From Nocardia wallacei (GTDB lineage: Bacteria; Actinomycetota; Actinomycetes; Mycobacteriales; Mycobacteriaceae): a stretch of DNA of 64,000 nucleotides. Positions 1 through 64,000 of this stretch are shown here, piece after piece; within the stretch, counting starts at the first letter, position 1; every line of letters starts with the position of its first letter. Where the stretch lies: NCBI RefSeq assembly GCF_014466955.1, contig NZ_AP023396.1:2108001-2172000 (forward strand), in the 5' to 3' direction. The position numbers and the translations under genes were made by a program. Under the pieces are notes generated by a model. The model did no database searches. It had not been told where the DNA came from and worked only from the letters and a program-made list of their open reading frames with translations.

Positions 1-3
1 AGC

Positions 4-750
4 ATGTGGGGCGCACCGTTGCGCTCGCGATGGCGTGGGTCGCGCCGGCGGGACCCCGAGCAGGCGCGTTTCCTGACCATGGCATCGCTGCGCTGGGTGC
101 TCGCCAACCGCGCCTACACCCCCTGGTACCTGGTGCGGTATTACCGCTTGTTCAAATTCCGGCTGACCAACCCGCATATCGTGCTGCGCGGCATGGTCTT
201 CCTGGGCAAGCGGGTGGAGATCCACGCGACGCCGGAGCTGAGCCGCATGGAGATCGGCAAGTGGGTGCACATCGGTGACGGCAACGCCATCCGCTGCCAC
301 GAGGGCTCGCTGCGCATCGGCGACAAGGTGGTGTTCGGCAAGGACAACGTCGTCAACACCTACCTCGACATCGAGATCGGTGAATCCACGCTGGTCGCCG
401 ACTGGTGCTACATCTGCGACTTCGACCATCGCATGGACGACATCACGCTGCCGATCAAGGACCAGGGCATCGTCAAGAGCCCGGTGCGCATCGGCCCCGA
501 CACCTGGATCGCGGCCAAGGTGACCGTGCTGCGCGAGACCCGGGTCGGTCGCGGGTGCGTGCTCGGCGCGCACGCGGTGGTCAAGGGCGACATCCCCGAT
601 TACGGCATCGCCGTCGGCGCCCCCGCCCGCGTGGTCAAGAACCGCAAGGAGGCGTGGGAGGCCGGAGCCGCGGAGCGCGCGAAGTACCTGGCGGCGCTGG
701 AGGACATCGAACGCAAGAAGAACGGGGTCGGCGCGTCGCAGGCCGGCTGA
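4..750 (+). CDS. Hexapeptide-repeat (LbH) acyltransferase, possibly 5'-truncated by the window edge
   Basis: A left-handed beta-helix O-acyltransferase of about 248 residues. Residues ~80-215 carry isoleucine/valine-spaced hexapeptide turns, ending in the typical VGAPARVVKNR motif; HRMDD near residue 140 probably supplies the catalytic His. By position and type it resembles Rv3034c, which sits near the methylglucose lipopolysaccharide genes in mycobacteria, so acylation of a polysaccharide is plausible but inferred. The first ATG lies three bases into the window and the N-terminal ~25 residues are Arg-rich and poorly conserved in character, so the true start may be upstream of the window or at the internal ATG near base 79. 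Confidence 0.85.
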   Translation: MWGAPLRSRWRGSRRRDPEQARFLTMASLRWVLANRAYTPWYLVRYYRLFKFRLTNPHIVLRGMVFLGKRVEIHATPELSRMEIGKWVHIGDGNAIRCHEGSLRIGDKVVFGKDNVVNTYLDIEIGESTLVADWCYICDFDHRMDDITLPIKDQGIVKSPVRIGPDTWIAAKVTVLRETRVGRGCVLGAHAVVKGDIPDYGIAVGAPARVVKNRKEAWEAGAAERAKYLAALEDIERKKNGVGASQAG

Positions 751-778
751 CACGTTCGAACCTGTCCGAGGGCGCGAG

Positions 779-784
779 TACCGT
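779..784 (+). promoter_or_regulatory. -10 element of a leaderless promoter for the DUF1697 gene
   Basis: TACCGT followed by seven bases and then the ATG at 792. No ribosome binding site precedes that ATG, so translation from the first base of the mRNA is the simplest reading. Inference from sequence only. Confidence 0.45.
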
Positions 785-791
785 CAGGCCC

Positions 792-1331
792 ATGCACCGG
801 TACGCCGCCCTGCTACGCGGGATCATGCCCAGCAACCCGAACATGCGCAACGAGAAGTTGCGGGGCGTGTTCGAGGGGCTGGGTTTCGACGCGGTGGGCT
901 CGGTGCTGAGCAGCGGCAACATCGTGTTCGGCAGTGCCGAATCCGACGCTGCCGCACTGGAATCGCGCATCCAGAAGGCGTTGAACGCCGAGTTGGGCAT
1001 CGGCGGCGGCACCATCCTCCGCAGCCGCGAGGAACTGCGCGCACTGGTCGACTCCGACCCCTTCCCGGGGCTGACCCATGGGCGCGGCACCTACCTCACG
1101 GTGACATTCCTGAAGGACCGCACGGCGGCCGCCCCGGACGCGCTCCCGGCGGAACTCGCTGCCGCGGTACGCATCGTGGGGTACGACGAGGCGGCCGCGG
1201 CCGTGCTCGCCGTCATCGACAACACGGCGAGCACCACGCCCAACCACATGGCGTGGCTGGAATCCGTGTACGGCAAGGACATCACCACCCGCACCTGGCT
1301 GACGGTGCGCAAGGTGCTGGCGAAGCTGTAG
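792..1331 (+). CDS. DUF1697 family protein
   Basis: A 179-residue protein opening with RYAALLRGI and a later LSSGNIVF segment, both hallmarks of the DUF1697 family (usual length ~175-180). The biochemical role of the family is unknown. The open frame continues upstream inside the preceding acyltransferase gene, but the family match begins exactly at the ATG at 792, which also has a -10 hexamer seven bases before it. The C-terminus (NHMAWLESVYGKDITTRTWLTVRKVL) is typical of the family, so the gene looks intact. It stands alone and converges with the NADH dehydrogenase gene 27 bases away. Confidence 0.85.
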   Translation: MHRYAALLRGIMPSNPNMRNEKLRGVFEGLGFDAVGSVLSSGNIVFGSAESDAAALESRIQKALNAELGIGGGTILRSREELRALVDSDPFPGLTHGRGTYLTVTFLKDRTAAAPDALPAELAAAVRIVGYDEAAAAVLAVIDNTASTTPNHMAWLESVYGKDITTRTWLTVRKVLAKL

Positions 1332-1358
1332 GCCCCGCCACAACCTCGGGCGTGATGG

Positions 1359-2654
1359 TTACGCCGCGCGGCGCTCCGAATCCGAGCGCGGCGCGGCGGT
1401 GGGCTTCTCGGTCTCGGCGAAGCCCGGGCGGCCGGTACCGATGAAGGCCACCAGCCACGACACCACCGCGACGAACCGGTTGCGGAAGCCGACCAGGTAG
1501 AACAGGTGCACCGCGAGCCAGGCCATCCACGCGATGAAACCGGTGAACTTCACCTTGTCGTTGAGCTTGGTGACCGCGCTGAACCGGCTGATCACCGCCA
1601 TGGAACCCTTGTCCCAGTAGACGAAAGGAGTGCCCGGTTGCTTCTTGCGGCGAATGATGTCGGCGACGTGCCGGCCCTCCTGCATCGCCGTCGGCGACTG
1701 CCCGGGGTAGCCGTTGAGCGAGGTCATGTCGCCGATGGCGTAGATATCGGCGTGCCCGCCGACGGTGCAGTCGGGGTTGATCAGCAGCCGCCCGGCGCGA
1801 TCGGTCTCGCAGCCGGTGGCCTCGGCCAGCAGCCGCGCGAATCCGCCGGCCTGCACACCCGCCGACCACACCACCGTCTCCGCGCCGATGCCGCGTTCGA
1901 CACCGTCCTTCGTCTTGACCGTCACCTTGCCGGCCTCGATGTCGGTGACGAATGTGTCCAGCAGCACCTCGACACCGTTGCGCGCCAACGACTCCCGCGC
2001 GTACTCCGACAGGCTGCCCCCGAACGGCGGCAAGACCGCCGGCGCGCCCTCCACCAGCGACACCGAGATCTCCTGGTGGTAATGCCGCTTGGCGAGCTCC
2101 TTGAGCTGCCCGGCGACCTCCACGCCGGTGGGCCCCGCGCCGACCACCACGAAGCTCAGCAGCCGCTCCCGCGAATCGGGGTCGGCCGTCGCCGCCTCGG
2201 TGAACACCCGCTCGATCTGCGCGCGCAACCGCTTGGCGTCGTCGATGGTCTTGAGCGAGAACGTCTTCCGGGCGAAATCGTCACGCCCGAAGTAGGACTG
2301 GTTGGCGCCCGTCGCGGCGATCAGCGAGCCGTAGCGGATCCGGCGCGGGCCGTCCGCCGTCTCGTAGGTGAGCACCGCGTCCTCGGCGTCGATGTCGACG
2401 ACCTTGCCGAGCCGCACATCGGCGCCCTTGTGCCGGTGCAGGATTCCCGCGATCGGCGGCGCGATGTCCGTGCTGGGCAGCACACCGGTCGCTACTTGGT
2501 AGAGCAGCGGCTGAAACAGGTGCTCGGGCGTGCTCGAGATGAGTACGTAGTTGACCCCCGACTTGCTCAGCTGCTTCGCGGCGGCGAGTCCGCCGAAGCC
2601 CGAGCCGACGATGACGACCTCAGCGGTTTCGATTCCCGCATCCACGTGTTGCAT
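1359..2654 (-). CDS. ndh: Type II NADH dehydrogenase (NADH:quinone oxidoreductase, FAD)
   Basis: A 431-residue flavoprotein that would transfer electrons from NADH to menaquinone without pumping protons. An FAD-binding GSGFGG motif lies at residues 17-22 and a second Rossmann motif (VVGAGPTGVE) near residue 170; IYAIGDM near residue 310 is the second FAD contact. The C-terminal ~60 residues are hydrophobic and aromatic (roughly 365-405), as in the membrane-attachment region of the family. AGGAGG precedes the ATG by about six bases. The gene is divergent from a LysR regulator, and the shared 100-bp region holds an inverted repeat, so LysR control is plausible. Confidence 0.92.
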   Translation of the reverse strand: MQHVDAGIETAEVVIVGSGFGGLAAAKQLSKSGVNYVLISSTPEHLFQPLLYQVATGVLPSTDIAPPIAGILHRHKGADVRLGKVVDIDAEDAVLTYETADGPRRIRYGSLIAATGANQSYFGRDDFARKTFSLKTIDDAKRLRAQIERVFTEAATADPDSRERLLSFVVVGAGPTGVEVAGQLKELAKRHYHQEISVSLVEGAPAVLPPFGGSLSEYARESLARNGVEVLLDTFVTDIEAGKVTVKTKDGVERGIGAETVVWSAGVQAGGFARLLAEATGCETDRAGRLLINPDCTVGGHADIYAIGDMTSLNGYPGQSPTAMQEGRHVADIIRRKKQPGTPFVYWDKGSMAVISRFSAVTKLNDKVKFTGFIAWMAWLAVHLFYLVGFRNRFVAVVSWLVAFIGTGRPGFAETEKPTAAPRSDSERRAA

Positions 2655-2691
2655 GACAGCCTCCTTCTGTCATTACTAACCGTGATTCGGA

Positions 2692-2744
2692 ATCCAGATG
2701 TTCCGAGGGTCAGGGCGCATAATTTAGATGAATCTTATCTGGAT
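2692..2744. promoter_or_regulatory. Inverted repeat in the ndh-lysR divergent promoter region
   Basis: ATCCAGAT at 2692-2699 is the exact reverse complement of ATCTGGAT at 2737-2744, with 37 bases between. A second, closer pair, AGAT-N7-ATCT, lies at 2726-2740. The arrangement suits two LysR half-site regions, but no binding data exist. Confidence 0.45.
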
Positions 2745-2765
2745 CGGTCATGAATGGAGATCTTG

Positions 2766-3623
2766 ATGGAACTGCGGCAGCTGTCCTACTTCGTCGCTGT
2801 CTGCGAGGAACTCAGCTTCAGCCGAGCCGCGCAGCGGTGCTTCATATCGCAATCAGCTATCAGTCACCAGATCGCCCGGCTCGAACATGATCTTGGTGTA
2901 CAGCTCTTCGAGCGCTCCACGCGGTCGGTCGTTCCGACCGACGCAACGACGCGGCTACTTCCCCTTGCGAAACAAATGCTGAGCCTGGAATCGGCCATTC
3001 GCGCAGCTGTGCGGTCGTCTGGGCCGCGAATTCGCTTGGCCGCCAACATGTCCTTCGCAACAAGATCGCTCTCGGCCATCGCGGGTGCGCGCGAGGCGCA
3101 TCCGGGTGCGGAGATCGAGTTCGTGATCAAGCCGTTCCGGCAGCGCATCGCCGCGGTGGCGGACGGCGACTGTGATCTCGCTCTCATCCGTGGCCGGGTG
3201 GATCAGCCGGGTCTGACGGTCGAGAAACTCTGGGTGGAGGACCTCGTGATCGCCGTGTCGACGGCCCATCCGCTGGCCGGTCGCGACGATGTGACGCTCA
3301 CGGAATTGGGGAACTATCCGCTGCTCCTGCCCCCGGAGCAAGAACAGGTGCTGTTGCACAACGTGGTTCGGCGCGCGTTCGCGGACCTGCCCGCCCCGCC
3401 GACCTACGGCCCGCCGATCCCGCCCGACCACACCGCCACCATGGAACTGATCAACCGCCCCGACGCGTGGACGATCCTCTACGCCGATACCCCCGCCGAG
3501 GGCATTGCCGGACTGCGCCTGTCGGGCCGACCGCTGCGCGTGCCGGTCTCGGCGGTACTGCGCAGCGACCTGCGCCCGTCACCGATCCTCACCACGCTGC
3601 TGGCGGCATTGCACAGCGCCTGA
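2766..3623 (+). CDS. LysR-family transcriptional regulator
   Basis: A 285-residue LTTR. Residues 1-60 form the winged helix-turn-helix (LRQLSYFVAV, FSRAAQRCFISQSAISHQIARLE, LFERSTRSV), and the rest forms the substrate-binding domain (from about residue 85). An upstream in-frame ATG at 2754 would add only MEIL; family alignment favours 2766. It is transcribed away from ndh. LTTRs usually autorepress and act on the divergent neighbour, so ndh is the natural target; the effector cannot be read from the sequence. Confidence 0.9.
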   Translation: MELRQLSYFVAVCEELSFSRAAQRCFISQSAISHQIARLEHDLGVQLFERSTRSVVPTDATTRLLPLAKQMLSLESAIRAAVRSSGPRIRLAANMSFATRSLSAIAGAREAHPGAEIEFVIKPFRQRIAAVADGDCDLALIRGRVDQPGLTVEKLWVEDLVIAVSTAHPLAGRDDVTLTELGNYPLLLPPEQEQVLLHNVVRRAFADLPAPPTYGPPIPPDHTATMELINRPDAWTILYADTPAEGIAGLRLSGRPLRVPVSAVLRSDLRPSPILTTLLAALHSA

Positions 3624-3626
3624 CGA

Positions 3627-4874
3627 CTACACGCGCAGCGGCGGCGATTTCGGGAAGGTGACCGGCAGCGCCGTCAGCGCGCGATGGAACGGCCCGGGTC
3701 GCCAGGTCAATTCGTCGCCGGGCACGGCCAGCTGCAACTCCGGCAACGCGTCGAGCAGCTGATCGATGGCGTCCTGCGCGACCAGATAGGCCACCGACCG
3801 GGCCGGGCACGAGTGCGGGCCGACGCTCCACGCCAGATGCGAACGGTTGTCGGTGAATTCACGCACCCCGACGGCCGGGTCGTTGTTGGCCCCCGACATG
3901 CTGATGATCACCGGATGATTCGCGGGCAGCCAGACGTCGTCGATCAGCACCGGCTGCCGCGGGTAGGTGACGCAGTAATTGGCCATCGGCGGGTCGGTGA
4001 ACAGCACCTCGTCCAGCGCGTCCCGCGTCGACAGGCTGCCGCCCAGCAGGTTTCCGGCGAAGCGGTCGTCGGTCATCATCAGCAGCAGCGTGTTGACGAT
4101 GAGGTTCTGCTGGGGTTCGATGCCCGCGCCGTAGAGGGTGACCAGCTGGTGGATCATCTCCGTGTCGTCCAGACCGACCGGATGCGCCAGCAGTCGCGAG
4201 ATGATGTCGTCGCCGGGGTGGGCCCGCTTGAGCGCGACCAGCTCGACCAGCGCCTGGGTGAGCATCTCGTTACCGCGCTCGGCCTCGACGACCTCGAACA
4301 TCATCGCCATACCCTGCGCCACCCGCTGCCCGATCTCGGCGGGGCAGCCCAGCATCACATTGAGCACCTCGAACGACAGCGGGAAGGCGTAGTGCTGGAT
4401 CAGCTCGGCCGAGCCGGTCTCGCAGAACGTGTTGATCAACCGGGACGCGATGCGCTCGACGGTGGCGTGCATCGCGTGCAGATCCACCCCGTCGATCGCG
4501 GCGACGTTGGCCTGGCGGTACCGCTCGTGTTCGACGCCCGCGCTGCGCAGCGCGTTCGGCCGCCACTCCAGCATCGGGAGGATGGGGGAGTCGGCGGGCG
4601 CGGACTGCTGCCAGGCGCGCGGGTCGGCCGGAAAGTGCTCGGGGTCGTTGAGGATTCGCACCGCCGTCCGATACCCGATGACCAGCGTGGCCGGCACGCC
4701 AGGCGCCAGATCGACCGGCACCAGCGACCCGTAGCGCCGCCGCATGTCCCGATAGGCCGCGTGCGGATCGGCGGCGAACTCGGGGACGTGCAACGGAACC
4801 CGCGGACCGTCGGTGTCGATCGGTGAGCCGTGGCGCACCGGGCACCCCTGGTTCGGTGCCGGCGGCCGGGTCAA
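3627..4874 (-). CDS. cvnE: Conservon P450-like protein (CvnE type, CYP157-like) with degenerate P450 motifs
   Basis: Last gene of the conservon. About 415 residues from the TTG at 4874, which overlaps the stop of cvnD as TTGA; a GTG at 4838 is the alternative. The haem-ligand loop is present as GPHSCPARSVA, so the Cys is kept. The K-helix position normally ExxR reads DEVLF, so the Arg is absent, and the I-helix reads AGIEPQQN, without the usual acid-Thr pair. The CYP157 family of Streptomyces conservons is known to lack ExxR. It may bind haem and act in signalling rather than as a normal monooxygenase; that part is inference. The open frame extends further upstream only as a shadow of cvnD. 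Confidence 0.85.
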   Translation of the reverse strand: MTRPPAPNQGCPVRHGSPIDTDGPRVPLHVPEFAADPHAAYRDMRRRYGSLVPVDLAPGVPATLVIGYRTAVRILNDPEHFPADPRAWQQSAPADSPILPMLEWRPNALRSAGVEHERYRQANVAAIDGVDLHAMHATVERIASRLINTFCETGSAELIQHYAFPLSFEVLNVMLGCPAEIGQRVAQGMAMMFEVVEAERGNEMLTQALVELVALKRAHPGDDIISRLLAHPVGLDDTEMIHQLVTLYGAGIEPQQNLIVNTLLLMMTDDRFAGNLLGGSLSTRDALDEVLFTDPPMANYCVTYPRQPVLIDDVWLPANHPVIISMSGANNDPAVGVREFTDNRSHLAWSVGPHSCPARSVAYLVAQDAIDQLLDALPELQLAVPGDELTWRPGPFHRALTALPVTFPKSPPLRV

Positions 4875-5497
4875 CCCTGCGACTCCAGCCGCTGGAACAG
4901 GAACTCGACGAGCGTGATGAGCGATCGCAGGCACGGGCCGCGATCGCGCGCGTCCAAGGCCGTCAGCGGGGTATCGGGCTCGAGGTCCAGCGCCTCCCGG
5001 ATCTCGTGCAGCGGAAAGCGTTGCGCGCCCTCGAACTCGTTGACCGCGACCGAATACGGCACCCCGCGCTCCTCGAGCACCGCGAGCACCTCGTCGGCCT
5101 TGTCGATGCGGCGGGTGTCCACGAGGACCAGCGCGCCGAGCGCACCGCGGGACAGCTCCTCCCACAGGGGCAGGAACCGCCGCTGCCCGGGTGTGCCGAA
5201 GAGATACAGCGCCAGTTGCGGATTCAGCGTGATGCGGCCGAAGTCCATGGCGACCGTGGTGGTCACCTTGCCCGGCAGGTCGGCCATGTCGTCCACACCG
5301 ATGCTGGCCTCGGTGATGGTTTCCTCGGTACGCAGCGGCCGGATCTCGGACACGCTGTTGACGAACGTGGTCTTACCGACGCCGAAATTACCCGCCACCA
5401 ACAGCTTGACCGACCGGGTGACGGTTTCGGGCACGTAGTCGACGGTGCGTTCGGTGAGGGCAGACGGGCGCTCAGACGGCGAGAGCGCGGAGCCCAT
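4871..5497 (-). CDS. cvnD: Conservon small GTPase (CvnD)
   Basis: A 208-residue Ras-like/ATP-GTP-binding protein of the actinobacterial conservon family. The P-loop GNFGVGKT spans residues 36-43, the G3 region reads GTPGQ, and AVNEFEGA stands where the NKxD specificity loop is expected. In Streptomyces conservons the GTPase works with CvnA-C at the membrane in a complex compared to eukaryotic G-protein signalling. Its ATG overlaps the end of cvnC by 26 bases and its stop overlaps the P450 start, so the three products are translationally coupled. Confidence 0.93.
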   Translation of the reverse strand: MGSALSPSERPSALTERTVDYVPETVTRSVKLLVAGNFGVGKTTFVNSVSEIRPLRTEETITEASIGVDDMADLPGKVTTTVAMDFGRITLNPQLALYLFGTPGQRRFLPLWEELSRGALGALVLVDTRRIDKADEVLAVLEERGVPYSVAVNEFEGAQRFPLHEIREALDLEPDTPLTALDARDRGPCLRSLITLVEFLFQRLESQG

Positions 5498-5822
5498 TGA
5501 GTACCTCCTCCAGCAAGGCGAGTTCCGGAACCTGGTCGGCGGGTGCCGGATTGACCAGATGGCCGCTGTCCAACAGATCGGATGCGATGATCTTGACCAC
5601 CGAGGGCGGAAGATCGAGATAGGCGGCGATCTCGGCGATCGACAGGGCGCCGCGCCGGCTGCACACGCTCATCACCCGCCGCCCGTCGGGGCTCAGCCCC
5701 GGCGGCGGGTCCTGCGCCACCACAACCAGGGTGACCAGATCGAGCACCCGGCTCGCGCGCGAGCGTCCACCCGTGCGCACATACGCCCGTACCAGGTCGG
5801 GGTCGCGACGATGCCTGCTCAT
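5472..5822 (-). CDS. cvnC: Conservon DUF742 protein (CvnC)
   Basis: A 116-residue DUF742 protein. The central segment (SIAEIAAYLDLPPSVVKIIASDLLDSG) is the winged-helix-like core of the family, and the C-terminus (PELALLEEVLNGLRAL) is characteristic. CvnC proteins are part of the conservon complex with the roadblock protein and the GTPase. It starts 86 bases after cvnB, the only sizeable gap in the operon, and overlaps cvnD by 26 bases. Confidence 0.92.
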   Translation of the reverse strand: MSRHRRDPDLVRAYVRTGGRSRASRVLDLVTLVVVAQDPPPGLSPDGRRVMSVCSRRGALSIAEIAAYLDLPPSVVKIIASDLLDSGHLVNPAPADQVPELALLEEVLNGLRALAV

Positions 5823-5908
5823 ATCACCGCCTCGCTCGCGCTCGGCGTCATCACGAGCAGGCGCCGGGCTGTGCCGTCAGTTCGCTCGCTGCGCGCTCCC
5901 ATGGCCCG

Positions 5909-6316
5909 CTACCGCGTGCGCGGCAGGCTGCCGAGTTCGCGGCCCACCCGCGCCGCGAGCTCGTTCATCCGATGCGCGACCAGACTGACGTCCACCTGCG
6001 AGGTGGTGGATACGCCGATCAGCGCGCCTTCCCCGGCGGCGGTAATGAAGATCATCCCGTCGTCGTATTCGGTCATGTTCTGCCGCACCGAATTCGCCGC
6101 GCCGCAGAATTCACCGAGCGCCTTGCCCAGCGACCGCAGGCCGGAGGCCGCGGCGGCGAATCGTTCGGCGTCGTCGACGGAGATCTCGCCGATCTGCGCG
6201 ATCCGCAGGCCGTCTTCGGAAAGCAGGACGGCGAAGCGGACGCCGGGAACGTTGAGGTCCTCGAGCATCCAGGCCAGTTTGTTGCCGTCACTGACGGCTG
6301 TACCGGGTGTGCCCAT
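5909..6316 (-). CDS. cvnB: Conservon roadblock/LC7 protein (CvnB)
   Basis: A 135-residue roadblock/LC7-domain protein (LAWMLEDLNVPGVRFAVLLSEDG at the N-terminus). Roadblock proteins act as partners or regulators of small GTPases, here CvnD. The ATG at 6316 is chosen because it overlaps the cvnA stop as TGATG and the family begins at this point; a longer frame to 6385 lies inside cvnA. No membrane segment. Confidence 0.92.
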   Translation of the reverse strand: MGTPGTAVSDGNKLAWMLEDLNVPGVRFAVLLSEDGLRIAQIGEISVDDAERFAAAASGLRSLGKALGEFCGAANSVRQNMTEYDDGMIFITAAGEGALIGVSTTSQVDVSLVAHRMNELAARVGRELGSLPRTR

Positions 6317-7899
6317 CAGGATGTCATCCCTTCGGTGTTTTCGTGCGCGGCAGACGTGCGGCCGCTCTGGGTGCCGCTCTGCCACGCGGCGGCGATATCG
6401 GGGCGGGGGAGTTCGGTATCGGTGTCCGGCCCACGCGACAGCGTGGACACCGACACGGTCCGGCGTCGGCGACGCGGCAACCCGCCCGGTGTGATTTCGT
6501 GGACGGTCGATATGGATTCGGATTCGTCCTCGGCTTCGTTCGCTGTCACAAACTGATCATCCGTCGCTGCGGCGTGCGCGCCGCTGGTGGTCAGAGGCCG
6601 CGGGCCCGATGCGGTGGCCCGGATGTCGTCCGTCCCGCCCGTACGCAATCCCTCCGTTGTCACCGTGTGTGCTCCGCCCGTCATCCGGACGGGGGCCTGG
6701 CCGGAATCCGCGGTCTCCCGGTCGAATCCGTGCCGTGCCGAGGGCGAGGTGGCCGGCTCGGGAGCCGCGGAGATCATCGGCGGCGTACCGGCCTCGAGCT
6801 CCGGAGTGGTGGATTCGCGCGGGGCCAGCAGCGCCTCGGGGACGTAGACCATGGCCCGCATGCCACCGTAGGTGTTGGGGCCGTCGATGTACACGGTGAA
6901 CCCGTAGCGGCGGGCCAGGGCGGCGATGCCCGGGAAACCCACCCGCGGAGCGGGTCCGAGCTGGTGGATGTCGACCACGCGCTCGCCGGCGAGCACCTGC
7001 CGGGCCTCTTCCATCTGCTCGGCGTTCATGCGCACACCCGCGTCGTCGACGATCACGGTGACGCCGTGGTGACCTTCCTGGAAGGTGACGTCGACGAACG
7101 AGGTGGGCGGCGAGTAGCGCAGCGCGTTGTCCAGCAGCGTCGCCAGCGTGTGTACCAGCGGTTCCACCGCGCGGCTGATCACGACGCGGTCGAGCTGGTG
7201 CGGCCGCACGCGGGTGAAGTCGCGGACGCGGCCGACGGCGCCACCGACGACGTCGGTGAGCGCCTGCTGCGGCCAGCGGCGACCGGGCAGGCCACCACAC
7301 ACGATCACGTAGGACTGCGCCTGGCGGATCATCTGCTGGACACTGTGGTCGATGCGGGTCAGCGTCTCGTACACATCGTCACCGCGGTGCTCACGTAGCG
7401 CGGTGCTCACCACCTGGCTCACGTCGGCGCCGAGGCTGACCACCGAGGTGCCGAAGGCGCGCACCGCGGCGCTTGTCGCCTCGCGGGCGGCGTTCTCGGT
7501 ATCGGTGCGGGCCTTGGCCTCGGCCCGGGCGGCTGCCTGCTGCGCCTCGTAGTCGGCCTCGCGGCGGGCCCGGTCGCGGGTCTCGGCCTGCATCATGCGG
7601 AGATCGCCGATATAGCGCTCGCCGAGTGCGTGCAGCAGCTGCCCCAGGCGGGTCTGCCCGCCGGCGACCGGTATCTCCACCGTCACCTCGGATCGGCGTA
7701 CCGCATCGGCCACATAGGGCATGGTGCTGGTGGTGAACTGTTCGAGTTCGTCCTCTTGCCCGCGCAGCGCCTGTTCGGCCGTCTCGGCGCGCGAGCGCTG
7801 ATGTACGGCGTAGTACGCCGCATACAGCGCCGCCGCGACGGCCAATATGAGAACTGCAGCGAGGATCCACGAAATCGTCACGGCGGTAGATTGATTCAT
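6316..7899 (-). CDS. cvnA: Conservon sensor histidine kinase-like protein (CvnA)
   Basis: A 527-residue membrane protein and first gene of the conservon. It has one N-terminal transmembrane segment (residues ~8-30) followed by a long charged coiled-coil stretch, as in other CvnA proteins, which lack a large extracellular sensor. The HATPase domain keeps an N-box (LLDNALRYSPP), but the G1 box is altered to VDDAGVRM. The C-terminal ~150 residues are low-complexity. Divergence from classic histidine kinases is normal for CvnA. No response regulator is adjacent; signalling is expected to pass to CvnB-E. Confidence 0.9.
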   Translation of the reverse strand: MNQSTAVTISWILAAVLILAVAAALYAAYYAVHQRSRAETAEQALRGQEDELEQFTTSTMPYVADAVRRSEVTVEIPVAGGQTRLGQLLHALGERYIGDLRMMQAETRDRARREADYEAQQAAARAEAKARTDTENAAREATSAAVRAFGTSVVSLGADVSQVVSTALREHRGDDVYETLTRIDHSVQQMIRQAQSYVIVCGGLPGRRWPQQALTDVVGGAVGRVRDFTRVRPHQLDRVVISRAVEPLVHTLATLLDNALRYSPPTSFVDVTFQEGHHGVTVIVDDAGVRMNAEQMEEARQVLAGERVVDIHQLGPAPRVGFPGIAALARRYGFTVYIDGPNTYGGMRAMVYVPEALLAPRESTTPELEAGTPPMISAAPEPATSPSARHGFDRETADSGQAPVRMTGGAHTVTTEGLRTGGTDDIRATASGPRPLTTSGAHAAATDDQFVTANEAEDESESISTVHEITPGGLPRRRRRTVSVSTLSRGPDTDTELPRPDIAAAWQSGTQSGRTSAAHENTEGMTS

Positions 7900-8268
7900 C
7901 AGGTTCCCTTGTTGCCGGCTGCCCGGCCGCCTCGTCCTTCCTCAACTCGCCGACCACCAGACACCAGGGCCGGATGACTCTCACGTCGGCACCGGCTCGA
8001 AGTTGCTTACCGGACAGTAGGTTTCGATTTCGAAATCCTGCCCGAGCGGGCCGTATTCGGCCCCGATGCCCGACGACGGCAAACATTATCAGTTATTCCG
8101 AGCAACAGCGACCGATTCGTTATGGACTTCCCGGTCTGCATGGAGTCGGTGCGAAGGTTGCAAATGCCTTGTCCGGTAGCCGATCACGGCAAATCCGCCG
8201 CACCGCCAGGCGAGTCGCGGGTCGGCCCGGCGTGAGCGGCCATTCGCTCGGGCACACCCGGCGACGTG
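7900..8268. other. 369-base gap upstream of cvnA
   Basis: No credible gene seen on either strand. It should contain the promoter of the cvn operon (minus strand). The middle part is less G+C-rich than its surroundings and holds the 12-bp perfect palindrome GATTTCGAAATC at 8026-8037, a candidate regulator site. Confidence 0.4.
8026..8037. promoter_or_regulatory. Palindrome GATTTCGAAATC upstream of the conservon
   Basis: A perfect 12-bp palindrome about 130 bases upstream of the cvnA start, in an A+T-richer patch. Possible operator; no regulator gene lies next to it, so support is weak. Confidence 0.25.
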
Positions 8269-9216
8269 TCAACTATCCGCGAGGGCGTGCGCGACGGCCA
8301 GGTGCAGCCGCACCATGTCCGGTTCGTCGTCCTCCACCGCGTACGCGACTTCCTCCAGCGCACGCATGAACGCCCAGCCCCGGGCGCGTTCCGGGTCGAC
8401 CTCGAGGGCGCGGGCGGTGTGCCGCACGACTCGCCGGGCCTGCTCGGTCGTCGGTGCGCACTGCGTTTGGATCATGATCAGGAAGCCGGCGTCGAAGGCG
8501 GCCTCGCCCAGGTACGGTTTCGGGTCGATGAGCAACCAGGGTTCCCGCTCGGCGGCCAGGATATTGCCCAGGTGGGTGTCGCGGTTGACGATCAGCAACG
8601 GCCCGTCCGGGACGGCGAGCGTCTCGCACCAGGTGGCCGCCCGGTCGAACAGGACACGCGGAATCACCTGCGCGACTTCGGCATTCGGGTGGCCGAACAG
8701 AACCGTCCAGTCGGCGACCATGGCGGCCGCTTCGGGCAGGGCGGGGAACTCTTCGCCGATCCCGGTCGGCGGCCGTCGCAGGCGGCGATACAGCCGACCG
8801 GCCAGTTCGATCTTGTCGGCGTGCTCGGGACGCCCCTCCAGACTCGGGAAGCCGGGCTGGCGCAGCAGCGGCGTGCCCGGCCGGGCCCACTCCAGCAGCA
8901 GCGCTCCGGAGGTGGCATCGAAGTCGTACATCCGTACCGCGCCGTCGCCGCCGTAGCAGCGCAGCCCGGCCGGTTCGCCGACATTCTCCTCGTCGACCAC
9001 CGGGACCTTCAGCACCGCGACCGACCCGTCCGCACGCCGCACCGGCGCCACGAAGGAATGCGTGCCCCCGCGCAAGGAATCCCCGATCAGCTCCAGACCC
9101 CAACCGGCGCAGAGTTTGTCCACCACCGCGGGCAACCGGCGCAACCACTGTTCACCCCGCTCCTCGAAGACGGTGCGAATTGTCGACTCGACCTCGGGCG
9201 GCAGCGCGATCGGCAT
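8269..9216 (-). CDS. Aminoglycoside phosphotransferase-like kinase (streptomycin 6-kinase type)
   Basis: A 315-residue protein of the APH(6)/hydroxyurea-resistance kinase group. Lys70 in VAVLKVP is the likely ATP-binding lysine. The catalytic loop reads NRDTHLGN, with Asp213 and Asn218 kept and the usual first His replaced by Asn; LLIDPKPYLGE supplies the metal-binding Asp231. The longer frame to 9300 begins with a poor Arg-rich stretch, so the ATG at 9216 is preferred. Whether it confers resistance or phosphorylates a metabolite cannot be told from sequence. Confidence 0.8.
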   Translation of the reverse strand: MPIALPPEVESTIRTVFEERGEQWLRRLPAVVDKLCAGWGLELIGDSLRGGTHSFVAPVRRADGSVAVLKVPVVDEENVGEPAGLRCYGGDGAVRMYDFDATSGALLLEWARPGTPLLRQPGFPSLEGRPEHADKIELAGRLYRRLRRPPTGIGEEFPALPEAAAMVADWTVLFGHPNAEVAQVIPRVLFDRAATWCETLAVPDGPLLIVNRDTHLGNILAAEREPWLLIDPKPYLGEAAFDAGFLIMIQTQCAPTTEQARRVVRHTARALEVDPERARGWAFMRALEEVAYAVEDDEPDMVRLHLAVAHALADS

Positions 9217-9334
9217 CCGCCCAGCATTCCCGTCGAAGGTCGGGCCGCGCAATCGAATTCTTTCGCCGCCGCATGATCTCCCCGTGATCTGTCGCCGCAT
9301 ACGTGATCGGGCAGCGCCGACGCCGCTGTCGACT

Positions 9335-9340
9335 TAGGCT
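9335..9340 (+). promoter_or_regulatory. -10 element of a leaderless promoter for the DUF1707 gene
   Basis: TAGGCT, six bases before the GTG start at 9347, with no ribosome binding site. Inferred leaderless promoter. Confidence 0.45.
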
Positions 9341-9346
9341 GACGGC

Positions 9347-9739
9347 GTGGGGAACGAGAACTTGCGGGCGTCCGACGCCGATCGCGAGAAGTATGTCGCG
9401 CGTCTGCGCCTCGCCATGGACGAGGGCCGGTTGAATCTGCCCGAATTCGACGAGCGGGTGCAGCGGGTATATACCGCCCGGACGTACGGCGAACTGGAGC
9501 CGCTGCTGTCCGACCTTCCGGCCCAGCGCATTTCGCCGCACGCCGAGCGGTCGTCCGCGGGCCGGGTGCCGACGTGGGTGCTGATCATGTGGACCCCGTG
9601 GGTCTTCGTCAATCTGCTGTGCGTGGTGATCTGGCTGGCCACGGGAATGGGCTACTTCTGGCCGTTCTGGGTCGAGGTCCCGTGGGGCCTGGCCCTCTGC
9701 ATCCCCACCGCCATCGGCGTCATCACCAACCGCCGCTGA
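9347..9739 (+). CDS. DUF1707 (SHOCT-like) membrane protein
   Basis: A 130-residue protein. Residues ~5-57 match the actinobacterial DUF1707 pattern (LRASDADREKYVARLRLAMDEGRL, then EFDERVQRVYTARTYGELEPLLSDLP), an N-terminal helical domain of unknown function. Two hydrophobic segments follow (roughly residues 78-102 and 108-125), typical of the DUF1707-2TM arrangement. The GTG start is fixed by the family start and a -10 hexamer six bases upstream. It is followed by a strong hairpin shared with etfA. Confidence 0.88.
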   Translation: MGNENLRASDADREKYVARLRLAMDEGRLNLPEFDERVQRVYTARTYGELEPLLSDLPAQRISPHAERSSAGRVPTWVLIMWTPWVFVNLLCVVIWLATGMGYFWPFWVEVPWGLALCIPTAIGVITNRR

Positions 9740-9753
9740 GCAGTGCGGGACAC

Positions 9754-9791
9754 GCGAACGGCCCCGGGGCAGCTGCCCCGGGGCCGTTCGC
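9754..9791. terminator. Bidirectional hairpin terminator between the DUF1707 gene and etfA
   Basis: A perfect inverted repeat with 17-base arms (from GCGAACGGCCCCGGGGC) around a four-base centre, between two convergent genes. No long T run, as usual in actinobacteria. Confidence 0.75.
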
Positions 9792-9798
9792 GAGTGAA

Positions 9799-10758
9799 TC
9801 AGCCCTTGTGGGTCTTGACCGCCTCGGTCAGCTGCGGGGCGACGTTGAACAGGTCGCCCACGATGCCGTAGTCGCTGATCTCGAAGATCGGCGCTTCTTC
9901 GTCCTTGTTGACGGCGACGATGGTCTTCGAGGTCTGCATGCCGGCCCGGTGCTGGATCGCGCCGGAGATACCCAGGGCGACATACAGCTGCGGCGAGACC
10001 GTCTTACCGGTCTGGCCGACCTGGAACTGGCCCGGGTAGTAGCCGGAGTCGACGGCGGCACGCGAGGCGCCGACCGCGGCGCCGAGCGCGTCGGCCAGCG
10101 GCTCGACGACCTTGTGGAAGTTGTCCTCACTGCCGACGCCGCGGCCACCGGAGACCACGATGGTGGCCTCGGTGAGTTCCGGCCGGTCGCCGCCCGCGAC
10201 GGGCTCGCGGGAGGTCACCTTGGTGACGCCCTCTTCCTGCGCGGGGACCTCGACGGTCACCTTCTCGCCGGCGCCGGCCTGCGGGGCGGCCTCGACGGCG
10301 CCCGGGCGGACCGAGATCACCGGCACGTCGCCGGTGGCCTTGTAGTCCACGGTGAACGCGCCACCGAAGATGGAGCCGGTGACCGAGCCGTCGGACTTCA
10401 CGTCGATGACGTCCACCAGCAGGCCGGAGCCGATGCGCGCGGCCAGCCGACCGGACACCTCCTTGCCCTCGGCGGAGGCGGCGACCAGCACCGCGGCGGG
10501 GGAGGCGGACTCGACCAGACCGGCCAGCACGTCGACCTTGGGGGTCACCAGGAAGCCCTCGACGTCGTCGGACTCGGCGACGTAGATCTTCTCGGCGCCG
10601 GCCGCGGCCAGGGCGTCGGCGAGCTTGTCGGCGGTACCGGCCGCGCCGAGCACGACGGCGGCCGGGCTGCCCAGCGTGCGGGCGGCAGTGAGGAGTTCCG
10701 TGGTGACCTTCTTCGGCGCACCCTCCGCGTGCTCGACGAGCACGAGTACTTCTGCCAT
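9799..10758 (-). CDS. etfA: Electron transfer flavoprotein alpha subunit
   Basis: A 319-residue ETF alpha subunit (FixB). The C-terminal FAD domain is intact: [22 protein letters not shown], then [25 protein letters not shown]. With EtfB it accepts electrons from acyl-CoA and other dehydrogenases and passes them to an ETF:quinone oxidoreductase. It lies 69 bases downstream of etfB with a GGAGA-type ribosome binding site. The order matches Rv3029c-Rv3028c of M. tuberculosis. Confidence 0.96.
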
Positions 10759-10827
10759 TTGTTCTCTTCTCCTAGTATCGAGATTCTCGTCCGGCGGTCG
10801 AAAGCCGGCGCAGCGTACGGGCGCGGA

Positions 10828-11613
10828 TCAGATGACCTTCTGGCCGACCAGGTACTGGGCGATCTGGTTGCCGCCCTCGCCCTCGTCGACGATCTTCTCG
10901 CCCGCCGTGCGCGGCGGCTTCGGGGTGACAGCGGTGACGACGGAACCCGCGTTGCCCACACCGACGGTCGACGGGTCGATGCCCAGATCGGCCAGGGTGA
11001 AGGTCTGCACTTCCTTCTTCTTCGCGGCCATGATGCCCTTGAAGGACGGGAAGCGCGGCTCGTTGATCTTCTCGGTGACCGAGACGATGGCCGGGAGGCT
11101 GGCCTCGAGCTTGAACACGCCCTCGTCGGTCTCGCGCTCGCCGGAGATCTTCTCCCCGTCGACGCTCAGCTTCCGCAGGTGGGTGAGCTGGGGAATGCCC
11201 AGGTACTCGGCGATGATGGCCGGCACCGCACCGGAGCGGCCGTCGGTGGCCTCGTTGCCGGCGATGACCAGTTCGACGCCCTCGATCTGGCCCAGCGCAC
11301 CCGCCAGCACCCACGCGGTCTGCACGGCGTCGGAGCCGTGGATGGCGTCGTCCTTGACGTGGATGGCCTTGTCGGCGCCCATGGACAGCGCCTTGCGGAT
11401 GGCCTCGGTCGCGCGTTCGGGTCCCATGGCCAGGACGGTGACCTCGCCGCCCTGGGCTTCCTTGATCAGCAAGGCCTCTTCGACGGCGCGCTCGTTGATC
11501 TCGTCCAGGATCGCGTCGGCGGCCTCACGGTCGAGGGTGTAGTCACCGTCGGTCAGCTTGCGCTCGGACCAGGTGTCGGGAACCTGCTTGATCAGTACGA
11601 CGATGTTCGGCAT
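10828..11613 (-). CDS. etfB: Electron transfer flavoprotein beta subunit
   Basis: A 261-residue ETF beta subunit (FixA) starting MPNIVVLIKQVPD, the usual N-terminus. LLIKEAQGGEVTVLAMGPERATEAIRKALSMGAD and VELVIAGNEATDG are typical of the AMP-binding fold. The frame stays open to 11685 but family length and a GGAGGT ~12 bases upstream support the ATG at 11613. Co-transcribed with etfA. The divergent promoter region shared with the methyltransferase operon contains a 22-bp inverted repeat. Confidence 0.95.
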   Translation of the reverse strand: MPNIVVLIKQVPDTWSERKLTDGDYTLDREAADAILDEINERAVEEALLIKEAQGGEVTVLAMGPERATEAIRKALSMGADKAIHVKDDAIHGSDAVQTAWVLAGALGQIEGVELVIAGNEATDGRSGAVPAIIAEYLGIPQLTHLRKLSVDGEKISGERETDEGVFKLEASLPAIVSVTEKINEPRFPSFKGIMAAKKKEVQTFTLADLGIDPSTVGVGNAGSVVTAVTPKPPRTAGEKIVDEGEGGNQIAQYLVGQKVI

Positions 11614-11717
11614 TGGTCTTCGTCGACCTCCTGTTCTGGTGGCACGTGAGGTGGGGTCGCACGATCGGGGTGGCCGTACGTCCACGAAAAGTCTTCGTGC
11701 GGGACATTACCCTACGT

Positions 11718-11739
11718 TAAGTTACTCGTGGGTAACTTA
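11718..11739. promoter_or_regulatory. Inverted repeat operator between etfBA and the methyltransferase operon
   Basis: TAAGTTAC-N6-GTAACTTA, perfect 8-base arms, about 105 bases upstream of etfB and 70 bases upstream of the methyltransferase. A partly overlapping second pair (TTACCC 11707-11712, GGGTAA 11730-11735) suggests two sites. The layout suits a TetR-type repressor; the regulator is not encoded nearby. Confidence 0.5.
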
Positions 11740-11793
11740 GGGTGTGATGTTCTCCATCACTACTCCGAGCGCGGGTGTGATAGAGGCAACCGC

Positions 11794-11799
11794 TAACGT
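11794..11799 (+). promoter_or_regulatory. -10 element of a leaderless promoter for the methyltransferase operon
   Basis: TAACGT, seven bases before the ATG at 11807, with no ribosome binding site. This supports 11807 rather than the upstream in-frame ATG at 11744. Confidence 0.45.
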
Positions 11800-11806
11800 C
11801 GGTCGA

Positions 11807-12592
11807 ATGAGTGAGGCCGTTTTCTCCCCGGCGAACGGGGAGTCCGCCGCGGTGGACCCGCTACCTCTGACCGGTGAGCGGACGGTGCCGGGAGTCGCGG
11901 AGGAGAACTACTGGTTCCGCCGCCACGAGATCGTGTACGCGCGCCTGCTGGAGCGCTGCGCCGGCCGCACCGTACTGGAGGCCGGGTCGGGAGAAGGCTA
12001 CGGCGCCAACATGATTGCCGGGGTGGCCACCCGGGTGATCGGGCTGGACTACGACGTGAGCGCGGTCGAGCACGTGCGCGCGGCCTATCCGCGGGTGGAG
12101 ATGATCCAGGGCAACCTCGCCGAGCTGCCCTTCGACGACGAGTCGGTCGATGTGGTGGTCAATTTCCAGGTCATCGAACATCTCTGGGATCAGGCGCAAT
12201 TCCTGCGCGAATGCTCGCGAGTGCTGCGTCCGGGCGGTGAACTGCTGATCAGCACGCCGAACCGGATCACCTTCTCGCCGGGGCGCGACACCCCGCTCAA
12301 TCCCTTCCACACCCGCGAACTGAACGCCGCCGAACTCTCGGAGTTGTTGGTGGGCGCGGGTTTCCGGGTCGAGGTGATGACCGGCGTGCACCACGGTCCC
12401 GCACTGGCCGAACTGGATGTCAAGTGGGGTGGGTCGCTGATCGACGCGCAGATCCAGCGGGCGCTGGCCGGGGAGCCGTGGCCCGCCGAGTTGGCCGCCG
12501 ACGTCGCCGCTGTGCGGATCGATGACTTCGAACTGACGGCCGAGGATATCGACGCGAGCCTCGACCTGGTCGCCGTCGCGGTGAAGCCTTGA
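11807..12592 (+). CDS. SAM-dependent methyltransferase (Rv3030-like, methylglucose lipopolysaccharide locus)
   Basis: A 261-residue class I methyltransferase. Motif I reads VLEAGSGEGYG near residue 60, followed by VIGLDYD and a motif IV-like VDVVVNFQVIEHL. By order (methyltransferase, GH57, GT4, divergent from etfBA) it matches Rv3030, assigned to methylglucose lipopolysaccharide synthesis. The substrate is inferred from context. Its stop overlaps the next start as TTGA, so the enzymes are translationally coupled. An alternative start at 11744 would add 21 residues of low family resemblance. Confidence 0.88.
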   Translation: MSEAVFSPANGESAAVDPLPLTGERTVPGVAEENYWFRRHEIVYARLLERCAGRTVLEAGSGEGYGANMIAGVATRVIGLDYDVSAVEHVRAAYPRVEMIQGNLAELPFDDESVDVVVNFQVIEHLWDQAQFLRECSRVLRPGGELLISTPNRITFSPGRDTPLNPFHTRELNAAELSELLVGAGFRVEVMTGVHHGPALAELDVKWGGSLIDAQIQRALAGEPWPAELAADVAAVRIDDFELTAEDIDASLDLVAVAVKP

Positions 12593-14112
12593 CCGCAGTA
12601 CCCGGTCAGTTCACCCTGGTCCTGCACTCCCATCTGCCGTGGCTGGCCCATCACGGCCGCTGGCCGGTCGGCGAGGAGTGGCTGTACCAGTCCTGGGCGG
12701 CGTCCTATCTGCCCCTCGCCCGGGTACTGAGAACCCTTGCCGCCGAAGGGCGTTCGCATCTGCTGAGTTTCGGTATCACGCCGGTGCTGGCGGCGCAGCT
12801 CGACGACCCGCACAGCCTGGCGGGCATGCACCACTGGCTGGGCAACTGGCAGCTGCGCGCCGACGAGGCGGCGATGGCGGGCAATATCGCCCTCGGCGCG
12901 CACGAGCACCGGCTGGCCGCGGCGGCGCTCGCCGATTTCGAGCAGCGCTGGCGGCACGGCGGCTCGCCGGTCTGGCGCGAACTGATCGACGCCGGGACCA
13001 TCGAACTGCTCGGCGGCCCGCTGGCCCATCCGTTCCAGCCGCTGCTGGATCCGCGGCTGCGCGCCTTCGAGCTGACCGAGGGCCTGTCCGACGCCCGGCA
13101 CCGCTGGGGCCACACCCCGTCGGGCATCTGGGCGCCGGAATGCGGTTTCACGCCCGGTATGGAGAGCGGGTACGCGGCGGCGGGTGTGACGCATTTCATG
13201 GTCGACGGGCCCGCGCTGCGCGGCGACACCACGCTGGGCCGGCCGGTGTGGGATTCGGACGTGCTCGCGTTCGGGCGTGACCTGCAGGTCAGCTACCGGG
13301 TGTGGTCGCCGAAATCCGGATACCCGGGCCACACCGCCTACCGGGACTTCCACCACTACGACCACGCCACCGGTCTCAAGCCGAGCCGGGTCACCGGTAA
13401 GCAGGTCGCTGGCCCGGACAAGGCGCCCTACGACCCGGAGCTGGCCGACGCGGCGATCCGCACCGACGTCGAGGACTTCGTGCGCACCGTGCGGGAGCGA
13501 TTGCTCGCCGAATCCGCGCGGATCGGCCGCCCCGCGCTGGTGGTGGCCGCCTTCGACACCGAATTGTTCGGGCACTGGTGGCACGAGGGTCCGCAGTGGC
13601 TCGAGCAGGTGCTGCGCGCGCTGCCCGAGGCCGGGGTCACCGTCGGGACGCTGGCCGACGCGCGGGCGCGGGGTTTCGTCGGCGAGCCGGTGCGGCTGGC
13701 GGACTCGTCGTGGGGTTCCGGCAAGGACTGGCGGGTGTGGGCCGGAGACCAGGTGCGGGATCTGGTGGAGCTGAACGCCGATATCGTCCGGCTGACCCTG
13801 GACACGATGGACAAGGTGCGGTCGCAGGGCCACAGCCTGCGCGATCCGGTGGCCGACCAGTTGCTTCGCGAGGCGGTGCTGACCGTGTCCAGCGATTGGG
13901 CGTTCATGGTCAGCAAGGACTCCGCGGCCGGTTACGCCCGCGACCGCGCGCATCAGCACGCGCACGCCGTTCGCGAGATCGCGGCCGCGGTCGCCGCCGG
14001 ACAACTCGCCAAAGCCCGGCAGTTGGCGGCAGGATGGTACGCGGCCGACGGTTTGTTCCCGGCGCTCGACGCGCGCCGGCTCGCCGCGTCCGATACAGAA
14101 GGACCCGCATGA
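12589..14112 (+). CDS. GH57 alpha-glucan branching enzyme (Rv3031-like)
   Basis: A 507-residue glycoside hydrolase family 57 protein with a C-terminal DUF1957-type domain. HSHLPW near the N-terminus is the family signature. WAPECGFTPG places the likely nucleophile at Glu184, and AFDTELFGHWW places the acid/base at Asp323, as in GH57 branching enzymes. It would introduce alpha-1,6 branches into the glucan backbone of methylglucose lipopolysaccharide. The TTG start overlaps the upstream stop, and its own stop overlaps the glycosyltransferase ATG as ATGA. Confidence 0.92.
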   Translation: MTAVPGQFTLVLHSHLPWLAHHGRWPVGEEWLYQSWAASYLPLARVLRTLAAEGRSHLLSFGITPVLAAQLDDPHSLAGMHHWLGNWQLRADEAAMAGNIALGAHEHRLAAAALADFEQRWRHGGSPVWRELIDAGTIELLGGPLAHPFQPLLDPRLRAFELTEGLSDARHRWGHTPSGIWAPECGFTPGMESGYAAAGVTHFMVDGPALRGDTTLGRPVWDSDVLAFGRDLQVSYRVWSPKSGYPGHTAYRDFHHYDHATGLKPSRVTGKQVAGPDKAPYDPELADAAIRTDVEDFVRTVRERLLAESARIGRPALVVAAFDTELFGHWWHEGPQWLEQVLRALPEAGVTVGTLADARARGFVGEPVRLADSSWGSGKDWRVWAGDQVRDLVELNADIVRLTLDTMDKVRSQGHSLRDPVADQLLREAVLTVSSDWAFMVSKDSAAGYARDRAHQHAHAVREIAAAVAAGQLAKARQLAAGWYAADGLFPALDARRLAASDTEGPA

Positions 14113-15371
14113 AGATTCTGATGGTGTCGTGGGAGTACCCGCCGGTGGTGGTCGGCGGGCTGGGCCGGCACGTGCATCACCTCGCCACCGAGCTGGCCTC
14201 CGCCGGGCACGAGGTCGTGGTGCTGGCGCGCCGCCCGATGGGGACCGACTCCTCGACCCACCCCACCTACACCTTCATCGAGGACCGGGTGCTGGTGGTC
14301 GCGGCCGCCGAGGACCCGCCGTGTTTCGACTTCGGCGAGGACATGCTGGCGTGGACGCTGGCGATGGGCCACGCGATGGTGCGGGCCGGGATCGCGCTGA
14401 GCAAGCCGGGCATCGCCGAGGGCTGGACCCCGGATGTGGTGCACGCGCACGACTGGCTGGTCGCGCATCCGGCGATCGCGCTGGCCGAGCACTACGACGT
14501 GCCGCTGGTGTCGACCATCCACGCCACCGAGGCCGGCCGGCACAGCGGCTGGGTGTCCGGCCGGGTGAACCGGCAGGTGCATTCGGTGGAGTGGTGGCTG
14601 GCCCGTGACTCCGACGCGCTCATCACCTGCTCGGCGTCGATGCAGGACGAGGTGGAGCGGCTCTACGGTCCGGATTTGTCGCCGGTGACGGTGATCCGCA
14701 ACGGAATCGACGTGGGCGCGTGGAGTTTTCGCGAGCGCGCCCCGCGCTCGGGGCCGCCGAAACTGCTGTATGTCGGGCGGCTCGAGTACGAGAAGGGTGT
14801 GCAGGACGCGATCGCCGCGCTGCCGCGCATCCGCCGGGCGCATCCGGGCACCACGCTCACCATCGCCGGTGTCGGCACCCAGTTCGAATGGCTGCGCGAG
14901 CGCGCCCGCGCCCATCGGGTGGCGCGGGCGGTGAACTTCACCGGGCGCCTGGATCACACCGAACTGCTGGGCTGGCTGCACGGCGCCGACGCCATCGTGC
15001 TGCCCAGCCGCTACGAGCCGTTCGGGATCGTGGCCCTCGAGGCCGCCGCCGCGGGCACGCCGCTGGTCACCTCGAACGCGGGCGGTCTGGGTGAACTCGT
15101 CATCGACGGTGTCACCGGCGCCTCCTTCGCCCCCGCCGATGTGAACGGTCTCGTCGACGCGGTCTGCGCGGTCCTCGACGACCCGCCCACCGCCCAGGCC
15201 CGCGCGCACGCCGCCCGCGCCCGCCTCACCGCCGACTTCGCCTGGGACGTCGTCGCCGCCGAGACCATCCAGGTCTACCAGGGCGCCAAGCGCCGCGTCC
15301 GCAACCCGCTGGGCCGCCCGGTGGTCGTGGAACGTCCACTGCCGGAACGGGATCCGAACAACCCGTACTGA
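14109..15371 (+). CDS. GT4 alpha-(1-4)-glucosyltransferase (Rv3032-like)
   Basis: A 420-residue glycogen synthase-like glycosyltransferase. The N-terminal domain has the donor/acceptor glycine loop (EYPPVVVGGLGRHVHHLA). The C-terminal domain begins LLYVGRLEYEKGV and has the EX7E motif in SRYEPFGIVALEAAAAG. In mycobacteria the equivalent Rv3032 elongates methylglucose lipopolysaccharide and intracellular alpha-glucan. It is the last gene of the three-gene operon, coupled to the GH57 gene by an ATGA overlap. The longer open frame starting upstream is a shadow of the GH57 gene. Confidence 0.92.
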   Translation: MKILMVSWEYPPVVVGGLGRHVHHLATELASAGHEVVVLARRPMGTDSSTHPTYTFIEDRVLVVAAAEDPPCFDFGEDMLAWTLAMGHAMVRAGIALSKPGIAEGWTPDVVHAHDWLVAHPAIALAEHYDVPLVSTIHATEAGRHSGWVSGRVNRQVHSVEWWLARDSDALITCSASMQDEVERLYGPDLSPVTVIRNGIDVGAWSFRERAPRSGPPKLLYVGRLEYEKGVQDAIAALPRIRRAHPGTTLTIAGVGTQFEWLRERARAHRVARAVNFTGRLDHTELLGWLHGADAIVLPSRYEPFGIVALEAAAAGTPLVTSNAGGLGELVIDGVTGASFAPADVNGLVDAVCAVLDDPPTAQARAHAARARLTADFAWDVVAAETIQVYQGAKRRVRNPLGRPVVVERPLPERDPNNPY

Positions 15372-15430
15372 TCCTCTCCGTCGGCGGTGGACCGGCCGGG
15401 TACCGCCGGTGCCGAGGGCAGAATTTCGGC

Positions 15431-15742
15431 ATGGCCGTTCCGGCGACGCGCATGCAGGTGCCGGCTGTCGTGCGCATGATGCAACCCGTGCACGGTTACG
15501 ACGTGCGACGCGAACTGCTGTCCTGGCATGCCGACGAATGGGCCAACCTCGAACAGGGTTCGGTGTACGGCGCGATGAAGACCATGCAGCGCGACGGGTC
15601 GATCGCCGTCGAGGGTGTCGGGCAGGACGGCGCCCGGCCCGAACGCACGACCTATCGGCTGACCGCCGAGGGCGAGAAGGTCTTCGGCGACCTGCTGCGC
15701 GAGGCGCGCTGCGCCCGCAGCTTCGCCCGCGAGAACGCGTGA
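15431..15742 (+). CDS. PadR-family transcriptional regulator (short form)
   Basis: A 103-residue winged-helix protein. MQPVHGYDVRRELLSW and the recognition region SVYGAMKTMQRDGSIA are typical of PadR, and TTYRLTAEGEKVF is the wing. It is a short PadR without the long C-terminal dimerisation domain. No effector or target is apparent; the nearest downstream genes are the acyltransferases beyond the 25-bp repeats. Confidence 0.82.
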   Translation: MAVPATRMQVPAVVRMMQPVHGYDVRRELLSWHADEWANLEQGSVYGAMKTMQRDGSIAVEGVGQDGARPERTTYRLTAEGEKVFGDLLREARCARSFARENA

Positions 15743-16126
15743 CCCCGCCGCTGCGCGTCGGGGTAGCGGTGTAGGTGGCAGTGCCGGGGAGCGGTGTAGG
15801 TGGCAGTGCCGGGGAGCGGTGTAGGTGGTAGCGCCGGGGAGCGGTGTAGGTGGTAGCGCCGGGGAGCGGTGTAGGTGGTAGTGCCGGGGAGCGGTGCAGG
15901 CGATAGCGCCGGGGAACGGTGTGGTGATAGCGGAATGGTGTGGGCCTAGGTAAGTGGTGCGGTCCCAGGTAGGTGGGCGGTCCAGTTGTGCAGCAGGCAA
16001 ACTGGGCGAACCCGACGCATCGGGACGGTGAACGGCGCGTGTGACTGGCGTCTCGTTCACCGGACTGGCATCGGCCGGACACGCGATGGTAGCCGCGACG
16101 CTGATTCGGACTGGCTTCATCGGGAC
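15743..16126. other. 384-base gap holding a tandem repeat array and an acyltransferase promoter region
   Basis: No gene seen. About half is the 25-bp array (separate entry). The rest, 15930-16126, contains further degenerate GGTGNNGG-type sequence and presumably the promoter of the OlsB-like gene. Apparent ORFs crossing it on either strand encode only the repeat. Confidence 0.6.
15755..15929. repeat. 25-bp tandem repeat array, about 6-7 copies
   Basis: Unit GTGCCGGGGAGCGGTGTAGG plus TGGTA. Full copies lie at 15781-15805, 15806-15830, 15831-15855, 15856-15880 and 15881-15905; a 24-base degenerate copy lies at 15906-15929 and a partial one precedes 15781. The unit length is not a multiple of three and copies are head to tail without spacers, so this is an intergenic minisatellite, not a coding repeat or a CRISPR. 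Confidence 0.9.
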
Positions 16127-16951
16127 ATGACAACAATGTCCGTGCTGACAGCGCCGACCCGCACGACGGACACCGGGGTGGAGCGGCCACGGTACTCGCT
16201 GGTCGTGTCCTCCGACGCGGAGCACCGCCGGGCGGCACAGCGACTGCGCTACCGCGTCTTCGCCGCCGAGCCCGGATTCCACATTCCCGAGAGCGCCGAC
16301 GGCCTGGACGCCGATCGCTTCGACGAACACTGCGACCACCTGCTGGTGCGCGACGATCGCACCGACGAGTTCGTCGGCTGCTACCGGATGTTGCCTCCGC
16401 ATCAGGTCGCCACGGCGGGCGGGTACTACACCGCCACCGAATTCGACCTGGCCGCAATGGATCCCGAGGGGCGGCGGATCGTGGAGATGGGACGCGCCTG
16501 CGTGGTCCCCGAACACCGCAACGGTTCCACGCTGACACTCATGTGGGCGGGCATCCTGCACTACATCCAGCTCACCGGTTACGACTGGGTGATGGGCTGC
16601 GTGTCGGTGCCGATGCAGGACAGCCCCGGCGATCCGGCCGGTGTCAACGTGCGAGGCGTGCGGGATCTGTTGCTGCGCAAACACGGCGGCGATCCGGCCC
16701 GGCGGGTGCGGCCCTACCGCCCGGTGGTCGTGGACGGCCGCCCGCTCGACGAACTGGCGGCGCCCGCCCGCCCGAAACTTCCGCCGCTGTTGCGCGGCTA
16801 CCTCCGGCTGGGTGCGGAGATCTGCGGCGAACCCGCGCACGATCCGGACTTCGGCGTCGCGGATTTCGTGGCGCTGCTGGGCCTGGAAACCATCAACCGG
16901 CGCTACCTGGACCGCCTACAGAGCGCCGCGAACACCTTCGACGAACGGTGA
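16127..16951 (+). CDS. GNAT-fold N-acyltransferase, OlsB-like (Rv3027c-like)
   Basis: A 274-residue protein of the acyl-homoserine-lactone-synthase/ornithine-acyltransferase-like GNAT group (Acetyltransf_5). RLRYRVFAAEPGF, DEHCDHLLVRD, VGCYRMLPP, and IVEMGRACVVPEHRNG are the family blocks seen in OlsB. OlsB makes lyso-ornithine lipid by N-acylating ornithine. Together with the PlsC-like gene five bases downstream this could form an aminolipid pathway; the amino acid acceptor is unknown. Starts at 16127 and 16136 are both possible; upstream frame is noncoding. Confidence 0.8.
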   Translation: MTTMSVLTAPTRTTDTGVERPRYSLVVSSDAEHRRAAQRLRYRVFAAEPGFHIPESADGLDADRFDEHCDHLLVRDDRTDEFVGCYRMLPPHQVATAGGYYTATEFDLAAMDPEGRRIVEMGRACVVPEHRNGSTLTLMWAGILHYIQLTGYDWVMGCVSVPMQDSPGDPAGVNVRGVRDLLLRKHGGDPARRVRPYRPVVVDGRPLDELAAPARPKLPPLLRGYLRLGAEICGEPAHDPDFGVADFVALLGLETINRRYLDRLQSAANTFDER

Positions 16952-16956
16952 GATAG

Positions 16957-17928
16957 ATGCCCGCTCTGATTGCGCCCGGAACCTCCGCGCTGTCGTGTCC
17001 CCCGGCGGCGCCGTCCCATGCCTGGATGCCGTCGAGCCCATGCGGGCCCCGCTGCGTGGATGTTCCCGCCGCGGTCGGGACGGTGCGGGTGGCGGTGCGG
17101 GTGGCAGGCTTGATCGTCCTGCTGGCCGGTTTCCCGGTGATCAATCTGGCCACGCCGCGCGGTCGGCGCACCGGGTTGCACAAGCGCTATGCCCGCACGG
17201 TATTGCGGTGCTGCGGAATAGATTTACGGGTCGTCGATCAGCGCGGTGGGGAGCCGGAGGGGCGGCGCGCGGCCGGCGGCGGGCCACGGGTAGCCGATGA
17301 GGGGCTGCTCGTGGTCGCCGGTCATATCGGGTGGACCGATGTGCTGGCGCTGGCGGCGGTGCAGCCGATGGGCTTCGTGGCGCGGGCCGACCTCATCGAA
17401 TGGCCCGTGCTGGGCAAGCTCGCTCGCCTGATGCGGGTGATTCCGATCGAGCGGGAACGCCTGCGGCAGTTGCCCGAGGTGATCGCGGCGATATCGCGGC
17501 GGCTGGCGGCGGGGGAGCGGGTCGGCATGTTCCCCGAGGGCACCACCTGGTGCGGCCGGGCGCACGGCCGCCTGCGGCCCGCACTGTTCCAGGCGGCGCT
17601 GGACTCCGGCGCGCCCGTGCAGCCGATCCGGGTGCGGTACCTCGACCGCGACGGTGAACTGTCGACGGTGCCGGGTTTCGTCGGACTGGACACCTTCATC
17701 GATTCCGCCCGCCGCGTACTGCGGTCCAAGGGCGTCGTCGCCGAGATCGTCCTGCTGCCCCTCGAGCGGCCCGGCGCCGACCGTCACGAGCTGGCCCGGC
17801 GTTGCGAGCGCGCGATCCGGGGCCGCGAAACCCTCGACATCGACGCCCATGCGACCGCGGTCGGCACCGGCCCCACCCGCGACATCGTGCCGGACGAACC
17901 GGCCGAAACCCTCGCTCCCGCACGGTAA
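16957..17928 (+). CDS. PlsC-like lysophospholipid acyltransferase (OlsA/Rv3026c-like)
   Basis: A 323-residue 1-acyl-glycerol-3-phosphate acyltransferase family member. One N-terminal membrane segment lies at ~46-66; the catalytic HX4D is HIGWTD near residue 123, and the acceptor motif FPEGTT lies near residue 192. It follows the OlsB-like gene after only five bases and would perform the second, O-acylation step. The N-terminal ~40 residues are Pro/Cys-rich and unusual for the family, so an internal start (for example GTG near 17080) is possible. A glycerophospholipid role is an alternative. Confidence 0.82.
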   Translation: MPALIAPGTSALSCPPAAPSHAWMPSSPCGPRCVDVPAAVGTVRVAVRVAGLIVLLAGFPVINLATPRGRRTGLHKRYARTVLRCCGIDLRVVDQRGGEPEGRRAAGGGPRVADEGLLVVAGHIGWTDVLALAAVQPMGFVARADLIEWPVLGKLARLMRVIPIERERLRQLPEVIAAISRRLAAGERVGMFPEGTTWCGRAHGRLRPALFQAALDSGAPVQPIRVRYLDRDGELSTVPGFVGLDTFIDSARRVLRSKGVVAEIVLLPLERPGADRHELARRCERAIRGRETLDIDAHATAVGTGPTRDIVPDEPAETLAPAR

Positions 17929-17937
17929 CTCGGCACC

Positions 17938-17971
17938 GAGCCGGTGAGGATCACCCTCCGGATACCGGCTC
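17938..17971. terminator. Probable hairpin terminator after the acyltransferase pair
   Basis: GAGCCGGT at 17938-17945 pairs with ACCGGCTC at 17964-17971; a smaller GAGG/CCTC stem nests inside. It lies just after the PlsC-like stop, between convergent genes. Confidence 0.45.
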
Positions 17972-18037
17972 ATTGTGACCACCGGCCGCCGAGTCGGCGC
18001 CGGAATTCGTTGCCGGTGCGGCCGGGTTCGGGCTCGC

Positions 18038-18913
18038 CTAGTGCGGTGGGTTCGTGTTGCCCAGGGGGAGTCTGGAGTCGATAGGCATGTCCCGCCAGGT
18101 TTCACGGAGCCACGCATGGGCCGGGTCGTCGCAGCTGCGCCAGGCGCGTTCGGGGCCCGACATGATGTTCAGGTAGTACATGTGGTGGCCGGGGGCGGCG
18201 ATGGACGGGCCGTGGTAGCCGTGTGGGACCAGCACCACGTCGCCGCCGCGGACCTCCTCCAGGACATCGATGGGGCGCTCCGCCGTGCCGTATACACGGT
18301 GGTAGCCGAAACCGGGCGAATCGCCCGCGCCGGAAGCGAATTCGAAGTAGTAGATCTCCTCCAGCGGTGTCTCGCGGTCGGAGTACTCGTCGTGTTTGTG
18401 CGCGGGATACGACGACCAGTTGCCGCCCGGTGTGAGCACCTCGCAGGCCAGGATGGCGTCGGCCTCGAACGTGTCGGCCATCGCGAAATTGTGCACCTGG
18501 CGGCTGGCGCTGCCCGCGCCGCGCAACTCCACCGCGACACCCGCGGCAGGGGCATATCGGAACGGCAGCGACCGCCGGGCCACCGCGCCACCGAGGGCGA
18601 CCCGGCCGGTGCCGGTGACGGTGTACGCGCTGTCCCGGCCGACATACGCGAAATCGGTGGGGCCGTCGAAAATACTGCTCCGGCCGGACAATTCGTGCGA
18701 CTCGCCGCCGCAGGACACCCGGAACGACCCGGCGAGCGGCACCACCACGATCTCCTCCGCGCCGCTGTGCGCCCGAAGAGGTTGCCGCGCGGTCACATCC
18801 GCGACGTGCAGGCTGCAATGGTTCCATCCGGCGGACTCCCGGGTGACCGACACGGTGTACGGCGCGGCGGCGCTGCCCGCCGGAATGTAGAACCTGCTGT
18901 GCATCGTGCTCAC
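18038..18913 (-). CDS. iolB: 5-deoxy-glucuronate isomerase (myo-inositol catabolism)
   Basis: A 291-residue KduI/IolB-family cupin from the GTG at 18913 (288 from the ATG at 18904). Metal-binding motifs are visible: HKHDE in SYPAHKHDEYSD, EEIYYFEF, and HGYHG near the C-terminus. IolB isomerises 5-deoxy-glucuronate to 5-deoxy-2-ketogluconate in inositol breakdown. No other iol genes are in the window; it stands as an orphan directly behind a 46-codon truncated ORF with a GTGA overlap, suggesting a larger cluster was deleted. Confidence 0.9.
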   Translation of the reverse strand: MSTMHSRFYIPAGSAAAPYTVSVTRESAGWNHCSLHVADVTARQPLRAHSGAEEIVVVPLAGSFRVSCGGESHELSGRSSIFDGPTDFAYVGRDSAYTVTGTGRVALGGAVARRSLPFRYAPAAGVAVELRGAGSASRQVHNFAMADTFEADAILACEVLTPGGNWSSYPAHKHDEYSDRETPLEEIYYFEFASGAGDSPGFGYHRVYGTAERPIDVLEEVRGGDVVLVPHGYHGPSIAAPGHHMYYLNIMSGPERAWRSCDDPAHAWLRETWRDMPIDSRLPLGNTNPPH

Positions 18914-19050
18914 CGCACCAGCGGACGGCGGCGGCGCGCGGCGAACCCGCGAGCGACGGCATCCGGATCGGCCGCTCGCAGGTGGGTCAGCTCGGCGGGG
19001 GTACGCACGAGGAGCGCGGGAGGTCTTGTCCGATCGAGGGTTTCGGTCAC
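18910..19050 (-). pseudogene. Truncated N-terminus of a Cgl0159-type (beta/alpha)8 aldolase-like gene
   Basis: A 46-codon ORF, GTG at 19050, TGA at 18912-18910, overlapping the iolB GTG. Its product contains AELTHLRAADPDAVARGF then ARRRRPLV, which resembles the first ~45 residues of the DhnA-like aldolase family often encoded next to iolB in actinobacterial inositol clusters; the catalytic body is missing. The match is from memory. An alternative is a genuine tiny leader peptide coupled to iolB translation. Confidence 0.5.
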
Positions 19051-19113
19051 TGCGGGGCCTTCCGGTCGGTGCCGGCGGAGCGGCATTCGTGGTGCGATCG
19101 AGGCTGGGCCCGA

Positions 19114-20400
19114 TCAGCCGAGTGCGAAGTAGCGCAGCCACAGGTAGGGGGCGGCGATGGCGATGGTGATCCCCGTGACGATGGCGCCCTTGCGGGTGAA
19201 CTCCCAGAACGAGATCGGGGTGTCGGCGCGTTTGGCGATACCGAGCATCACCACGTTCGCGCTGGCGCCGACGGCGGTGAGGTTCCCGCCGAAGTCCGCG
19301 CCCGCGGCCAGCGCCCACCACAGCGAGTGACCGTGTCCTTCCATGCCACCGGCCAGCTCGGCCACCAGCGGGCTCATCGTGGCGACATAGGGAATGTTGT
19401 CGATGACTCCGGACAGCACCGCGGACACGACGAGGATGAGCATGGTCGCCACCAGCGCGTTGCCGCCGGTGGCATCGACCGCGTGCCGCGAAAGATTCTC
19501 GATGACACCGGTTTTCACCAGCGCGCCGATCATGACGAACAGTCCGGCGAAGAACAGCAGCGTGTCCCACTCGACGGCGGACAGGAACTCCTGTTGCGGC
19601 ACTCCGGAAATCAGCACGAGAACCCCGGCGCCGAGCAGCGCGACCACCGACGGGTCGATGTGGAACAGCGAGTGCCCGATGAATCCGGCGAACACCGCGG
19701 CCAGCACGAGCGCGCATTTGATCAGCAGCCCACGGTCACGAATGGCTTCGCGTTCGTTCAGCGTCATGATATCCGCGGCGCGGTCGGGATCGACGGTGAA
19801 GCTGCCGCGGAACAGCCACGGCAACACCAGCGTGAACACCACCAACTCCACCAGCACGAGCGGCGTCATGTGGACGAGGAAGTCGTTGAACGTCAACCCC
19901 GCGCGACTACCGATGATGATGTTGGGCGGGTCGCCGATGAGAGTGGCGGCGCCGCCGATATTGGAGGCGAGGACCTCGGCGATCAGGAACGGCGAGGGGT
20001 TGATCTCGAGTCGATCGCATACCAGCAGCGTCACCGGTGCGATGAGCAGCACGGTGGTCACATTGTCGAGGAACGCCGACGCCACCGCCGTGATGAGGGT
20101 CAGCAGGATCATGACCCGCAGCGGAGAACCCTTGGCGCGCTTGGCCGCCCAGATGGCGGTGAACTCGAAAACACCGGTCTGCCGCAGGATACCGACGATG
20201 ATCATCATCCCGAGCAGCAGGAATATGACGTCCCAGTCGATACCGGTCTCGTGGGAGAAGAAACTGTCGGCCGAGTCGACGACCCCGAACGCCAGCACGA
20301 TCGCCGCGCCGCCGAGCGCGGCGGTCGTCTTGTGGATTCGCTCGGTGGCGATCAGCGCGTAGGCGACGACGAAAACGGCGATCGCCAGGACGACACTCAC
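19114..20400 (-). CDS. ArsB/NhaD-family (SLC13-like) membrane permease
   Basis: A 428-residue integral membrane protein with about eleven hydrophobic segments and the IT-superfamily arrangement of two halves. [14 protein letters not shown] and [15 protein letters not shown] are the paired hairpin motifs, and [23 protein letters not shown] sequence is diagnostic of ArsB/NhaD permeases. Substrate (Na+/H+, arsenite or a dicarboxylate) cannot be told; no arsenic genes are nearby. It is downstream of a CBS-domain gene by 25 bases, and that protein probably regulates it. Confidence 0.88.
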
Positions 20401-20425
20401 CGCGCGTCCCGCCCGCCGGGTGCGG

Positions 20426-20872
20426 TCAGTGGTTGTGCAGCGTCGCCGCCAACAGGCGCGAGGCGGTGACGACCCCGATCAGTTCGGCGTCCTTCATGAC
20501 CGCGACCAGTGGGCTGCGGTACTGCGACATGGTGGCCGCGACCTCGATGATGGTGTCGTCGGCTGCGGCCGCGGGCACCTTGATCAACCGTTCGGGAATG
20601 ACGTCGCGGACCTTCTTGCCCCGAAGCTTCGTCACCATCCGGTCGCAGGTCGATTCGTCGATCACCCCGGCCAGCGATGGATCGTCCTGCACATACCGCG
20701 GTACGAGGAACCGCACGACCTGCGAGGCCGGTAGCACCGCCTCCGGCCGCCCGTCGGCCGTGGTGACCAGGATGCCGGGCAGCCGGTGCTCGGCCAGCAG
20801 CCGGGCGGCGTCCAGCGCGTCGGTGTCCATGGTGACCACCGGATATTCCTCGGCCATCTGCGATGCGTGCAC
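20426..20872 (-). CDS. CBS-domain pair protein
   Basis: A 148-residue protein made of two CBS domains (residues ~8-62 and ~90-145; [26 protein letters not shown] and [22 protein letters not shown]). CBS pairs bind adenine nucleotides and gate transporters or enzymes. It precedes the permease gene on the same strand, so a regulatory subunit role is likely, by inference. Confidence 0.88.
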
Positions 20873-21121
20873 ACCCGCAGGATACGACAGCGCCGGTGAT
20901 GATCGCCCGAACGAAAACCGTCAAGATCATTTCGGTGATCACCATCGGCCGCTCCCAGCGTCGGACCCGCGTTGCCCGAGGTCTCGGGCAACGTTCGCCG
21001 ACCAGACTTCCCGGCACACCGCCAGTAAAGATGCCGTAAAGGTGGTGCTCACGGCAACCCGACGCTCCGGTGCGGCCGGCAACGACGACTGCAGCCGGGT
21101 GCGTCGGGCGTGCGCGGGCAG

Positions 21122-21127
21122 TAGGTT
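21122..21127 (+). promoter_or_regulatory. -10 element of a leaderless promoter
   Basis: TAGGTT, seven bases before the GTG at 21135, with no ribosome binding site. Confidence 0.45.
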
Positions 21128-21134
21128 CGCGGGA

Positions 21135-21629
21135 GTGAGACTCGATATGGACGAATTCCGACGATTCGCCGACCTCACGAAGTCTGGTGGGCCATACGCC
21201 GGCACGGCGCCGTCCGATGTCGTGTACGCGCTCGCGGCGCTGGCGGGCGGAAACGACATCGAGGCGAGTCACGTCTGGTACACATCCGAGGGCCGGGAGA
21301 CCACCTGGGTCGGGCTGTGGCTGGTTCCGGCCGGGCTGATCTACGTGACGGCCGCCTACAACGAGCCGAATTGGACGGGAACCCGCGAGAGCAACGCCGG
21401 GCGGCGGCGCCCGTCCATCTTCCTCAGCTGGTATCGCCGGACAGCCGACATCAAAGCGATCGGTATCAACTCCATCGACGGCGGTAGCGACCCTGCCGGA
21501 AAGCAACTCGTGCTACACGGTGAAGCAGTACTCGAACTCGAAGGGAAACCGCGGCAGCTCACGGTGAAGTTCGGCGACGCCGGTTCGGGCGCCTCCGAAC
21601 TCCTCACCAAGCTCCGCGACCGCCTGTAG
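21135..21629 (+). CDS. Hypothetical protein
   Basis: A 164-residue protein that I do not recognise. It has no signal peptide or membrane segment and looks like a mixed alpha/beta soluble protein with several Trp residues (HVWYTS, TTWVGLWLVPAG, FLSWYRR). The start is set by a -10 hexamer seven bases before the GTG; an internal ATG at 21147 is an alternative. The open frame upstream to 20433 is antisense to the CBS gene. It converges with the phosphatase-family gene. Confidence 0.65.
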   Translation: MRLDMDEFRRFADLTKSGGPYAGTAPSDVVYALAALAGGNDIEASHVWYTSEGRETTWVGLWLVPAGLIYVTAAYNEPNWTGTRESNAGRRRPSIFLSWYRRTADIKAIGINSIDGGSDPAGKQLVLHGEAVLELEGKPRQLTVKFGDAGSGASELLTKLRDRL

Positions 21630-21661
21630 TTCGAGGCTTTCAGGTCTGACGTGCGGCGGTG

Positions 21662-22489
21662 TCATCCGTCCTTGCCGATGTCGACATCGACGACGACGCC
21701 GTAATGGTCACTGGGGTGAACGCCGTCGACGGGGCGATCGAAAGCCAATGCCGCGGAACGAATCTCGCAGCGGGCGTGTGGATGCGCGTGCCACGAACCG
21801 GTGAACACGTAGTCGAGTCGGCGGCGATGACCGGGCTGGCGCACGATCCGATCGAACAGGTCCGCGGCATTGGCGTTGTCGGCGCTCCAGGTGTGCCCCG
21901 GTCCCGCCCCGGCGACCTCCCAGGCGTCGTGGTAGTGCACGCTGCGTCCCGAAAGTGATTGGCGGCCGGTGAGATAACGGATACTGGCGGCCTCGGGCCC
22001 GGCATTGAAATCGCCCGCGATGATCGTCGGCAGCTCGGTGCGGTGCCGGGCATCGAGATCGCCGAGCGCCACGGCCTGCCGCTCACGCACGGCCTCGGCA
22101 TCCAGTCGCCACGCCGCGGTGGCGGAGATGAACAGCACCTCGCCCTCGCCCGGCAGCGAGACCTTGGCCGCCAGCGTGCACCAGGGCACATCCGCCGCAC
22201 CGGCCAGGCGCAGGTCGAGGACCTCCACGACCCGGTGCGGCAGGCGCGAGGCGATCGCGTTGCCGCCGTAGCGATCCGCGTACGGCGGGGTGTAGGCCAT
22301 CGCCTCGGACTGATGGGTGCCGTGCAGCCCGGTGCCCTCCAGCAACTCGGCGAGATGACCGGCGTCGACGACTTCCTGCAACGCGACGACATCGGGGGCG
22401 AGACGGCGCAACTGCTGATTCAGCAGGCCGAGCCGCCGGGGATCGCCCTCCCGGTTCTGGACGTTGATCGTGAGAATTCGAAGGTGCAC
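21662..22489 (-). CDS. Endonuclease/exonuclease/phosphatase family protein
   Basis: A 275-residue EEP-fold metal-dependent phosphoesterase. LRILTINVQN, VVALQEVVDAG, IIAGDFNAGP, RRLDYVFTG and HPSDHYGVVVDV are the classic catalytic blocks (Asn, Glu, Asp/Asn, Asp, His). Members act on nucleic acids, phosphoinositides or sphingomyelin; the target is not evident. There is no signal peptide. The GTG at 22489 has AGGAG five bases upstream and is preferred over the longer frame. Confidence 0.85.
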   Translation of the reverse strand: MHLRILTINVQNREGDPRRLGLLNQQLRRLAPDVVALQEVVDAGHLAELLEGTGLHGTHQSEAMAYTPPYADRYGGNAIASRLPHRVVEVLDLRLAGAADVPWCTLAAKVSLPGEGEVLFISATAAWRLDAEAVRERQAVALGDLDARHRTELPTIIAGDFNAGPEAASIRYLTGRQSLSGRSVHYHDAWEVAGAGPGHTWSADNANAADLFDRIVRQPGHRRRLDYVFTGSWHAHPHARCEIRSAALAFDRPVDGVHPSDHYGVVVDVDIGKDG

Positions 22490-22520
22490 GGGGCTCCTTT
22501 TCTGGTGAGCGGGCGCGCTG

Positions 22521-22997
22521 CTAGACGACGTACTGCCCGGCGCGGTAGCTGCCACCGTGCTGGCGGGTGATGACGTTGAGCCGGTTGAAGGCGTTGATAT
22601 TGGCGATCAGCGCCACCAGAGCTCCGAGCTGTTCCTCGTCGTAGTGTTCGGCGGCGTTCGCCCACACTTCGTCGCTCACCCCGACGGTGGAGTCGGCGAG
22701 GCGCGTGCCCGCCTCGGCCAGCGCCAAGGCCGCGCGCTCGGCGGCGGTGAACACCGTGGCCTCCCGCCAGACCGCGACCAGGTGCAGACGCACCTCGGTC
22801 TCCCCGGCGTGCGCGGCCTCCTTGGTGTGGATGTCCACGCACGCCCCACAGCCGTTGATCTGGCTGGCACGCAACCGCACCAGCTCCTGCGTGGACCGCG
22901 GCAGCGCCGACTCTCCGAGCGCCGCACCCGCCGAGACGAGGTACTTCAACGACTTGGCCGTAACAGGGTTGTCGAACAAATTCATGCGAGCTTCCAT
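22521..22997 (-). CDS. AhpD-like carboxymuconolactone decarboxylase family protein (CxxC present)
   Basis: A 158-residue alkylhydroperoxidase-like protein. INGCGACVDIHTKEA holds the redox CxxC and the following His of the AhpD core, so a peroxidase or disulfide reductase activity is plausible. It lies 31 bases upstream of the EEP gene in the same direction and is divergent from the MarR-MFS operon. GGAG seven bases before the ATG at 22997 supports this start; the longer frame to 23147 is not convincing. Confidence 0.88.
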   Translation of the reverse strand: MEARMNLFDNPVTAKSLKYLVSAGAALGESALPRSTQELVRLRASQINGCGACVDIHTKEAAHAGETEVRLHLVAVWREATVFTAAERAALALAEAGTRLADSTVGVSDEVWANAAEHYDEEQLGALVALIANINAFNRLNVITRQHGGSYRAGQYVV

Positions 22998-23227
22998 GAC
23001 AGGCTCCCGGTGGTTGCGAATGCTTACACCCTTCCGACGGGGCAGCCCCGCCGAATGTGAGGTGATGCGGCGCAACCCCGCGGCAGAACCTGGCGTGACC
23101 GAACTTCCACCGCATCTGCGGCGTCCTGCCCGTTCGACTCGACGCAAGGCGCTGGTTTGCTGTACTGAATTACTAAGCGTTCACATGTCTATTCTCGGCA
23201 TAATACGTGTTGACGAACTAAAGTAGT

Positions 23228-23245
23228 AAGCATTAGCTTGTAAAT
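23228..23245 (+). promoter_or_regulatory. -10 element and overlapping inverted repeat at the marR start
   Basis: TAGCTT at 23234-23239 is six bases before the ATG at 23246. The same bases form the inverted repeat AAGC-ATTA-GCTT (23228-23239), with further near-symmetry outside, so a MarR dimer bound here would block the promoter. TACTAAGC upstream (23171-23178) resembles one arm. Confidence 0.4.
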
Positions 23246-23752
23246 ATGAGTGCTGACAATGTGCGGGAAGACGATCTGCGATTGGCGGAGTCGGTGCGCT
23301 GGGCGGTGTCGCGGCTGTCGTCACGACTGCGCGCGGAGCAGCCGGGCAGCGGACGGCCGTTGACTCGGATGGCGGCCTCGGTACTGGCGAATCTCGCGCA
23401 CAGCGGCCCGTTGACGGCATCGAAGCTCGCCGCGATCGAGGGGCTGCAGGTGCAATCGCTGACCCGCGTCCTCAACGAACTCGATGACCACGGCCGAATT
23501 CGCCGTTCCCGCAGCGACATCGACGCCAGACAGCAGGACATCGTGATCACCGAGGCGGGACGCGCGGCGTTGCGCGAGCATGTGCGCGACGGCAACGCCT
23601 GGCTGGCCGCCGCGCTGCGGCACACCCTCAGCGACGCCGAGCGCGGGGTGCTGGCCATCGCCGCCGGACTACTGCGCGAACTCGCCGATGCCGATAACAC
23701 CGGCGACCCCGCGGTCTCACCGCGTGACGACGGTGCGGCACCCGCGCTGTGA
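23246..23752 (+). CDS. MarR-family transcriptional regulator
   Basis: A 168-residue MarR protein with the helix-turn-helix at ~55-85 (LTASKLAAIEGLQVQSLTRVLNELDDHG) and wing RIRRSRSDIDARQQDIVITEAG. It overlaps the following MFS gene as GTGA and is divergent from the AhpD-like gene, so it probably represses the efflux gene and itself. The promoter appears leaderless with an operator over the -10. Confidence 0.9.
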   Translation: MSADNVREDDLRLAESVRWAVSRLSSRLRAEQPGSGRPLTRMAASVLANLAHSGPLTASKLAAIEGLQVQSLTRVLNELDDHGRIRRSRSDIDARQQDIVITEAGRAALREHVRDGNAWLAAALRHTLSDAERGVLAIAAGLLRELADADNTGDPAVSPRDDGAAPAL

Positions 23753-24966
23753 CCAGCCATCGCGCACCGGCCGCACAGCCGAAACCGCTGGCGGAGCGCA
23801 GAATTCGTCTACTTCTGGTGCTGGCCGGACTCAGCGGCGCGGCGCCACTGGCCACCGACATGTACGTGCCCGGCCTGCCGGACCTGGCCGTCTCGCTGGG
23901 CACCGACACGTCGGGCGCGCAGCTGTCGCTGACCGGTTTCCTCGCCGGGATCATCCTCGGCCAACTGCTTCTCGGACCACTCAGCGACGCCATCGGGCGG
24001 CGTCCCGTCCTGCTGGCGGGCACCGCCGGTTTCGCCGTCTGCTCCGTGGTGTGCGCGCTGGCGCCGGGCATCGCGGTCTTCGACGTGGCGCGGTTCGGGC
24101 AGGGGGTGGGCGGCGCGGCCGGTATCGTCGTCGCCCGCGCCGTGGTCGCCGACCTGTTCGACGACCACGATATCGCTGCCGTGTACTCCCGCCTCGGCGC
24201 GATCACTGCCGCCGCACCGGTTCTCGCGCCCCTGGTCGGCGGAGCCCTGTTGCTCGCCCTGTCCTGGCGCGGCGTCTTCGGTGTACTCGCCGCCTTCGGT
24301 CTGCTCCTGGCCGTCGGTGTCCGGCGATGGATCCCGGAATCACATCCGCCGCGGGCCCGGCTGTCCGGTGGCGTCACCGGGGGACTACGCGCGATCGCCG
24401 CCCTGATCACCCGCCGTGCCGTCCTGGCGCCCGTGCTGGCGTTGTCGTTCGGTGGCGCAGCGGTTTTCGCCTACATCGCCGGGACTACTTTCGTCTTCCA
24501 GGACTTCTATCATCTCGGCCCGGCCGCGGCGAGCCTCGTCTATGGCGTCAACGCGATCGGCAACATGCTCGGCAGTCTCGCCTACGGGCGACTGGTGAAA
24601 CGCCGATCGCCGGAAACGCTGCTCATCGCCGGTGCCGCCGTCGCCGCGACCGGATCCGCGCTGCTGGTCCTCGTCGCCGTCACCACCGGGAGCCCGATGG
24701 CCGTGACCTGGGGTTGTCTGTTCGTCGCACTGACCGCGTTCGGCGTCTTCTTTCCCGCCGTGGTCACCATCGCCCAGCAACGCGGCCGCACCGCTCCGGG
24801 CGCCACCTCGGCGCTCCTCGGCGGCGGGCAATTTCTCCTCGGCGCCGCTAGCTCTCCCTTGGTGGGCCTGTTCGGTACCCACGGCCCAGCACCCCTGGCC
24901 ACAGTCATGACCGCCGTCCTCGCCCTGGCCACCTTCGCCGCCATCCTCACCGCGCGAATTTCGTAG
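23749..24966 (+). CDS. MFS drug efflux transporter, Bcr/CflA family
   Basis: A 405-residue 12-TM major facilitator. The N-terminal half has the Bcr/CflA pattern (APLATDMYVPGLPDLA in TM1 and LLGPLSDAIGRRPVLL, the motif A loop between TM2 and TM3). These pumps export drugs such as bicyclomycin or small sulfur compounds; the substrate here is unknown. Translationally coupled to marR by GTGA. A strong hairpin follows. Confidence 0.9.
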   Translation: MTSHRAPAAQPKPLAERRIRLLLVLAGLSGAAPLATDMYVPGLPDLAVSLGTDTSGAQLSLTGFLAGIILGQLLLGPLSDAIGRRPVLLAGTAGFAVCSVVCALAPGIAVFDVARFGQGVGGAAGIVVARAVVADLFDDHDIAAVYSRLGAITAAAPVLAPLVGGALLLALSWRGVFGVLAAFGLLLAVGVRRWIPESHPPRARLSGGVTGGLRAIAALITRRAVLAPVLALSFGGAAVFAYIAGTTFVFQDFYHLGPAAASLVYGVNAIGNMLGSLAYGRLVKRRSPETLLIAGAAVAATGSALLVLVAVTTGSPMAVTWGCLFVALTAFGVFFPAVVTIAQQRGRTAPGATSALLGGGQFLLGAASSPLVGLFGTHGPAPLATVMTAVLALATFAAILTARIS

Positions 24967-25058
24967 CGGGCAGGCGGGCGCCCCACGATGCAGGTGTCGG
25001 AATCGCCTGTGCGGCAAGCGTTTCGACTTCAACAAGAAGGTATCGATGAGAGCAGGAC

Positions 25059-25093
25059 GATGCGGGTCCGGGCGCTGCGCCCGGACCCGCATC
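25059..25093. terminator. Bidirectional hairpin terminator between the MFS and CMD genes
   Basis: A perfect 17-base inverted repeat (GATGCGGGTCCGGGCGC and its complement) with a single central base, between convergent genes. Confidence 0.8.
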
Positions 25094-25107
25094 AAAGATG
25101 TGGCGGG

Positions 25108-25620
25108 TCAGGCCGAGACGGGGGTCCATTGTTCGGCCGGGGTCCGGCCGGGCAGCGGCTGTCCGATCAGTGCCAGCGGGACGAAGAAGTTCACCTGCCC
25201 GATGGCGAGGGCGAGGGTGGCGAGGGCCTTGTCGTCGTAGTGCTCGGCGGCGAGGGCGTAGAGCTCCTCGGGGACCCGCTCACCGTGTGCTGCCGGTTGC
25301 AGAACCGCTTCCACCAGGGCGAGCGCGGCGCGTTCGGCGTCGGTGAAGTAGGGGGCGTCGCGCCAGGTCGCGACCGCGGCGATCCGCTCCTCGGTTTCTC
25401 CGGCACTGCGCAGGTTCCCGGCGTGCAGGATCGCCAGGTAGGTGCTGCCGACGAGCTGGCCGGCCCGCAGTTGGACGAGGCCGATGGTGGTCCGGGGAAT
25501 CGTCCCGTTGCCGGTGGCTTTGAACAGCGCGGCGCCGATCTCGCCGAGTTCGGGGACGAGTTGCTGCGGGTTGGGCAGCCGGGAGCCGTCGCGCCGCGGG
25601 GTGGTGATGTTGGCGTGCAT
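25108..25620 (-). CDS. Carboxymuconolactone decarboxylase-fold protein lacking the redox cysteines
   Basis: A 170-residue CMD/AhpD-fold protein. Where the paralogue at 22.5 kb has CGACVDIHTKEA, this one reads GSTYLAILHAGN: both Cys are gone and the downstream His is kept. The other family blocks (TDAERAALALVEAV, LALAIGQVNFFVPL) are intact. A peroxidase role is therefore doubtful. It is the last gene of a minus-strand operon (hydrolase, DoxX-like, CMD) divergent from an ECF41-type sigma gene, a class of sigma factors whose neighbours are typically CMD proteins. Confidence 0.85.
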   Translation of the reverse strand: MHANITTPRRDGSRLPNPQQLVPELGEIGAALFKATGNGTIPRTTIGLVQLRAGQLVGSTYLAILHAGNLRSAGETEERIAAVATWRDAPYFTDAERAALALVEAVLQPAAHGERVPEELYALAAEHYDDKALATLALAIGQVNFFVPLALIGQPLPGRTPAEQWTPVSA

Positions 25621-25657
25621 GGTGGTGCTTCCTTATCTGTTGTGGTGAACTGGCAGG

Positions 25658-26098
25658 TCAGGCGGTCTGGGGGCGAGCGGTGGTGCCGAGGGCGCGCAGT
25701 GCGGCGGTGGTGGATCCGCCTTGTGGCAGCCAGGCGCGGGCGGCGAAGGTGGCCGCGGCGAAGAACAGGGGCATCGCCCATTTGTCGGGACCGTCACCGG
25801 CCGCCATGTGGGAGGTGGCGGCGCCGCCGTAGACGAAGACCAGCCCGGCGTAGGCCCATTCCTTCGTCCGGGGATGGCCGGGGGTCAGGATCGCGGCGAG
25901 CGCGGCGGTTTTCGCGACGCCGAGGATGGTGGCGAAGTAGAGGGGATAGCCGAGGTGGTCGAAGGAGTCGCGGACGTAGGAGATCCGGGCCAGATCCCAG
26001 TAGGCGCCGACGGCGGTTTCGGCGAGTACAGCGGTGACGGGGACACAGCGGGCGAGTTCGAGGCCGCGGGTGAGCATCGTGGCGGTGCGAGTGGACAT
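25658..26098 (-). CDS. DoxX-like membrane protein
   Basis: A 146-residue protein with four hydrophobic segments, of the DoxX/DoxX-like type (LGYPLYFATILGVAKTAALAAIL and EWAYAGLVFVYGGAATSHMAAGD). The role of the family is poorly defined, though links to membrane redox and oxidative stress are reported. It lies between the serine hydrolase and the CMD gene with short gaps, so all three should be one transcript. Confidence 0.8.
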   Translation of the reverse strand: MSTRTATMLTRGLELARCVPVTAVLAETAVGAYWDLARISYVRDSFDHLGYPLYFATILGVAKTAALAAILTPGHPRTKEWAYAGLVFVYGGAATSHMAAGDGPDKWAMPLFFAAATFAARAWLPQGGSTTAALRALGTTARPQTA

Positions 26099-26142
26099 GG
26101 TTGTGTCGCTCCTGACAGTGAGAGGGGGTGGTCGCCGAAGGG

Positions 26143-27315
26143 TCAGGCGGCGGTCGCGAGACCGGTGGCGGTCGCGGCGCGGTGCAAGGCGGCGGCGAGC
26201 CGGGCGTTCTCGGGGGCGTTGAAGGCGAAGGCAGCGCGGCGGCGGGTGTAGCCGTAGGTCAGGCCGCTGTGCGGGTCGGCGAATCCGTCGGAGCCCGCGG
26301 AGCCGGTGTGCCCGAAGGCGTGTGCGCCCAGGAAGGGATACAGCAGGGATTTGGCTTCGAAACCCAGCGTGTAGGCGGCGCGATCCCCGCGCACCAGATC
26401 CGGACCGGGAGAATGGATCGCGGAAATGGTGGCGATGGTTTCCAGGGACAGCAGCGGTTCCCGGTCGTCGATGCCGGTGGTGGCTGCCGCGTACATCGCT
26501 GCCACGCCGTGCGCACTACCGACGCCGCCGGCCGAGCCCTGGCCCAGGCGACGCAGTTTCGTGTTGTTGGGCAGGGCCATGACGTCGAGGGCGGTGAAAC
26601 CGCGGGCGTTGAGGTTGTAGGAGATACCCGCGATCCCGTGCGGGTTGGGTGAGTTCGCGGCGAAGGCCGCTTCCATCTCCGGCGTGGCCCGCCAGGGCAG
26701 GATCGGCAGATAGCGGTGATCGAGTTCGGCAGGCAGGCCCAGGTACACATCGAGTCCGTACGGTGCGCGGATCCGGCGCTCGAAGTGCTCCTGGATGGTG
26801 CTGCCGGTGACCGCGCGCACCACCTCGCCGATGATGGCGTAGGTGACGAACCCGCCGTAGCCGTGCGTCGACCGCGGTTCGAAGAAGGGCCGCTGGCCCA
26901 CCAATCGTTCGGCGACAACCCGTTCGTCGGCGAGTTCGTCGACGGTGAAACCACCGTCGACCCCTACTACCCCGGATCTGTGTACCAGCACGTCACGCAC
27001 GGTGATGCGATCCTTGCCCGCTGTGGCGAACCGTGGCCAGTAGTGGGCCACCGGCCGGTCGACATCGAGGACCCCGTCCTGCAACAGCAGCGCCACCACC
27101 AGCCCGGCCGCGCCCTTGCTCGTGGAATGCAAACCCGTCAGGGTGGTGCCGGACACCGCGCGTCCGGCCCACAGGTCCACCACCTTCCGGCCCCGCACGA
27201 ACGCGGCCAGCTGCGCACCCGATTCCCCGTTCTCTTCGGCGACGACGGCGGCGAACTCGGCGCGCACCTGCTCGTATCCGTCGGCGACGGTGCCGTGTAC
27301 TTCGATCGCTTCCAC
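26143..27315 (-). CDS. Serine hydrolase of the class C beta-lactamase/EstB family
   Basis: A 390-residue esterase-type serine hydrolase. HSTSKGAAG holds the SxxK nucleophile/base pair (residues ~83-86), YGGFVTYAIIGE provides the Tyr motif, and FGHTGSAG replaces the KTG. There is no signal peptide, so it is probably cytoplasmic, like many EstB-type esterases. First gene of the operon driven by the candidate ECF41 promoter at 27407-27432. Confidence 0.88.
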   Translation of the reverse strand: MEAIEVHGTVADGYEQVRAEFAAVVAEENGESGAQLAAFVRGRKVVDLWAGRAVSGTTLTGLHSTSKGAAGLVVALLLQDGVLDVDRPVAHYWPRFATAGKDRITVRDVLVHRSGVVGVDGGFTVDELADERVVAERLVGQRPFFEPRSTHGYGGFVTYAIIGEVVRAVTGSTIQEHFERRIRAPYGLDVYLGLPAELDHRYLPILPWRATPEMEAAFAANSPNPHGIAGISYNLNARGFTALDVMALPNNTKLRRLGQGSAGGVGSAHGVAAMYAAATTGIDDREPLLSLETIATISAIHSPGPDLVRGDRAAYTLGFEAKSLLYPFLGAHAFGHTGSAGSDGFADPHSGLTYGYTRRRAAFAFNAPENARLAAALHRAATATGLATAA

Positions 27316-27406
27316 TGTGCTGTTCCCTTCGATTGCTGCCGAGGTGGCTCACGCGGCGGGAGGTCTTCCGCTCCGACGTTCGCCGCGATTCGTCTTCTGG
27401 CGCACT

Positions 27407-27432
27407 GACGGACGGCGGTGAGTAAACGTGAC
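27407..27432 (-). promoter_or_regulatory. Candidate ECF41-type promoter for the hydrolase-DoxX-CMD operon
   Basis: Read on the minus strand: GGTCACGTTT, with GTCAC followed by exactly 17 bases and then CGTC (27410-27407). ECF41 sigma factors are known to recognise TGTCACA and CGTC. The same ten-base -35 block and spacing occurs upstream of the sigma gene on the plus strand. Confidence 0.6.
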
Positions 27433-27499
27433 CGCAGCGCCGAAAGCAGCAGATCAACGCGGGGGCCGCGCAGGGAGTAGGTCGCCGGAAACGGTTAGG

Positions 27500-27525
27500 G
27501 TCACGTTTCCCGTCGCCCGTTCGTC
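27500..27525 (+). promoter_or_regulatory. Candidate ECF41-type autoregulatory promoter of the sigma gene
   Basis: GGTCACGTTT at 27499-27508, GTCAC followed by 17 bases and CGTC at 27522-27525, 31 bases before the GTG start. Identical block and spacing to the divergent promoter 70-100 bases away. Confidence 0.6.
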
Positions 27526-27556
27526 ATCGGTACGGGACGAAACCGAGGAGGACCCC

Positions 27557-28438
27557 GTGCACGATGAGCAGTACCTGGCCGACCGATTCGAAGAGCACCG
27601 CACCCATCTGCGGGCGGTCGCCTACCGGATACTCGGCTCGCTCACCGACGCCGACGATGCCGTGCAGGAAGCGTGGCTGCGGCTGGCCCGCACCGATACC
27701 GGTGACGTCGGCAACCTCGGCGGCTGGCTGACCACCGTGGTGGGCCGGATCTGCCTGGATATGTTGCGCACCCGCAAGACCCGTCACGAAGAGCCCCTCG
27801 AGACCGAGCATCTGCCGGACCCGGTGATCGTCAGCGAAAGCACACCGGACCCGGAACATGAGGCGCTGCTCGCCGATTCGGTGGGGCTGGCGCTGCTGGT
27901 GGTGCTGGACTCGCTGAGCCCGGCCGAACGACTCGCCTTCGTCCTGCACGACATGTTCGCCATGCCCTACGAGCAGATCGCCCCCATCGTCGACCGCACT
28001 CCACAGACCGCGAAGAAGCTGGCCAGCCAAGCGCGCCGCCGCGTTCAGGGTATGACACCGGGACCCGATCCCGATCTGCCCCGTCAACGCCGTGTCGTGG
28101 ATGCCTTCCTCGCCGCCGCCCGCGGCGGCGACTTCGACGAACTCCTGCGACTCCTCGACCCCGACGTGGTGCTGCGCGCCGACGCCGGCGATGCCATGCG
28201 CGTGATCCGCGGCGCGGCCGCCGTGGCCGGGCAAGCGGAAACGTTCCAGCGCATGGCCACCCTCTGCACTACCCACCCGGCAGTGGTCAACGGCGGTACG
28301 GGACTGGTCAACACTCTCGAAGGCGCCCCGTTCTCCGTCATCGGCTTCACCGTCGCCAACGACCGCATCACCGCGATCGACATCCTCTCCGACCGCACTC
28401 GCCTGGCCCGCCTCGACCTGACCACGGTCCTGAATTGA
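27557..28438 (+). CDS. ECF41-type (SigJ-like) RNA polymerase sigma factor with SnoaL-like C-terminal domain
   Basis: A 293-residue sigma-70 family protein: region 2 (HLRAVAYRILGSLTDADDAVQEAWLRL, residues ~17-80), region 4 (LSPAERLAFVLHDMFAMPYEQIAPIVDRTPQTAKKLASQARRR, ~115-170) and a SnoaL/NTF2-like extension (~180-293). In ECF41 proteins the extension replaces a separate anti-sigma factor; none is encoded here. The DGGGR-type motif of the extension appears altered (RADAGDAMR). GAGGAGG five bases before the GTG at 27557 supports the start. Its neighbours, especially CMD, fit the ECF41 genomic context. Confidence 0.88.
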   Translation: MHDEQYLADRFEEHRTHLRAVAYRILGSLTDADDAVQEAWLRLARTDTGDVGNLGGWLTTVVGRICLDMLRTRKTRHEEPLETEHLPDPVIVSESTPDPEHEALLADSVGLALLVVLDSLSPAERLAFVLHDMFAMPYEQIAPIVDRTPQTAKKLASQARRRVQGMTPGPDPDLPRQRRVVDAFLAAARGGDFDELLRLLDPDVVLRADAGDAMRVIRGAAAVAGQAETFQRMATLCTTHPAVVNGGTGLVNTLEGAPFSVIGFTVANDRITAIDILSDRTRLARLDLTTVLN

Positions 28439-28915
28439 CAACCTCCTCCGGAAGCGAATCCCGTTGGGCGACTGAGCATTCCCTCGAGAGTGCCGAGAGT
28501 ATGCCAGAGTCGGTGTCGGGCCGGACTCGACAGCGAATAGTCCGCCCGGTTCACGTGGTCAGCACGGCCGGAACGGGTAGCACGGTGCCGGCGCGGCTTG
28601 CCGGATCGGCGCGACGGTCGAGGTCACGGCCGATCTTGTGCGAGCGGCCCCCGTACGCGCGTGGTGTGTCGAACCCCATGCTCGAACGCCTCACGCTGCC
28701 ATTTGCTGTTTCCACACACAGAGCGCGTCATGATGGGCACCGCACGGGACCGGTCCCGCGATGCCTATGCGGAAATCGCACTGGCGCACGGGACCGGCGG
28801 CAGGGTTCGGTGTGTGGGTGATGCGGTCACGGTGGTGGTGTGAGTGCGCCCGCGGGCCGCGCCCGGAGGACGTCGGAAGACCGCGTCTCCCGCGAAACGG
28901 CGCGGGCGCGGCCGG
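28439..28915. other. 477-base gap between the sigma gene and a small secreted protein gene
   Basis: No convincing gene: short open frames on both strands lack ribosome binding sites and family resemblance. The right end (28855-28913) holds a GC-rich hairpin. No tRNA cloverleaf was recognised by eye. Confidence 0.5.
28855..28913 (-). terminator. Possible terminator downstream of the small secreted protein gene
   Basis: GGCCGCGCCCG at 28855-28865 pairs perfectly with CGGGCGCGGCC at 28903-28913, with a 37-base loop, immediately beyond the stop of the minus-strand gene. The loop is long, so confidence is moderate. Confidence 0.4.
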
Positions 28916-29218
28916 TCAGCTGATGTACCAGTCGTAGACGGCGTTCTCCGGCGGATATCCGCGGTGCTCGCAGGTCCAGAATCCTCGTTCGACGCCGACG
29001 GACGGGGGCTGGGGAATCTGCTGTCCCTCATTTGCTTTGGTGCAGGGGATGGTGGGTTTGTCCGCTGGATGTAGCAGCGGGGCCACCGCGGCGGGTGCGG
29101 TGATCGCGCGGGTGCCGCCGGGTGTGTGCGCCGCGGCGGGGCCGGCCGCGCCGGAGATGAGCGCGACGAGTGCCGCGAGCGAGCCGATGGTAGCGATCAC
29201 GGCGGAGCGTGGGTTCAT
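28916..29218 (-). CDS. Small secreted protein of unknown function
   Basis: A 100-residue protein with a clear Sec signal peptide (residues 1-30, ending AAGPAAA-H). The mature part of about 70 residues is Pro-rich and has two Cys (TIPCTKAN and FWTCEHRG) that could form one disulfide, and ends YDWYIS. I do not recognise a family. It follows another secreted protein gene on the same strand by 51 bases. Confidence 0.75.
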   Translation of the reverse strand: MNPRSAVIATIGSLAALVALISGAAGPAAAHTPGGTRAITAPAAVAPLLHPADKPTIPCTKANEGQQIPQPPSVGVERGFWTCEHRGYPPENAVYDWYIS

Positions 29219-29269
29219 GATGTTCTCCTGTTGTCGTGCGGACCGAGGTGTGGGCCGTGAGCGGCCGTG

Positions 29270-29803
29270 TCAGCAGTTGTCTTTCCCGGCTTGGACATGC
29301 GCTGTCTCGCCGTCGTGGACCTGGTGGTACACCGGGCCGTAGACGCAGAGCGCACGGGGCTGGAGGGCGGATTCGACGGTGACGAACGCGCGCATGTGCG
29401 GGCCGATGTAGAAGCCGTCGGTGTCTTTGAAACCGGGGCCGAGCGAGGACGAGGTGGCGCCGGCATCGAGCAGGGTCGCCTGCATGCCGTCTGGGTCCTT
29501 GGTGGTCGACCAGTGGTCCCAGATCAGGGTGGCGGTATCGGGGTGCTTCTGGGCGTAGGTGTTCCAGTCGTCGCTGCCGGGCATCGTGAGCGGGGGATTC
29601 TCGCTGTCGGGCAGTGGCCGGTCCCAGTTGTTGAAAACGCCGATCTTGACGGCGCTTTCGTTGATGACGACACCGCACGGCGCCGGATCGTCGAGCTGCA
29701 GGCAGTGGCCCGGCGGCCCGGCCGACGCCGGAGCCGCCAGGACGATCCCGGCGCCGACGACGGCGGCGAACGCGGTGACCCAATGGTGTGTGGCTGTACC
29801 CAT
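29270..29803 (-). CDS. Secreted protein of unknown function
   Basis: A 177-residue protein with a signal peptide ending APASA-GPPG near residue 28. The mature protein has four Cys (GHCLQL, APCGVV, ALCVYG and a C-terminal GKDNC), consistent with two disulfides, and many aromatic residues. No known domain recognised. AAGGGATTT-type sequence precedes the ATG. With the downstream 100-residue protein it forms a two-gene secreted pair; a host- or surface-interaction role is possible but speculative. Confidence 0.75.
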   Translation of the reverse strand: MGTATHHWVTAFAAVVGAGIVLAAPASAGPPGHCLQLDDPAPCGVVINESAVKIGVFNNWDRPLPDSENPPLTMPGSDDWNTYAQKHPDTATLIWDHWSTTKDPDGMQATLLDAGATSSSLGPGFKDTDGFYIGPHMRAFVTVESALQPRALCVYGPVYHQVHDGETAHVQAGKDNC

Positions 29804-30163
29804 GATCAGTGAAATCCCTTTCTGGCCAGCGGGTTCCGTCGCGCGAAACGAGGTGGGCGCGAGGAGTCGTCCCGGCAGTGAACCAGGAGATCGCGGGGAC
29901 CGGTCCCGGACGACTGCGATTACGCTGCGCCCACCTCGGACAGCTGGCGGGCATAACCGGTGTGCCGGGGGCGCAGGTCGACAACCGAACTCGCGCAGTG
30001 GTTTTGCGCTGTCCCGAGACCGTCTCCGCGCGTTGTGGGCGGGCGCTACCGCCGGCCGCGACGTGCGCTGCGATCGCGCAGGCGTTGTTGCCCGGCCGAC
30101 CAGGATTCATGCCGGGCGGTAGCGCAGGAGGACAGATTCTTCGTTGAGCGAGGGAGCAGATCG
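29804..30163. other. 360-base divergent intergenic region
   Basis: Lies between the secreted pair (minus) and the unknown gene at 30164 (plus). It should hold both promoters. No gene, repeat or clear operator recognised. Confidence 0.4.
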
Positions 30164-30943
30164 ATGGCCGACGAGTTCGATCGGTTGCAGCGACAAGCAC
30201 TGGAATCGTGGCGACACGCGATGCGCGCGTACCAGAAGCTGGTGGAGACGCCGTCGGCGAATCGGCTCGCCCGGCGGATGGCGGCACCTCGGTTCGGGAG
30301 AGCGGCCAGCGCCGGCGAATCGGTGCTGTTCCGGTTGATCTGCACCGACCTCGACGCCCCGGCGCCGCGCTGTGCCTACGGCGAAATCGCGATGCGCCGA
30401 TCGGTCGTGGCGGCCGGCGTGACGGGCCGGATGATGTCGGAGGTCACTGTCAACGCGGCCCGAGCTGTGCTGTGGGCGTGGGACCGCCCGGAACTGACCA
30501 CTCTGGACCCGGTGCGGATCATGGCGTTGGCGGACCAGGATCCGGTGAGATCGCCGTTCGCGTTGGCCGACGGAACAGTCACCGTGTTCACCGGAGCGCG
30601 CCGGGTGACACTGGCGGCGCAGGCACGGTTGTTCCTGGCCGAACGGCTGATATCAACGCAACTACGGATCAAATCCGATTCGATGACCACAAGGCATCTG
30701 GACGCGACACTGGCGGCCCGGGACAAGTTCTACAGTTCCGACGAGTGGCTGGTATGGCATTGCCGGCTGGAATCGTGCCGGGCGATGGCCGCTCTGCCCG
30801 AGGCCATGACCCTGGCCACCGAAGCCCTGCGCATCTACGAAATCCTTGCCGGCCTCGGCACCGAGGTCAGCGGCGAGGAGCTGGATCGGACACGCGCACG
30901 GTACGACGCGGTGGTCAGCCGGATACCGCTCGATCTGCGATAA
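30164..30943 (+). CDS. Hypothetical protein
   Basis: A 259-residue, mostly helical soluble protein that I do not recognise. It is rich in Arg and Ala, starts MADEFDRLQRQALESWRHAM, and has no signal peptide, membrane segment or catalytic motif that I can identify. GAGGGAG about seven bases before the ATG at 30164 supports the start; the same frame is open further upstream but lacks plausible starts. Neighbours give no functional hint. Confidence 0.65.
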   Translation: MADEFDRLQRQALESWRHAMRAYQKLVETPSANRLARRMAAPRFGRAASAGESVLFRLICTDLDAPAPRCAYGEIAMRRSVVAAGVTGRMMSEVTVNAARAVLWAWDRPELTTLDPVRIMALADQDPVRSPFALADGTVTVFTGARRVTLAAQARLFLAERLISTQLRIKSDSMTTRHLDATLAARDKFYSSDEWLVWHCRLESCRAMAALPEAMTLATEALRIYEILAGLGTEVSGEELDRTRARYDAVVSRIPLDLR

Positions 30944-31138
30944 CCAGCGGCAGCTCCGGCGGGTCGTCGCCCCGCGTCATTCCCGCTCGGCGTTCTCATC
31001 AGCGCCTTGTCGTCGATCCAGGAATACAGACAGGTGATACACGTGTTGGAGATCGTGGGTAAATCGTAGAAAATTCGTGGAAGGCAGGGGTGGACCCCGA
31101 AGATGACCAGGTCAGCGGTGGGATAGGCTTTATCGGTC

Positions 31139-32368
31139 ATGAAGTCGGCTTTCCCGGGTCCGGTCGGTGCGGTGCCCAAGACGGTCTACCTCGATCACGC
31201 GGCCACGACACCCATGTTCCCTGGCGCGGTCGAGGCGATGACGGCTGCCCTGCACAGCGCGGGTAACGCGTCGTCGCTGCACGGTTCCGGGCGGGCGGCG
31301 CGGCGGCAGCTGGAGGAGGCGCGCGAGTCGATCGCTGCGGACCTGGGCGCGCGGCCCTCGGAGGTCATCTTCACCTCCGGCGGGACGGAGAGCGACAACC
31401 TCGGCGTGAAGGGGATCTACCGGGCGCGACGCGACGCCGATCCGCGGCGGAGCCGCATTCTGGTCAGCGCCGTCGAACACCACGCGGTACTCGATGCCGT
31501 CGAGTGGCTGGAGCAGCACGAGGGCGCGCGGGTCACACTGCTGGAGGTCGACGGGACGGGCACGGTGTCGCCGCGCACGTTGCGCGCGGCACTGTCCGAG
31601 CACGCCGCCGAGACGGCGCTGGTCACCGTCATGTGGGCGAACAACGAAGTCGGCACCATCCAGCCGATCAACGAATTGTCCGCTGTCGCACAGGAATTCG
31701 ACATCCCGATGCACAGCGACGCGGTGCAGGCCGCCGCGCAGCTGCCCATCGACTTCGGCGTCACTGGCCTGTCCGCGGCCAGTTTCGCGGGCCACAAGGT
31801 GGGCGGCCCGCACGGTATCGGCGTCCTGCTGCTGGGCCGGCAGGTGCCCTGCGTGCCGATGATCCACGGCGGCGGCCACGAACGCGACCTGCGGTCGGGC
31901 ACCTCCGACGTGCCCGGAGCGCTCGGCCTGGCCGCGGCGCTGCGCGAGACCGCGCGTGGATTGCCCACGCGCACAGAGGAATTGGTGCGGCTGCGCGACG
32001 ATCTGATCGCCGGGGTGCGGGCGGCGATTCCCGACGCCGTCCTCAACGGCCCGGAGGGTGTGCGCCGGTTGCCCGGCAACGTCCACTTCACTTTCCCGGG
32101 CTGTGAAGGTGATTCGCTGCTGATGCTGCTGGACGCCGCCGGGATCGAATGCTCCACGGGCTCGGCCTGCAATGCCGGGGTCGCCGCGCCCAGCCACGTG
32201 CTGCTGGCCATGGGGGTCGAGACTCGGCAGGCGCGCGGTTCGCTGCGATTCTCGTTGGGGCACACCACAACCGAATACGACATAGCGAGACTGCTGGAGG
32301 TGTTGCCGCCGGTGGTGGAGCGGGCCAAGGCGGCCGGACTGGCCGGTGCGAAAGGAGGTACGCGATGA
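31139..32368 (+). CDS. iscS: Cysteine desulfurase
   Basis: A 409-residue class V aminotransferase-fold PLP enzyme that takes sulfur from cysteine. The PLP lysine is Lys220 in [11 protein letters not shown] and the persulfide Cys344 lies in the loop STGSACNAG, as in IscS/NifS. It supplies sulfur to MnmA, encoded directly downstream with an ATGA overlap, for 2-thiouridine in tRNA, and possibly for Fe-S clusters. A TAGGCT hexamer nine bases before the ATG and no ribosome binding site suggest a near-leaderless mRNA. Confidence 0.95.
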
Positions 32369-33483
32369 GAGTGCTCGCAGCGATGAGCGGCGGTGTGGAT
32401 TCCGCCGTGGCGGCCGCCCGCGCGGTCGAGGCCGGTCACGAGGTGGTCGGCGTGCACCTGGCGCTGTCGGCGACGCCCGGAACCCTGCGCACCGGGTCGC
32501 GCGGCTGCTGCTCCAAGGAGGATGCCGGCGACGCCCGGCGCGCCGCGGATGTGCTCGGAATCCCTTTCTACGTCTGGGATTTCGCCGACCGCTTCAAAGA
32601 AGACGTGATCGACGACTTCGTCGCCGCCTACGCCGCCGGTGAGACCCCCAACCCCTGCCTGCGGTGCAACGAGAAGATCAAGTTCTCCGCGCTGGCGGAC
32701 CGGGCGGTGGCCCTCGGCTTCGACGCCGTCGCGACCGGCCACTACGCGCGACTCGAGAACGGCGTGCTGCGCCGGGCGGTCGATGCCGACAAGGATCAGT
32801 CCTACGTGCTGGCCGTGCTCACGGCCGAGCAGCTGAGCCGCGCCATGTTCCCGGTGGGCGACACCCCGAAGCCGCAGATCCGCGCCGAGGCCGCCGAGCG
32901 CGGTCTCGCCGTGGCCGACAAGCCCGACTCGCACGACATCTGCTTCATCCCCTCCGGCGACACCCGCGCGTTCCTGGGCGCCAAGATCGGTGTGCGGCCC
33001 GGCGCGATCGTCGATTCCGATGGCCGCAAGCTCGCCGAACACGAAGGGGTGCACGGCTTTACGATCGGCCAGCGCAAGGGGCTGGGACTGCCCGGGCCCG
33101 CGCCGGACGGCCGCCCGCGCTACGTCACCGAGATCGATCCCGATTCGGGTACCGTGCGCGTCGGCGGCGCCGAGGAGCTCGAGGTGTCCACGGTGCTGGC
33201 CGAGCGGCCGATCTGGACCTCCGGCGCCGCGCCGGACGGGCCGATCGAATGCGTGGCGCAGGTGCGCGCGCACGGCGGCACCGCGCCCGCGGTCGCGGAG
33301 GCGGTTGAGGGCGGGCTCGTGGTGCGGTTGCGGGAGCCGCTGACCGGGGTGGCCCGTGGCCAGGCCGTCGTGCTGTACCGCCCGGACGCGGCGGGTGACG
33401 AGGTGATCGGCAGCGGCACCATCAGCGGCACCGCCCGCGCCGAGGCCGATCTGGTGCGATCGGCGCCCGATTCGGCCCGCTGA
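32365..33483 (+). CDS. mnmA: tRNA-specific 2-thiouridylase
   Basis: A 372-residue MnmA/TrmU, which thiolates uridine 34 of Glu, Gln and Lys tRNAs. The PP-loop SGGVDS is at residues ~9-14, the catalytic Cys98 in PNPCLRCN, and the second Cys193 in DICFIPSGD. The ATG at 32365 overlaps the iscS stop and is preceded by AAAGGAGG. It pairs with iscS as in Rv3025c-Rv3024c. Confidence 0.95.
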
Positions 33484-33604
33484 GGGGCGTGCGCCGTAGG
33501 CTGTGGGTATCGCGTGCGGACGCGCGGTGAAGTCGACGTCCGCGGTCCGCGACGATTTCGCCGTGGCGACTCGCGGGTGTGGACATCACAATCGAACGAG
33601 CTGG

Positions 33605-34654
33605 ATGGTGCACGTGACGTCGGGTGAACAAGTAGTGCTGCGAGGCGGCATCGCGACCGGTGTCGGGTCCTGGCCCGGCACGGACGTGCGCGAGGCGGCG
33701 GCGACCATCGTCGGTGAACTCGGCAGCCTGCCGCACCTGGTCGAATTGCCCGGCCGCGGAGTAGGTTCCGACCTGATCGGGCGAGCCTCGGCGCTGCTGG
33801 TGGATATGCAGTTCGAGACCTCGACGCGCGCCTACCGGATCGCGCCGCGGCCCGGCTCGGTCTCGCGGCGCGCGTTCGATCTGCTGCGCACCGATCTGGA
33901 CGCGCTCGAAGAGGCTTGGGAGACAGCGGGTCCGGCGGGGACGGGCCGGTCGGTGAAGGTGCAGGCGCCGGGCCCGCTGACGCTGGCCGCGCAGGTCGAG
34001 CTCGCCAATGGGCATCGGGTGCTCACCGATCCCGGTGCGGTGCGCGATCTTTCGGCCTCGCTGGCCGAGGGCCTGGCCGAGCACGCCGCCGAGGTCGGCA
34101 AGCGGCTCGGCGCGAATGTCGTGGTGCAGCTGGACGAACCGTCGCTGACCGCGGTGCTCGACGGCTCCATCCGGGGGGCGAGCGTGCTGCACACGGTGCG
34201 TGCGGTGCCGGAGCCCGAAGCCCTGGACATCCTCGACACCGTCGTGACCGCGCCGGGCGTGCCGGTCCTCGTGCACACGTGCGCCGAACCGCCCGCGCTC
34301 GGTCTGTTGCGCCGAAGTTCGGCCGCCGCGATCGGTTTCGATATCGCCACGATCGGCTCCCGCGATCTCGACGGTGTCGGTGAGCTCCTCGACTCCGGCA
34401 AGTTCCTGGCCCTCGGACTGGTGCCGACCACCGCCCCGACCGGCCGGGTCACCTGGCGGGAGACGGCGGAGCCCGGCGTCCGGCTGATCGACCGCCTCGG
34501 CTTCCCCCGGCGTCTGCTGCGCGAGCGCGTCCTCGTCACGCCCGCTTGCGGCCTGGCGGGCGCCTCGCTGACCTGGGCCCGCCGCGCTCTCGAACTGGCC
34601 ACCGAGACCGCCCGGGTCTTCGCCCAGGAGCCGGAGTCGATCAGTTTCGAGTGA
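33605..34654 (+). CDS. MetE-like cobalamin-independent methionine synthase family protein (Rv3015c-like)
   Basis: A 349-residue UROD/MetE-superfamily barrel. GIATGVGSWPGTDVREA at the N-terminus, VQLDEPSL in the middle and VHTCAEPPALGLL are family features; about half the length of true MetE, so only the C-terminal-type barrel is present. Its reaction is unknown. A possible promoter (TAGGCT 33497-33502) would leave a ~95-base leader. An upstream in-frame start at 33503 exists but family similarity begins after 33605. It converges with a small membrane protein gene. Confidence 0.82.
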   Translation: MVHVTSGEQVVLRGGIATGVGSWPGTDVREAAATIVGELGSLPHLVELPGRGVGSDLIGRASALLVDMQFETSTRAYRIAPRPGSVSRRAFDLLRTDLDALEEAWETAGPAGTGRSVKVQAPGPLTLAAQVELANGHRVLTDPGAVRDLSASLAEGLAEHAAEVGKRLGANVVVQLDEPSLTAVLDGSIRGASVLHTVRAVPEPEALDILDTVVTAPGVPVLVHTCAEPPALGLLRRSSAAAIGFDIATIGSRDLDGVGELLDSGKFLALGLVPTTAPTGRVTWRETAEPGVRLIDRLGFPRRLLRERVLVTPACGLAGASLTWARRALELATETARVFAQEPESISFE

Positions 34655-34661
34655 CCGGCCG

Positions 34662-35030
34662 TCAGCCGCCGAAGTAGGGGCGGGCGCCCGGGTGACCCAG
34701 CTGCCAGTTCTGCGGTTTGCCCGGCGGATATTCGACCGGGATCTGATCGCCGGGGGAGGGCCACTGGTTCACGTCCCAGGCGAATCGGCCGTACACCGTC
34801 TCTCCGCCGACCGACGGCCCCGAAATCGTGCCGGTGATGGTCACGTACTGATTCCCCTGCGCGGCAGGCCGCGGACTGACCCCGGTCACGTGCAGTGTCC
34901 CCACCTCGGGCTGCGGGCGATTCCACCCCGAGCCGCCCCGAGCCGCGCCGCCGCCCCGACCGCGCCGATACGCCATGACCAGCGCCACGAGCACCACGAC
35001 AGCGGTCACCAGGAACGCGATCTCCACCAT
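34662..35030 (-). CDS. Small membrane-anchored protein of unknown function
   Basis: A 122-residue protein with one N-terminal transmembrane helix (residues ~4-20), a Gly/Arg-rich linker and a soluble beta-rich part (~45-122) with Trp and Pro (AWDVNQWPSPGDQIPVEYPPGK). Topology suggests anchoring with a short periplasmic N-terminus. Not recognised. It lies 31 bases downstream of the AAA ATPase gene, so the two may be co-transcribed. Confidence 0.7.
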   Translation of the reverse strand: MVEIAFLVTAVVVLVALVMAYRRGRGGGAARGGSGWNRPQPEVGTLHVTGVSPRPAAQGNQYVTITGTISGPSVGGETVYGRFAWDVNQWPSPGDQIPVEYPPGKPQNWQLGHPGARPYFGG

Positions 35031-35061
35031 GCCACCATGCTATGCGGGCATCGGTGCGTGC

Positions 35062-36318
35062 TCAGAGTGTGGTGAGTTCGGTGGCGCCCTGCGAGGTGCG
35101 GCGGAGTTGCCAGACGGTGGTGCGGCGGGTTTGGGAGCGGCCGTTGCCACGGTCGACCAGGGTGCGGTTGCGGGTGGTGAAGATCAGCTGGGCGCCGCGG
35201 GAGTTGGTCTCGGGGTTCTGGAACAGCTGGATCAGCCGGTCGGCCGCGTCGCCGGTGAGGTGGGTGTCGATGTCGTCGACGGCCAGCACCCGGCCGGTGT
35301 CCAGGGCGTCCAGCATGGGCGGGAGCAGGCGCAGCAGGGCCAGGGTCGCCGTGGACTCGTCGGCGATGTCGAACGTGGCGTCGATGCCCTCGTGCACCAG
35401 GCCCAGGCCGACGCCGCGGCGGGCCACCATGCGCGAATAGAGGGTGTCGCGGGCCGCGCGCAGGTTGCTCAGTTCGCGTTCGAGTCCGGTCGGGGTGAGT
35501 CCGTGGGTCTGCTGCAATTGCTCGGCGCGGGCCGGGGAGGCCAGGCAGGCGTCGAGTTCGCTTGCCGCGCCGGCGATGTCGCTGTCCAGATCGCGCAGAT
35601 AGTCGGCGTACAGCGGGTCGTTCTCGGCGATCAACAGGTCCTCGATGCCGAGATCGGCCGACCGCAGCAGCGTGAGCAGGCGCGCGGCGTTGTCCGCGGA
35701 GCGAGAGATGTGGCTGCCGAGCTGGTGCGCGATGGTCTGCGTATCCTGTTGCCCGCGTTGCACATCCAGCTGCGCGGCGAACCAGCGGTACGCCGGGACG
35801 AGCGCCTCGGCGTACATCTGCCCGGTCAGGCTGAGCAGCAACGCATTCGGGCGTACCAGGGGCACCAGCGCGCCGATGCCGTAGCGCACCGGCTCGAACA
35901 GCGGTCCGATGCGCACGTCGGCGCCCTCGCGCTCGAAGACGACGCGCTTGCGGTTGAGCGGGTGGCTGTGCAACCACTCGGCGGTGACATCGGCGTTGTC
36001 GAGGCGGAAACCGTAGGTGTAGGGCACCCCCTCGGCCACGAAGGTGGCGACGAATTCCGAAGGGCGGTCGGCGAATCCGAGATGCGGCCGCCGCACCGGA
36101 CCGGCGTAGGGATCCCAGCCGGTGACGGAGTTCAGCACCGCGTCGCGCATGTGGCCCAGCGCGTCGACGAGGCTGGACTTGCCGGTCGCCGCGGTGCCGT
36201 GCACGGCGGTCACGGGTGCGGGCAGCGCCCCCGCCCGGCTGCCGACCAGCCGCAGCTCCTGCGTCTCGGCCAGTGATCTGTGGTTCGTCACCTGAAAACT
36301 GCGCAACACCCGTGCCAT
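35062..36318 (-). CDS. AAA ATPase (AAA_21/ABC-ATPase-like), orphan
   Basis: A 418-residue ATPase from the ATG at 36318 (family-style start ARVLRSFQVTNHRSL). Walker A GTAATGKSS spans residues 41-49; Walker B is RVLAVDDIDTHL in the C-terminal third, preceded by a signature-like DESTATLALLRLL. The middle is a helical insertion (residues ~170-300), as in RecF/OLD-like or abortive-infection ATPases, but no nuclease (TOPRIM or HNH) domain is visible. Function unknown. Divergent from an ArsR-SRPBCC gene. Confidence 0.75.
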   Translation of the reverse strand: MARVLRSFQVTNHRSLAETQELRLVGSRAGALPAPVTAVHGTAATGKSSLVDALGHMRDAVLNSVTGWDPYAGPVRRPHLGFADRPSEFVATFVAEGVPYTYGFRLDNADVTAEWLHSHPLNRKRVVFEREGADVRIGPLFEPVRYGIGALVPLVRPNALLLSLTGQMYAEALVPAYRWFAAQLDVQRGQQDTQTIAHQLGSHISRSADNAARLLTLLRSADLGIEDLLIAENDPLYADYLRDLDSDIAGAASELDACLASPARAEQLQQTHGLTPTGLERELSNLRAARDTLYSRMVARRGVGLGLVHEGIDATFDIADESTATLALLRLLPPMLDALDTGRVLAVDDIDTHLTGDAADRLIQLFQNPETNSRGAQLIFTTRNRTLVDRGNGRSQTRRTTVWQLRRTSQGATELTTL

Positions 36319-36364
36319 CCTGCCGCCCGCCCCGCCGGTCCGCGACATCGGCATTGACATGCAA

Positions 36365-36409
36365 CCAAATGGATGCCTATTGTGGAAAGGCATCCAAATG
36401 GTTGCCTAT
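36365..36409 (+). promoter_or_regulatory. Tandem direct-repeat operator upstream of the ArsR-SRPBCC gene
   Basis: CCAAATGGATGCCTAT (36365-36380) and CCAAATGGTTGCCTAT (36394-36409), 15 of 16 bases identical, start points 29 bases apart. Each contains a near-palindrome (NTCCAAATGGTT-like). The position just upstream of the ribosome binding site suits ArsR autorepression. Confidence 0.55.
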
Positions 36410-36421
36410 GGAGGTGGCGGA

Positions 36422-37207
36422 GTGGACGAGGTGTTCAAGGCGCTGGCCGATCCCAGTCGGCGCCTGCTGCTGGACAGCCTGAACGCGGACAACGGTCAGA
36501 CGCTCCGGCAGCTGTGCGCCGGACTGGACATGACCCGCCAGGCGGTCAGCAAGCACCTGGCCGTACTCGAATCGGCGAATCTGGTCACGACTCGCCGCCG
36601 CGGCCGGGAAAAGCTGCACTACCTCAACGCCGAACCCGTCAACGCCATCGCCGACCGCTGGATCAACCGCTACGACCGAGGGCGCGTCACCGCGCTGGCC
36701 GACCTGAAAACCGCACTGGAGGGCACAACCATGGCCGAGGAATTCGTCTACACCACCTACATCAAGACAACGGACCGCAAACTGTGGCAGGCGCTCACCG
36801 ACCCCACCTTCACCAAGCGGTACTGGGGCGCCTCCTTCGACACCGACTGGCAGCCGGGCTCACCCATGACCTGGTATGAAAAGGATTGGAAGAGCAGCGA
36901 TCCCGAACAGGTAGTGCTGGCAGCCGAGCCCTACCGCAAACTCTCCTACACCTGGCACACCATGAGCCTCGAACACGCGGACCAGTTCGGTATCGACCAC
37001 GAGACGGCCCAGAAATGGATGAGCGAGCCGCGTTCCAAGGTGACGTTCGAAATCGAGCCCATGGGCGAAGTCGTGAAACTCACTGTCGTACACGACGGTT
37101 TCGAAACGGGCAGCACACTGCTCGAGGCATTCAGCGGCGGGTGGCCCAGCATCCTGGCCAACCTGAAGACGCTCCTGGAAACCGGCGAGGTGCTGCAGTT
37201 CGAGTGA
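36422..37207 (+). CDS. ArsR-type regulator fused to an SRPBCC (AHSA1) domain
   Basis: A 261-residue two-domain protein from the GTG at 36422. Residues ~1-90 are an ArsR winged helix (VFKALADPSRRLLLDSL, LDMTRQAVSKHLAVLESANLV) and residues ~103-255 an AHSA1-type SRPBCC ligand-binding domain (FVYTTYIKTTDRKLWQALTDP, LSYTW, GWPSILANLKTLLETG). The usual arrangement is two separate adjacent genes, so this is a one-protein sensor-repressor. Start chosen because GGAGG precedes the GTG by about seven bases; the ATGs further up fall inside the operator repeats. Confidence 0.85.
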   Translation: MDEVFKALADPSRRLLLDSLNADNGQTLRQLCAGLDMTRQAVSKHLAVLESANLVTTRRRGREKLHYLNAEPVNAIADRWINRYDRGRVTALADLKTALEGTTMAEEFVYTTYIKTTDRKLWQALTDPTFTKRYWGASFDTDWQPGSPMTWYEKDWKSSDPEQVVLAAEPYRKLSYTWHTMSLEHADQFGIDHETAQKWMSEPRSKVTFEIEPMGEVVKLTVVHDGFETGSTLLEAFSGGWPSILANLKTLLETGEVLQFE

Positions 37208-37286
37208 GCCGCCGGCCTGCGGCTGATTCGCGGCGGTGTGGCGACTTACCGTGCCGAACGGCTGGGAAAATCGGGCTCGGCTCCAA

Positions 37287-37292
37287 TAGATT
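37287..37292 (+). promoter_or_regulatory. -10 element of a leaderless promoter
   Basis: TAGATT, seven bases before the GTG at 37300, with no ribosome binding site. Confidence 0.45.
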
Positions 37293-37299
37293 GGCTGTC

Positions 37300-37602
37300 G
37301 TGAGCGATGGTCTGCGGTTTGTTTCCACGGTGGCGGAACTCGATGCGCTGCCGCTGATGTCGGTGATCATGGCTGCCCGCCCCGCACGTGCGGTTTATCA
37401 GAAATGGATAGGTCAGCAGAGTGGGGCGCCGAGTTGGGTTCGGACCATGAGTAGTGATCGCTACAGCTCCGAGGAGTTGGCGGTCGGGCCGTTTCCGCTG
37501 TCGGCGCCGCAGCGGTTCTGGTTCGTGGTGCTCTACGACCCGTCCGAGCACGGCCATCCGAACGACTGGGAGACGGCCGAGTCGGTGACGCCCGCGCCCT
37601 GA
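37300..37602 (+). CDS. Hypothetical protein
   Basis: A 100-residue soluble protein that I do not recognise. It starts with a helical segment (TVAELDALPLMSVIMAARPARAVYQKW), followed by a Trp- and Pro-containing strand region (PSWVRTMSSDRYSSEELAVGPFPL) and a C-terminal FWFVVLYDPSEHGHP. No signal peptide. The start is assigned from the -10 hexamer seven bases upstream; the larger open frame runs into the ArsR fusion gene and is a shadow there. Confidence 0.6.
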   Translation: MSDGLRFVSTVAELDALPLMSVIMAARPARAVYQKWIGQQSGAPSWVRTMSSDRYSSEELAVGPFPLSAPQRFWFVVLYDPSEHGHPNDWETAESVTPAP

Positions 37603-37634
37603 TATCGAGTCAGTTCCGTACCGTCGTCACCGAC

Positions 37635-38054
37635 TCAGGGCAGCATGCCGTAGACGCGGGTGGGGGTGATGCGGGCCAGGACGCGGCGTTCGGTGACCAT
37701 GGCACGGCGATAGTCGTCCCAGTCCGGGTGTTCGCCGCTCGCCGCGCGGTAGTAGTCGACCAGATCCTCGACGGCCGCGTCGTGGGGATCGGCGGCGACC
37801 GCCGTCAGCTGCACGTCGCCCTCGACGACCGCGTAGGCCCAGAAATCGTCGCTGGTCACGTGGATCGCGGCCCAGGGCTCGCGGCGCAGGTTGACGTACT
37901 TCGCGCGGTCGGCGGTGATCGAGATCCGGATGACATCGTCGTCGCCCACCAGGTGCAGCACATTGGACTGCTGCGGGCGGCCGTTGCGGCGGATGGTGGT
38001 CAGCACCGACCTGCGGTGGGTGCGAGCGAAGTCGAGTGCCTTGCCGAGTTCCAT
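37635..38054 (-). CDS. PPOX-class (F420-dependent-type) oxidoreductase
   Basis: A 139-residue split-barrel flavin/deazaflavin-binding protein: VLTTIRRNGRPQQSNV, RISITADRAKYVNLRREPWAAIHV, then EGDVQLTAV, typical of the actinobacterial PPOX-class F420-dependent enzymes (compare Rv1155/Rv2074). Substrate unknown. The ATG at 38054 begins the conserved part; the open frame beyond it is not supported. Divergent from ligA. Confidence 0.85.
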   Translation of the reverse strand: MELGKALDFARTHRRSVLTTIRRNGRPQQSNVLHLVGDDDVIRISITADRAKYVNLRREPWAAIHVTSDDFWAYAVVEGDVQLTAVAADPHDAAVEDLVDYYRAASGEHPDWDDYRRAMVTERRVLARITPTRVYGMLP

Positions 38055-38146
38055 CTGGCCTCCAGATCGCGGTGTCCGTGCGGTCACCGGTAGGGCTCGA
38101 TCATCTACCGTCGCGCCCGGGATGTCGACACGGTCGCGGCCGGTGA

Positions 38147-40306
<2,160 letters not shown>

Positions 40307-40355
40307 TCCGGCGGAGGTCTCCGTGCCGGGTAGAACAAGCGAAAGGTGTTGTGTG

Positions 40356-40853
40356 ATGGTGGATTCCGGCATCGAGCTCCGGACGGCGCGGACCGAGGAG
40401 TTCGCGACCGTGGGCGCACTGACCGTCGAGGTCTATGTCGGTGAGGGGCACGTCGACGCCGAAAGCCCCTACGTCGCAGAGCTGTTCGACACCGCGACCC
40501 GCTCGGCGGCTGCCGAGGTGCTGGTGGCCGTGCGCGACGGCGAGGTGCTCGGCTCGCTCACCATCGCCCGGTACGGGACCGACTACGCCGCCATCGCCCG
40601 GCCGGGTGAACTGGAGTTCCGGATGCTCGCGGTGGCCAAGCGAGCGCGCGGCGCGGGTGTGGGCACGGCGCTGGTGAATCGGGTCATCGACACCGCGCGC
40701 GCCGAGGGCCTGTCCGCGGTCGTGCTCACCACCATGCCGTCGATGCCCGAGGCGCGGCGCATCTACGAGCGGCTGGGCTTCGCCGGTGTGCCCGAACGTG
40801 ATTGGCGGACCGCCACCGGACTGCCCCTGACGGTCATGCGACTGGCGGTGTGA
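40356..40853 (+). CDS. GNAT-family N-acetyltransferase
   Basis: A 165-residue GNAT enzyme. The acetyl-CoA loop is RMLAVAKRARGAGVGTALVNRV (Q/RxxGxG/A as RGAGVG) and the C-terminus has IYERLGFAGVPERDW. Acceptor unknown. AAAGG about seven bases before the ATG at 40356 supports the start. It is 49 bases after ligA and converges with the ACT gene. Confidence 0.88.
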   Translation: MVDSGIELRTARTEEFATVGALTVEVYVGEGHVDAESPYVAELFDTATRSAAAEVLVAVRDGEVLGSLTIARYGTDYAAIARPGELEFRMLAVAKRARGAGVGTALVNRVIDTARAEGLSAVVLTTMPSMPEARRIYERLGFAGVPERDWRTATGLPLTVMRLAV

Positions 40854-40872
40854 GCGGTCCCGGGTGCACGTC

Positions 40873-41523
40873 TCAGCCGAGGACGGTGGCGATTATCCCC
40901 GTGAGATAACCCAGCCGCGCCACTTCCGACGGCCGGAACTCCGGTCCGCCCGGGCGGCCGAGCAGCAGCACCTTGCCGGTGTTACCCAGCGGGGCCGCGG
41001 CCAGCTTGGTGTCCATGTCCTTCCAGATCTGCGGCACCCAGCCGGCCTCGCCGTCGAGCGCGGCCGGCTTCTCCAGCGGCATCCACGGCACCGTCACCGC
41101 CTGGGTCTGCGGTGCGCTCTGGCTGCCCACCACCCGGTAGGCGCCCTGCGGGCCCATGTCGATCACGGTGCTCCAGCCGACGCGCAGTACGCGGGGCACC
41201 CCCTCGACGAGCACCTGTAATCGGTCGTCGCGGGCGCTGGCCACCTGGTCGATCAGTTCCAGCTCGCGATGGGTGTCGAGGATGCCGGAGTACGGTCGCA
41301 GCGAGTCGACCCGCACATCGGCCAGGGATTCGGCCGCGGTGATCAAGGTGTCGGGTAGCGCGCCCGAGGGAACCTCCACCACGAGATCGTCGATCGCGTA
41401 GCCGGCGCCGCGTTCGACCACATCCAGCGAGAGGATGTCGGCGCCGACGGAGCCCAGAGCCAATGCGAGTGAACCGAGACTTCCCGGGCGATCCGGAAGT
41501 TGCACGCGAAGCAGGAATGACAC
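40873..41523 (-). CDS. ACT-domain protein (Rv3013-like)
   Basis: A 216-residue protein with an N-terminal ACT domain (LRVQLPDRPGSLGSLALALGSVGADILSLDVVERG, residues 3-70) and a second part that looks like a degenerate GAF- or ACT-related fold. ACT domains bind amino acids. In mycobacteria the orthologue sits between ligA and gatC, as here. GTG start with GGAAGGA upstream. Function otherwise unknown. Confidence 0.85.
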   Translation of the reverse strand: MSFLLRVQLPDRPGSLGSLALALGSVGADILSLDVVERGAGYAIDDLVVEVPSGALPDTLITAAESLADVRVDSLRPYSGILDTHRELELIDQVASARDDRLQVLVEGVPRVLRVGWSTVIDMGPQGAYRVVGSQSAPQTQAVTVPWMPLEKPAALDGEAGWVPQIWKDMDTKLAAAPLGNTGKVLLLGRPGGPEFRPSEVARLGYLTGIIATVLG

Positions 41524-41672
41524 GTGCGTTCCTTCCTTTCCTGTGCGACCGAAACTTTCGGACGGATACCCCCGTCTCGCAATACTTACACTCGCGGGTC
41601 TCGGTCACCGACTCGAAGCCGGGGGAGTGACGTATGCCACTGCCATTGTGGGCCGGGTGGCGCCGAACGGCT

Positions 41673-41684
41673 AGGCTATAGCCT
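41673..41684 (+). promoter_or_regulatory. gatCA promoter region with palindrome AGGCTATAGCCT
   Basis: A perfect 12-bp palindrome containing TAGGCT and TATAGC, either of which could be the -10 hexamer, 34-45 bases upstream of the gatC GTG. Confidence 0.4.
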
Positions 41685-41717
41685 CGCCATCTCCAACCTG
41701 CCGAAAGGGGTCCCGCG

Positions 41718-42014
41718 GTGCCCGCCATCTCCCGCGACGAGGTCGCACACCTCGCCCGGTTGTCCCGGCTCGCCCTGACCGACGAAGAGCTCGACCGGTA
41801 TGCCGGCCAGCTCGATTCGATCCTGAGCCACGTGCAGGTCATCGCGGAAGTCGCCGCCGACGTGCCGGCCACCGCCTCGCCGAACCCGACCACCAACGTG
41901 ACCCGCCCGGACACCGTCGTGCCCGGCCTCACGCCGGAGCAGGCGCTGTCGGGTGCGCCCGCGGTCGAGGAACAGCGCTTCATGGTCCCGCAGATCCTGG
42001 GAGAGGGCGAATGA
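41718..42014 (+). CDS. gatC: Asp/Glu-tRNA amidotransferase subunit C
   Basis: A 98-residue GatC ([35 protein letters not shown]), which stabilises GatA in the complex that converts Glu-tRNA(Gln) and Asp-tRNA(Asn) to the amidated forms. GTG start with GAAAGGGG upstream. Stop overlaps gatA as ATGA. Confidence 0.96.
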
Positions 42015-43486
42015 GCGACAGCGAGCTGACGAAGCTGAGCGCGGCCGAGCTGGCGGCGAAGATCCACGCCCGCGAGGTGTCCTCCGTCGAGGTCACCGAG
42101 GCGCATCTGCGGCGCATCGCGGATGTGGACGGCGAGTACAACGCCTTCCTGCACGTGGCCGGTGAGCAGGCCCGCCGGACCGCCGCCGAGGTGGACCGCG
42201 CGATCGCCGCCGGAACCGTGGCCTCGCCGCTGGCCGGAGTTCCGTTGGCGCTCAAGGATGTTTTCACCACCACGGACATGCCGACCACCTGCGGGTCGAA
42301 GATCCTGGAGGGCTGGGTTCCGCCGTACGACGCGACCGTGACGGCGAAGCTGCGCGAGGCCGGCATCCCGATCCTCGGCAAGACCAACATGGACGAGTTC
42401 GCGATGGGTTCGTCCACGGAGAACTCGGCCTACGGCCCGACGCTGAATCCGTGGGATCCCCAGCGCATTCCGGGCGGTTCCGGCGGCGGATCGGCGACGG
42501 CGCTGGCGGCCTATGAGGCACCGCTGTCCATCGGCACCGACACGGGCGGTTCGATCCGCCAGCCCGCCGCGATGACCGGTACGGTCGGGACCAAGCCGAC
42601 CTACGGCACGGTGTCGCGGTACGGCCTGGTGGCCTGCGCCTCGTCGCTGGACCAGGGCGGTCCGTGCGGGCGCACCGTGCTCGACACGGCGCTGCTGCAC
42701 GAGGTGATCGCCGGTTACGACCCGAAGGATTCGACCTCGCGCAACGCCCCGGTCGCCCCGGTGGTCGAGGCGGCGCGCCAGGGTGCGCGCGGCGATCTCG
42801 GCGGCGTGAAGATCGGTGTGGTCAAGGAGTTGCACTCCGAGAGCTATCAGCCGGGCGTGCTCGCCTCCTTCGACGCGGCCGTGGCCGTGCTGAAGGACCT
42901 GGGCGCCGAGGTGATCGAGGTGTCCTGCCCGCACTTCGAATACGCGCTGCCCGCCTACTATCTGATCCTCCCCAGCGAGGTGTCGTCGAACCTGGCCCGG
43001 TTCGACGCCATGCGCTATGGCCTGCGCGTGGACGACGACGGGCAGCACAGCGCCGAACAGGTGATGGCCGCGACCCGCGAGGCCGGTTTCGGGCCGGAGG
43101 TCAAGCGCCGCATCATGATCGGCACCTACGCGCTGTCGGCCGGGTACTACGACGCCTACTACGGTCAGGCGCTGAAGGTGCGCACGCTGATCGCGCAGGA
43201 CTTCGACAAGGCCTACGAGCAGGTCGATGTGCTGGTCTCGCCGACGAGCCCGTTCACCGCGTGGAAACTGGGCGAGAAGGTCGACGACCCCCTGGCCATG
43301 TACCTGTCGGACCTGTGCACGCTCCCGACCAACCTGGCCGGATACTGCGGCATGTCGGTGCCGTCCGGGCTGAGCCGCGACGACGGCATGCCGGTCGGCC
43401 TCCAGATCATGGCACCGGCACTCGCCGACGACCGCCTCTACCGCGTGGGCGCGGCCTACGAGACAGCCCGCGGTGCCATCGCCTGA
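42011..43486 (+). CDS. gatA: Asp/Glu-tRNA amidotransferase subunit A
   Basis: A 491-residue amidase-signature enzyme that releases ammonia from glutamine. The catalytic Ser-cisSer-Lys triad is visible: Lys in PLALKDVF, Ser in the glycine-rich [13 protein letters not shown] block and in [13 protein letters not shown]. Length is normal. Coupled to gatC; gatB, usually close by, begins only at 63910. Confidence 0.97.
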
Positions 43487-43526
43487 GCGCACGGCGCTTT
43501 CGCGTAAGGGAGGCAACGGCTTCGAT

Positions 43527-43561
43527 GGGCGGGCCCGCCCTCGGAGCGGTGCCCGTCGCTC
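43527..43561. terminator. Probable hairpins after gatA
   Basis: A 14-bp perfect palindrome GGGCGGGCCCGCCC at 43527-43540, followed by GAGCG-N8-CGCTC at 43544-43561 overlapping the stop of the convergent MarR gene. Confidence 0.4.
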
Positions 43562-44009
43562 AAGGCCGCGGCCAGGGCCGTCCGTCGATGCGTTCTATGT
43601 CGGTGTTGAGCCGTTGGAGGTAGCCGGCGAAGGTGGCGACGTCGTCGGCCGACCAGTCCTTCATTACGCGGCCCAGGCCGTCGACGTTGGCCTTGCGCTC
43701 GGCGGCGAGGCGCTGCTCGCCCTCGTCGGTGATCCGGAACTTGCGGGCCATGCCGCCCTCCGGATCCGGGATGCGCTCGACCAGTCCGCTCCGCACCAGC
43801 GCGGCGGTCTGGCGGTTGAGGGTGGACGCGTCGAGTCCGAAGGCGTCGCTGAGTTGGCCGATCGACATCGGACCGGCAATGGCCAGGCGGCTCAGCAGCA
43901 GGTAGGCGCTGCGTTCCAGGCGGGTGTTGTCGCGGCGGTATCGCGGGTTGAGGGTGTACCGGCCGAGCAGCATGGTCTCGAATTCGACGAGGTCCGTGGG
44001 CTTGTCCAT
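43560..44009 (-). CDS. MarR-family transcriptional regulator
   Basis: A 149-residue MarR protein. HTH: GPMSIGQLSDAFGLDASTLNRQTAALVRSGLV (residues ~45-77); wing RIPDPEGGMARKFRITDEG. Start at 44009 chosen for GAAGGA four to five bases upstream. An inverted repeat at 44096-44108 lies in its promoter region. Its target may be itself or the neighbouring hydrolase genes; unknown. Confidence 0.88.
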   Translation of the reverse strand: MDKPTDLVEFETMLLGRYTLNPRYRRDNTRLERSAYLLLSRLAIAGPMSIGQLSDAFGLDASTLNRQTAALVRSGLVERIPDPEGGMARKFRITDEGEQRLAAERKANVDGLGRVMKDWSADDVATFAGYLQRLNTDIERIDGRPWPRP

Positions 44010-44095
44010 GCCGTCCTTCCGCCTGTTCGCGCTGCCGGTCCGCGGGGACCGGTATAGCACGGGCACCGTTGCCCGGGCCGATGATGTGCGCGGTA

Positions 44096-44108
44096 CACAT
44101 ACTATGTG
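44096..44108. promoter_or_regulatory. Inverted repeat CACAT-ACT-ATGTG upstream of marR
   Basis: Perfect five-base arms around ACT, about 90 bases upstream of the MarR start, next to a further GTGCAC palindrome. Candidate operator. Confidence 0.35.
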
Positions 44109-44185
44109 CCGTGCACACCGCTCCGGTGGCCCGGTGCCGCGGGCAGGTCACCGCGGCGGACACCGTGGTCACCAGGCAGGCGTCG

Positions 44186-45604
44186 TCAGCAGGACCCCAG
44201 GGCGGTCCCCTGATCCGTACCGTAGCGGTGACCGTGGCCCGGCGGCGGACCGAGAGCCGTCAGCAGATCGGCCGTCGTCTGTATGAAGCCGAGCACAGGC
44301 AGCCAGCGCGGGTGCGGGGCGTCCGGCCGGGTGCCGGTGAGATCCGGTGCGCGCCAGAGCAGTTCGGGTGTCCACTGGACGACCGGGTCGGAGGAGTTGG
44401 CGAGAACCGTCGCGCCGGCGCGGTGCACGCGCCCCGCGGGCGGCCCGGCCCACAGCGCGGCGCAGACCCGGCGTTGCTGATCGGCCTCGTCGGCGAAGAT
44501 CGCGCTGCCCGCGGTGGCGCCGAGGCTCTGGCCGTAGACGTAGAGGCGGGGCCGCTGCGCCAGCGTGGCGATCCGCCGCTCCACGGCGGTGAACAGCGCG
44601 CGGGCGGAGTCCTCGGCGGAGCGGCGGCCGAAGACGAAGGTCGCCCAGCTCGGCGCGGCCGAGTACTGCAGGCCGACCAGTGCGACATCGCCGCCGAACC
44701 GTCGCTCGAGGCCGTCGGCGGCGTGCGAGTCGATCCAGCCGGACCCGGTCGGCACCGTCACGACCAGATGGGCGCGCTCGAAGCCGCCGGAGCGTTCCAG
44801 TTCGCGGATGGCCAGGGCCACGCGGGACTCGAGGTCGGGCGCGGAATCCAGCCCGACGTAGGTCCGCACCGCGCGCGAGGTGACGGTCCCGGCGACGAAT
44901 TTGCGGCCTTCGGCGCCGAGCGTATCCCAGCCGACCACCGAGGCGGCACTGCCCGATCGGGCCATCGAAAGTGGTTGTGTCAGTGTGGAATCCGAGCCCG
45001 CATCGGCGACGGCGACGAAGCGGTGCCGATCCATCGCGGTCGGCAGCAGCACGAACTGGGTGGACAGCGCCGCGACCAGAACCAGTCCGGCGCTGCGGCG
45101 CCGGCCGATGCGTCCGGCACACCAGCGCAGGCCGCGCACCGTGCCGACCAGAATCAGCACGATCAGGGCGGCGCCGACGGCGCAGCGGCCCCAATGTCCG
45201 AGCGAGACGGCCGGTACGCCCATGGCGGCCCGCAAATCGTTCTGCCACTGCTGAGCCCGTACCAGGCACGCGCTGACCACCAGCGTCCCGGTGAGCGCCA
45301 CCGGCATCCGGGCGCCGGGAAGTTCGCGGTTGATGTCGAAGCCGCGACGTCGAGTGAGCGCGCGCAGCGCACCGGCGACGGCGAACGCGAGGGTGACCAG
45401 CAAGGCTGTCAGGATCGCCTGGGCGGTGGCGGTGCGGGGCAGCAGCCCGGGCGACAGCGAGGCCGCGGCGCCCAGCGACACGGCCAGTGACGTCCCGAGG
45501 CGGGGCGGAGTGCGGAATCGGCGGCGGGGCGCGCGGCCGATCACAGGCGGGCGGAGCTCGAGTCGGGCAAGGCGGCCCTCTGGCCCGGCAACGGTGGTAG
45601 ACAT
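44186..45604 (-). CDS. Membrane alpha/beta-hydrolase (Abhydrolase_9 family)
   Basis: A 472-residue protein of the actinobacterial PF10081/PF15420 type. The N-terminal half has about four transmembrane segments (residues ~40-190); the C-terminal hydrolase domain has VGWDTLGAEGRKFV, the nucleophile elbow GQSLG and a late WLPVLGFIQTTADL. Such proteins are thought to be cell-envelope esterases or lipases; the substrate is unknown. GAGGA six bases before the ATG. Followed on the minus strand by the MarR gene. Confidence 0.85.
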   Translation of the reverse strand: MSTTVAGPEGRLARLELRPPVIGRAPRRRFRTPPRLGTSLAVSLGAAASLSPGLLPRTATAQAILTALLVTLAFAVAGALRALTRRRGFDINRELPGARMPVALTGTLVVSACLVRAQQWQNDLRAAMGVPAVSLGHWGRCAVGAALIVLILVGTVRGLRWCAGRIGRRRSAGLVLVAALSTQFVLLPTAMDRHRFVAVADAGSDSTLTQPLSMARSGSAASVVGWDTLGAEGRKFVAGTVTSRAVRTYVGLDSAPDLESRVALAIRELERSGGFERAHLVVTVPTGSGWIDSHAADGLERRFGGDVALVGLQYSAAPSWATFVFGRRSAEDSARALFTAVERRIATLAQRPRLYVYGQSLGATAGSAIFADEADQQRRVCAALWAGPPAGRVHRAGATVLANSSDPVVQWTPELLWRAPDLTGTRPDAPHPRWLPVLGFIQTTADLLTALGPPPGHGHRYGTDQGTALGSC

Positions 45605-45837
45605 GCGAAATCCTCAGTACGGCTGGGTAATTCGAGACGGCGCGGGATGCGCTGACGGCGGGCACGCCGAAGACGCCGTGCCACCCGTCGGCGGTCAGGT
45701 ACCGCGCGCACCGGCACGGCCGTGCGGGTGCGGCGGGGAATGCGGCCGACGAGTCGGCCCTCACGAGCCCACCGGGCTCACGAGTGTGTGTGTCCGGGTG
45801 CGTCGGCGACGCCGCCCGGTGCGGGTCGTGCCCGCGG

Positions 45838-46629
45838 TCAGTACGCAATCCGCGGCCTCCGGCGCAGCAGTGCGGCCGGTGTGCTGCCGCGGCGGCGCAG
45901 CCTGCGGATGCCCAGGATCACCGCGAGCACGGCGACGATGCCGCCGACCACCGGGGCAACCACCTGGTGACCCACCTCGGCGCCGGACAGCTCGGTGCCG
46001 AACACGTACTCCGGCACGGGCGTCGCGTAGTTCTGGCGACGGGAGTTGAGATCGACGGCGGTCGTGGCGACGCTCGCGAGGACCTCGCACCGGGTCTTGT
46101 CGAGTGGCTCGGAATGGTTGCCGCAGGCCGCGTACATGCGGTGTTCGAGGGCGGCGTCGACGGCCTGCCGCGCCCACGGGCCGAGCGGCTGATGCTCGCG
46201 TTCGGCGTAGCGGAGCAGATCGTAGCCGAGGTCGTGGGCTTTGCACGCCGTCTCGAAATCGGGTGGCAGCGGGATGGGGGAGGAACAGCCGCCGCTCGGG
46301 TCGATCAGCAATCCTTCCGCTACTACGGGTCGATAGCCCTGCTGGGCCGGGAAGTCGTCGGGGATCGCCGCCTCCCAGGGACGGTCGCCGGTCAGCTCGG
46401 TAACCGCGGTCCGCGCCGCCGCGCTCTCGGGGGCGGGGTGCGAGATGGCCGCGGCGGCCGCCGGGGCGAACGCAACGGTCGACCCCGCCACCATCGCGAC
46501 CACACCCGCGGCTCCCGCCATCCGCCGTAGCCGTCCGGAGCTGCCGGGCGGTGCGCCCGCATCCCGCGAATTCGACGAGCCGGCGATCGACTCGGCGCGG
46601 GATGGGTGGTCCTGCGTTGCATCGCTCAT
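45838..46629 (-). CDS. Phospholipase A2-like secreted/membrane-anchored protein
   Basis: A 263-residue protein. A hydrophobic signal/anchor lies at residues ~37-62, and a second transmembrane helix near the C-terminus (~222-242) followed by an Arg-rich tail. The central domain has CKAHDLGYDLLR with His132-Asp133, the catalytic pair pattern of prokaryotic phospholipase A2, and additional Cys (GGCSSP, YAACGN, TRCEVL) for disulfides. Predicted to act outside the membrane on phospholipids; activity is inferred. Lies upstream of the membrane hydrolase, same strand, 233 bases apart. Confidence 0.72.
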   Translation of the reverse strand: MSDATQDHPSRAESIAGSSNSRDAGAPPGSSGRLRRMAGAAGVVAMVAGSTVAFAPAAAAAISHPAPESAAARTAVTELTGDRPWEAAIPDDFPAQQGYRPVVAEGLLIDPSGGCSSPIPLPPDFETACKAHDLGYDLLRYAEREHQPLGPWARQAVDAALEHRMYAACGNHSEPLDKTRCEVLASVATTAVDLNSRRQNYATPVPEYVFGTELSGAEVGHQVVAPVVGGIVAVLAVILGIRRLRRRGSTPAALLRRRPRIAY

Positions 46630-46782
46630 GACAGCCTAGGTTATGGACCGGCACCTCACCCGTCCTCACGCCGGGGATAGATTCCGCGGCCGCAGCCGCG
46701 GGGGACACCGGCGGGCGGCTCGTACCGGGGTAGGGGGTGTGAATTCACCCGGGGGTATGACGACGCAGGTCGAGCGGATTTC

Positions 46783-46788
46783 TACTGT
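46783..46788 (+). promoter_or_regulatory. -10 element of a leaderless promoter for the first histidine kinase
   Basis: TACTGT, seven bases before the ATG at 46796. Supports that ATG over in-frame starts at 46757 and 46643. Confidence 0.5.
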
Positions 46789-46795
46789 CGTAGGC

Positions 46796-48091
46796 ATGGC
46801 TCGGATGGCGCGGATGGCGCGGCTTGTGACTGGGACGGCACGCGACCCACAACGGATGCGGCTCGCCTTCGACGGGTTCACCGCGTTGGTCACCGCGATC
46901 CTGTTCGCCGTGGCGTGGCCGACGCTGCACGTCACCCATCAGGTGCCCGCGGCGGCGCAGCCGTTCATCGCGGGACTGGCGGCCGTGCCGTTCGCGCTCG
47001 TGCGGGTGAATCCGGCTCTCGGCTGGGCGATTTCGGCGGCTTCCGCACTGGTGATCGCGATGGCCATTCCCAACCAGCCGGGCGATACGCTGCCGTTCCA
47101 GGTCGTGCACATCCTGGTGTTCTTCTCGCTGCTGTTCGCGGTGGCGGTGCGGGCGCAGATGCAGATCGTCGCGGTGGCGTGGTTGTTCTCGTCGCTGCTG
47201 TTCGCGACCAGCATGGCCCGCACCGGTGATGCGGCGTTCGGTTGGCCCATCGCCATGTCGGGGCTGGTGGTGTTCGGTCTGCTGGTGCGCTGGCTGGCAC
47301 TCTCGCGCCGGGCGCTGGTGCGGCAGGAAGAGGAGAACGAACTCGAACGTGCCCGCCGGGCGATTCTCGAGGAGAAGGCCCGCATCGCCCGCGACCTGCA
47401 CGACGTGGTCGCCCACCACATGTCGATGGTGGTGGTGCAGGCACAGACGGCGCCCTACCGGGTCGCCGACGTGTCTCCCGCGGCGCAAGCGGAGTTCGCC
47501 TCCATCGGCGCCTCCGCGCGCGAGGCGCTCAACGAGATCCGCAGCATGCTCGGTGTCCTGCGCAGCGACGGACAGTTGCCCGAGCACGCACCCCAACCCG
47601 CGGCCGCCGACGTGCTGGCCGTGCTGGACGGCGCCCGCCGGGCCGGTGTGTCGATCGAGTGGGCCATCGACGGTGAATTGGCGACCATCCCCGACACCAC
47701 AGGGCTCGCGCTCTACCGGATCGTGCAGGAATCGCTGTCCAATGCCTCGCGCCATGCGTCGGGCTCGGCCGTGCGGGTCGCGATCAGCGTCCGCCCGGGC
47801 GCGGCGGAGGTCGTCGTCACCAACGGCCCGGGAACGAGCGTGGCGAGCGGCACCTCCGGCACCGGCGTCGCGGGTATGCAGGCCCGCGCCGAGGCTATCG
47901 GCGGGGCCCTCACCGCCGGCCCGCGCCCGGACGGCGGTTTCGAGGTGCGTGCGGTACTGCCCTTCGGCACCGACGCGATCGCCCCCGCACCCGCCCAACC
48001 CGAGACTCCCGCCCTCGATTCCCCGACTCCCGCACCCGATTCCCCCACTCCCGCCCTCGAACCGTCCGCCGCCCCGACCGACCGGGCGTGA
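46796..48091 (+). CDS. Sensor histidine kinase, NarL/DesK type (cassette 1)
   Basis: A 431-residue kinase with about four to five transmembrane segments (residues ~30-165) and little extracellular loop. HisKA_3 dimerisation domain with the phospho-acceptor His202 in RDLHDVVAHHMS; HATPase region with ESLSNASRH and GTGVAGMQAR. The C-terminal ~35 residues are a Pro/Thr/Ser tail with repeats of DSPTPA. The start MARMARMARL is fixed by the -10 seven bases upstream. First of the plus-strand HK-RR-STPK cassette. Confidence 0.9.
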   Translation: MARMARMARLVTGTARDPQRMRLAFDGFTALVTAILFAVAWPTLHVTHQVPAAAQPFIAGLAAVPFALVRVNPALGWAISAASALVIAMAIPNQPGDTLPFQVVHILVFFSLLFAVAVRAQMQIVAVAWLFSSLLFATSMARTGDAAFGWPIAMSGLVVFGLLVRWLALSRRALVRQEEENELERARRAILEEKARIARDLHDVVAHHMSMVVVQAQTAPYRVADVSPAAQAEFASIGASAREALNEIRSMLGVLRSDGQLPEHAPQPAAADVLAVLDGARRAGVSIEWAIDGELATIPDTTGLALYRIVQESLSNASRHASGSAVRVAISVRPGAAEVVVTNGPGTSVASGTSGTGVAGMQARAEAIGGALTAGPRPDGGFEVRAVLPFGTDAIAPAPAQPETPALDSPTPAPDSPTPALEPSAAPTDRA

Positions 48092-48111
48092 CGTCAGGTC
48101 GCGCCCGATTC

Positions 48112-48255
48112 TGTGGTCGTGTCGTGGTTGGGCCCGTTCCTGTGGTCGTGTAGTGGTCGCGTCCGTTCCTGTGGTCGTGTAGTGGTCGCGTCCGTTCCTG
48201 TGGTCGTGTGGTGATCGCGCCCGATTCTGTGGTGGTGTGGTGGTCGTATCGATCC
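48112..48255. repeat. 29-bp tandem repeat array between the histidine kinase and response regulator
   Basis: Unit TGTGGTCGTGTAGTGGTCGC plus GTCCGTTCC. Copies at 48112-48140, 48141-48169, 48170-48198 and 48199-48227, with a partial fifth to about 48255 and a half copy before 48112. Copies 2 and 3 are identical. The unit is not a multiple of three and there are no spacers. Confidence 0.9.
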
Positions 48256-48375
48256 CGCGGCCGTGCGGTTCGTCCGAGGGGCCTGCCGGTGCGGTGGTTC
48301 GGTGCGCCGCGTGCGAAACTCGTTGCGATGTCCATCCGTCTTGCGGCGATCGCCCTATAGCTGAGGTCTCGTCAC

Positions 48376-49035
48376 GTGCCGATTACCGTGTTGATCGCCG
48401 ACGATCAGGCGATGGTGCGGCAGGGCTTCGGCGCCCTGCTCGCCGCCCAGTCCGATATCAGCGTCATCGGTGACGCGGCCGACGGCAAGGTCGCCGTCGA
48501 AGAGGCCAAACGGCTACGCCCCGACGTCGTGCTGATGGACGTGCGCATGCCGGAGATGAACGGCCTCGACGCCGCGCGGGCGATCCTGGCCGCGAATTTC
48601 GATCCGCCCATCCGGGTGCTCATGCTGACCACCTTCGACATCGACGACTACGTCTACGAGGCGCTGAGCCTGGGCGCCAGCGGATTCCTGCTCAAGGACG
48701 CGCCCGCCGAGGAACTGGTGCGCGCCGTGCGGGTGGTCGCGGACGGCCAGGCGCTGCTGGCCCCGACGGTGACCCGGCGGCTCATCGCCGACGTCACCCG
48801 CCGCCGCGCCCGGCCCAAGCCGACACCCGCGCTCGACGCCCTCACCCCGCGCGAACGCGAGGTGCTGGAACTCATCGCGAAGGGCATGTCCAACACCGAG
48901 ATCGCCGAGGCGCTGTTCGTCGCCGAGCAGACCGTGAAAACCCATGTGTCCAAGGTGTTCTCGAAGCTGGAGCTGCGTGACCGCGCGCAGGCGGTCGTGC
49001 TGGCCTACGAGTCCGGCCTGGTCACCCCCGGCTGA
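48376..49035 (+). CDS. NarL/LuxR-type response regulator (cassette 1)
   Basis: A 219-residue regulator: receiver domain with VLIADDQ, phospho-acceptor Asp55 in VVLMDVRMP and Lys in GFLLKDAP; LuxR HTH at ~150-215 (LTPREREVLELIAKGMSNTEIAEALFVAEQTVKTHVSKVF). GTG start; GAGG about nine bases upstream. Partner of the upstream kinase despite the 284-base gap filled by the 29-bp array. The STPK gene follows after 49 bases. Confidence 0.93.
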   Translation: MPITVLIADDQAMVRQGFGALLAAQSDISVIGDAADGKVAVEEAKRLRPDVVLMDVRMPEMNGLDAARAILAANFDPPIRVLMLTTFDIDDYVYEALSLGASGFLLKDAPAEELVRAVRVVADGQALLAPTVTRRLIADVTRRRARPKPTPALDALTPREREVLELIAKGMSNTEIAEALFVAEQTVKTHVSKVFSKLELRDRAQAVVLAYESGLVTPG

Positions 49036-49084
49036 CGGGGCAGGTAGGATCCCGGCTCGTACCTCGCAGGAAGGGGATCGCCAG

Positions 49085-50869
49085 GTGTACAGCAGCGGTG
49101 ACGTGTTCGCCGGGTTCTCCATCGAGCGCCTCCTCGGCCAGGGCGGGATGGGGTCGGTGTACCTCGCGCGCCACCCGCGCCTGCAGCGCCTCACGGCCCT
49201 GAAGCTGCTGAACCGGGAACTGTTCGCCGACGCCGAGATTCGCGCGCGGTTCGAACGCGAGGCCGATCTGGCCGCGCAGCTGGACCACCCGAACATCGTC
49301 GCCGTCTACGACCGCGGCGTCGAGGACGAGCAGCTGTGGATCAGCATGCAGTACGTCGACGGCGTGGACGCGGCCACCGTGCACCCGCACTCGCTCCCGC
49401 CGGAGCGCGCGGTGCAGATCATCGAGGGCGTCGCCGCCGCGCTCGACTATGCGCACGGCAACGGCGTACTGCATCGGGACGTGAAGCCCGCCAACATCAT
49501 GCTGGCCCGCTCCGGCGGCGGCAAGGGCGAGCGGGTGTTCCTGACCGACTTCGGTATCGCGCGGCTGCGCGAGGATTCCCAGCACCTCACCCAGGCCGGG
49601 ATGTTCACCGCCACCCTCGCCTACGCGTCCCCCGAGCAGATGACCGGCGCCGAACTGGATCACGGGTCGGACCAGTACTCCCTGGCCTGCGCGCTGTATT
49701 GGCTGCTCACCGCGACCGGCCCGTTCGATTCCGAGGATCCCGGCGAGGTGATCCACGGGCATCTGCAACTGCCGGTGCCGCCCGCCAGCATGCGCCGGAT
49801 CGGGCTGTCGCCCGCCATGGACGTGGTGATAGCCAAGGCGATGGCCAAGCGTCCGCGCGAAAGGTTCGCCAGCTGTAGCGAATTCGCGGCCGCCGCCCGG
49901 CACGCGCTGACCGCTCCGGCCCCCGTCGGGCCGACGACGGGCCAGCTCCCCGCGGTGGGCACGCCGCTCGCGGCGGCGAGTCCGCCTGCCCCGCAGGCAT
50001 ATCCGGCGTCCGTGCCGGTAGGTGCGCCGCTCGAGGCGGCGGCGGGCGCGGTGGCGCCGGGAGCCGCCGTTCCGCCGCTCGTCGCCGCGGGCCTTCGGCC
50101 CGGCATGCCCGTGCCCGCGCCGGGTGGTCCCGCCGCGCCGCCCGCGACCGCGACCCCGGCGCCGGCCGCACCCGGATTCGGCCCGCACCCGGCGCCCTAT
50201 CCGCCGTCCCGGCGCTCGTCCGGCGTGCTGGGCTGGCTCATACTCGTGGTGGTGCTGCTGGTCGCGGCGCTGGCGGTGGTCATCGGCGTCGTCGCCTCCG
50301 GTGACGACGACGCGGACACGGACGGTTTCGACACCACCACACCGCCGCGGATCTCCGACCCGGTGCAAGGTCTGCAGGCGATGCACGCCGCCTTCCCGCG
50401 ACTGGTGCCCGACCTACCGGCCGGTGACAGCGCCGGTAACGGCATCGGCTTCGGCGGCAAGGTGTGTTACGCGACCAGGGCGGGACATCCCTTGGTCCAG
50501 CACAACGAGGGCCAGCCGCTGCTGGGCAACTGGATCGCCGCGTGGGACTGCTGGGCGGGTGACGACGAGCAACCGGACTACGCGCTGCTCGCCTACGGTT
50601 CGCCCGCGGACGTGTACACCGTCCTCGCGCGCCTGCCCCCCAACCGGAAACTGGTGGAGCACAACAGCGGCAGCCCGTACACCAACCACCGCTGGAACAC
50701 CCCCGAAGATCAGCCGCGCACCACCTACTACGTGACAACGTCGTTCGAGAACGACGCCGAGCGCTCGCACTACCTGCTGTTCTGCAGCGACGACTACTGG
50801 CCGTCGACGCCACGCGGCTTGTCCGCCGCCGCCTTCGCCGAGTGGTGGAAGTCCTTGCCCCTCAGGTGA
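49085..50869 (+). CDS. Ser/Thr protein kinase with extracellular C-terminal domain (cassette 1)
   Basis: A 594-residue Pkn-type kinase. Kinase domain ~8-270: glycine loop GQGGMG, Lys40, HRD at 130-132, DFG at 155-157 and APE region as ASPEQM. An Ala/Pro-rich linker (~275-375), one transmembrane helix (~382-402) and a ~190-residue external domain with several Cys (GGKVCYAT, AWDCWAG, LLFCSDD) follow. The external fold is not a PASTA domain and I do not recognise it. GTG start at 49085; the longer frame starts inside the response regulator. Confidence 0.92.
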   Translation: MYSSGDVFAGFSIERLLGQGGMGSVYLARHPRLQRLTALKLLNRELFADAEIRARFEREADLAAQLDHPNIVAVYDRGVEDEQLWISMQYVDGVDAATVHPHSLPPERAVQIIEGVAAALDYAHGNGVLHRDVKPANIMLARSGGGKGERVFLTDFGIARLREDSQHLTQAGMFTATLAYASPEQMTGAELDHGSDQYSLACALYWLLTATGPFDSEDPGEVIHGHLQLPVPPASMRRIGLSPAMDVVIAKAMAKRPRERFASCSEFAAAARHALTAPAPVGPTTGQLPAVGTPLAAASPPAPQAYPASVPVGAPLEAAAGAVAPGAAVPPLVAAGLRPGMPVPAPGGPAAPPATATPAPAAPGFGPHPAPYPPSRRSSGVLGWLILVVVLLVAALAVVIGVVASGDDDADTDGFDTTTPPRISDPVQGLQAMHAAFPRLVPDLPAGDSAGNGIGFGGKVCYATRAGHPLVQHNEGQPLLGNWIAAWDCWAGDDEQPDYALLAYGSPADVYTVLARLPPNRKLVEHNSGSPYTNHRWNTPEDQPRTTYYVTTSFENDAERSHYLLFCSDDYWPSTPRGLSAAAFAEWWKSLPLR

Positions 50870-50914
50870 TTCACAGCCCCTCAGGCGATTCGCAGCCCCT
50901 CAGGTGATTCGCAG
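50858..50914. repeat. 19-bp tandem repeat spanning the stop of the first STPK gene
   Basis: Three copies of CCCCTCAGGTGATTCGCAG-like sequence at 50858-50876, 50877-50895 and 50896-50914. The TGA stop of the kinase lies in the first copy. Confidence 0.85.
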
Positions 50915-50920
50915 CCCCGG

Positions 50921-51097
50921 TCACGGGGCCGCGCGTTCGTCGAGGACCATGTGCCCGGCATCGACGAGGATCTGCCTGGCGCGGCGGCGCACCCGGCAAT
51001 CATCGACGGTGCAGCACCTGTGGATCTGCATCGCTTCGTGCGCTCGATCGGGTGTCAGCGGACCGGGATCCACAGTGCAGTCGAAGAGGAACATCAT
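50921..51097 (-). CDS. Small Cys-containing protein of unknown function
   Basis: A 58-residue product starting MMFLFDCTVDPGPL, with IHRCCTVDDCRV in the middle and a C-terminal helix (RRARQILVDAGHMVLDERAAP). The four Cys and the amphipathic end look protein-like, and I have an impression of similar short actinobacterial proteins, but I cannot name a family. No strong ribosome binding site. A competing plus-strand frame (50904-51179) looks less protein-like. Confidence 0.45.
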   Translation of the reverse strand: MMFLFDCTVDPGPLTPDRAHEAMQIHRCCTVDDCRVRRRARQILVDAGHMVLDERAAP

Positions 51098-51206
51098 GGT
51101 GGCTACCAGCGTTCTTCGCGGAAAGTCCGGGCGGGGATACGACCCCGGTAAGCGTATCCAGGTTCGGGGCACCGCGTGAGCGGTACGGGGTACCCGGAGA
51201 CGACGC

Positions 51207-52238
51207 TCAGCCGAAGAACGCCGCCGCTTCCTCGTGCCGGTCGGCCGGCACCAGCTTCAGCTGCTTGGTCGCCTCCGCCAGCGGCACCAGTTCGATCTGG
51301 GTGCCCTGCAGCGCCACCATCTGCCCGAACTGCCCGTCGTGCACGGCCTCGGTGGCGTGCACCCCGAACCTGGTCGCCAGCACCCGGTCGAACGCCGTCG
51401 GTTTGCCGCCGCGCTGCACGTGCCCGAGCACCGTGGTGCGCACCTCCTTGCCGATGCGGCGCTCGATCTCGACGCCCAGCTGATGCGCGACGCCGGTGAA
51501 GCGCTCGTGGCCGTATTCGTCGACGCCGCCCTCACGCAGGTGGAACGAACCCTCCGTCGGCTTGGCGCCCTCGGCCACCACACAGATGAAATGCGAATCA
51601 CCGCGCTGGAAGCGGCGTTTGATCATCGTGCACACCTCGTCCACGTCGAAGGGCACCTCGGGGACCAGGGTGAGGTGCGCGCCGGAGGCGATGCCGGAAT
51701 TCATGGCGATCCATCCGGCGTGCCGGCCCATCACCTCCACCAGCATCACGCGCTGATGCGATTCGGCGGTGGTGTGCAGCCGGTCGATGGCGTCGGTGGC
51801 GATGGTGATCGCGGTGTCGTGGCCGAAGGTGGTGTCGGTGCAGTCGATGTCGTTGTCGATGGTCTTGGGCACGCCCACCACCGGGACGCCCTCGTCGGCG
51901 AGCCAGCTGGCGGCGGTCAGGGTGCCCTCGCCGCCGATCGGGATGAGCGCCTCGATGCCGTTGTCGTCGAGGGTCTGTCTGATCCGGCCCAGGCCGGCGC
52001 GCAGCACGTCGGGGTTGGTGCGCGCGGTGCCGAGCATGGTGCCGCCCTTGGTGAGCAGCCGGTCGGTGCGGTCGTCGTTCTGGATCTGGATCTTGCGATC
52101 CTCGAGTAGGCCGCGCCAACCGTCCTGGAAACCGACGATCGCGTCGCCGTAGCGGCCGTTCGCGGTGCGAACGACTGCCCGGATGACCGCGTTCAAGCCT
52201 GGGCAGTCCCCGCCTCCGGTCAAGACTCCGATGCGCAT
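51207..52238 (-). CDS. pfkA: 6-phosphofructokinase
   Basis: A 343-residue PfkA ([20 protein letters not shown]). The nucleotide site has GGEGT, with Gly at the position equivalent to E. coli 104 as in ATP-dependent enzymes, while the catalytic block is PKTIDND with Lys where E. coli has Gly124, a mix typical of actinobacterial group III enzymes. It commits fructose-6-phosphate to glycolysis. In mycobacteria pfkA lies between gatA and gatB; here it is within the signalling block, 67 bases downstream of the lipoprotein genes. Confidence 0.95.
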
Positions 52239-52305
52239 GCCAGCTATCTTGCCGGGCGCACCGCGGCAGCGCAGCCCCGGCCCCGTGAACCCTCGGTAAC
52301 AGTGC

Positions 52306-53283
52306 TCAGCGCGTGACGGGGCACTGCCCGGCGGGCAGTTCCCCGAGGTGCTTGCCGACCAGGGCGCCCAGCTTGCTGAGGATCTGGGTACCGTCCTCGA
52401 ATCCGCCCGAATTGGATTGCGCCGCAAGGGCGATGGCCATCTGCCCGGACGGCGTGGTCACCAGCCCGAACTGGCGGACCAGATAGCTGCCGCTCGGGTC
52501 CGGACCCCAGCCGCCCTTGTACTGGGCGTTGTCCAGCCGCCCGATGCCCCACTGCTGGCCCCACACCACCTTGCCCATCAGCCCGACGACGGTGTCGGCG
52601 TCGGGCAGGCAGGGGAGCCGGGAGGCGAATCGCACCTGGTCGGCCAGGGACCACTCGGCCTGGCCGAAGGCGGAGTACTCCGCGCGGCGGCGGGTCGCGG
52701 GCACCTCGGTGGTAGTGTCGCCGCCCTCGCGCAGGACCGCCTCCACGGCCTGCGCCGCCTTGTCCGGCGCGCCCAGCGACTGCCACAGTCCGTCAGCGGC
52801 GCTGTTGTCGGATTCGGTGATGGCCGCCGACATCTGGGACGTGCCGGTATTGCCGTTGGCGCGCAGCACCGCCAGCGTCAGCGGCACCTTCATCGTCGAC
52901 CAGGCCGGGCCGGAGGTCCAGTCGCCCATGGACGTCAACCGGTCGCTACCGACGGCCATCAGCGCGATACCGGCGTGGCCGCCCAGGGACGGTTGCACGT
53001 CCTTGAAGTCGGCGGCCAGCGTGCCGGGCAGGGCCACCATCGCGCCGACGGTGGCGTTGGCCGGGCGCGTCACCGTGGTGAGCGGGTCGGTGTCGGTGGG
53101 GGCGGAACAGGCGGCGGCGCCGAGGACCAGCGCGCCGCACAGTACCGCGGTCAGCCGCCGGATCGCTCCGGTGCGCGGCCGTATTCGCTCGGTTTTCGTC
53201 GCTCCTGCACCGAAAAAGCCTGGCTGTGGGCATTTTTCGGCCCGCCCGGAACGGCCGCCCGGACGCCCGTGTGCTGCGTCCAC
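52306..53283 (-). CDS. Class A beta-lactamase-like lipoprotein (copy 2)
   Basis: A 325-residue exported protein. Signal peptide at ~41-58 ending LGAAAC, probable lipidation at Cys59, after an unusually long 40-residue N-terminus; GGAGGTG six bases before the GTG at 53283 still supports this start. Motifs of a penicillin-recognising serine hydrolase: SxxK at 129-132 (STMK), SDN at 158-160 and KGG at 256-258. Close paralogue of the next gene upstream. It may be a true beta-lactamase or a peptidoglycan-recognising relative; the omega-loop Glu is not obvious. Confidence 0.82.
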
Positions 53284-53411
53284 CGGTTCACCTCCACCAT
53301 CACGGGGCGGCCCGCCAACCGGACACCCGTCAGTCGAGGCATTGTGTGCTTTCCGGGCGCAGCGGTCAAATGCCGCAACTCACGGTGGCACATCTGCGAC
53401 GGCCGCCGCGC

Positions 53412-54353
53412 TCACCTCCGGCACTCGCCGCCGCCCAACTCGCGGATGTGTTTTGCCAGCAGAGCGGCCATCTTGTCGAGCATCGCGGTGCCGTCGTCGA
53501 ACGTGCCCGAATCCGGCTGTGCGGCAAAGGCCACCGCGAGCTGGCCGGACCAGGTGGGGATGAGTCCGAACTGGCGGACCAGGTACGCGCCCGTCTCGTC
53601 GTCGGGACCCCAGCCGCCCTTGTACTCGGCGCCGACGAAGGCGCCCAGGCCCCAGGACTGGCTGGAGGTGATCTCGCTCATCAGATCCACCACCCGCGCC
53701 GCCTGGGGCAGACACGGCAGGCGGCTGGCGAAGCGCACCTGGTTGAGCAGCGTCCACACGGTCGCGCCGAAGGCCAGCGGGTCGTCGACCGTCTCGCGCG
53801 CCTCCGGATTGTGCCGGTCGGCGACATCGGTTGTGGTGTCCCCGGTTTCGCGCAGCACCGCCTCCACCGCGTCGGCCGCGCGATCGCCGCCGCCGATGGC
53901 GTCCCACAGCTGCTGGGCCGCCTCGTTGTCGGACGCGGTGATTGCCGCCGATGCCGTGTCGAGCAGACCCTCCGGATCGTTGCGCAAGGCCACCAGCGCC
54001 AGCGGGACCTTGATGGTCGACCAGGCGATGCCGGTGGTCCAGTTGCCCAGGGTGATCACGCGGTCGCCGCCGACCGGCATCACGGCCAGGCCCATGGTGC
54101 CCGGCAATTCGGCTTGCAGCGCGGCGAATTCGTTGGCCAGCGAGTTCGGGACGGCGAGATCGTCACCGACGCGATGCGGTGCGGGCTGCTGCTGCGCCTC
54201 GTTCACGGTCGGGGCCGCGATCACGACCGGCTCGTCGGCCACCGGAAGCGGAGCACCGGCGTGCGCCGTGCACGCCGCGATCGTCGCCGTCGACACCACC
54301 AGCAGCGCCCATCGAAAACCTTTGCGCCGGAAACACTTCACCTCAGTAGACAT
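53412..54353 (-). CDS. Class A beta-lactamase-like lipoprotein (copy 1)
   Basis: A 313-residue lipoprotein: signal peptide with lipobox IAAC, lipidated Cys28; SxxK at 112-115 (STIK), SDN at 141-143, KGG at 245-247. Shares with copy 2 the blocks [37 protein letters not shown] and KGGWGPD, so they arose by tandem duplication. The ATG at 54353 lies inside the end of the upstream STPK gene (11-base overlap), which ties it to that kinase. Predicted outer face of the membrane. Confidence 0.85.
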   Translation of the reverse strand: MSTEVKCFRRKGFRWALLVVSTATIAACTAHAGAPLPVADEPVVIAAPTVNEAQQQPAPHRVGDDLAVPNSLANEFAALQAELPGTMGLAVMPVGGDRVITLGNWTTGIAWSTIKVPLALVALRNDPEGLLDTASAAITASDNEAAQQLWDAIGGGDRAADAVEAVLRETGDTTTDVADRHNPEARETVDDPLAFGATVWTLLNQVRFASRLPCLPQAARVVDLMSEITSSQSWGLGAFVGAEYKGGWGPDDETGAYLVRQFGLIPTWSGQLAVAFAAQPDSGTFDDGTAMLDKMAALLAKHIRELGGGECRR

Positions 54354-57300
54354 ACACCACCGCGTTCTCGCCACCGGTACAGGTGATGATCCGGCCCGAC
54401 GGCGAGCAGTTCATCGTGTACGACCGGCCGGTGACCGGACTGACAGCGACCACGGAGGTCGGTGTGCCGGAACCGGTCTCCGCCTCCTCGGCGTAGGCCG
54501 CGCGCACCGCCTCGGCGAACGCGCACGACGTGACCGAGGTGCCCGTCGCCGATTTCGTGTACTTGCCCTGCGAGCGGGTCGCGCCCTGGCACTCGGTGGC
54601 GCCGGCGGGCACGGCCGCGGTGGTGGTCGCGGTGGACGTGCCGCTGCTCGACGCCGTCCGCGGAGGCGGCTGGGAGACCGGGACATTCGAGTCGGTCGGG
54701 CCGGAAGCCACCGACGGAGCGGTGCTGCCCGGCTTGCTCACGAACCGCCAGCCGACCACGGCCGCCACCGCCGCGAACGCCACCGCCAGCACGCAGAGCA
54801 CGATCGGCAGCACGATGGAACGTCTGCGCGAGCCGCCGTACCCGTCGTCGTGCTCGGGCGCGGCCCGGTCGGGGTCGGGCCGGCCGCCGAAGGCGTAGTC
54901 GTATTCCTCGTACTCGTCGCCGTATGCCTGGGGGTGCCGGTAGTTGTCGTCCGGGTGGCGGTAGTTGGCATCCGATCGGGTGTACGCGGACTGTGCGTAG
55001 TTGCCGGGGTACTCGTCGTCGGGGAGGGGGTAGTTGTCGCCGGGCCGGGCGTAGTCGGCCTCGGTGCGGGCATAGGGATCGTCGGTGTCGGCGTAGGCGC
55101 CCCCGGGTGCCCGGTAGTCGGATTCGGTTCGGCCGTAGGCGTCCTCGGCTCCGGCGCGGTCGGCCGCGGACCTGCGATAAGGATCGCTGAGTTCCGGGCG
55201 TTCGGCCGCTCCAGCGTAGGCGTCGTCGGATTCGGCGTACGGGTTGCTGCTCCGGGGGTATTCGTCGTCGGGTCCGGGGTAGTCGGCCTTGGTCCGGGGG
55301 TACGTGTCGTCGGAGCCTGGGTAGTCCGCCTTGCTCCGGGCGTAGGTCTCCTCGGGATCGTTGGGTGCCTTGGTTCGGGGGAAGTCATCCTCGGGATCGG
55401 AGTAAGCCGCTGGCCGGAGGTAAGGGTCGTCGGATCCGGTGTCGAAATCGTCCGGCCGGGCGTAATGATCTTCGGAGCCGCGGCCGCTGGATTCGGGCCG
55501 GAGGTAAGTGTCGTGGGGTCCGGCGTGGATGTCGGGCTGGTGGTAGGTGTCGTCGGGTCCCGCGTAGGTGTCGCGCCGGGGGTAGGTGTCGCCGGGACCG
55601 GGTTTGGTGTCGGGCTCGGGGTAGGCGTCGTCGCGTCCCGCGTGGGTGTCGATGCGCCGGGTGTAGTCGTTTTCTGTTGCGGTGTAGCCGCTGTGGTTGT
55701 CGGGTTCGTGTAGTGGGTAGGCGCTCGGGGGCTCGACGTATTCGCCGGGGCTGGGGTTGTCTGCGGCGGGATGAGTGGAATTCCCGGCCAACGGGGTGAA
55801 CTGGAATTCGTCGGGGCGCACCAGCGTCGGGTCCGTCGGCCGGATCACCGGGAGGTCGCCGGAGGTGTCGCGGTCACGATCCGGGTCGGCGGGCGGGATG
55901 ATCCGCAGCGACCCCGTGGTCGGAAACCCGGTGGCGGGACGGCGCGCGGCATCCTCGCCGGGGCGTGAGCGCCGTTGTGTGCCAGCGGCTTCGGTGCCCG
56001 GGGGAGTACCGGGCCGCCGCTGCGGCAGACCGGTCGCGGATCCCGCCGTTCCGGTTCGCATCACGGTGGTGGGTTGCGTGGCAGGCGGTTCGCTCTCGGG
56101 AGTCGCGACCGGGCCGCGCGGTGGGAAGCGGGCGGGAATGGTCGGGCCCTCCGGCCCGAACGGCTGGAACAGATTCGGTTCCCGAGCCGCTGCGGCGGGC
56201 TCGTTCCCTACCCCTTGCGAGGCCCGCGGGTCTCCGGCGCTGCCGATCGGGTCTCCGGCTTCGGAGCCGGGCCGCCGTCCGGCAGCAAGATCGGCCAGAC
56301 TTCCGGCAGAAACGTCGGATGGTGCTCCGGCAGCAGTGGGGGATGGGCCTCCGGCCGGGGTGTGGGATGGGGTTTCGCCAGGGTGGGGCGGAGTCTCAGC
56401 AGGCGTGCGAGATGAGGCTCCGGCACGAGTGGGGGATTGGCCTCCGGCAGAAGTGAGGGACGGGGCTTCGCCAGAGGTGTGGGACGGGGCCTCAGCAGGC
56501 GTGCGGGAAGGGCCTCCGGCAGAAGTGTGAGATGGGGCTCCGCCAAGGGCGTGGGATGGGCTGGCAGGAGGGTAGGGGCGGCTTCCGGGTGCGGAGTCGA
56601 GCGGGCTTTCGGCGGGGTTTCGGGGGGAGCTTGCGGCGGCAGGGTGGGAGGGGCTTGCGGCGTCGGCGCGGGGGGAGGCCGGGGGCTCGGCTGGGGCACG
56701 GTCGAGACTGAATGGGCGTGGGCGTTGCGGATTCCCGGGTGGTTGCGCGCCGACCCGCGAGGATGTGTTCTCGGTATCGGATCCGGGGCCGTGTCCGACC
56801 ACGTACCGGCCTCGGGGCGGATTCGGGTCGGCGGGCGGAAAATGCTGTACCGCCTCCGATTCGGCGGGCGTGCGGACGGAATCATCGAATGCGCCTGCGG
56901 CGGTGGAGAATTCGCCGGTGCTCGCCGCGTAGCGATCGGACGCGTAGTCGTCCTCGGCCTGGTGGCTCGTGTCCTCGGCGAACATGTCCGGCCCGTCGTA
57001 GCCGGGGGTCGGAATGCTCCCGGTATCCACCGGGGTGTGGCCGTATCCCACCGACAGCCCGAATGCCGCGCGGGCGGCGCCCGCGAACTCGCCTGCGGTG
57101 GCGTAGCGATCGTCCGGCGCCTTCGCCATCGCGTGCGCGATCACCGCGTCCAGTGCGGGCGGGACGTCCGAGCGTTGCAGGCTGGGCCGCGGCGGCGGAT
57201 CGGACAGGTGGGCGCGGATCAGGGCGCTCACGTTCTTCGACGGATACGGCGGTGCGCCCGTGAGGCATTCGTGCAGCACACACGCCAGAGAGTAGATATC

Positions 57301-57939
57301 GGCACGGCCGGTGACCGGGCCGACATCGAACCGTTCCGGCGCCATATAGGTATAGGTCGCGGCGGCGGTGCCCACCAGCGTCACACTGCTGTCGCCCTCG
57401 CTGCGGGAGATACCGAAATCCGAGAGATACGCGAAATCCGATGCGGTGACGAGGATATTGGCGGGTTTGACATCGCGGTGCACCAGGCCCGCGCTATGCG
57501 CGGCGTCGAGAGCGGCCGCGACCTGCTCGACCAGAGCGACGGCACGGTCCGGGTCCATCGGACTGTGCCGGCGCAGCAGCGTGCGCAGGTTGTCGCCGCG
57601 CACCAGCCGCATGTCGATGTAGAGGACGCCGTTGATCTCGCCCCAGTTGTGAATCGGAATGACGTGTGGTTCCGACAAACCGGCCGTGGCCTGTGATTCG
57701 CGGCGAAACCGGGCCTGGTACGCGGGATCCTCCGCCAGTGCTCTCGGCAGCAGCTTCAGCGCGACGACCCGGTCCCTGTTGGTGTCGTAGGCCTCGTAGA
57801 CCTCGCCCATGCCGCCTCTGCCCAGCAGCGAGCGCAGCTCGTACGGGCCGAATCTGTCGCCGGCCCGCGACCGCGGTGCGTCCACCGGTGCAACCTCCAC
57901 ATCCTGGGCAGGGTGCGAAACCCGTGCCCGGTGTGCCAC
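54343..57939 (-). CDS. Giant Ser/Thr protein kinase with Tyr-rich repeat linker (cassette 2)
   Basis: A 1198-residue kinase, about twice the usual length. Kinase domain ~33-290: GRGGMG loop, Lys62, HRD 154-156, DFG 174-176. Then a long disordered linker with Pro/Ser/Thr-rich degenerate repeats of the PSHTPAGG kind (~450-550) and a Tyr/Asp/Pro-rich array (~745-1010; units like DDTYPRTKADYPG of ~13-15 residues). A transmembrane helix (~1040-1062) and a ~135-residue external domain with four Cys follow (ATECQG, TSCAFAEAV, MNCSPS, ITCTGG). GTG start, 18 bases after the response regulator stop. Confidence 0.9.
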   Translation of the reverse strand: MAHRARVSHPAQDVEVAPVDAPRSRAGDRFGPYELRSLLGRGGMGEVYEAYDTNRDRVVALKLLPRALAEDPAYQARFRRESQATAGLSEPHVIPIHNWGEINGVLYIDMRLVRGDNLRTLLRRHSPMDPDRAVALVEQVAAALDAAHSAGLVHRDVKPANILVTASDFAYLSDFGISRSEGDSSVTLVGTAAATYTYMAPERFDVGPVTGRADIYSLACVLHECLTGAPPYPSKNVSALIRAHLSDPPPRPSLQRSDVPPALDAVIAHAMAKAPDDRYATAGEFAGAARAAFGLSVGYGHTPVDTGSIPTPGYDGPDMFAEDTSHQAEDDYASDRYAASTGEFSTAAGAFDDSVRTPAESEAVQHFPPADPNPPRGRYVVGHGPGSDTENTSSRVGAQPPGNPQRPRPFSLDRAPAEPPASPRADAASPSHPAAASSPRNPAESPLDSAPGSRPYPPASPSHALGGAPSHTSAGGPSRTPAEAPSHTSGEAPSLTSAGGQSPTRAGASSRTPAETPPHPGETPSHTPAGGPSPTAAGAPSDVSAGSLADLAAGRRPGSEAGDPIGSAGDPRASQGVGNEPAAAAREPNLFQPFGPEGPTIPARFPPRGPVATPESEPPATQPTTVMRTGTAGSATGLPQRRPGTPPGTEAAGTQRRSRPGEDAARRPATGFPTTGSLRIIPPADPDRDRDTSGDLPVIRPTDPTLVRPDEFQFTPLAGNSTHPAADNPSPGEYVEPPSAYPLHEPDNHSGYTATENDYTRRIDTHAGRDDAYPEPDTKPGPGDTYPRRDTYAGPDDTYHQPDIHAGPHDTYLRPESSGRGSEDHYARPDDFDTGSDDPYLRPAAYSDPEDDFPRTKAPNDPEETYARSKADYPGSDDTYPRTKADYPGPDDEYPRSSNPYAESDDAYAGAAERPELSDPYRRSAADRAGAEDAYGRTESDYRAPGGAYADTDDPYARTEADYARPGDNYPLPDDEYPGNYAQSAYTRSDANYRHPDDNYRHPQAYGDEYEEYDYAFGGRPDPDRAAPEHDDGYGGSRRRSIVLPIVLCVLAVAFAAVAAVVGWRFVSKPGSTAPSVASGPTDSNVPVSQPPPRTASSSGTSTATTTAAVPAGATECQGATRSQGKYTKSATGTSVTSCAFAEAVRAAYAEEAETGSGTPTSVVAVSPVTGRSYTMNCSPSGRIITCTGGENAVVYVY

Positions 57940-57957
57940 CGGGGTTGTGCCTGCCCC

Positions 57958-58671
57958 TCAGACTGCCGATTCTCCGGGTGCGACCACGCCGTGGTCAAAC
58001 GCGTACACGATAGCGGCGGCCCGATCCCTTAACCCGAGCTTGCCGAAAATGTGCCCTACGTGGCTCTTTACGGTCACCTCCGAGATACCGAGCTCGTCTG
58101 CGATTTCGGAGTTGACCTGACCGCGACCTATCAGCCGGAGCACCTCGAACTCGCGAGCGGTCAACTCGGCGAGGCGGTTCTGCGCTTTCGCCGGGGCGGG
58201 ACGCACCGATCGATACGCCGAGAGCACGCGACCGGTGACCGACGGGTCGAGCCAGGACCCGCCCGCGGCGACCGTGCGGACCGCGCGGATGAGGTCTTCG
58301 GCGGGGGAGTCCTTCAGCAGGAACCCGGCCGCGCCCGCCCGCAGTGCGCCCGACAGTAGCTGCTCGTCGTCGAAGGTGGTGAGCACCAGGACCGGGGGCG
58401 CGCCCTCGCGGGCGCGGAGCAGGCGGGTGGCGTCGATGCCGCCGACCCGTTTCATTCGCAGATCCATCAGCACCACGTCGGGGCGCTGGGCTGCCACCGC
58501 CGAGGGCACCTCGTCGCCGTCGGAGCATTCGGTGACGGCGAAGCCGTCGCGGCGGCGCAGGATGCGGCGCAGTCCGCCGCGCACCAGTTCCTGATCGTCG
58601 ACGACGAGGACCGTGATGGTGTCGGCCTCCGCCTCCACCGCGCTGCCCGCGGTATCCGCTCCCGTTGTCAC
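57958..58671 (-). CDS. NarL/LuxR-type response regulator (cassette 2)
   Basis: A 237-residue regulator. VLVVDDQ, phospho-acceptor Asp70 in VVLMDLRM, Lys in GFLLKDSP; LuxR HTH at ~175-230 (LTAREFEVLRLIGRGQVNSEIADELGISEVTVKSHVGHIF). The GTG overlaps the kinase stop as GTGA. The very long open frame reaching 60453 is a shadow of the kinase gene. Likely binds the inverted repeat at 60102-60119. Confidence 0.93.
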   Translation of the reverse strand: MTTGADTAGSAVEAEADTITVLVVDDQELVRGGLRRILRRRDGFAVTECSDGDEVPSAVAAQRPDVVLMDLRMKRVGGIDATRLLRAREGAPPVLVLTTFDDEQLLSGALRAGAAGFLLKDSPAEDLIRAVRTVAAGGSWLDPSVTGRVLSAYRSVRPAPAKAQNRLAELTAREFEVLRLIGRGQVNSEIADELGISEVTVKSHVGHIFGKLGLRDRAAAIVYAFDHGVVAPGESAV

Positions 58672-60044
58672 GTGCCCTCCTGCATTTTCCTGGTCATCGA
58701 AACGAAGGCATCGCGCACCACCCGCAGCGGATCCTCCGTGCCGGTGACCACGCAACCGCCCGTCGGCTTGCCGGCCCCGAGCGGGATGTGGGCGCGCACC
58801 TGCCAGGTGTTGCCGTCGTGCGGGCCCGCGGTCAGCGAGCCGCCCAGCAGGGTGGCTCGCTGGCGCATGCCGGAGATGCCCATGCCGCCGCCGCGATGCA
58901 CGGTCCAGCCGGGCAGGGTGTTGATCACCGTGGCTGTCACCGCTGCCTCCGTCACCTCGATGCGGAGGACTACCTCCGCGCCGGGCGCGTGTTTCGCGAC
59001 ATTGGCCAGCGACTCCTGGCTGATCCGGTACAGCGCCAGGCCCGTGGTCGCCGAGACCGCGGCGGTGTCGCCGGTGATCGTGCAGTCGACCGGAAGGCCC
59101 GCGCGCACGAAATCCGTTACCAGACCGTCGATGTCGTCGAGCCCCGGCTCGGGTGTGCTGCTGGACGGGCGCTGATCGAGCAGGCCGACCGTGCGGCGGA
59201 TGTCGGACATGGCCTGGCGGCCGAGGCGTTCGGCGTCGGTGAGCGCGTCCACCGCCTCGTCCACGTCGCGGTCGGTCTGCAGAGCGTGGCGGGCGGCGGT
59301 CAGGTGCAGCATGGTGACGCTGAGCGAGTGCGCGATCACGTCGTGCACCTCCCGGGCGATGCGGCGGCGCTCCTCGTCGGCGGCGCGGATCGCGCGGATC
59401 TCCTGATTCTCCCTCTCCTGGTAGAGGAATCGGCGCTGGAACTGCAGCATCAGTCCGACCATCCAGCCCAGTACGACGCCGACCAGATACATCGGCAGCC
59501 CGCCGTCCACATTGCCCATCGCGGCGAAGACGACGAGTTGGAGCATGGCGGCGAGGGTGGCCGCGATGCTTATCTTCTTCGGGGCGATGGCCGCGACCTC
59601 GCCCACGACCACCGTCAGCACCAGAGGCGCGCAGTCGGGGGATACCGGCTGCGCCAGGAAGATCGCCGCGGCCGTCATGGCCGATCCGGCCAGTACGACG
59701 GGGTGCGGCTCCAGGTCGAACAGGAAGATGATCGGGTAGCACAACACCAGGATCGCCACCGCGACGAACGGCAGCGTCGTGGCGAAGTAGTCGTGACGTA
59801 GCGCGGCCGCGGCGATCGCGGTGATGATCATCGCGCCGTCGGCGGTGTAGACGACCGAGGCCGGGTAATCGTAGCTGCTGTCCTCGATTTTGCGACGGAC
59901 CGAATTCACCGGGTCGTGCAGGAATTCGCGGAACCGGGCGCTGATCCGGCCGGACAGCCGCGCCTGGGCGGCGGTACCGGTCGGCCCGGTCTCGCCTTGC
60001 CCGGGGGCCCTGTCGCCCCGCCCGGTGGCGTCGGTCACAGCCAT
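58668..60044 (-). CDS. Sensor histidine kinase, NarL/DesK type (cassette 2)
   Basis: A 458-residue kinase with about six transmembrane segments (residues ~70-200) and no large extracellular domain. HisKA_3 with phospho-acceptor His234 in REVHDVIAHSLS; HATPase region with ESLANVAKHA and GMGISGMRQRA. A ~25-residue C-terminal tail follows. First gene of the minus-strand series HK-RR-STPK-lipoprotein-lipoprotein-pfkA; divergent from the MacB-type exporter. Confidence 0.92.
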   Translation of the reverse strand: MAVTDATGRGDRAPGQGETGPTGTAAQARLSGRISARFREFLHDPVNSVRRKIEDSSYDYPASVVYTADGAMIITAIAAAALRHDYFATTLPFVAVAILVLCYPIIFLFDLEPHPVVLAGSAMTAAAIFLAQPVSPDCAPLVLTVVVGEVAAIAPKKISIAATLAAMLQLVVFAAMGNVDGGLPMYLVGVVLGWMVGLMLQFQRRFLYQERENQEIRAIRAADEERRRIAREVHDVIAHSLSVTMLHLTAARHALQTDRDVDEAVDALTDAERLGRQAMSDIRRTVGLLDQRPSSSTPEPGLDDIDGLVTDFVRAGLPVDCTITGDTAAVSATTGLALYRISQESLANVAKHAPGAEVVLRIEVTEAAVTATVINTLPGWTVHRGGGMGISGMRQRATLLGGSLTAGPHDGNTWQVRAHIPLGAGKPTGGCVVTGTEDPLRVVRDAFVSMTRKMQEGT

Positions 60045-60101
60045 TCTGCAAGGCTAGCCGCCCGGCCGGGACCGCGGCATCGTGCCGTGAACGCACCGGT
60101 T

Positions 60102-60119
60102 CTCCTACCACGGTAGGAG
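60102..60119. promoter_or_regulatory. Perfect inverted repeat CTCCTACC-AC-GGTAGGAG
   Basis: Eight-base arms, two-base centre, in the 183-base region between the divergent histidine kinase and the small-protein/ABC exporter genes. Best candidate site for the NarL-type regulator of cassette 2. Confidence 0.6.
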
Positions 60120-60227
60120 TGGAAGTCTCGTCCGCGGCACGACGACTGCGCGGCCCGGCCGCCGTAGCGTGAAAGGCACCGTGCCCGGTGGTGAGCGGCG
60201 GGCACACGCACAAAGGAGGTGGGTGCG

Positions 60228-60548
60228 ATGACGTGGCGCGATCTGCACGCTCGTACCGAAATCCTGCACGAGGTACTCGCCCGCGCGGCCGCGGACCCGG
60301 CCACCCCCGGCATGTTCTACGACCTTCCCGACTGCGACCGACTCTTCGGTGGCCCCGCCGGCGTGCTGGCCGCACTGCAGTACCAGTGGGACAACCACAT
60401 GCGCGCAAAGCTGGATCAGGCCCAGATGGTGGGGCAGTCGGCCGCCGAGGCATACCTCGAGCTGGCGGCCGAGCAGCCCGTGCTCAGGGCCGTGCTGGAC
60501 GCCCAGGACGCCCGCCGCTGGCGGGAGGCCCGGGCGTTGGCCTCCTGA
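60228..60548 (+). CDS. Small hypothetical protein upstream of the exporter
   Basis: A 106-residue soluble, helical protein (MTWRDLHARTEILHEVLARAA) with GMFYDLPDCDRLFGGPAGVLAALQYQW in the middle. I do not recognise it. AAAGGAGG eight bases before the ATG at 60228 fixes the start. It lies between the inverted repeat and the ABC genes and is probably co-transcribed with them. Confidence 0.7.
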   Translation: MTWRDLHARTEILHEVLARAAADPATPGMFYDLPDCDRLFGGPAGVLAALQYQWDNHMRAKLDQAQMVGQSAAEAYLELAAEQPVLRAVLDAQDARRWREARALAS

Positions 60549-60621
60549 TCCGGCACCGACAGCCAGCAGCATGCCGGCGTGCGTAGCACCGCGCCGAAGT
60601 ACGACAGAGAGGGCGACCGCC

Positions 60622-61344
60622 GTGTTGGAACTGACCGATGTCACCAAGGAGTATCTGGTCGGAAAGCAGCAGGTGCGTGCGTTGGACGGCGTGAGCCTGC
60701 GCATCGAGGCAGGTGAGTTCACCGCGATAATCGGCCCGTCCGGCTCCGGCAAGAGCACCCTGCTGCACCTGCTGGGCGCGCTGGATACGCCCAGCTCGGG
60801 CTCGATCCGGTTCCGCGGTGAGGAGATCGGCACACTGGACGACAACCGCCAGTCCGAATTCCGGCGTCATCGCGTGGGTTTCGTGTTCCAGTTCTTCAAC
60901 CTGCTGCCGACGATGTCGGCGTGGGAGAACGTCGCGATCCCGAAACTGCTCGACGGCACCGGGTTACGCCGCGCCAGGCCACGCGCGCTGGAGCTGTTGG
61001 ATCTGGTCGGCCTCGGTGACCGCGCCGAGCACCGCCCGGCCGAGCTGTCCGGCGGCCAGATGCAGCGCGTGGCCGTGGCCAGGGCGCTGATCATGGACCC
61101 GCCGTTGATCCTGGCCGACGAGCCCACGGGCAACCTGGATTCCAAGACCGGCGCGGCGATCCTCGAACTGCTCGGCGAGATCACCGGCACCGGCAATTCG
61201 GTCGTGATGGTGACTCACGACATGGGCGCTGTGCAGTACTGCGACCGGGTGGTCACGCTGCGCGACGGCCGAATCGGCTCGAACGACAAGGTCGAGCGCG
61301 GGCACGCGAGCGTCGCCGAGATCGAGAAGGCGGTGCGCGCGTGA
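60622..61344 (+). CDS. ABC transporter ATP-binding protein, MacB/LolD type
   Basis: A 240-residue ATPase: Walker [11 protein letters not shown]-loop [10 protein letters not shown], signature [15 protein letters not shown], Walker [13 protein letters not shown], switch His in VTHDM. The NLDS after Walker B is typical of the MacB/LolD group, which works with FtsX-like permeases in mechanotransmission or export. GTG start; overlaps the permease gene as GTGA. Confidence 0.94.
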
Positions 61345-63833
61345 TCGGTGCGGGCTGGGATCGGCTGCGGCTGTTCAACATCGGCGAACTTCTGATCCAC
61401 CGCGGCCGCACCCTGATGTCGATGGCGGTCATGGCGGTTTCGGCCGCGCTGCTGGTCGCCGTGCTGAGCATCGCCGGCTCGGTCACCGGCTCGGTGGACA
61501 AGCTCACCCACGCCCTCGGCGGCAAGGCGCAACTGGAGATCTCCGGCATCACCGAATCCGGCTTCGATCAGCAACTGCTGCCGGAGCTGCGGGCCGTGCC
61601 CGGCGTCGAGGCGGCCGTCCCGATGCTGCGCACCCGGGTGGGCAACCACGGCGACCGGACGCTGCTGGTCGGCGCCGACGCCAGTGTGGCGGCGCTGGGC
61701 AGCGACCTGGACGGCCCGATGCGCGGGGATGCGGCGAAGCTGCTGTCGGTTCCTAACGGCGTCCTGGTCGGCGCGGCTCTCGGACATGCCGAGGGCGAAC
61801 GATTCCGGCTCGGCTCGGCCACCGTCACGGTCGCGGGCGTGCTCGACGAGGCCGCCTCGAAGGACCTCAACGGCGGGCATATCGTCGTCGCCACCCTGCC
61901 GGTGGCACAGCAACTGGTGAACCGCGTCGGCATGCTGGACTCCGTCCAAATCGTCCCGAGGCCGGATACCGATGTCGGACAACTACGTTCGGACCTGACC
62001 GCGGTGGTGAACGGGCGAGCGGTGGTGGCCGACCCGAGCCTGCGGACGGCGCAGGCCGGAGGCGCCATTCAGCTGGTCCGCTACTCGACAACGATGGCAT
62101 CCGCCGCCGCGTTGATCGTCTCGGGGTTCCTCATCTACAACGCGATGAGCATGGCCGTGGCGCAACGGCGTCCGATGCTCTCGCTGTTGCGCGCGATAGG
62201 TGGCCGGCGCGGGCCCATGGTGCGCGACCTGGTCGCCGAGGCCGCCCTGCTGGGCGTGGTGGGCGGCGCCATCGGCGCGGTGATCGGAATGTTCGCGGGG
62301 CGCACCGCGATCGACAAGATCCCGTCGGCGATGGTGGCCGCGGTGGAGTCGCGCACCGAGTACATGGTGCCGTGGTACGCGATTCCGGTCGCGATCGCCG
62401 CCTGCGTCCTCGCGAGTGTGGCGGCCGCCTCGATCGCCGCCCGGCAGATCTACAAGGTCGAGCCGATCGAGGCGCTGGCTCCGGTCGGGGTGTCGAAATC
62501 CGATCTGGTGCCCCCGCTACTGCGGTGGCTGGCCGGGCTCACCGGCGTGGGGATGATCGTCGCGGCGGTATTCGTCGCCGAGGCGAAGCTGGGCCGGTTG
62601 TCCCTGGCGGCCATCTCGCTGTCGATCGCGGGAGCGGTGGGGCTGTGCTTCGCGGCGTCCGGGCCGATCATCCGGTTGGCCGCGGGAATCGCGCGACTGT
62701 TCGGCGCCCCGGGCGCCCTGGGCGCGACCACCATCGAGCGTGCCCCGCGCCGGGTCTGGGCGACCACCATGACGGTCATGATCGGCGTCACGGCGACGGT
62801 CGCGATGGGCGGCGCATCGCGCAACCTGGTCGATTCGGCGGCGGCGTCGTTCCAGGACCTCGCCGACCGCGACGCCTACGTGAGCCCGTCGGCGCTGGCC
62901 GAATTCCCCACGGGCCCATTGCTTCCGACCGACCTGCGGGAGCGGATCCGCGCGGTGCCCGGAGTGGAGAACGTCGGCGCCGCCCAGATGGCCTTCGCCA
63001 CGCTCGGCCGCGACCGGGTGATGCTGCAGGCCTACGAGAACGGGGTGCGCTCCTCCCTGATCGGCGAGCTGGACCCGGCTGTGCCGAAGCAGATGGCGTC
63101 CGGCGAGGGTGTGGTGCTGTCGCGAGACGTCGCCAAATCACTGGGCGTCCACCAGGGCTCGGTGCTGGACATGCCGACTCCCACCGGCATCCACAACGTC
63201 CGGGTGCTCCAGGTGATCCCGTACTTCTCGGCCGTCTCCGGCATCGTGCTGCTGGACATCGACATCATGCGGCAGTGGTACGAACGGCCCGGCGAGACGA
63301 TCCTCGGCGTCGATTTCGCCCCCGGCGCCGACGAGGCCGCGGTGCTGGCCGCTCTGCGCCGGGTCGCCGGGCCCGACCTGGCCGTCGACACCGGCCAGGA
63401 GGCGGTGGCCGCGGTTTCCCAAGGCGTGCAACAGGGAACGTCGTTGTCCAGTTCGATTCTCTGGATCGTGGTTTTGGTATCCACCGCGGCGTTGCTCAAC
63501 ACACTGATGCTGTCGGTGCTGGAACGCCGTCGCGAACTCGGCGTGCTGCGCGCGATGGGCACCAGCCGTCGCTTTCTGTTGCGCACCGTGATCACCGAGG
63601 CCATCGGCATCGGAATGGCCGGTGCCGCAATCGGATTGGTCACCGGTGCCGCCGTGCAATACCTCGCCACGCTCGCGATGGGCCAGGCCATGACCATCGA
63701 CGTGGTCTACCGGCCGAGCCCGATCCTGTTGGTCTACGGTGCCGCCGCGCTGATCCTGGCCCTGCTGGGTGCCATCCCACCGGCCTTCCGCGCGGCCCGG
63801 ATGCCGATCGTCGAGGCCATCGCCGCCGACTGA
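61341..63833 (+). CDS. FtsX-like ABC permease (MacB type, two FtsX domains)
   Basis: An 830-residue permease with the actinobacterial arrangement of two FtsX units: TM near the N-terminus, a large external domain (~50-240), three TMs (~250-370), two further TMs (~390-440), a second external domain (~490-690) and three C-terminal TMs (~705-825; SVLERRRELGVLRAMGTSRRFLLRTV). Works with the preceding ATPase. With no outer-membrane partner, likely roles are lipoprotein, peptide or antibiotic removal. Likely controlled by the divergent two-component system. Confidence 0.92.
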   Translation: MIGAGWDRLRLFNIGELLIHRGRTLMSMAVMAVSAALLVAVLSIAGSVTGSVDKLTHALGGKAQLEISGITESGFDQQLLPELRAVPGVEAAVPMLRTRVGNHGDRTLLVGADASVAALGSDLDGPMRGDAAKLLSVPNGVLVGAALGHAEGERFRLGSATVTVAGVLDEAASKDLNGGHIVVATLPVAQQLVNRVGMLDSVQIVPRPDTDVGQLRSDLTAVVNGRAVVADPSLRTAQAGGAIQLVRYSTTMASAAALIVSGFLIYNAMSMAVAQRRPMLSLLRAIGGRRGPMVRDLVAEAALLGVVGGAIGAVIGMFAGRTAIDKIPSAMVAAVESRTEYMVPWYAIPVAIAACVLASVAAASIAARQIYKVEPIEALAPVGVSKSDLVPPLLRWLAGLTGVGMIVAAVFVAEAKLGRLSLAAISLSIAGAVGLCFAASGPIIRLAAGIARLFGAPGALGATTIERAPRRVWATTMTVMIGVTATVAMGGASRNLVDSAAASFQDLADRDAYVSPSALAEFPTGPLLPTDLRERIRAVPGVENVGAAQMAFATLGRDRVMLQAYENGVRSSLIGELDPAVPKQMASGEGVVLSRDVAKSLGVHQGSVLDMPTPTGIHNVRVLQVIPYFSAVSGIVLLDIDIMRQWYERPGETILGVDFAPGADEAAVLAALRRVAGPDLAVDTGQEAVAAVSQGVQQGTSLSSSILWIVVLVSTAALLNTLMLSVLERRRELGVLRAMGTSRRFLLRTVITEAIGIGMAGAAIGLVTGAAVQYLATLAMGQAMTIDVVYRPSPILLVYGAAALILALLGAIPPAFRAARMPIVEAIAAD

Positions 63834-63850
63834 TCGGTCGAGGAGGGGAA

Positions 63851-63877
63851 CCCTCACCCGGCTCGGGCGGGTGAGGG
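63851..63877 (+). terminator. Hairpin terminator after the exporter operon
   Basis: CCCTCACCCG and CGGGTGAGGG, perfect ten-base arms with a seven-base loop, 18 bases after the permease stop. Confidence 0.75.
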
Positions 63878-63896
63878 TCACCGGGGCGACCTTACT

Positions 63897-63902
63897 TAGA
63901 CT
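63897..63902 (+). promoter_or_regulatory. -10 element of a leaderless gatB promoter
   Basis: TAGACT, seven bases before the gatB ATG at 63910, without a ribosome binding site. Confidence 0.5.
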
Positions 63903-63909
63903 GAGAGAC

Positions 63910-64000
63910 ATGACTGCACCCACGGTGGACTTGATGGACTATGCCGACGTCGTCGACCGGTACGAGCCGGTGCTGGGCATGGAGGTCCACGTCGAACTGG
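63910..64000 (+). CDS. gatB: Asp/Glu-tRNA amidotransferase subunit B (5' end only)
   Basis: The first 30 codons only; the gene runs off the window. The product starts MTAPTVDLMDYADVVDRYEP and continues VLGMEVHVEL, the conserved GatB N-terminus. It has its own promoter and lies about 20 kb from gatCA. Confidence 0.9.
   Translation, partial: MTAPTVDLMDYADVVDRYEPVLGMEVHVEL

Follow-up and report, generated by a model that had tools for sequence, protein, structure and literature searches.

The window, a stretch of 64,000 nucleotides from Nocardia wallacei (contig NZ_AP023396.1), contains two cassettes in which a histidine kinase (HK), a NarL-type response regulator (RR) and a membrane Ser/Thr kinase (STPK) follow one another (Table 1). 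The first-pass annotation had placed this order at 46796-50869 on the plus strand and at 60044-54343 on the minus strand, and the reading frames and domains agree. Its distances from the RR stop to the STPK start, 49 nt in cassette 1 and 18 nt in cassette 2, were also reproduced. Both HK-RR pairs exceed the Pfam cut-offs and are HisKA_3/NarL-type two-component systems (TCS). RR2 is read from a GTG start, which gives a 4-nt overlap with the HK2 stop, and TRF places a 29-bp tandem repeat in the 284-nt gap between HK1 and RR1. Past STPK2, the minus-strand run continues with BLb, BLa and then pfkA, which is codirectional with cassette 2. The BLb frame overlaps the 3' end of STPK2, and its ATG is probably at 54353. 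Relatives of the PLA2-like gene lie divergent from HK1 at 20 loci outside Nocardia, in other genera, and at most of the Nocardia loci fetched on that side.

Table 1. Genes and sequence elements of the two cassettes and their flanks (positions in the window).
Feature	Position	Strand or distance	Basis
PLA2-like secreted/membrane protein, divergent from HK1	45838..46629	-	ORF; working name read from sequence
Operator-like palindrome upstream of HK1, CTCGTACC-GG-GGTAGGGG	46719..46736	59 nt before HK1 ATG	genome pattern scan
HK1, HisKA_3 sensor histidine kinase	46796..48091	+	PF07730, PF02518 (HATPase_c)
29-bp tandem repeat, HK1-RR1 gap	48097..48246	+	TRF
RR1, NarL-type response regulator, VraR-like	48376..49035	+	PF00072 (Response_reg), PF00196 (GerE)
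STPK1, membrane Ser/Thr kinase with ectodomain, 594 aa	49085..50869	+	PF00069 (Pkinase)
pfkA, start inferred	51207..52238	-	named from sequence
BLa, beta-lactamase-like protein	52306..53283	-	PF13354 24.8 bits (cut-off 22); STMK/SDN/KGG
BLb, beta-lactamase-like protein	53412..54374	-	PF13354 28.7 bits; STIK/SDN/KGG
STPK2, membrane Ser/Thr kinase, 1198 aa, long repetitive linker, small 4-Cys ectodomain	54343..57939	-	PF00069
RR2, NarL-type response regulator	57958..58671	-	PF00072, PF00196
HK2, HisKA_3 sensor histidine kinase	58668..60044	-	PF07730, PF02518
Palindrome upstream of HK2, CTCCTACC-AC-GGTAGGAG	60102..60119	57 nt from HK2	genome pattern scan
ABC exporter ATPase, divergent from HK2, start inferred	60604..61344	+	PF00005; LolD/MacB-like, below NCBIfam cut-offs
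FtsX/MacB-type ABC permease	61341..63833	+	PF02687, PF12704

Both STPKs are Hanks-type kinases with PF00069 scores of 139 and 142 bits, and GxGGMGxVY, HRDVKPAN and DFG were read by eye in each. A hydrophobic segment spans residues ~385-404 of STPK1 and ~1042-1061 of STPK2. The ectodomain models have a pLDDT of 89.3 for STPK1 and 86.5 for STPK2, and an alignment (A1) was made of the STPK2 ectodomain. The STPK1 ORF stops 2-5 residues past the transmembrane segment in six genomes.

BLa and BLb carry the class A beta-lactamase motifs SxxK, SDN and K[TSG]G, and score 31.5 and 25.5 bits against the NCBIfam class A model NF033103, below its cut-off of 200. Among beta-lactamase-like (BL) sequences longer than 200 aa (43 of 44), STxK and SDN occur in 43/43 and the KGG columns are invariant; in L125, KGG is overlapped by SEYK and was therefore not picked up by the motif scan. 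In a weak alignment, BLb has Asn at the first Glu of ETELN in 3lez, which we take to be the omega-loop Glu166. No Glu reaches 90% in the omega-loop stretch of the BL alignment. The motifs point to a possible sensor role for the BL proteins, and hydrolase activity is possible.

The comparison set comprised 35 Nocardia genomes with both TCS, and HK-RR-STPK triplets are kept across the Nocardia genomes examined. STPK2 is directly behind RR2 in 35/35. Its kinase match starts 2-86 nt past the end of RR2 in all genomes measured but L114, for which a second copy of STPK2 had been picked. The RR1-STPK1 order is visible in 32 genomes; STPK1 follows RR1 in 31, and the antisense gene BLb lies between them in 12 of those 31. 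In G006, HK1-RR1 and an STPK1-like gene (485 bits) are on different contigs, the latter on that of the cassette-2 block. The linkage of RR1 and STPK1 is therefore loose, and the intervening BLb and the separate contigs of G006 speak against STPK1 as a strictly dedicated third component. The cassettes, which had been described as converging, do converge in 11 genomes; they are tandem in 17, so convergence is one of two arrangements.

The genome of the window has 36 Pkinase and 40 receiver matches. When the flanks of the remaining 34 Pkinase places were searched with RR1 and RR2 probes, none was found codirectionally behind an RR; two (L008 and L022) are convergent with one. By estimate, assuming ~7,000 genes and a codirection chance of one half, ~0.1 codirectional RR-STPK pairs per genome are expected. 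The RR-STPK adjacency thus appears to exceed chance, with conservation across the genus a stronger argument than the estimate.

No STPK was mapped at the RR1 loci outside Nocardia (0/34, from 20 other genera) or at the RR2 loci outside it (0/22), and a pfkA-family gene is directly 3' of RR1 in 28 of the 34. Therefore, Nocardia carries an insertion between RR1 and pfkA. The comparison shows that it contains STPK1 and HK2-RR2, with its divergent ABC exporter, joined to STPK2-BL. HK1-RR1 and HK2-RR2 are both old systems, and the inserted block lies in two orientations. Outside Nocardia, a BL gene is directly downstream in 18 of the 20 STPK2-ectodomain loci fetched. Ten of these 18, spread over five genera, have a recognised kinase, and HK2-RR2 is absent from the fetched stretch at all 10. 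The STPK2-BL pairing is therefore older than the cassette, and a strict third-component role does not suit STPK2 either, since its older partner is the BL lipoprotein encoded by the next gene. In g23 (G060, G090), HK2-RR2 is directly preceded by a BL gene and an STPK2-ectodomain gene that lacks the kinase, a second and different link of these genes to this TCS.

The HK2 palindrome has no other exact copy in the 7.9 Mb genome, and the HK1 palindrome is one of its two 2-mismatch copies. With at most 3 mismatches, it is found upstream of HK2 in 33/35 Nocardia loci and in 17/23 of another set (22 loci of other genera and L134, a second Nocardia HK2), each against 0.1% of shuffles. Upstream of HK1, a site with at most 4 mismatches occurs in 22/35 Nocardia loci against 1.6% of shuffles. 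A reversed control pattern has 58 genome sites at up to 3 mismatches, compared with 12 for the palindrome; weight is therefore given only to sites that are exact or have 2 mismatches. Across the 35 Nocardia loci, the HK1 palindrome fits the RR2 type better in 11 and the RR1 type better in 11. Since it is no closer to one type than to the other, an operator shared by both cassettes is only suggested. The HK2 palindrome and its near copy upstream of HK1 fit autoregulation of a putative operon that includes STPK2.

The locus is probably best explained as a composite envelope-signalling locus of Nocardia, with an insertion, separate recruitment of the kinases, an RR2-autoregulated operon and an STPK2-BL receptor. 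HK2-RR2-STPK2-BLb-BLa would form one operon, which RR2 may autoregulate via the palindrome CTCCTACC-NN-GGTAGGAG; the TCS would therefore set the amount of STPK2 and its lipoprotein partner. STPK2 would act as a receptor kinase that, through its small ectodomain, reads what state the beta-lactamase-like lipoprotein is in, in parallel to HK2, and the lipoprotein may sense peptidoglycan or beta-lactams. STPK1 could be another receptor kinase belonging to this block, perhaps co-transcribed with RR1 only in some species. It is a tentative and rather doubtful idea that STPK2 and the lipoprotein form a split cell-wall/beta-lactam receptor in several genera of the family, which in Nocardia is wired into an autoregulated two-component operon to give a four-part sensor (HK, RR, STPK and lipoprotein). 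If true, a penicillin-recognising lipoprotein outside would be read by a Ser/Thr receptor kinase inside, a logic comparable to that of BlaR1.

The alternatives concern the origin of the cassettes and the tie between their parts. An inverted duplication of one ancestral HK-RR-STPK cassette had been suggested alongside repeated recruitment. HK1 and HK2 are mutual best matches among the fetched HisKA_3 loci of their own genome, which is in favour of duplication. However, trees and AU tests indicate that neither the two STPKs nor the two HKs are mutual nearest relatives, and a common clade is rejected for STPK1 and STPK2 (p 4.7e-59) and for Nocardia HK1 and HK2 (p 1.4e-102). Other families of the order contain separate orthologs of HK1 and of HK2, the genome's own regulators L027, L026, L029 and L035 match RR1 better than RR2 does, and the tandem genomes also speak against it. 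Duplication is therefore extremely improbable. The HKs diverged before the genus, and the nearest own paralogs are L016 for STPK1 and L014/L012 for STPK2. Since the STPKs come from different kinase clades, they were recruited separately, as the other suggestion held. The STPKs may also have arrived with the insertion without being functionally tied to the TCS, which would agree with the missing STPK1 at the RR1 locus of G006, its loose spacing elsewhere and the older partnership of STPK2 with BL instead of a TCS. Such hitchhiking is improbable, since RR2-STPK2 is kept in 35/35 genomes, through rearrangements and at an HK2 identity to the window of 53-70%, and g23 links the STPK2-ectodomain and BL genes to HK2-RR2 in another way.

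It is also possible, but on the whole unlikely, that these are true three-component systems in which Ser/Thr phosphorylation of the neighbouring RR (or HK) by each STPK tunes DNA binding, as for Stk1-VraR, PknH-DosR and PrkC-WalR. The genus-wide adjacency is consistent with this. VraR is the closest solved structure to RR1 (173.5 bits) and, in extracts of PMC4601284, a substrate of Stk1. For EmbR-PknH, the gene immediately 5' of a membrane STPK codes for a regulator that is its substrate in vitro (extracts of PMC9239209), and according to a review (PMC13355554) StpK7 phosphorylates MSMEG_1198, a regulator belonging to the StpK7 gene island. The Ser of the RR2 C-terminal tail PG[EQ]S is invariant in 32/32 Nocardia sequences (Ser/Thr in 4/21 outside), and RR1 Ser192 is fixed in 30/30 (9/22 outside). 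However, no RR1 Ser/Thr combines conservation in the genus with a frequency below 30% outside it. DosR also aligns with RR1; in the VraR and DosR alignments, VraR T178 alone has a Thr counterpart in RR1 (T186), a residue shared by all 52 RR1 sequences compared, and DosR T198/T205 align with Ala/Tyr. In addition, HK1-RR1 and HK2-RR2 have no linked STPK at the loci of other genera examined, and STPK1 is often separated from RR1. The composite locus does not need RR phosphorylation by the STPKs, which is possible. Expression of each STPK with its RR is better supported; since the triplets are genuine and conserved across the genus, it is plausible, most strongly for STPK2.

Signalling by STPKs and by histidine-aspartate phosphotransfer is generally described as two distinct networks that come into contact through crosstalk. 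In this locus, the two types are joined at the genome level in two places, throughout a genus and by separate recruitment. The locus is a defined place to ask whether the link is transcriptional (the TCS sets the STPK level) or enzymatic (the STPK modifies the RR), and the STPK2-lipoprotein pair offers a candidate partner for a receptor kinase.

Among known systems, Stk1, PknH and PrkC are to our knowledge encoded by genes not linked to the TCS genes of VraR, DosR and WalR. In extracts of PMC4601284 and PMC4478028, VraR is listed as NarL-type and the STPKs of VraR-Stk1, DosR-PknH and WalR-PrkC crosstalk act on response regulators, as in the three-component alternative; the target residues of VraR and DosR are mostly not conserved in RR1. 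EmbR of the M. tuberculosis EmbR-PknH system is a SARP-type regulator without a receiver, unlike RR1 and RR2, and the available extracts of its description mention no HK, BL or exporter. Among NCBIfam models, the STPK2 kinase domain matches StpK7 (MSMEG_1200) best, at 380 bits, with STPK1 at 224 bits, both below the equivalog cut-off of 900 bits of model NF052427. No HK-RR pair was found beside six mapped StpK7 orthologs with the RR/HK probes of this study, which would miss other regulator types. Envelope-stress TCS of the VraSR/LiaSR type with an exporter combine a HisKA_3 HK, a NarL-type RR and an adjoining envelope-type ABC exporter. The Nocardia locus differs from these in having STPK genes within the cassette.

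In the N. wallacei window, the order histidine kinase (HK), NarL-type response regulator (RR) and membrane Ser/Thr kinase (STPK) occurs once on each strand, as the first-pass annotation described, and the frames and domains agree. The RR-to-STPK distances reported there, 49 nt for cassette 1 and 18 nt for cassette 2 (stop to start), are also correct. The HK2 and RR2 frames share 4 nt. Downstream of STPK2 on the minus strand are two beta-lactamase-like (BL) genes, BLb then BLa, and then pfkA; the probable ATG of BLb lies within the end of STPK2. An ABC exporter (ATPase plus FtsX-type permease) is divergent from HK2, and a PLA2-like gene, a working name from sequence reading alone, is divergent from HK1. 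Read by eye, all six signalling proteins appear to have intact catalytic motifs. A 29-bp repeat, in about five copies, takes up much of the space between HK1 and RR1. Short tandem repeats abound in the cytoplasmic linker of STPK2, and the protein has 1198 aa compared with about 580-935 aa for complete orthologs measured elsewhere in the genus.

Features of the two cassettes and associated sites, numbered in the window
Feature	Position	Strand	Description
HK1	46796-48091	+	HisKA_3 histidine kinase
RR1	48376-49035	+	NarL-type response regulator
STPK1	49085-50869	+	membrane Ser/Thr kinase
HK2	58668-60044	-	HisKA_3 histidine kinase
RR2	57958-58671	-	NarL-type response regulator
STPK2	54343-57939	-	membrane Ser/Thr kinase
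Putative HK2 operator	60102-60119		palindrome upstream of HK2
HK1 site	46719-46736		related site upstream of HK1
Repeat tract	48097-48246		29-bp repeats
STPK2 linker	54847-56677	-	short tandem repeats
Near-palindrome	20690-20707		18 bp, 3 mismatches to HK2 operator

Loci were mapped with the window proteins in 36 Nocardia genomes (own plus 35 of the genus). HK1 and HK2 are both present in 35; neither was found in G015, which is 78% complete. The triplets recur across the genus, with STPK2 directly behind RR2 in 35/35 genomes and STPK1 behind RR1 in 31 of the 32 with that side visible (contig ends break it in G004, G026 and G035). Nothing is mapped between RR1 and STPK1 in 19 of the 31, and an antisense BLb lies between them in 12. 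The sole exception is G006, in which two overlapping stretches (L126, L312) of contig C34 around HK1-RR1 contain no mapped STPK, and an STPK1-like gene (485 bits, 70%) is on C1 with the cassette-2 block. Spacings were taken to kinase match starts rather than start codons, with the last six loci outside the measurement. They are 2-86 nt behind RR2 in all measured loci but L114, which has two STPK2 copies and where the match is to the second, and 50-150 nt behind RR1, or about 1.1 kb with BLb intervening. The second STPK2-like gene of L114 (genome G008) follows BLa and is probably a tandem duplicate. In L098, L102-L105 and L109 the STPK1 ORF stops 2-5 residues past the transmembrane segment, which leaves the ectodomain absent or encoded elsewhere. 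The converging arrangement of the window is found in 11 genomes, 17 are tandem (HK1-RR1-STPK1 then HK2-RR2-STPK2 on one strand), and in seven the cassettes are divided among contigs.

When named genomes, some of them perhaps among the 36, were scanned with STPK1, Nocardia came top of the best 80 loci (N. mexicana, 71% identity). In 15 of these 80, all Nocardia, the STPK1-type gene has an RR1-type gene ahead of it on its own strand, whether or not BLb intervenes; the rest are paralogs, other genera or cut loci. A MAG assigned to Mycobacterium sp. (L244) carries, on one strand, a kinase resembling STPK1 (209 bits) and a regulator weakly resembling RR1 (63 bits). The own genome has 36 Pkinase, 13 HisKA_3 and 40 receiver matches. 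When the 34 Pkinase places outside the window were taken with flanks and scanned with RR1/RR2 probes, no codirectional STPK was found behind a detected regulator; L008 and L022 each have an STPK convergent with one. About 0.1 STPK-behind-RR pairs are expected by chance (authors' estimate, ~7,000 genes assumed). An ABC exporter akin to the HK2 neighbour follows the closest own paralog of STPK1 (L016, 5430-12017), and named Nocardia repeatedly have STPK1-like kinases close to exporters of this kind (L194, L206, L207, L209, L210, L215, L240).

RR1 matches occur in 100 of 151 family genomes, 90 of them non-Nocardia. No STPK was mapped in the stretches fetched around 34 of these 90 loci (20 genera), and 28 have a codirectional pfkA-family gene no more than 600 nt downstream, so in Nocardia there is an insertion between RR1 and pfkA. 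Eight of the 28 are perhaps a different phosphofructokinase because they score near 320 bits, not 570 or more like the others. HK2 is present in 47/151 family genomes (14/31 genera, own included) and, at a stricter cut-off, in 22/249 genomes of the order. No recognised STPK was found at RR2 in 22 loci outside the genus, and the divergent exporter is complete in two of them, L161 and L162. The orientation of pfkA suggests that the tandem order is ancestral and that the convergent order arose by inversion of the cassette-2 block.

An STPK2 ectodomain model built from 27 Nocardia sequences matches 41/81 family genomes (18/31 genera). In 18 of 20 fetched non-Nocardia places a BL gene is directly downstream; none was found beside the ectodomain gene in L268 and L271. 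Ten of the 18 have a recognised kinase domain (L257-L261, L264, L265, L273, L274, L276; genera g37, g41, g38, g32 and g30), and HK2-RR2 is absent from the fetched stretches of all ten. The STPK2-BL pair thus predates the Nocardia cassette. L262, L263 and L275 encode proteins of 488-578 aa with the ectodomain, a downstream BL gene and no Pfam domain. In L166 and L266 (both g23) HK2-RR2 comes immediately after an ectodomain gene without a kinase domain and a BL gene; the L166 RR2 has a PGES end like that of Nocardia. BLa and BLb form two groups, each across several Nocardia genomes, and the BLb between RR1 and STPK1 clusters with that behind STPK2 (FastTree). All 43 BL sequences longer than 200 aa carry STxK and SDN, with no variation in the KGG columns. 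The Pfam scores of BLa/BLb are weak (24.8 and 28.7 bits, cut-off 22), both fall below the NCBIfam class A cut-off, and the class A Glu166 is apparently absent in a weak alignment. From its motifs, the BL lipoprotein may act as a sensor.

The only exact match in the genome (7.9 Mb) to the 18-bp palindrome CTCCTACC-NN-GGTAGGAG lies 57 nt upstream of HK2. There are two sites with 2 mismatches, of which one lies 59 nt upstream of HK1, and nine others with 3. Sites with 3 mismatches carry no weight on their own, since a reversed control pattern gives 58 sites at ≤3 compared with 12. Upstream of HK2, the palindrome is found at ≤3 mismatches in 33/35 Nocardia loci and in 17 of 23 others (22 loci from other genera and L134, another Nocardia HK2), compared with 0.1% for single-base shuffles. 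Upstream of HK1 the counts are 13/35 at ≤3 and 22/35 at ≤4 mismatches in Nocardia (shuffles 0.2% and 1.6%), and 1/33 and 6/33 outside. The non-Nocardia HK1 promoters better fit the related palindrome CTCATACC-NN-GGTATGAG (24 vs 2 of 33), a preference partly built in because the pattern was drawn from them. Nocardia HK1 promoters favour neither type (11 vs 11 of 35), and the right half-site GGTAGG is in 17 of them and in none of the listed non-Nocardia ones; convergence of the two regulons is therefore only suggested. The near-palindrome of the table also occurs at G000:C1:4601969-4601986, in opposite orientation.

The first-pass annotation offered inverted duplication of one HK-RR-STPK unit or repeated recruitment. 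HK1 and HK2 are reciprocal best matches among the own HKs fetched; four other own regulators outscore RR2 as the RR1 match. In a 39-row kinase-domain tree (own kinases matched over >200 aa, together with the STPK1 and STPK2 proteins of the window and of seven further Nocardia genomes; four divergent or partial own paralogs were dropped from 43 rows, and own kinases with shorter matches were not entered), the STPK1 orthologs cluster with own paralog L016 (99/95) and the STPK2 orthologs with L014 and L012 (98/95). Constraining STPK1 and STPK2 to a single clade carries a penalty of 86 log units (p-AU 4.7e-59). In a 37-row HK tree, which includes 6 of 11 other own HisKA_3 kinases on long branches, HK1 and HK2 each cluster with orthologs of other genera and families, and the test rejects a clade uniting HK1 with HK2 of Nocardia (p-AU 1.4e-102). 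The separate kinase clades and the HK ortholog groups in other families rule out duplication. Recruitment is retained: the association of two-component system (TCS) and STPK is real, genus-wide in Nocardia and recruited twice.

The likeliest reading is that TCS and STPK are expressed together and would sense the envelope in parallel, with STPK2 reading the state of the BL lipoprotein. Alternatively, each STPK may phosphorylate its neighbouring RR directly. RR1 was compared in 30 Nocardia and 22 outside sequences and RR2 in 32 and 21. The C-terminal Ser of the RR2 PG[EQ]S tail is the only site fixed in the genus and rare outside (4/21); Ser192 of RR1 is fixed in Nocardia and also found in 9/22 outside sequences. 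Of VraR T106, T119, T175 and T178, only T178 aligns with a Thr in RR1 (T186), and DosR T198/T205 align with Ala and Tyr (numbering from an excerpt of PMC4601284). This residue comparison argues neither for nor against phosphorylation. A precedent for direct phosphorylation is StpK7, the named relative that the STPK2 kinase domain matches best; according to a review excerpt (PMC13355554), StpK7 phosphorylates a regulator encoded in its own gene island.
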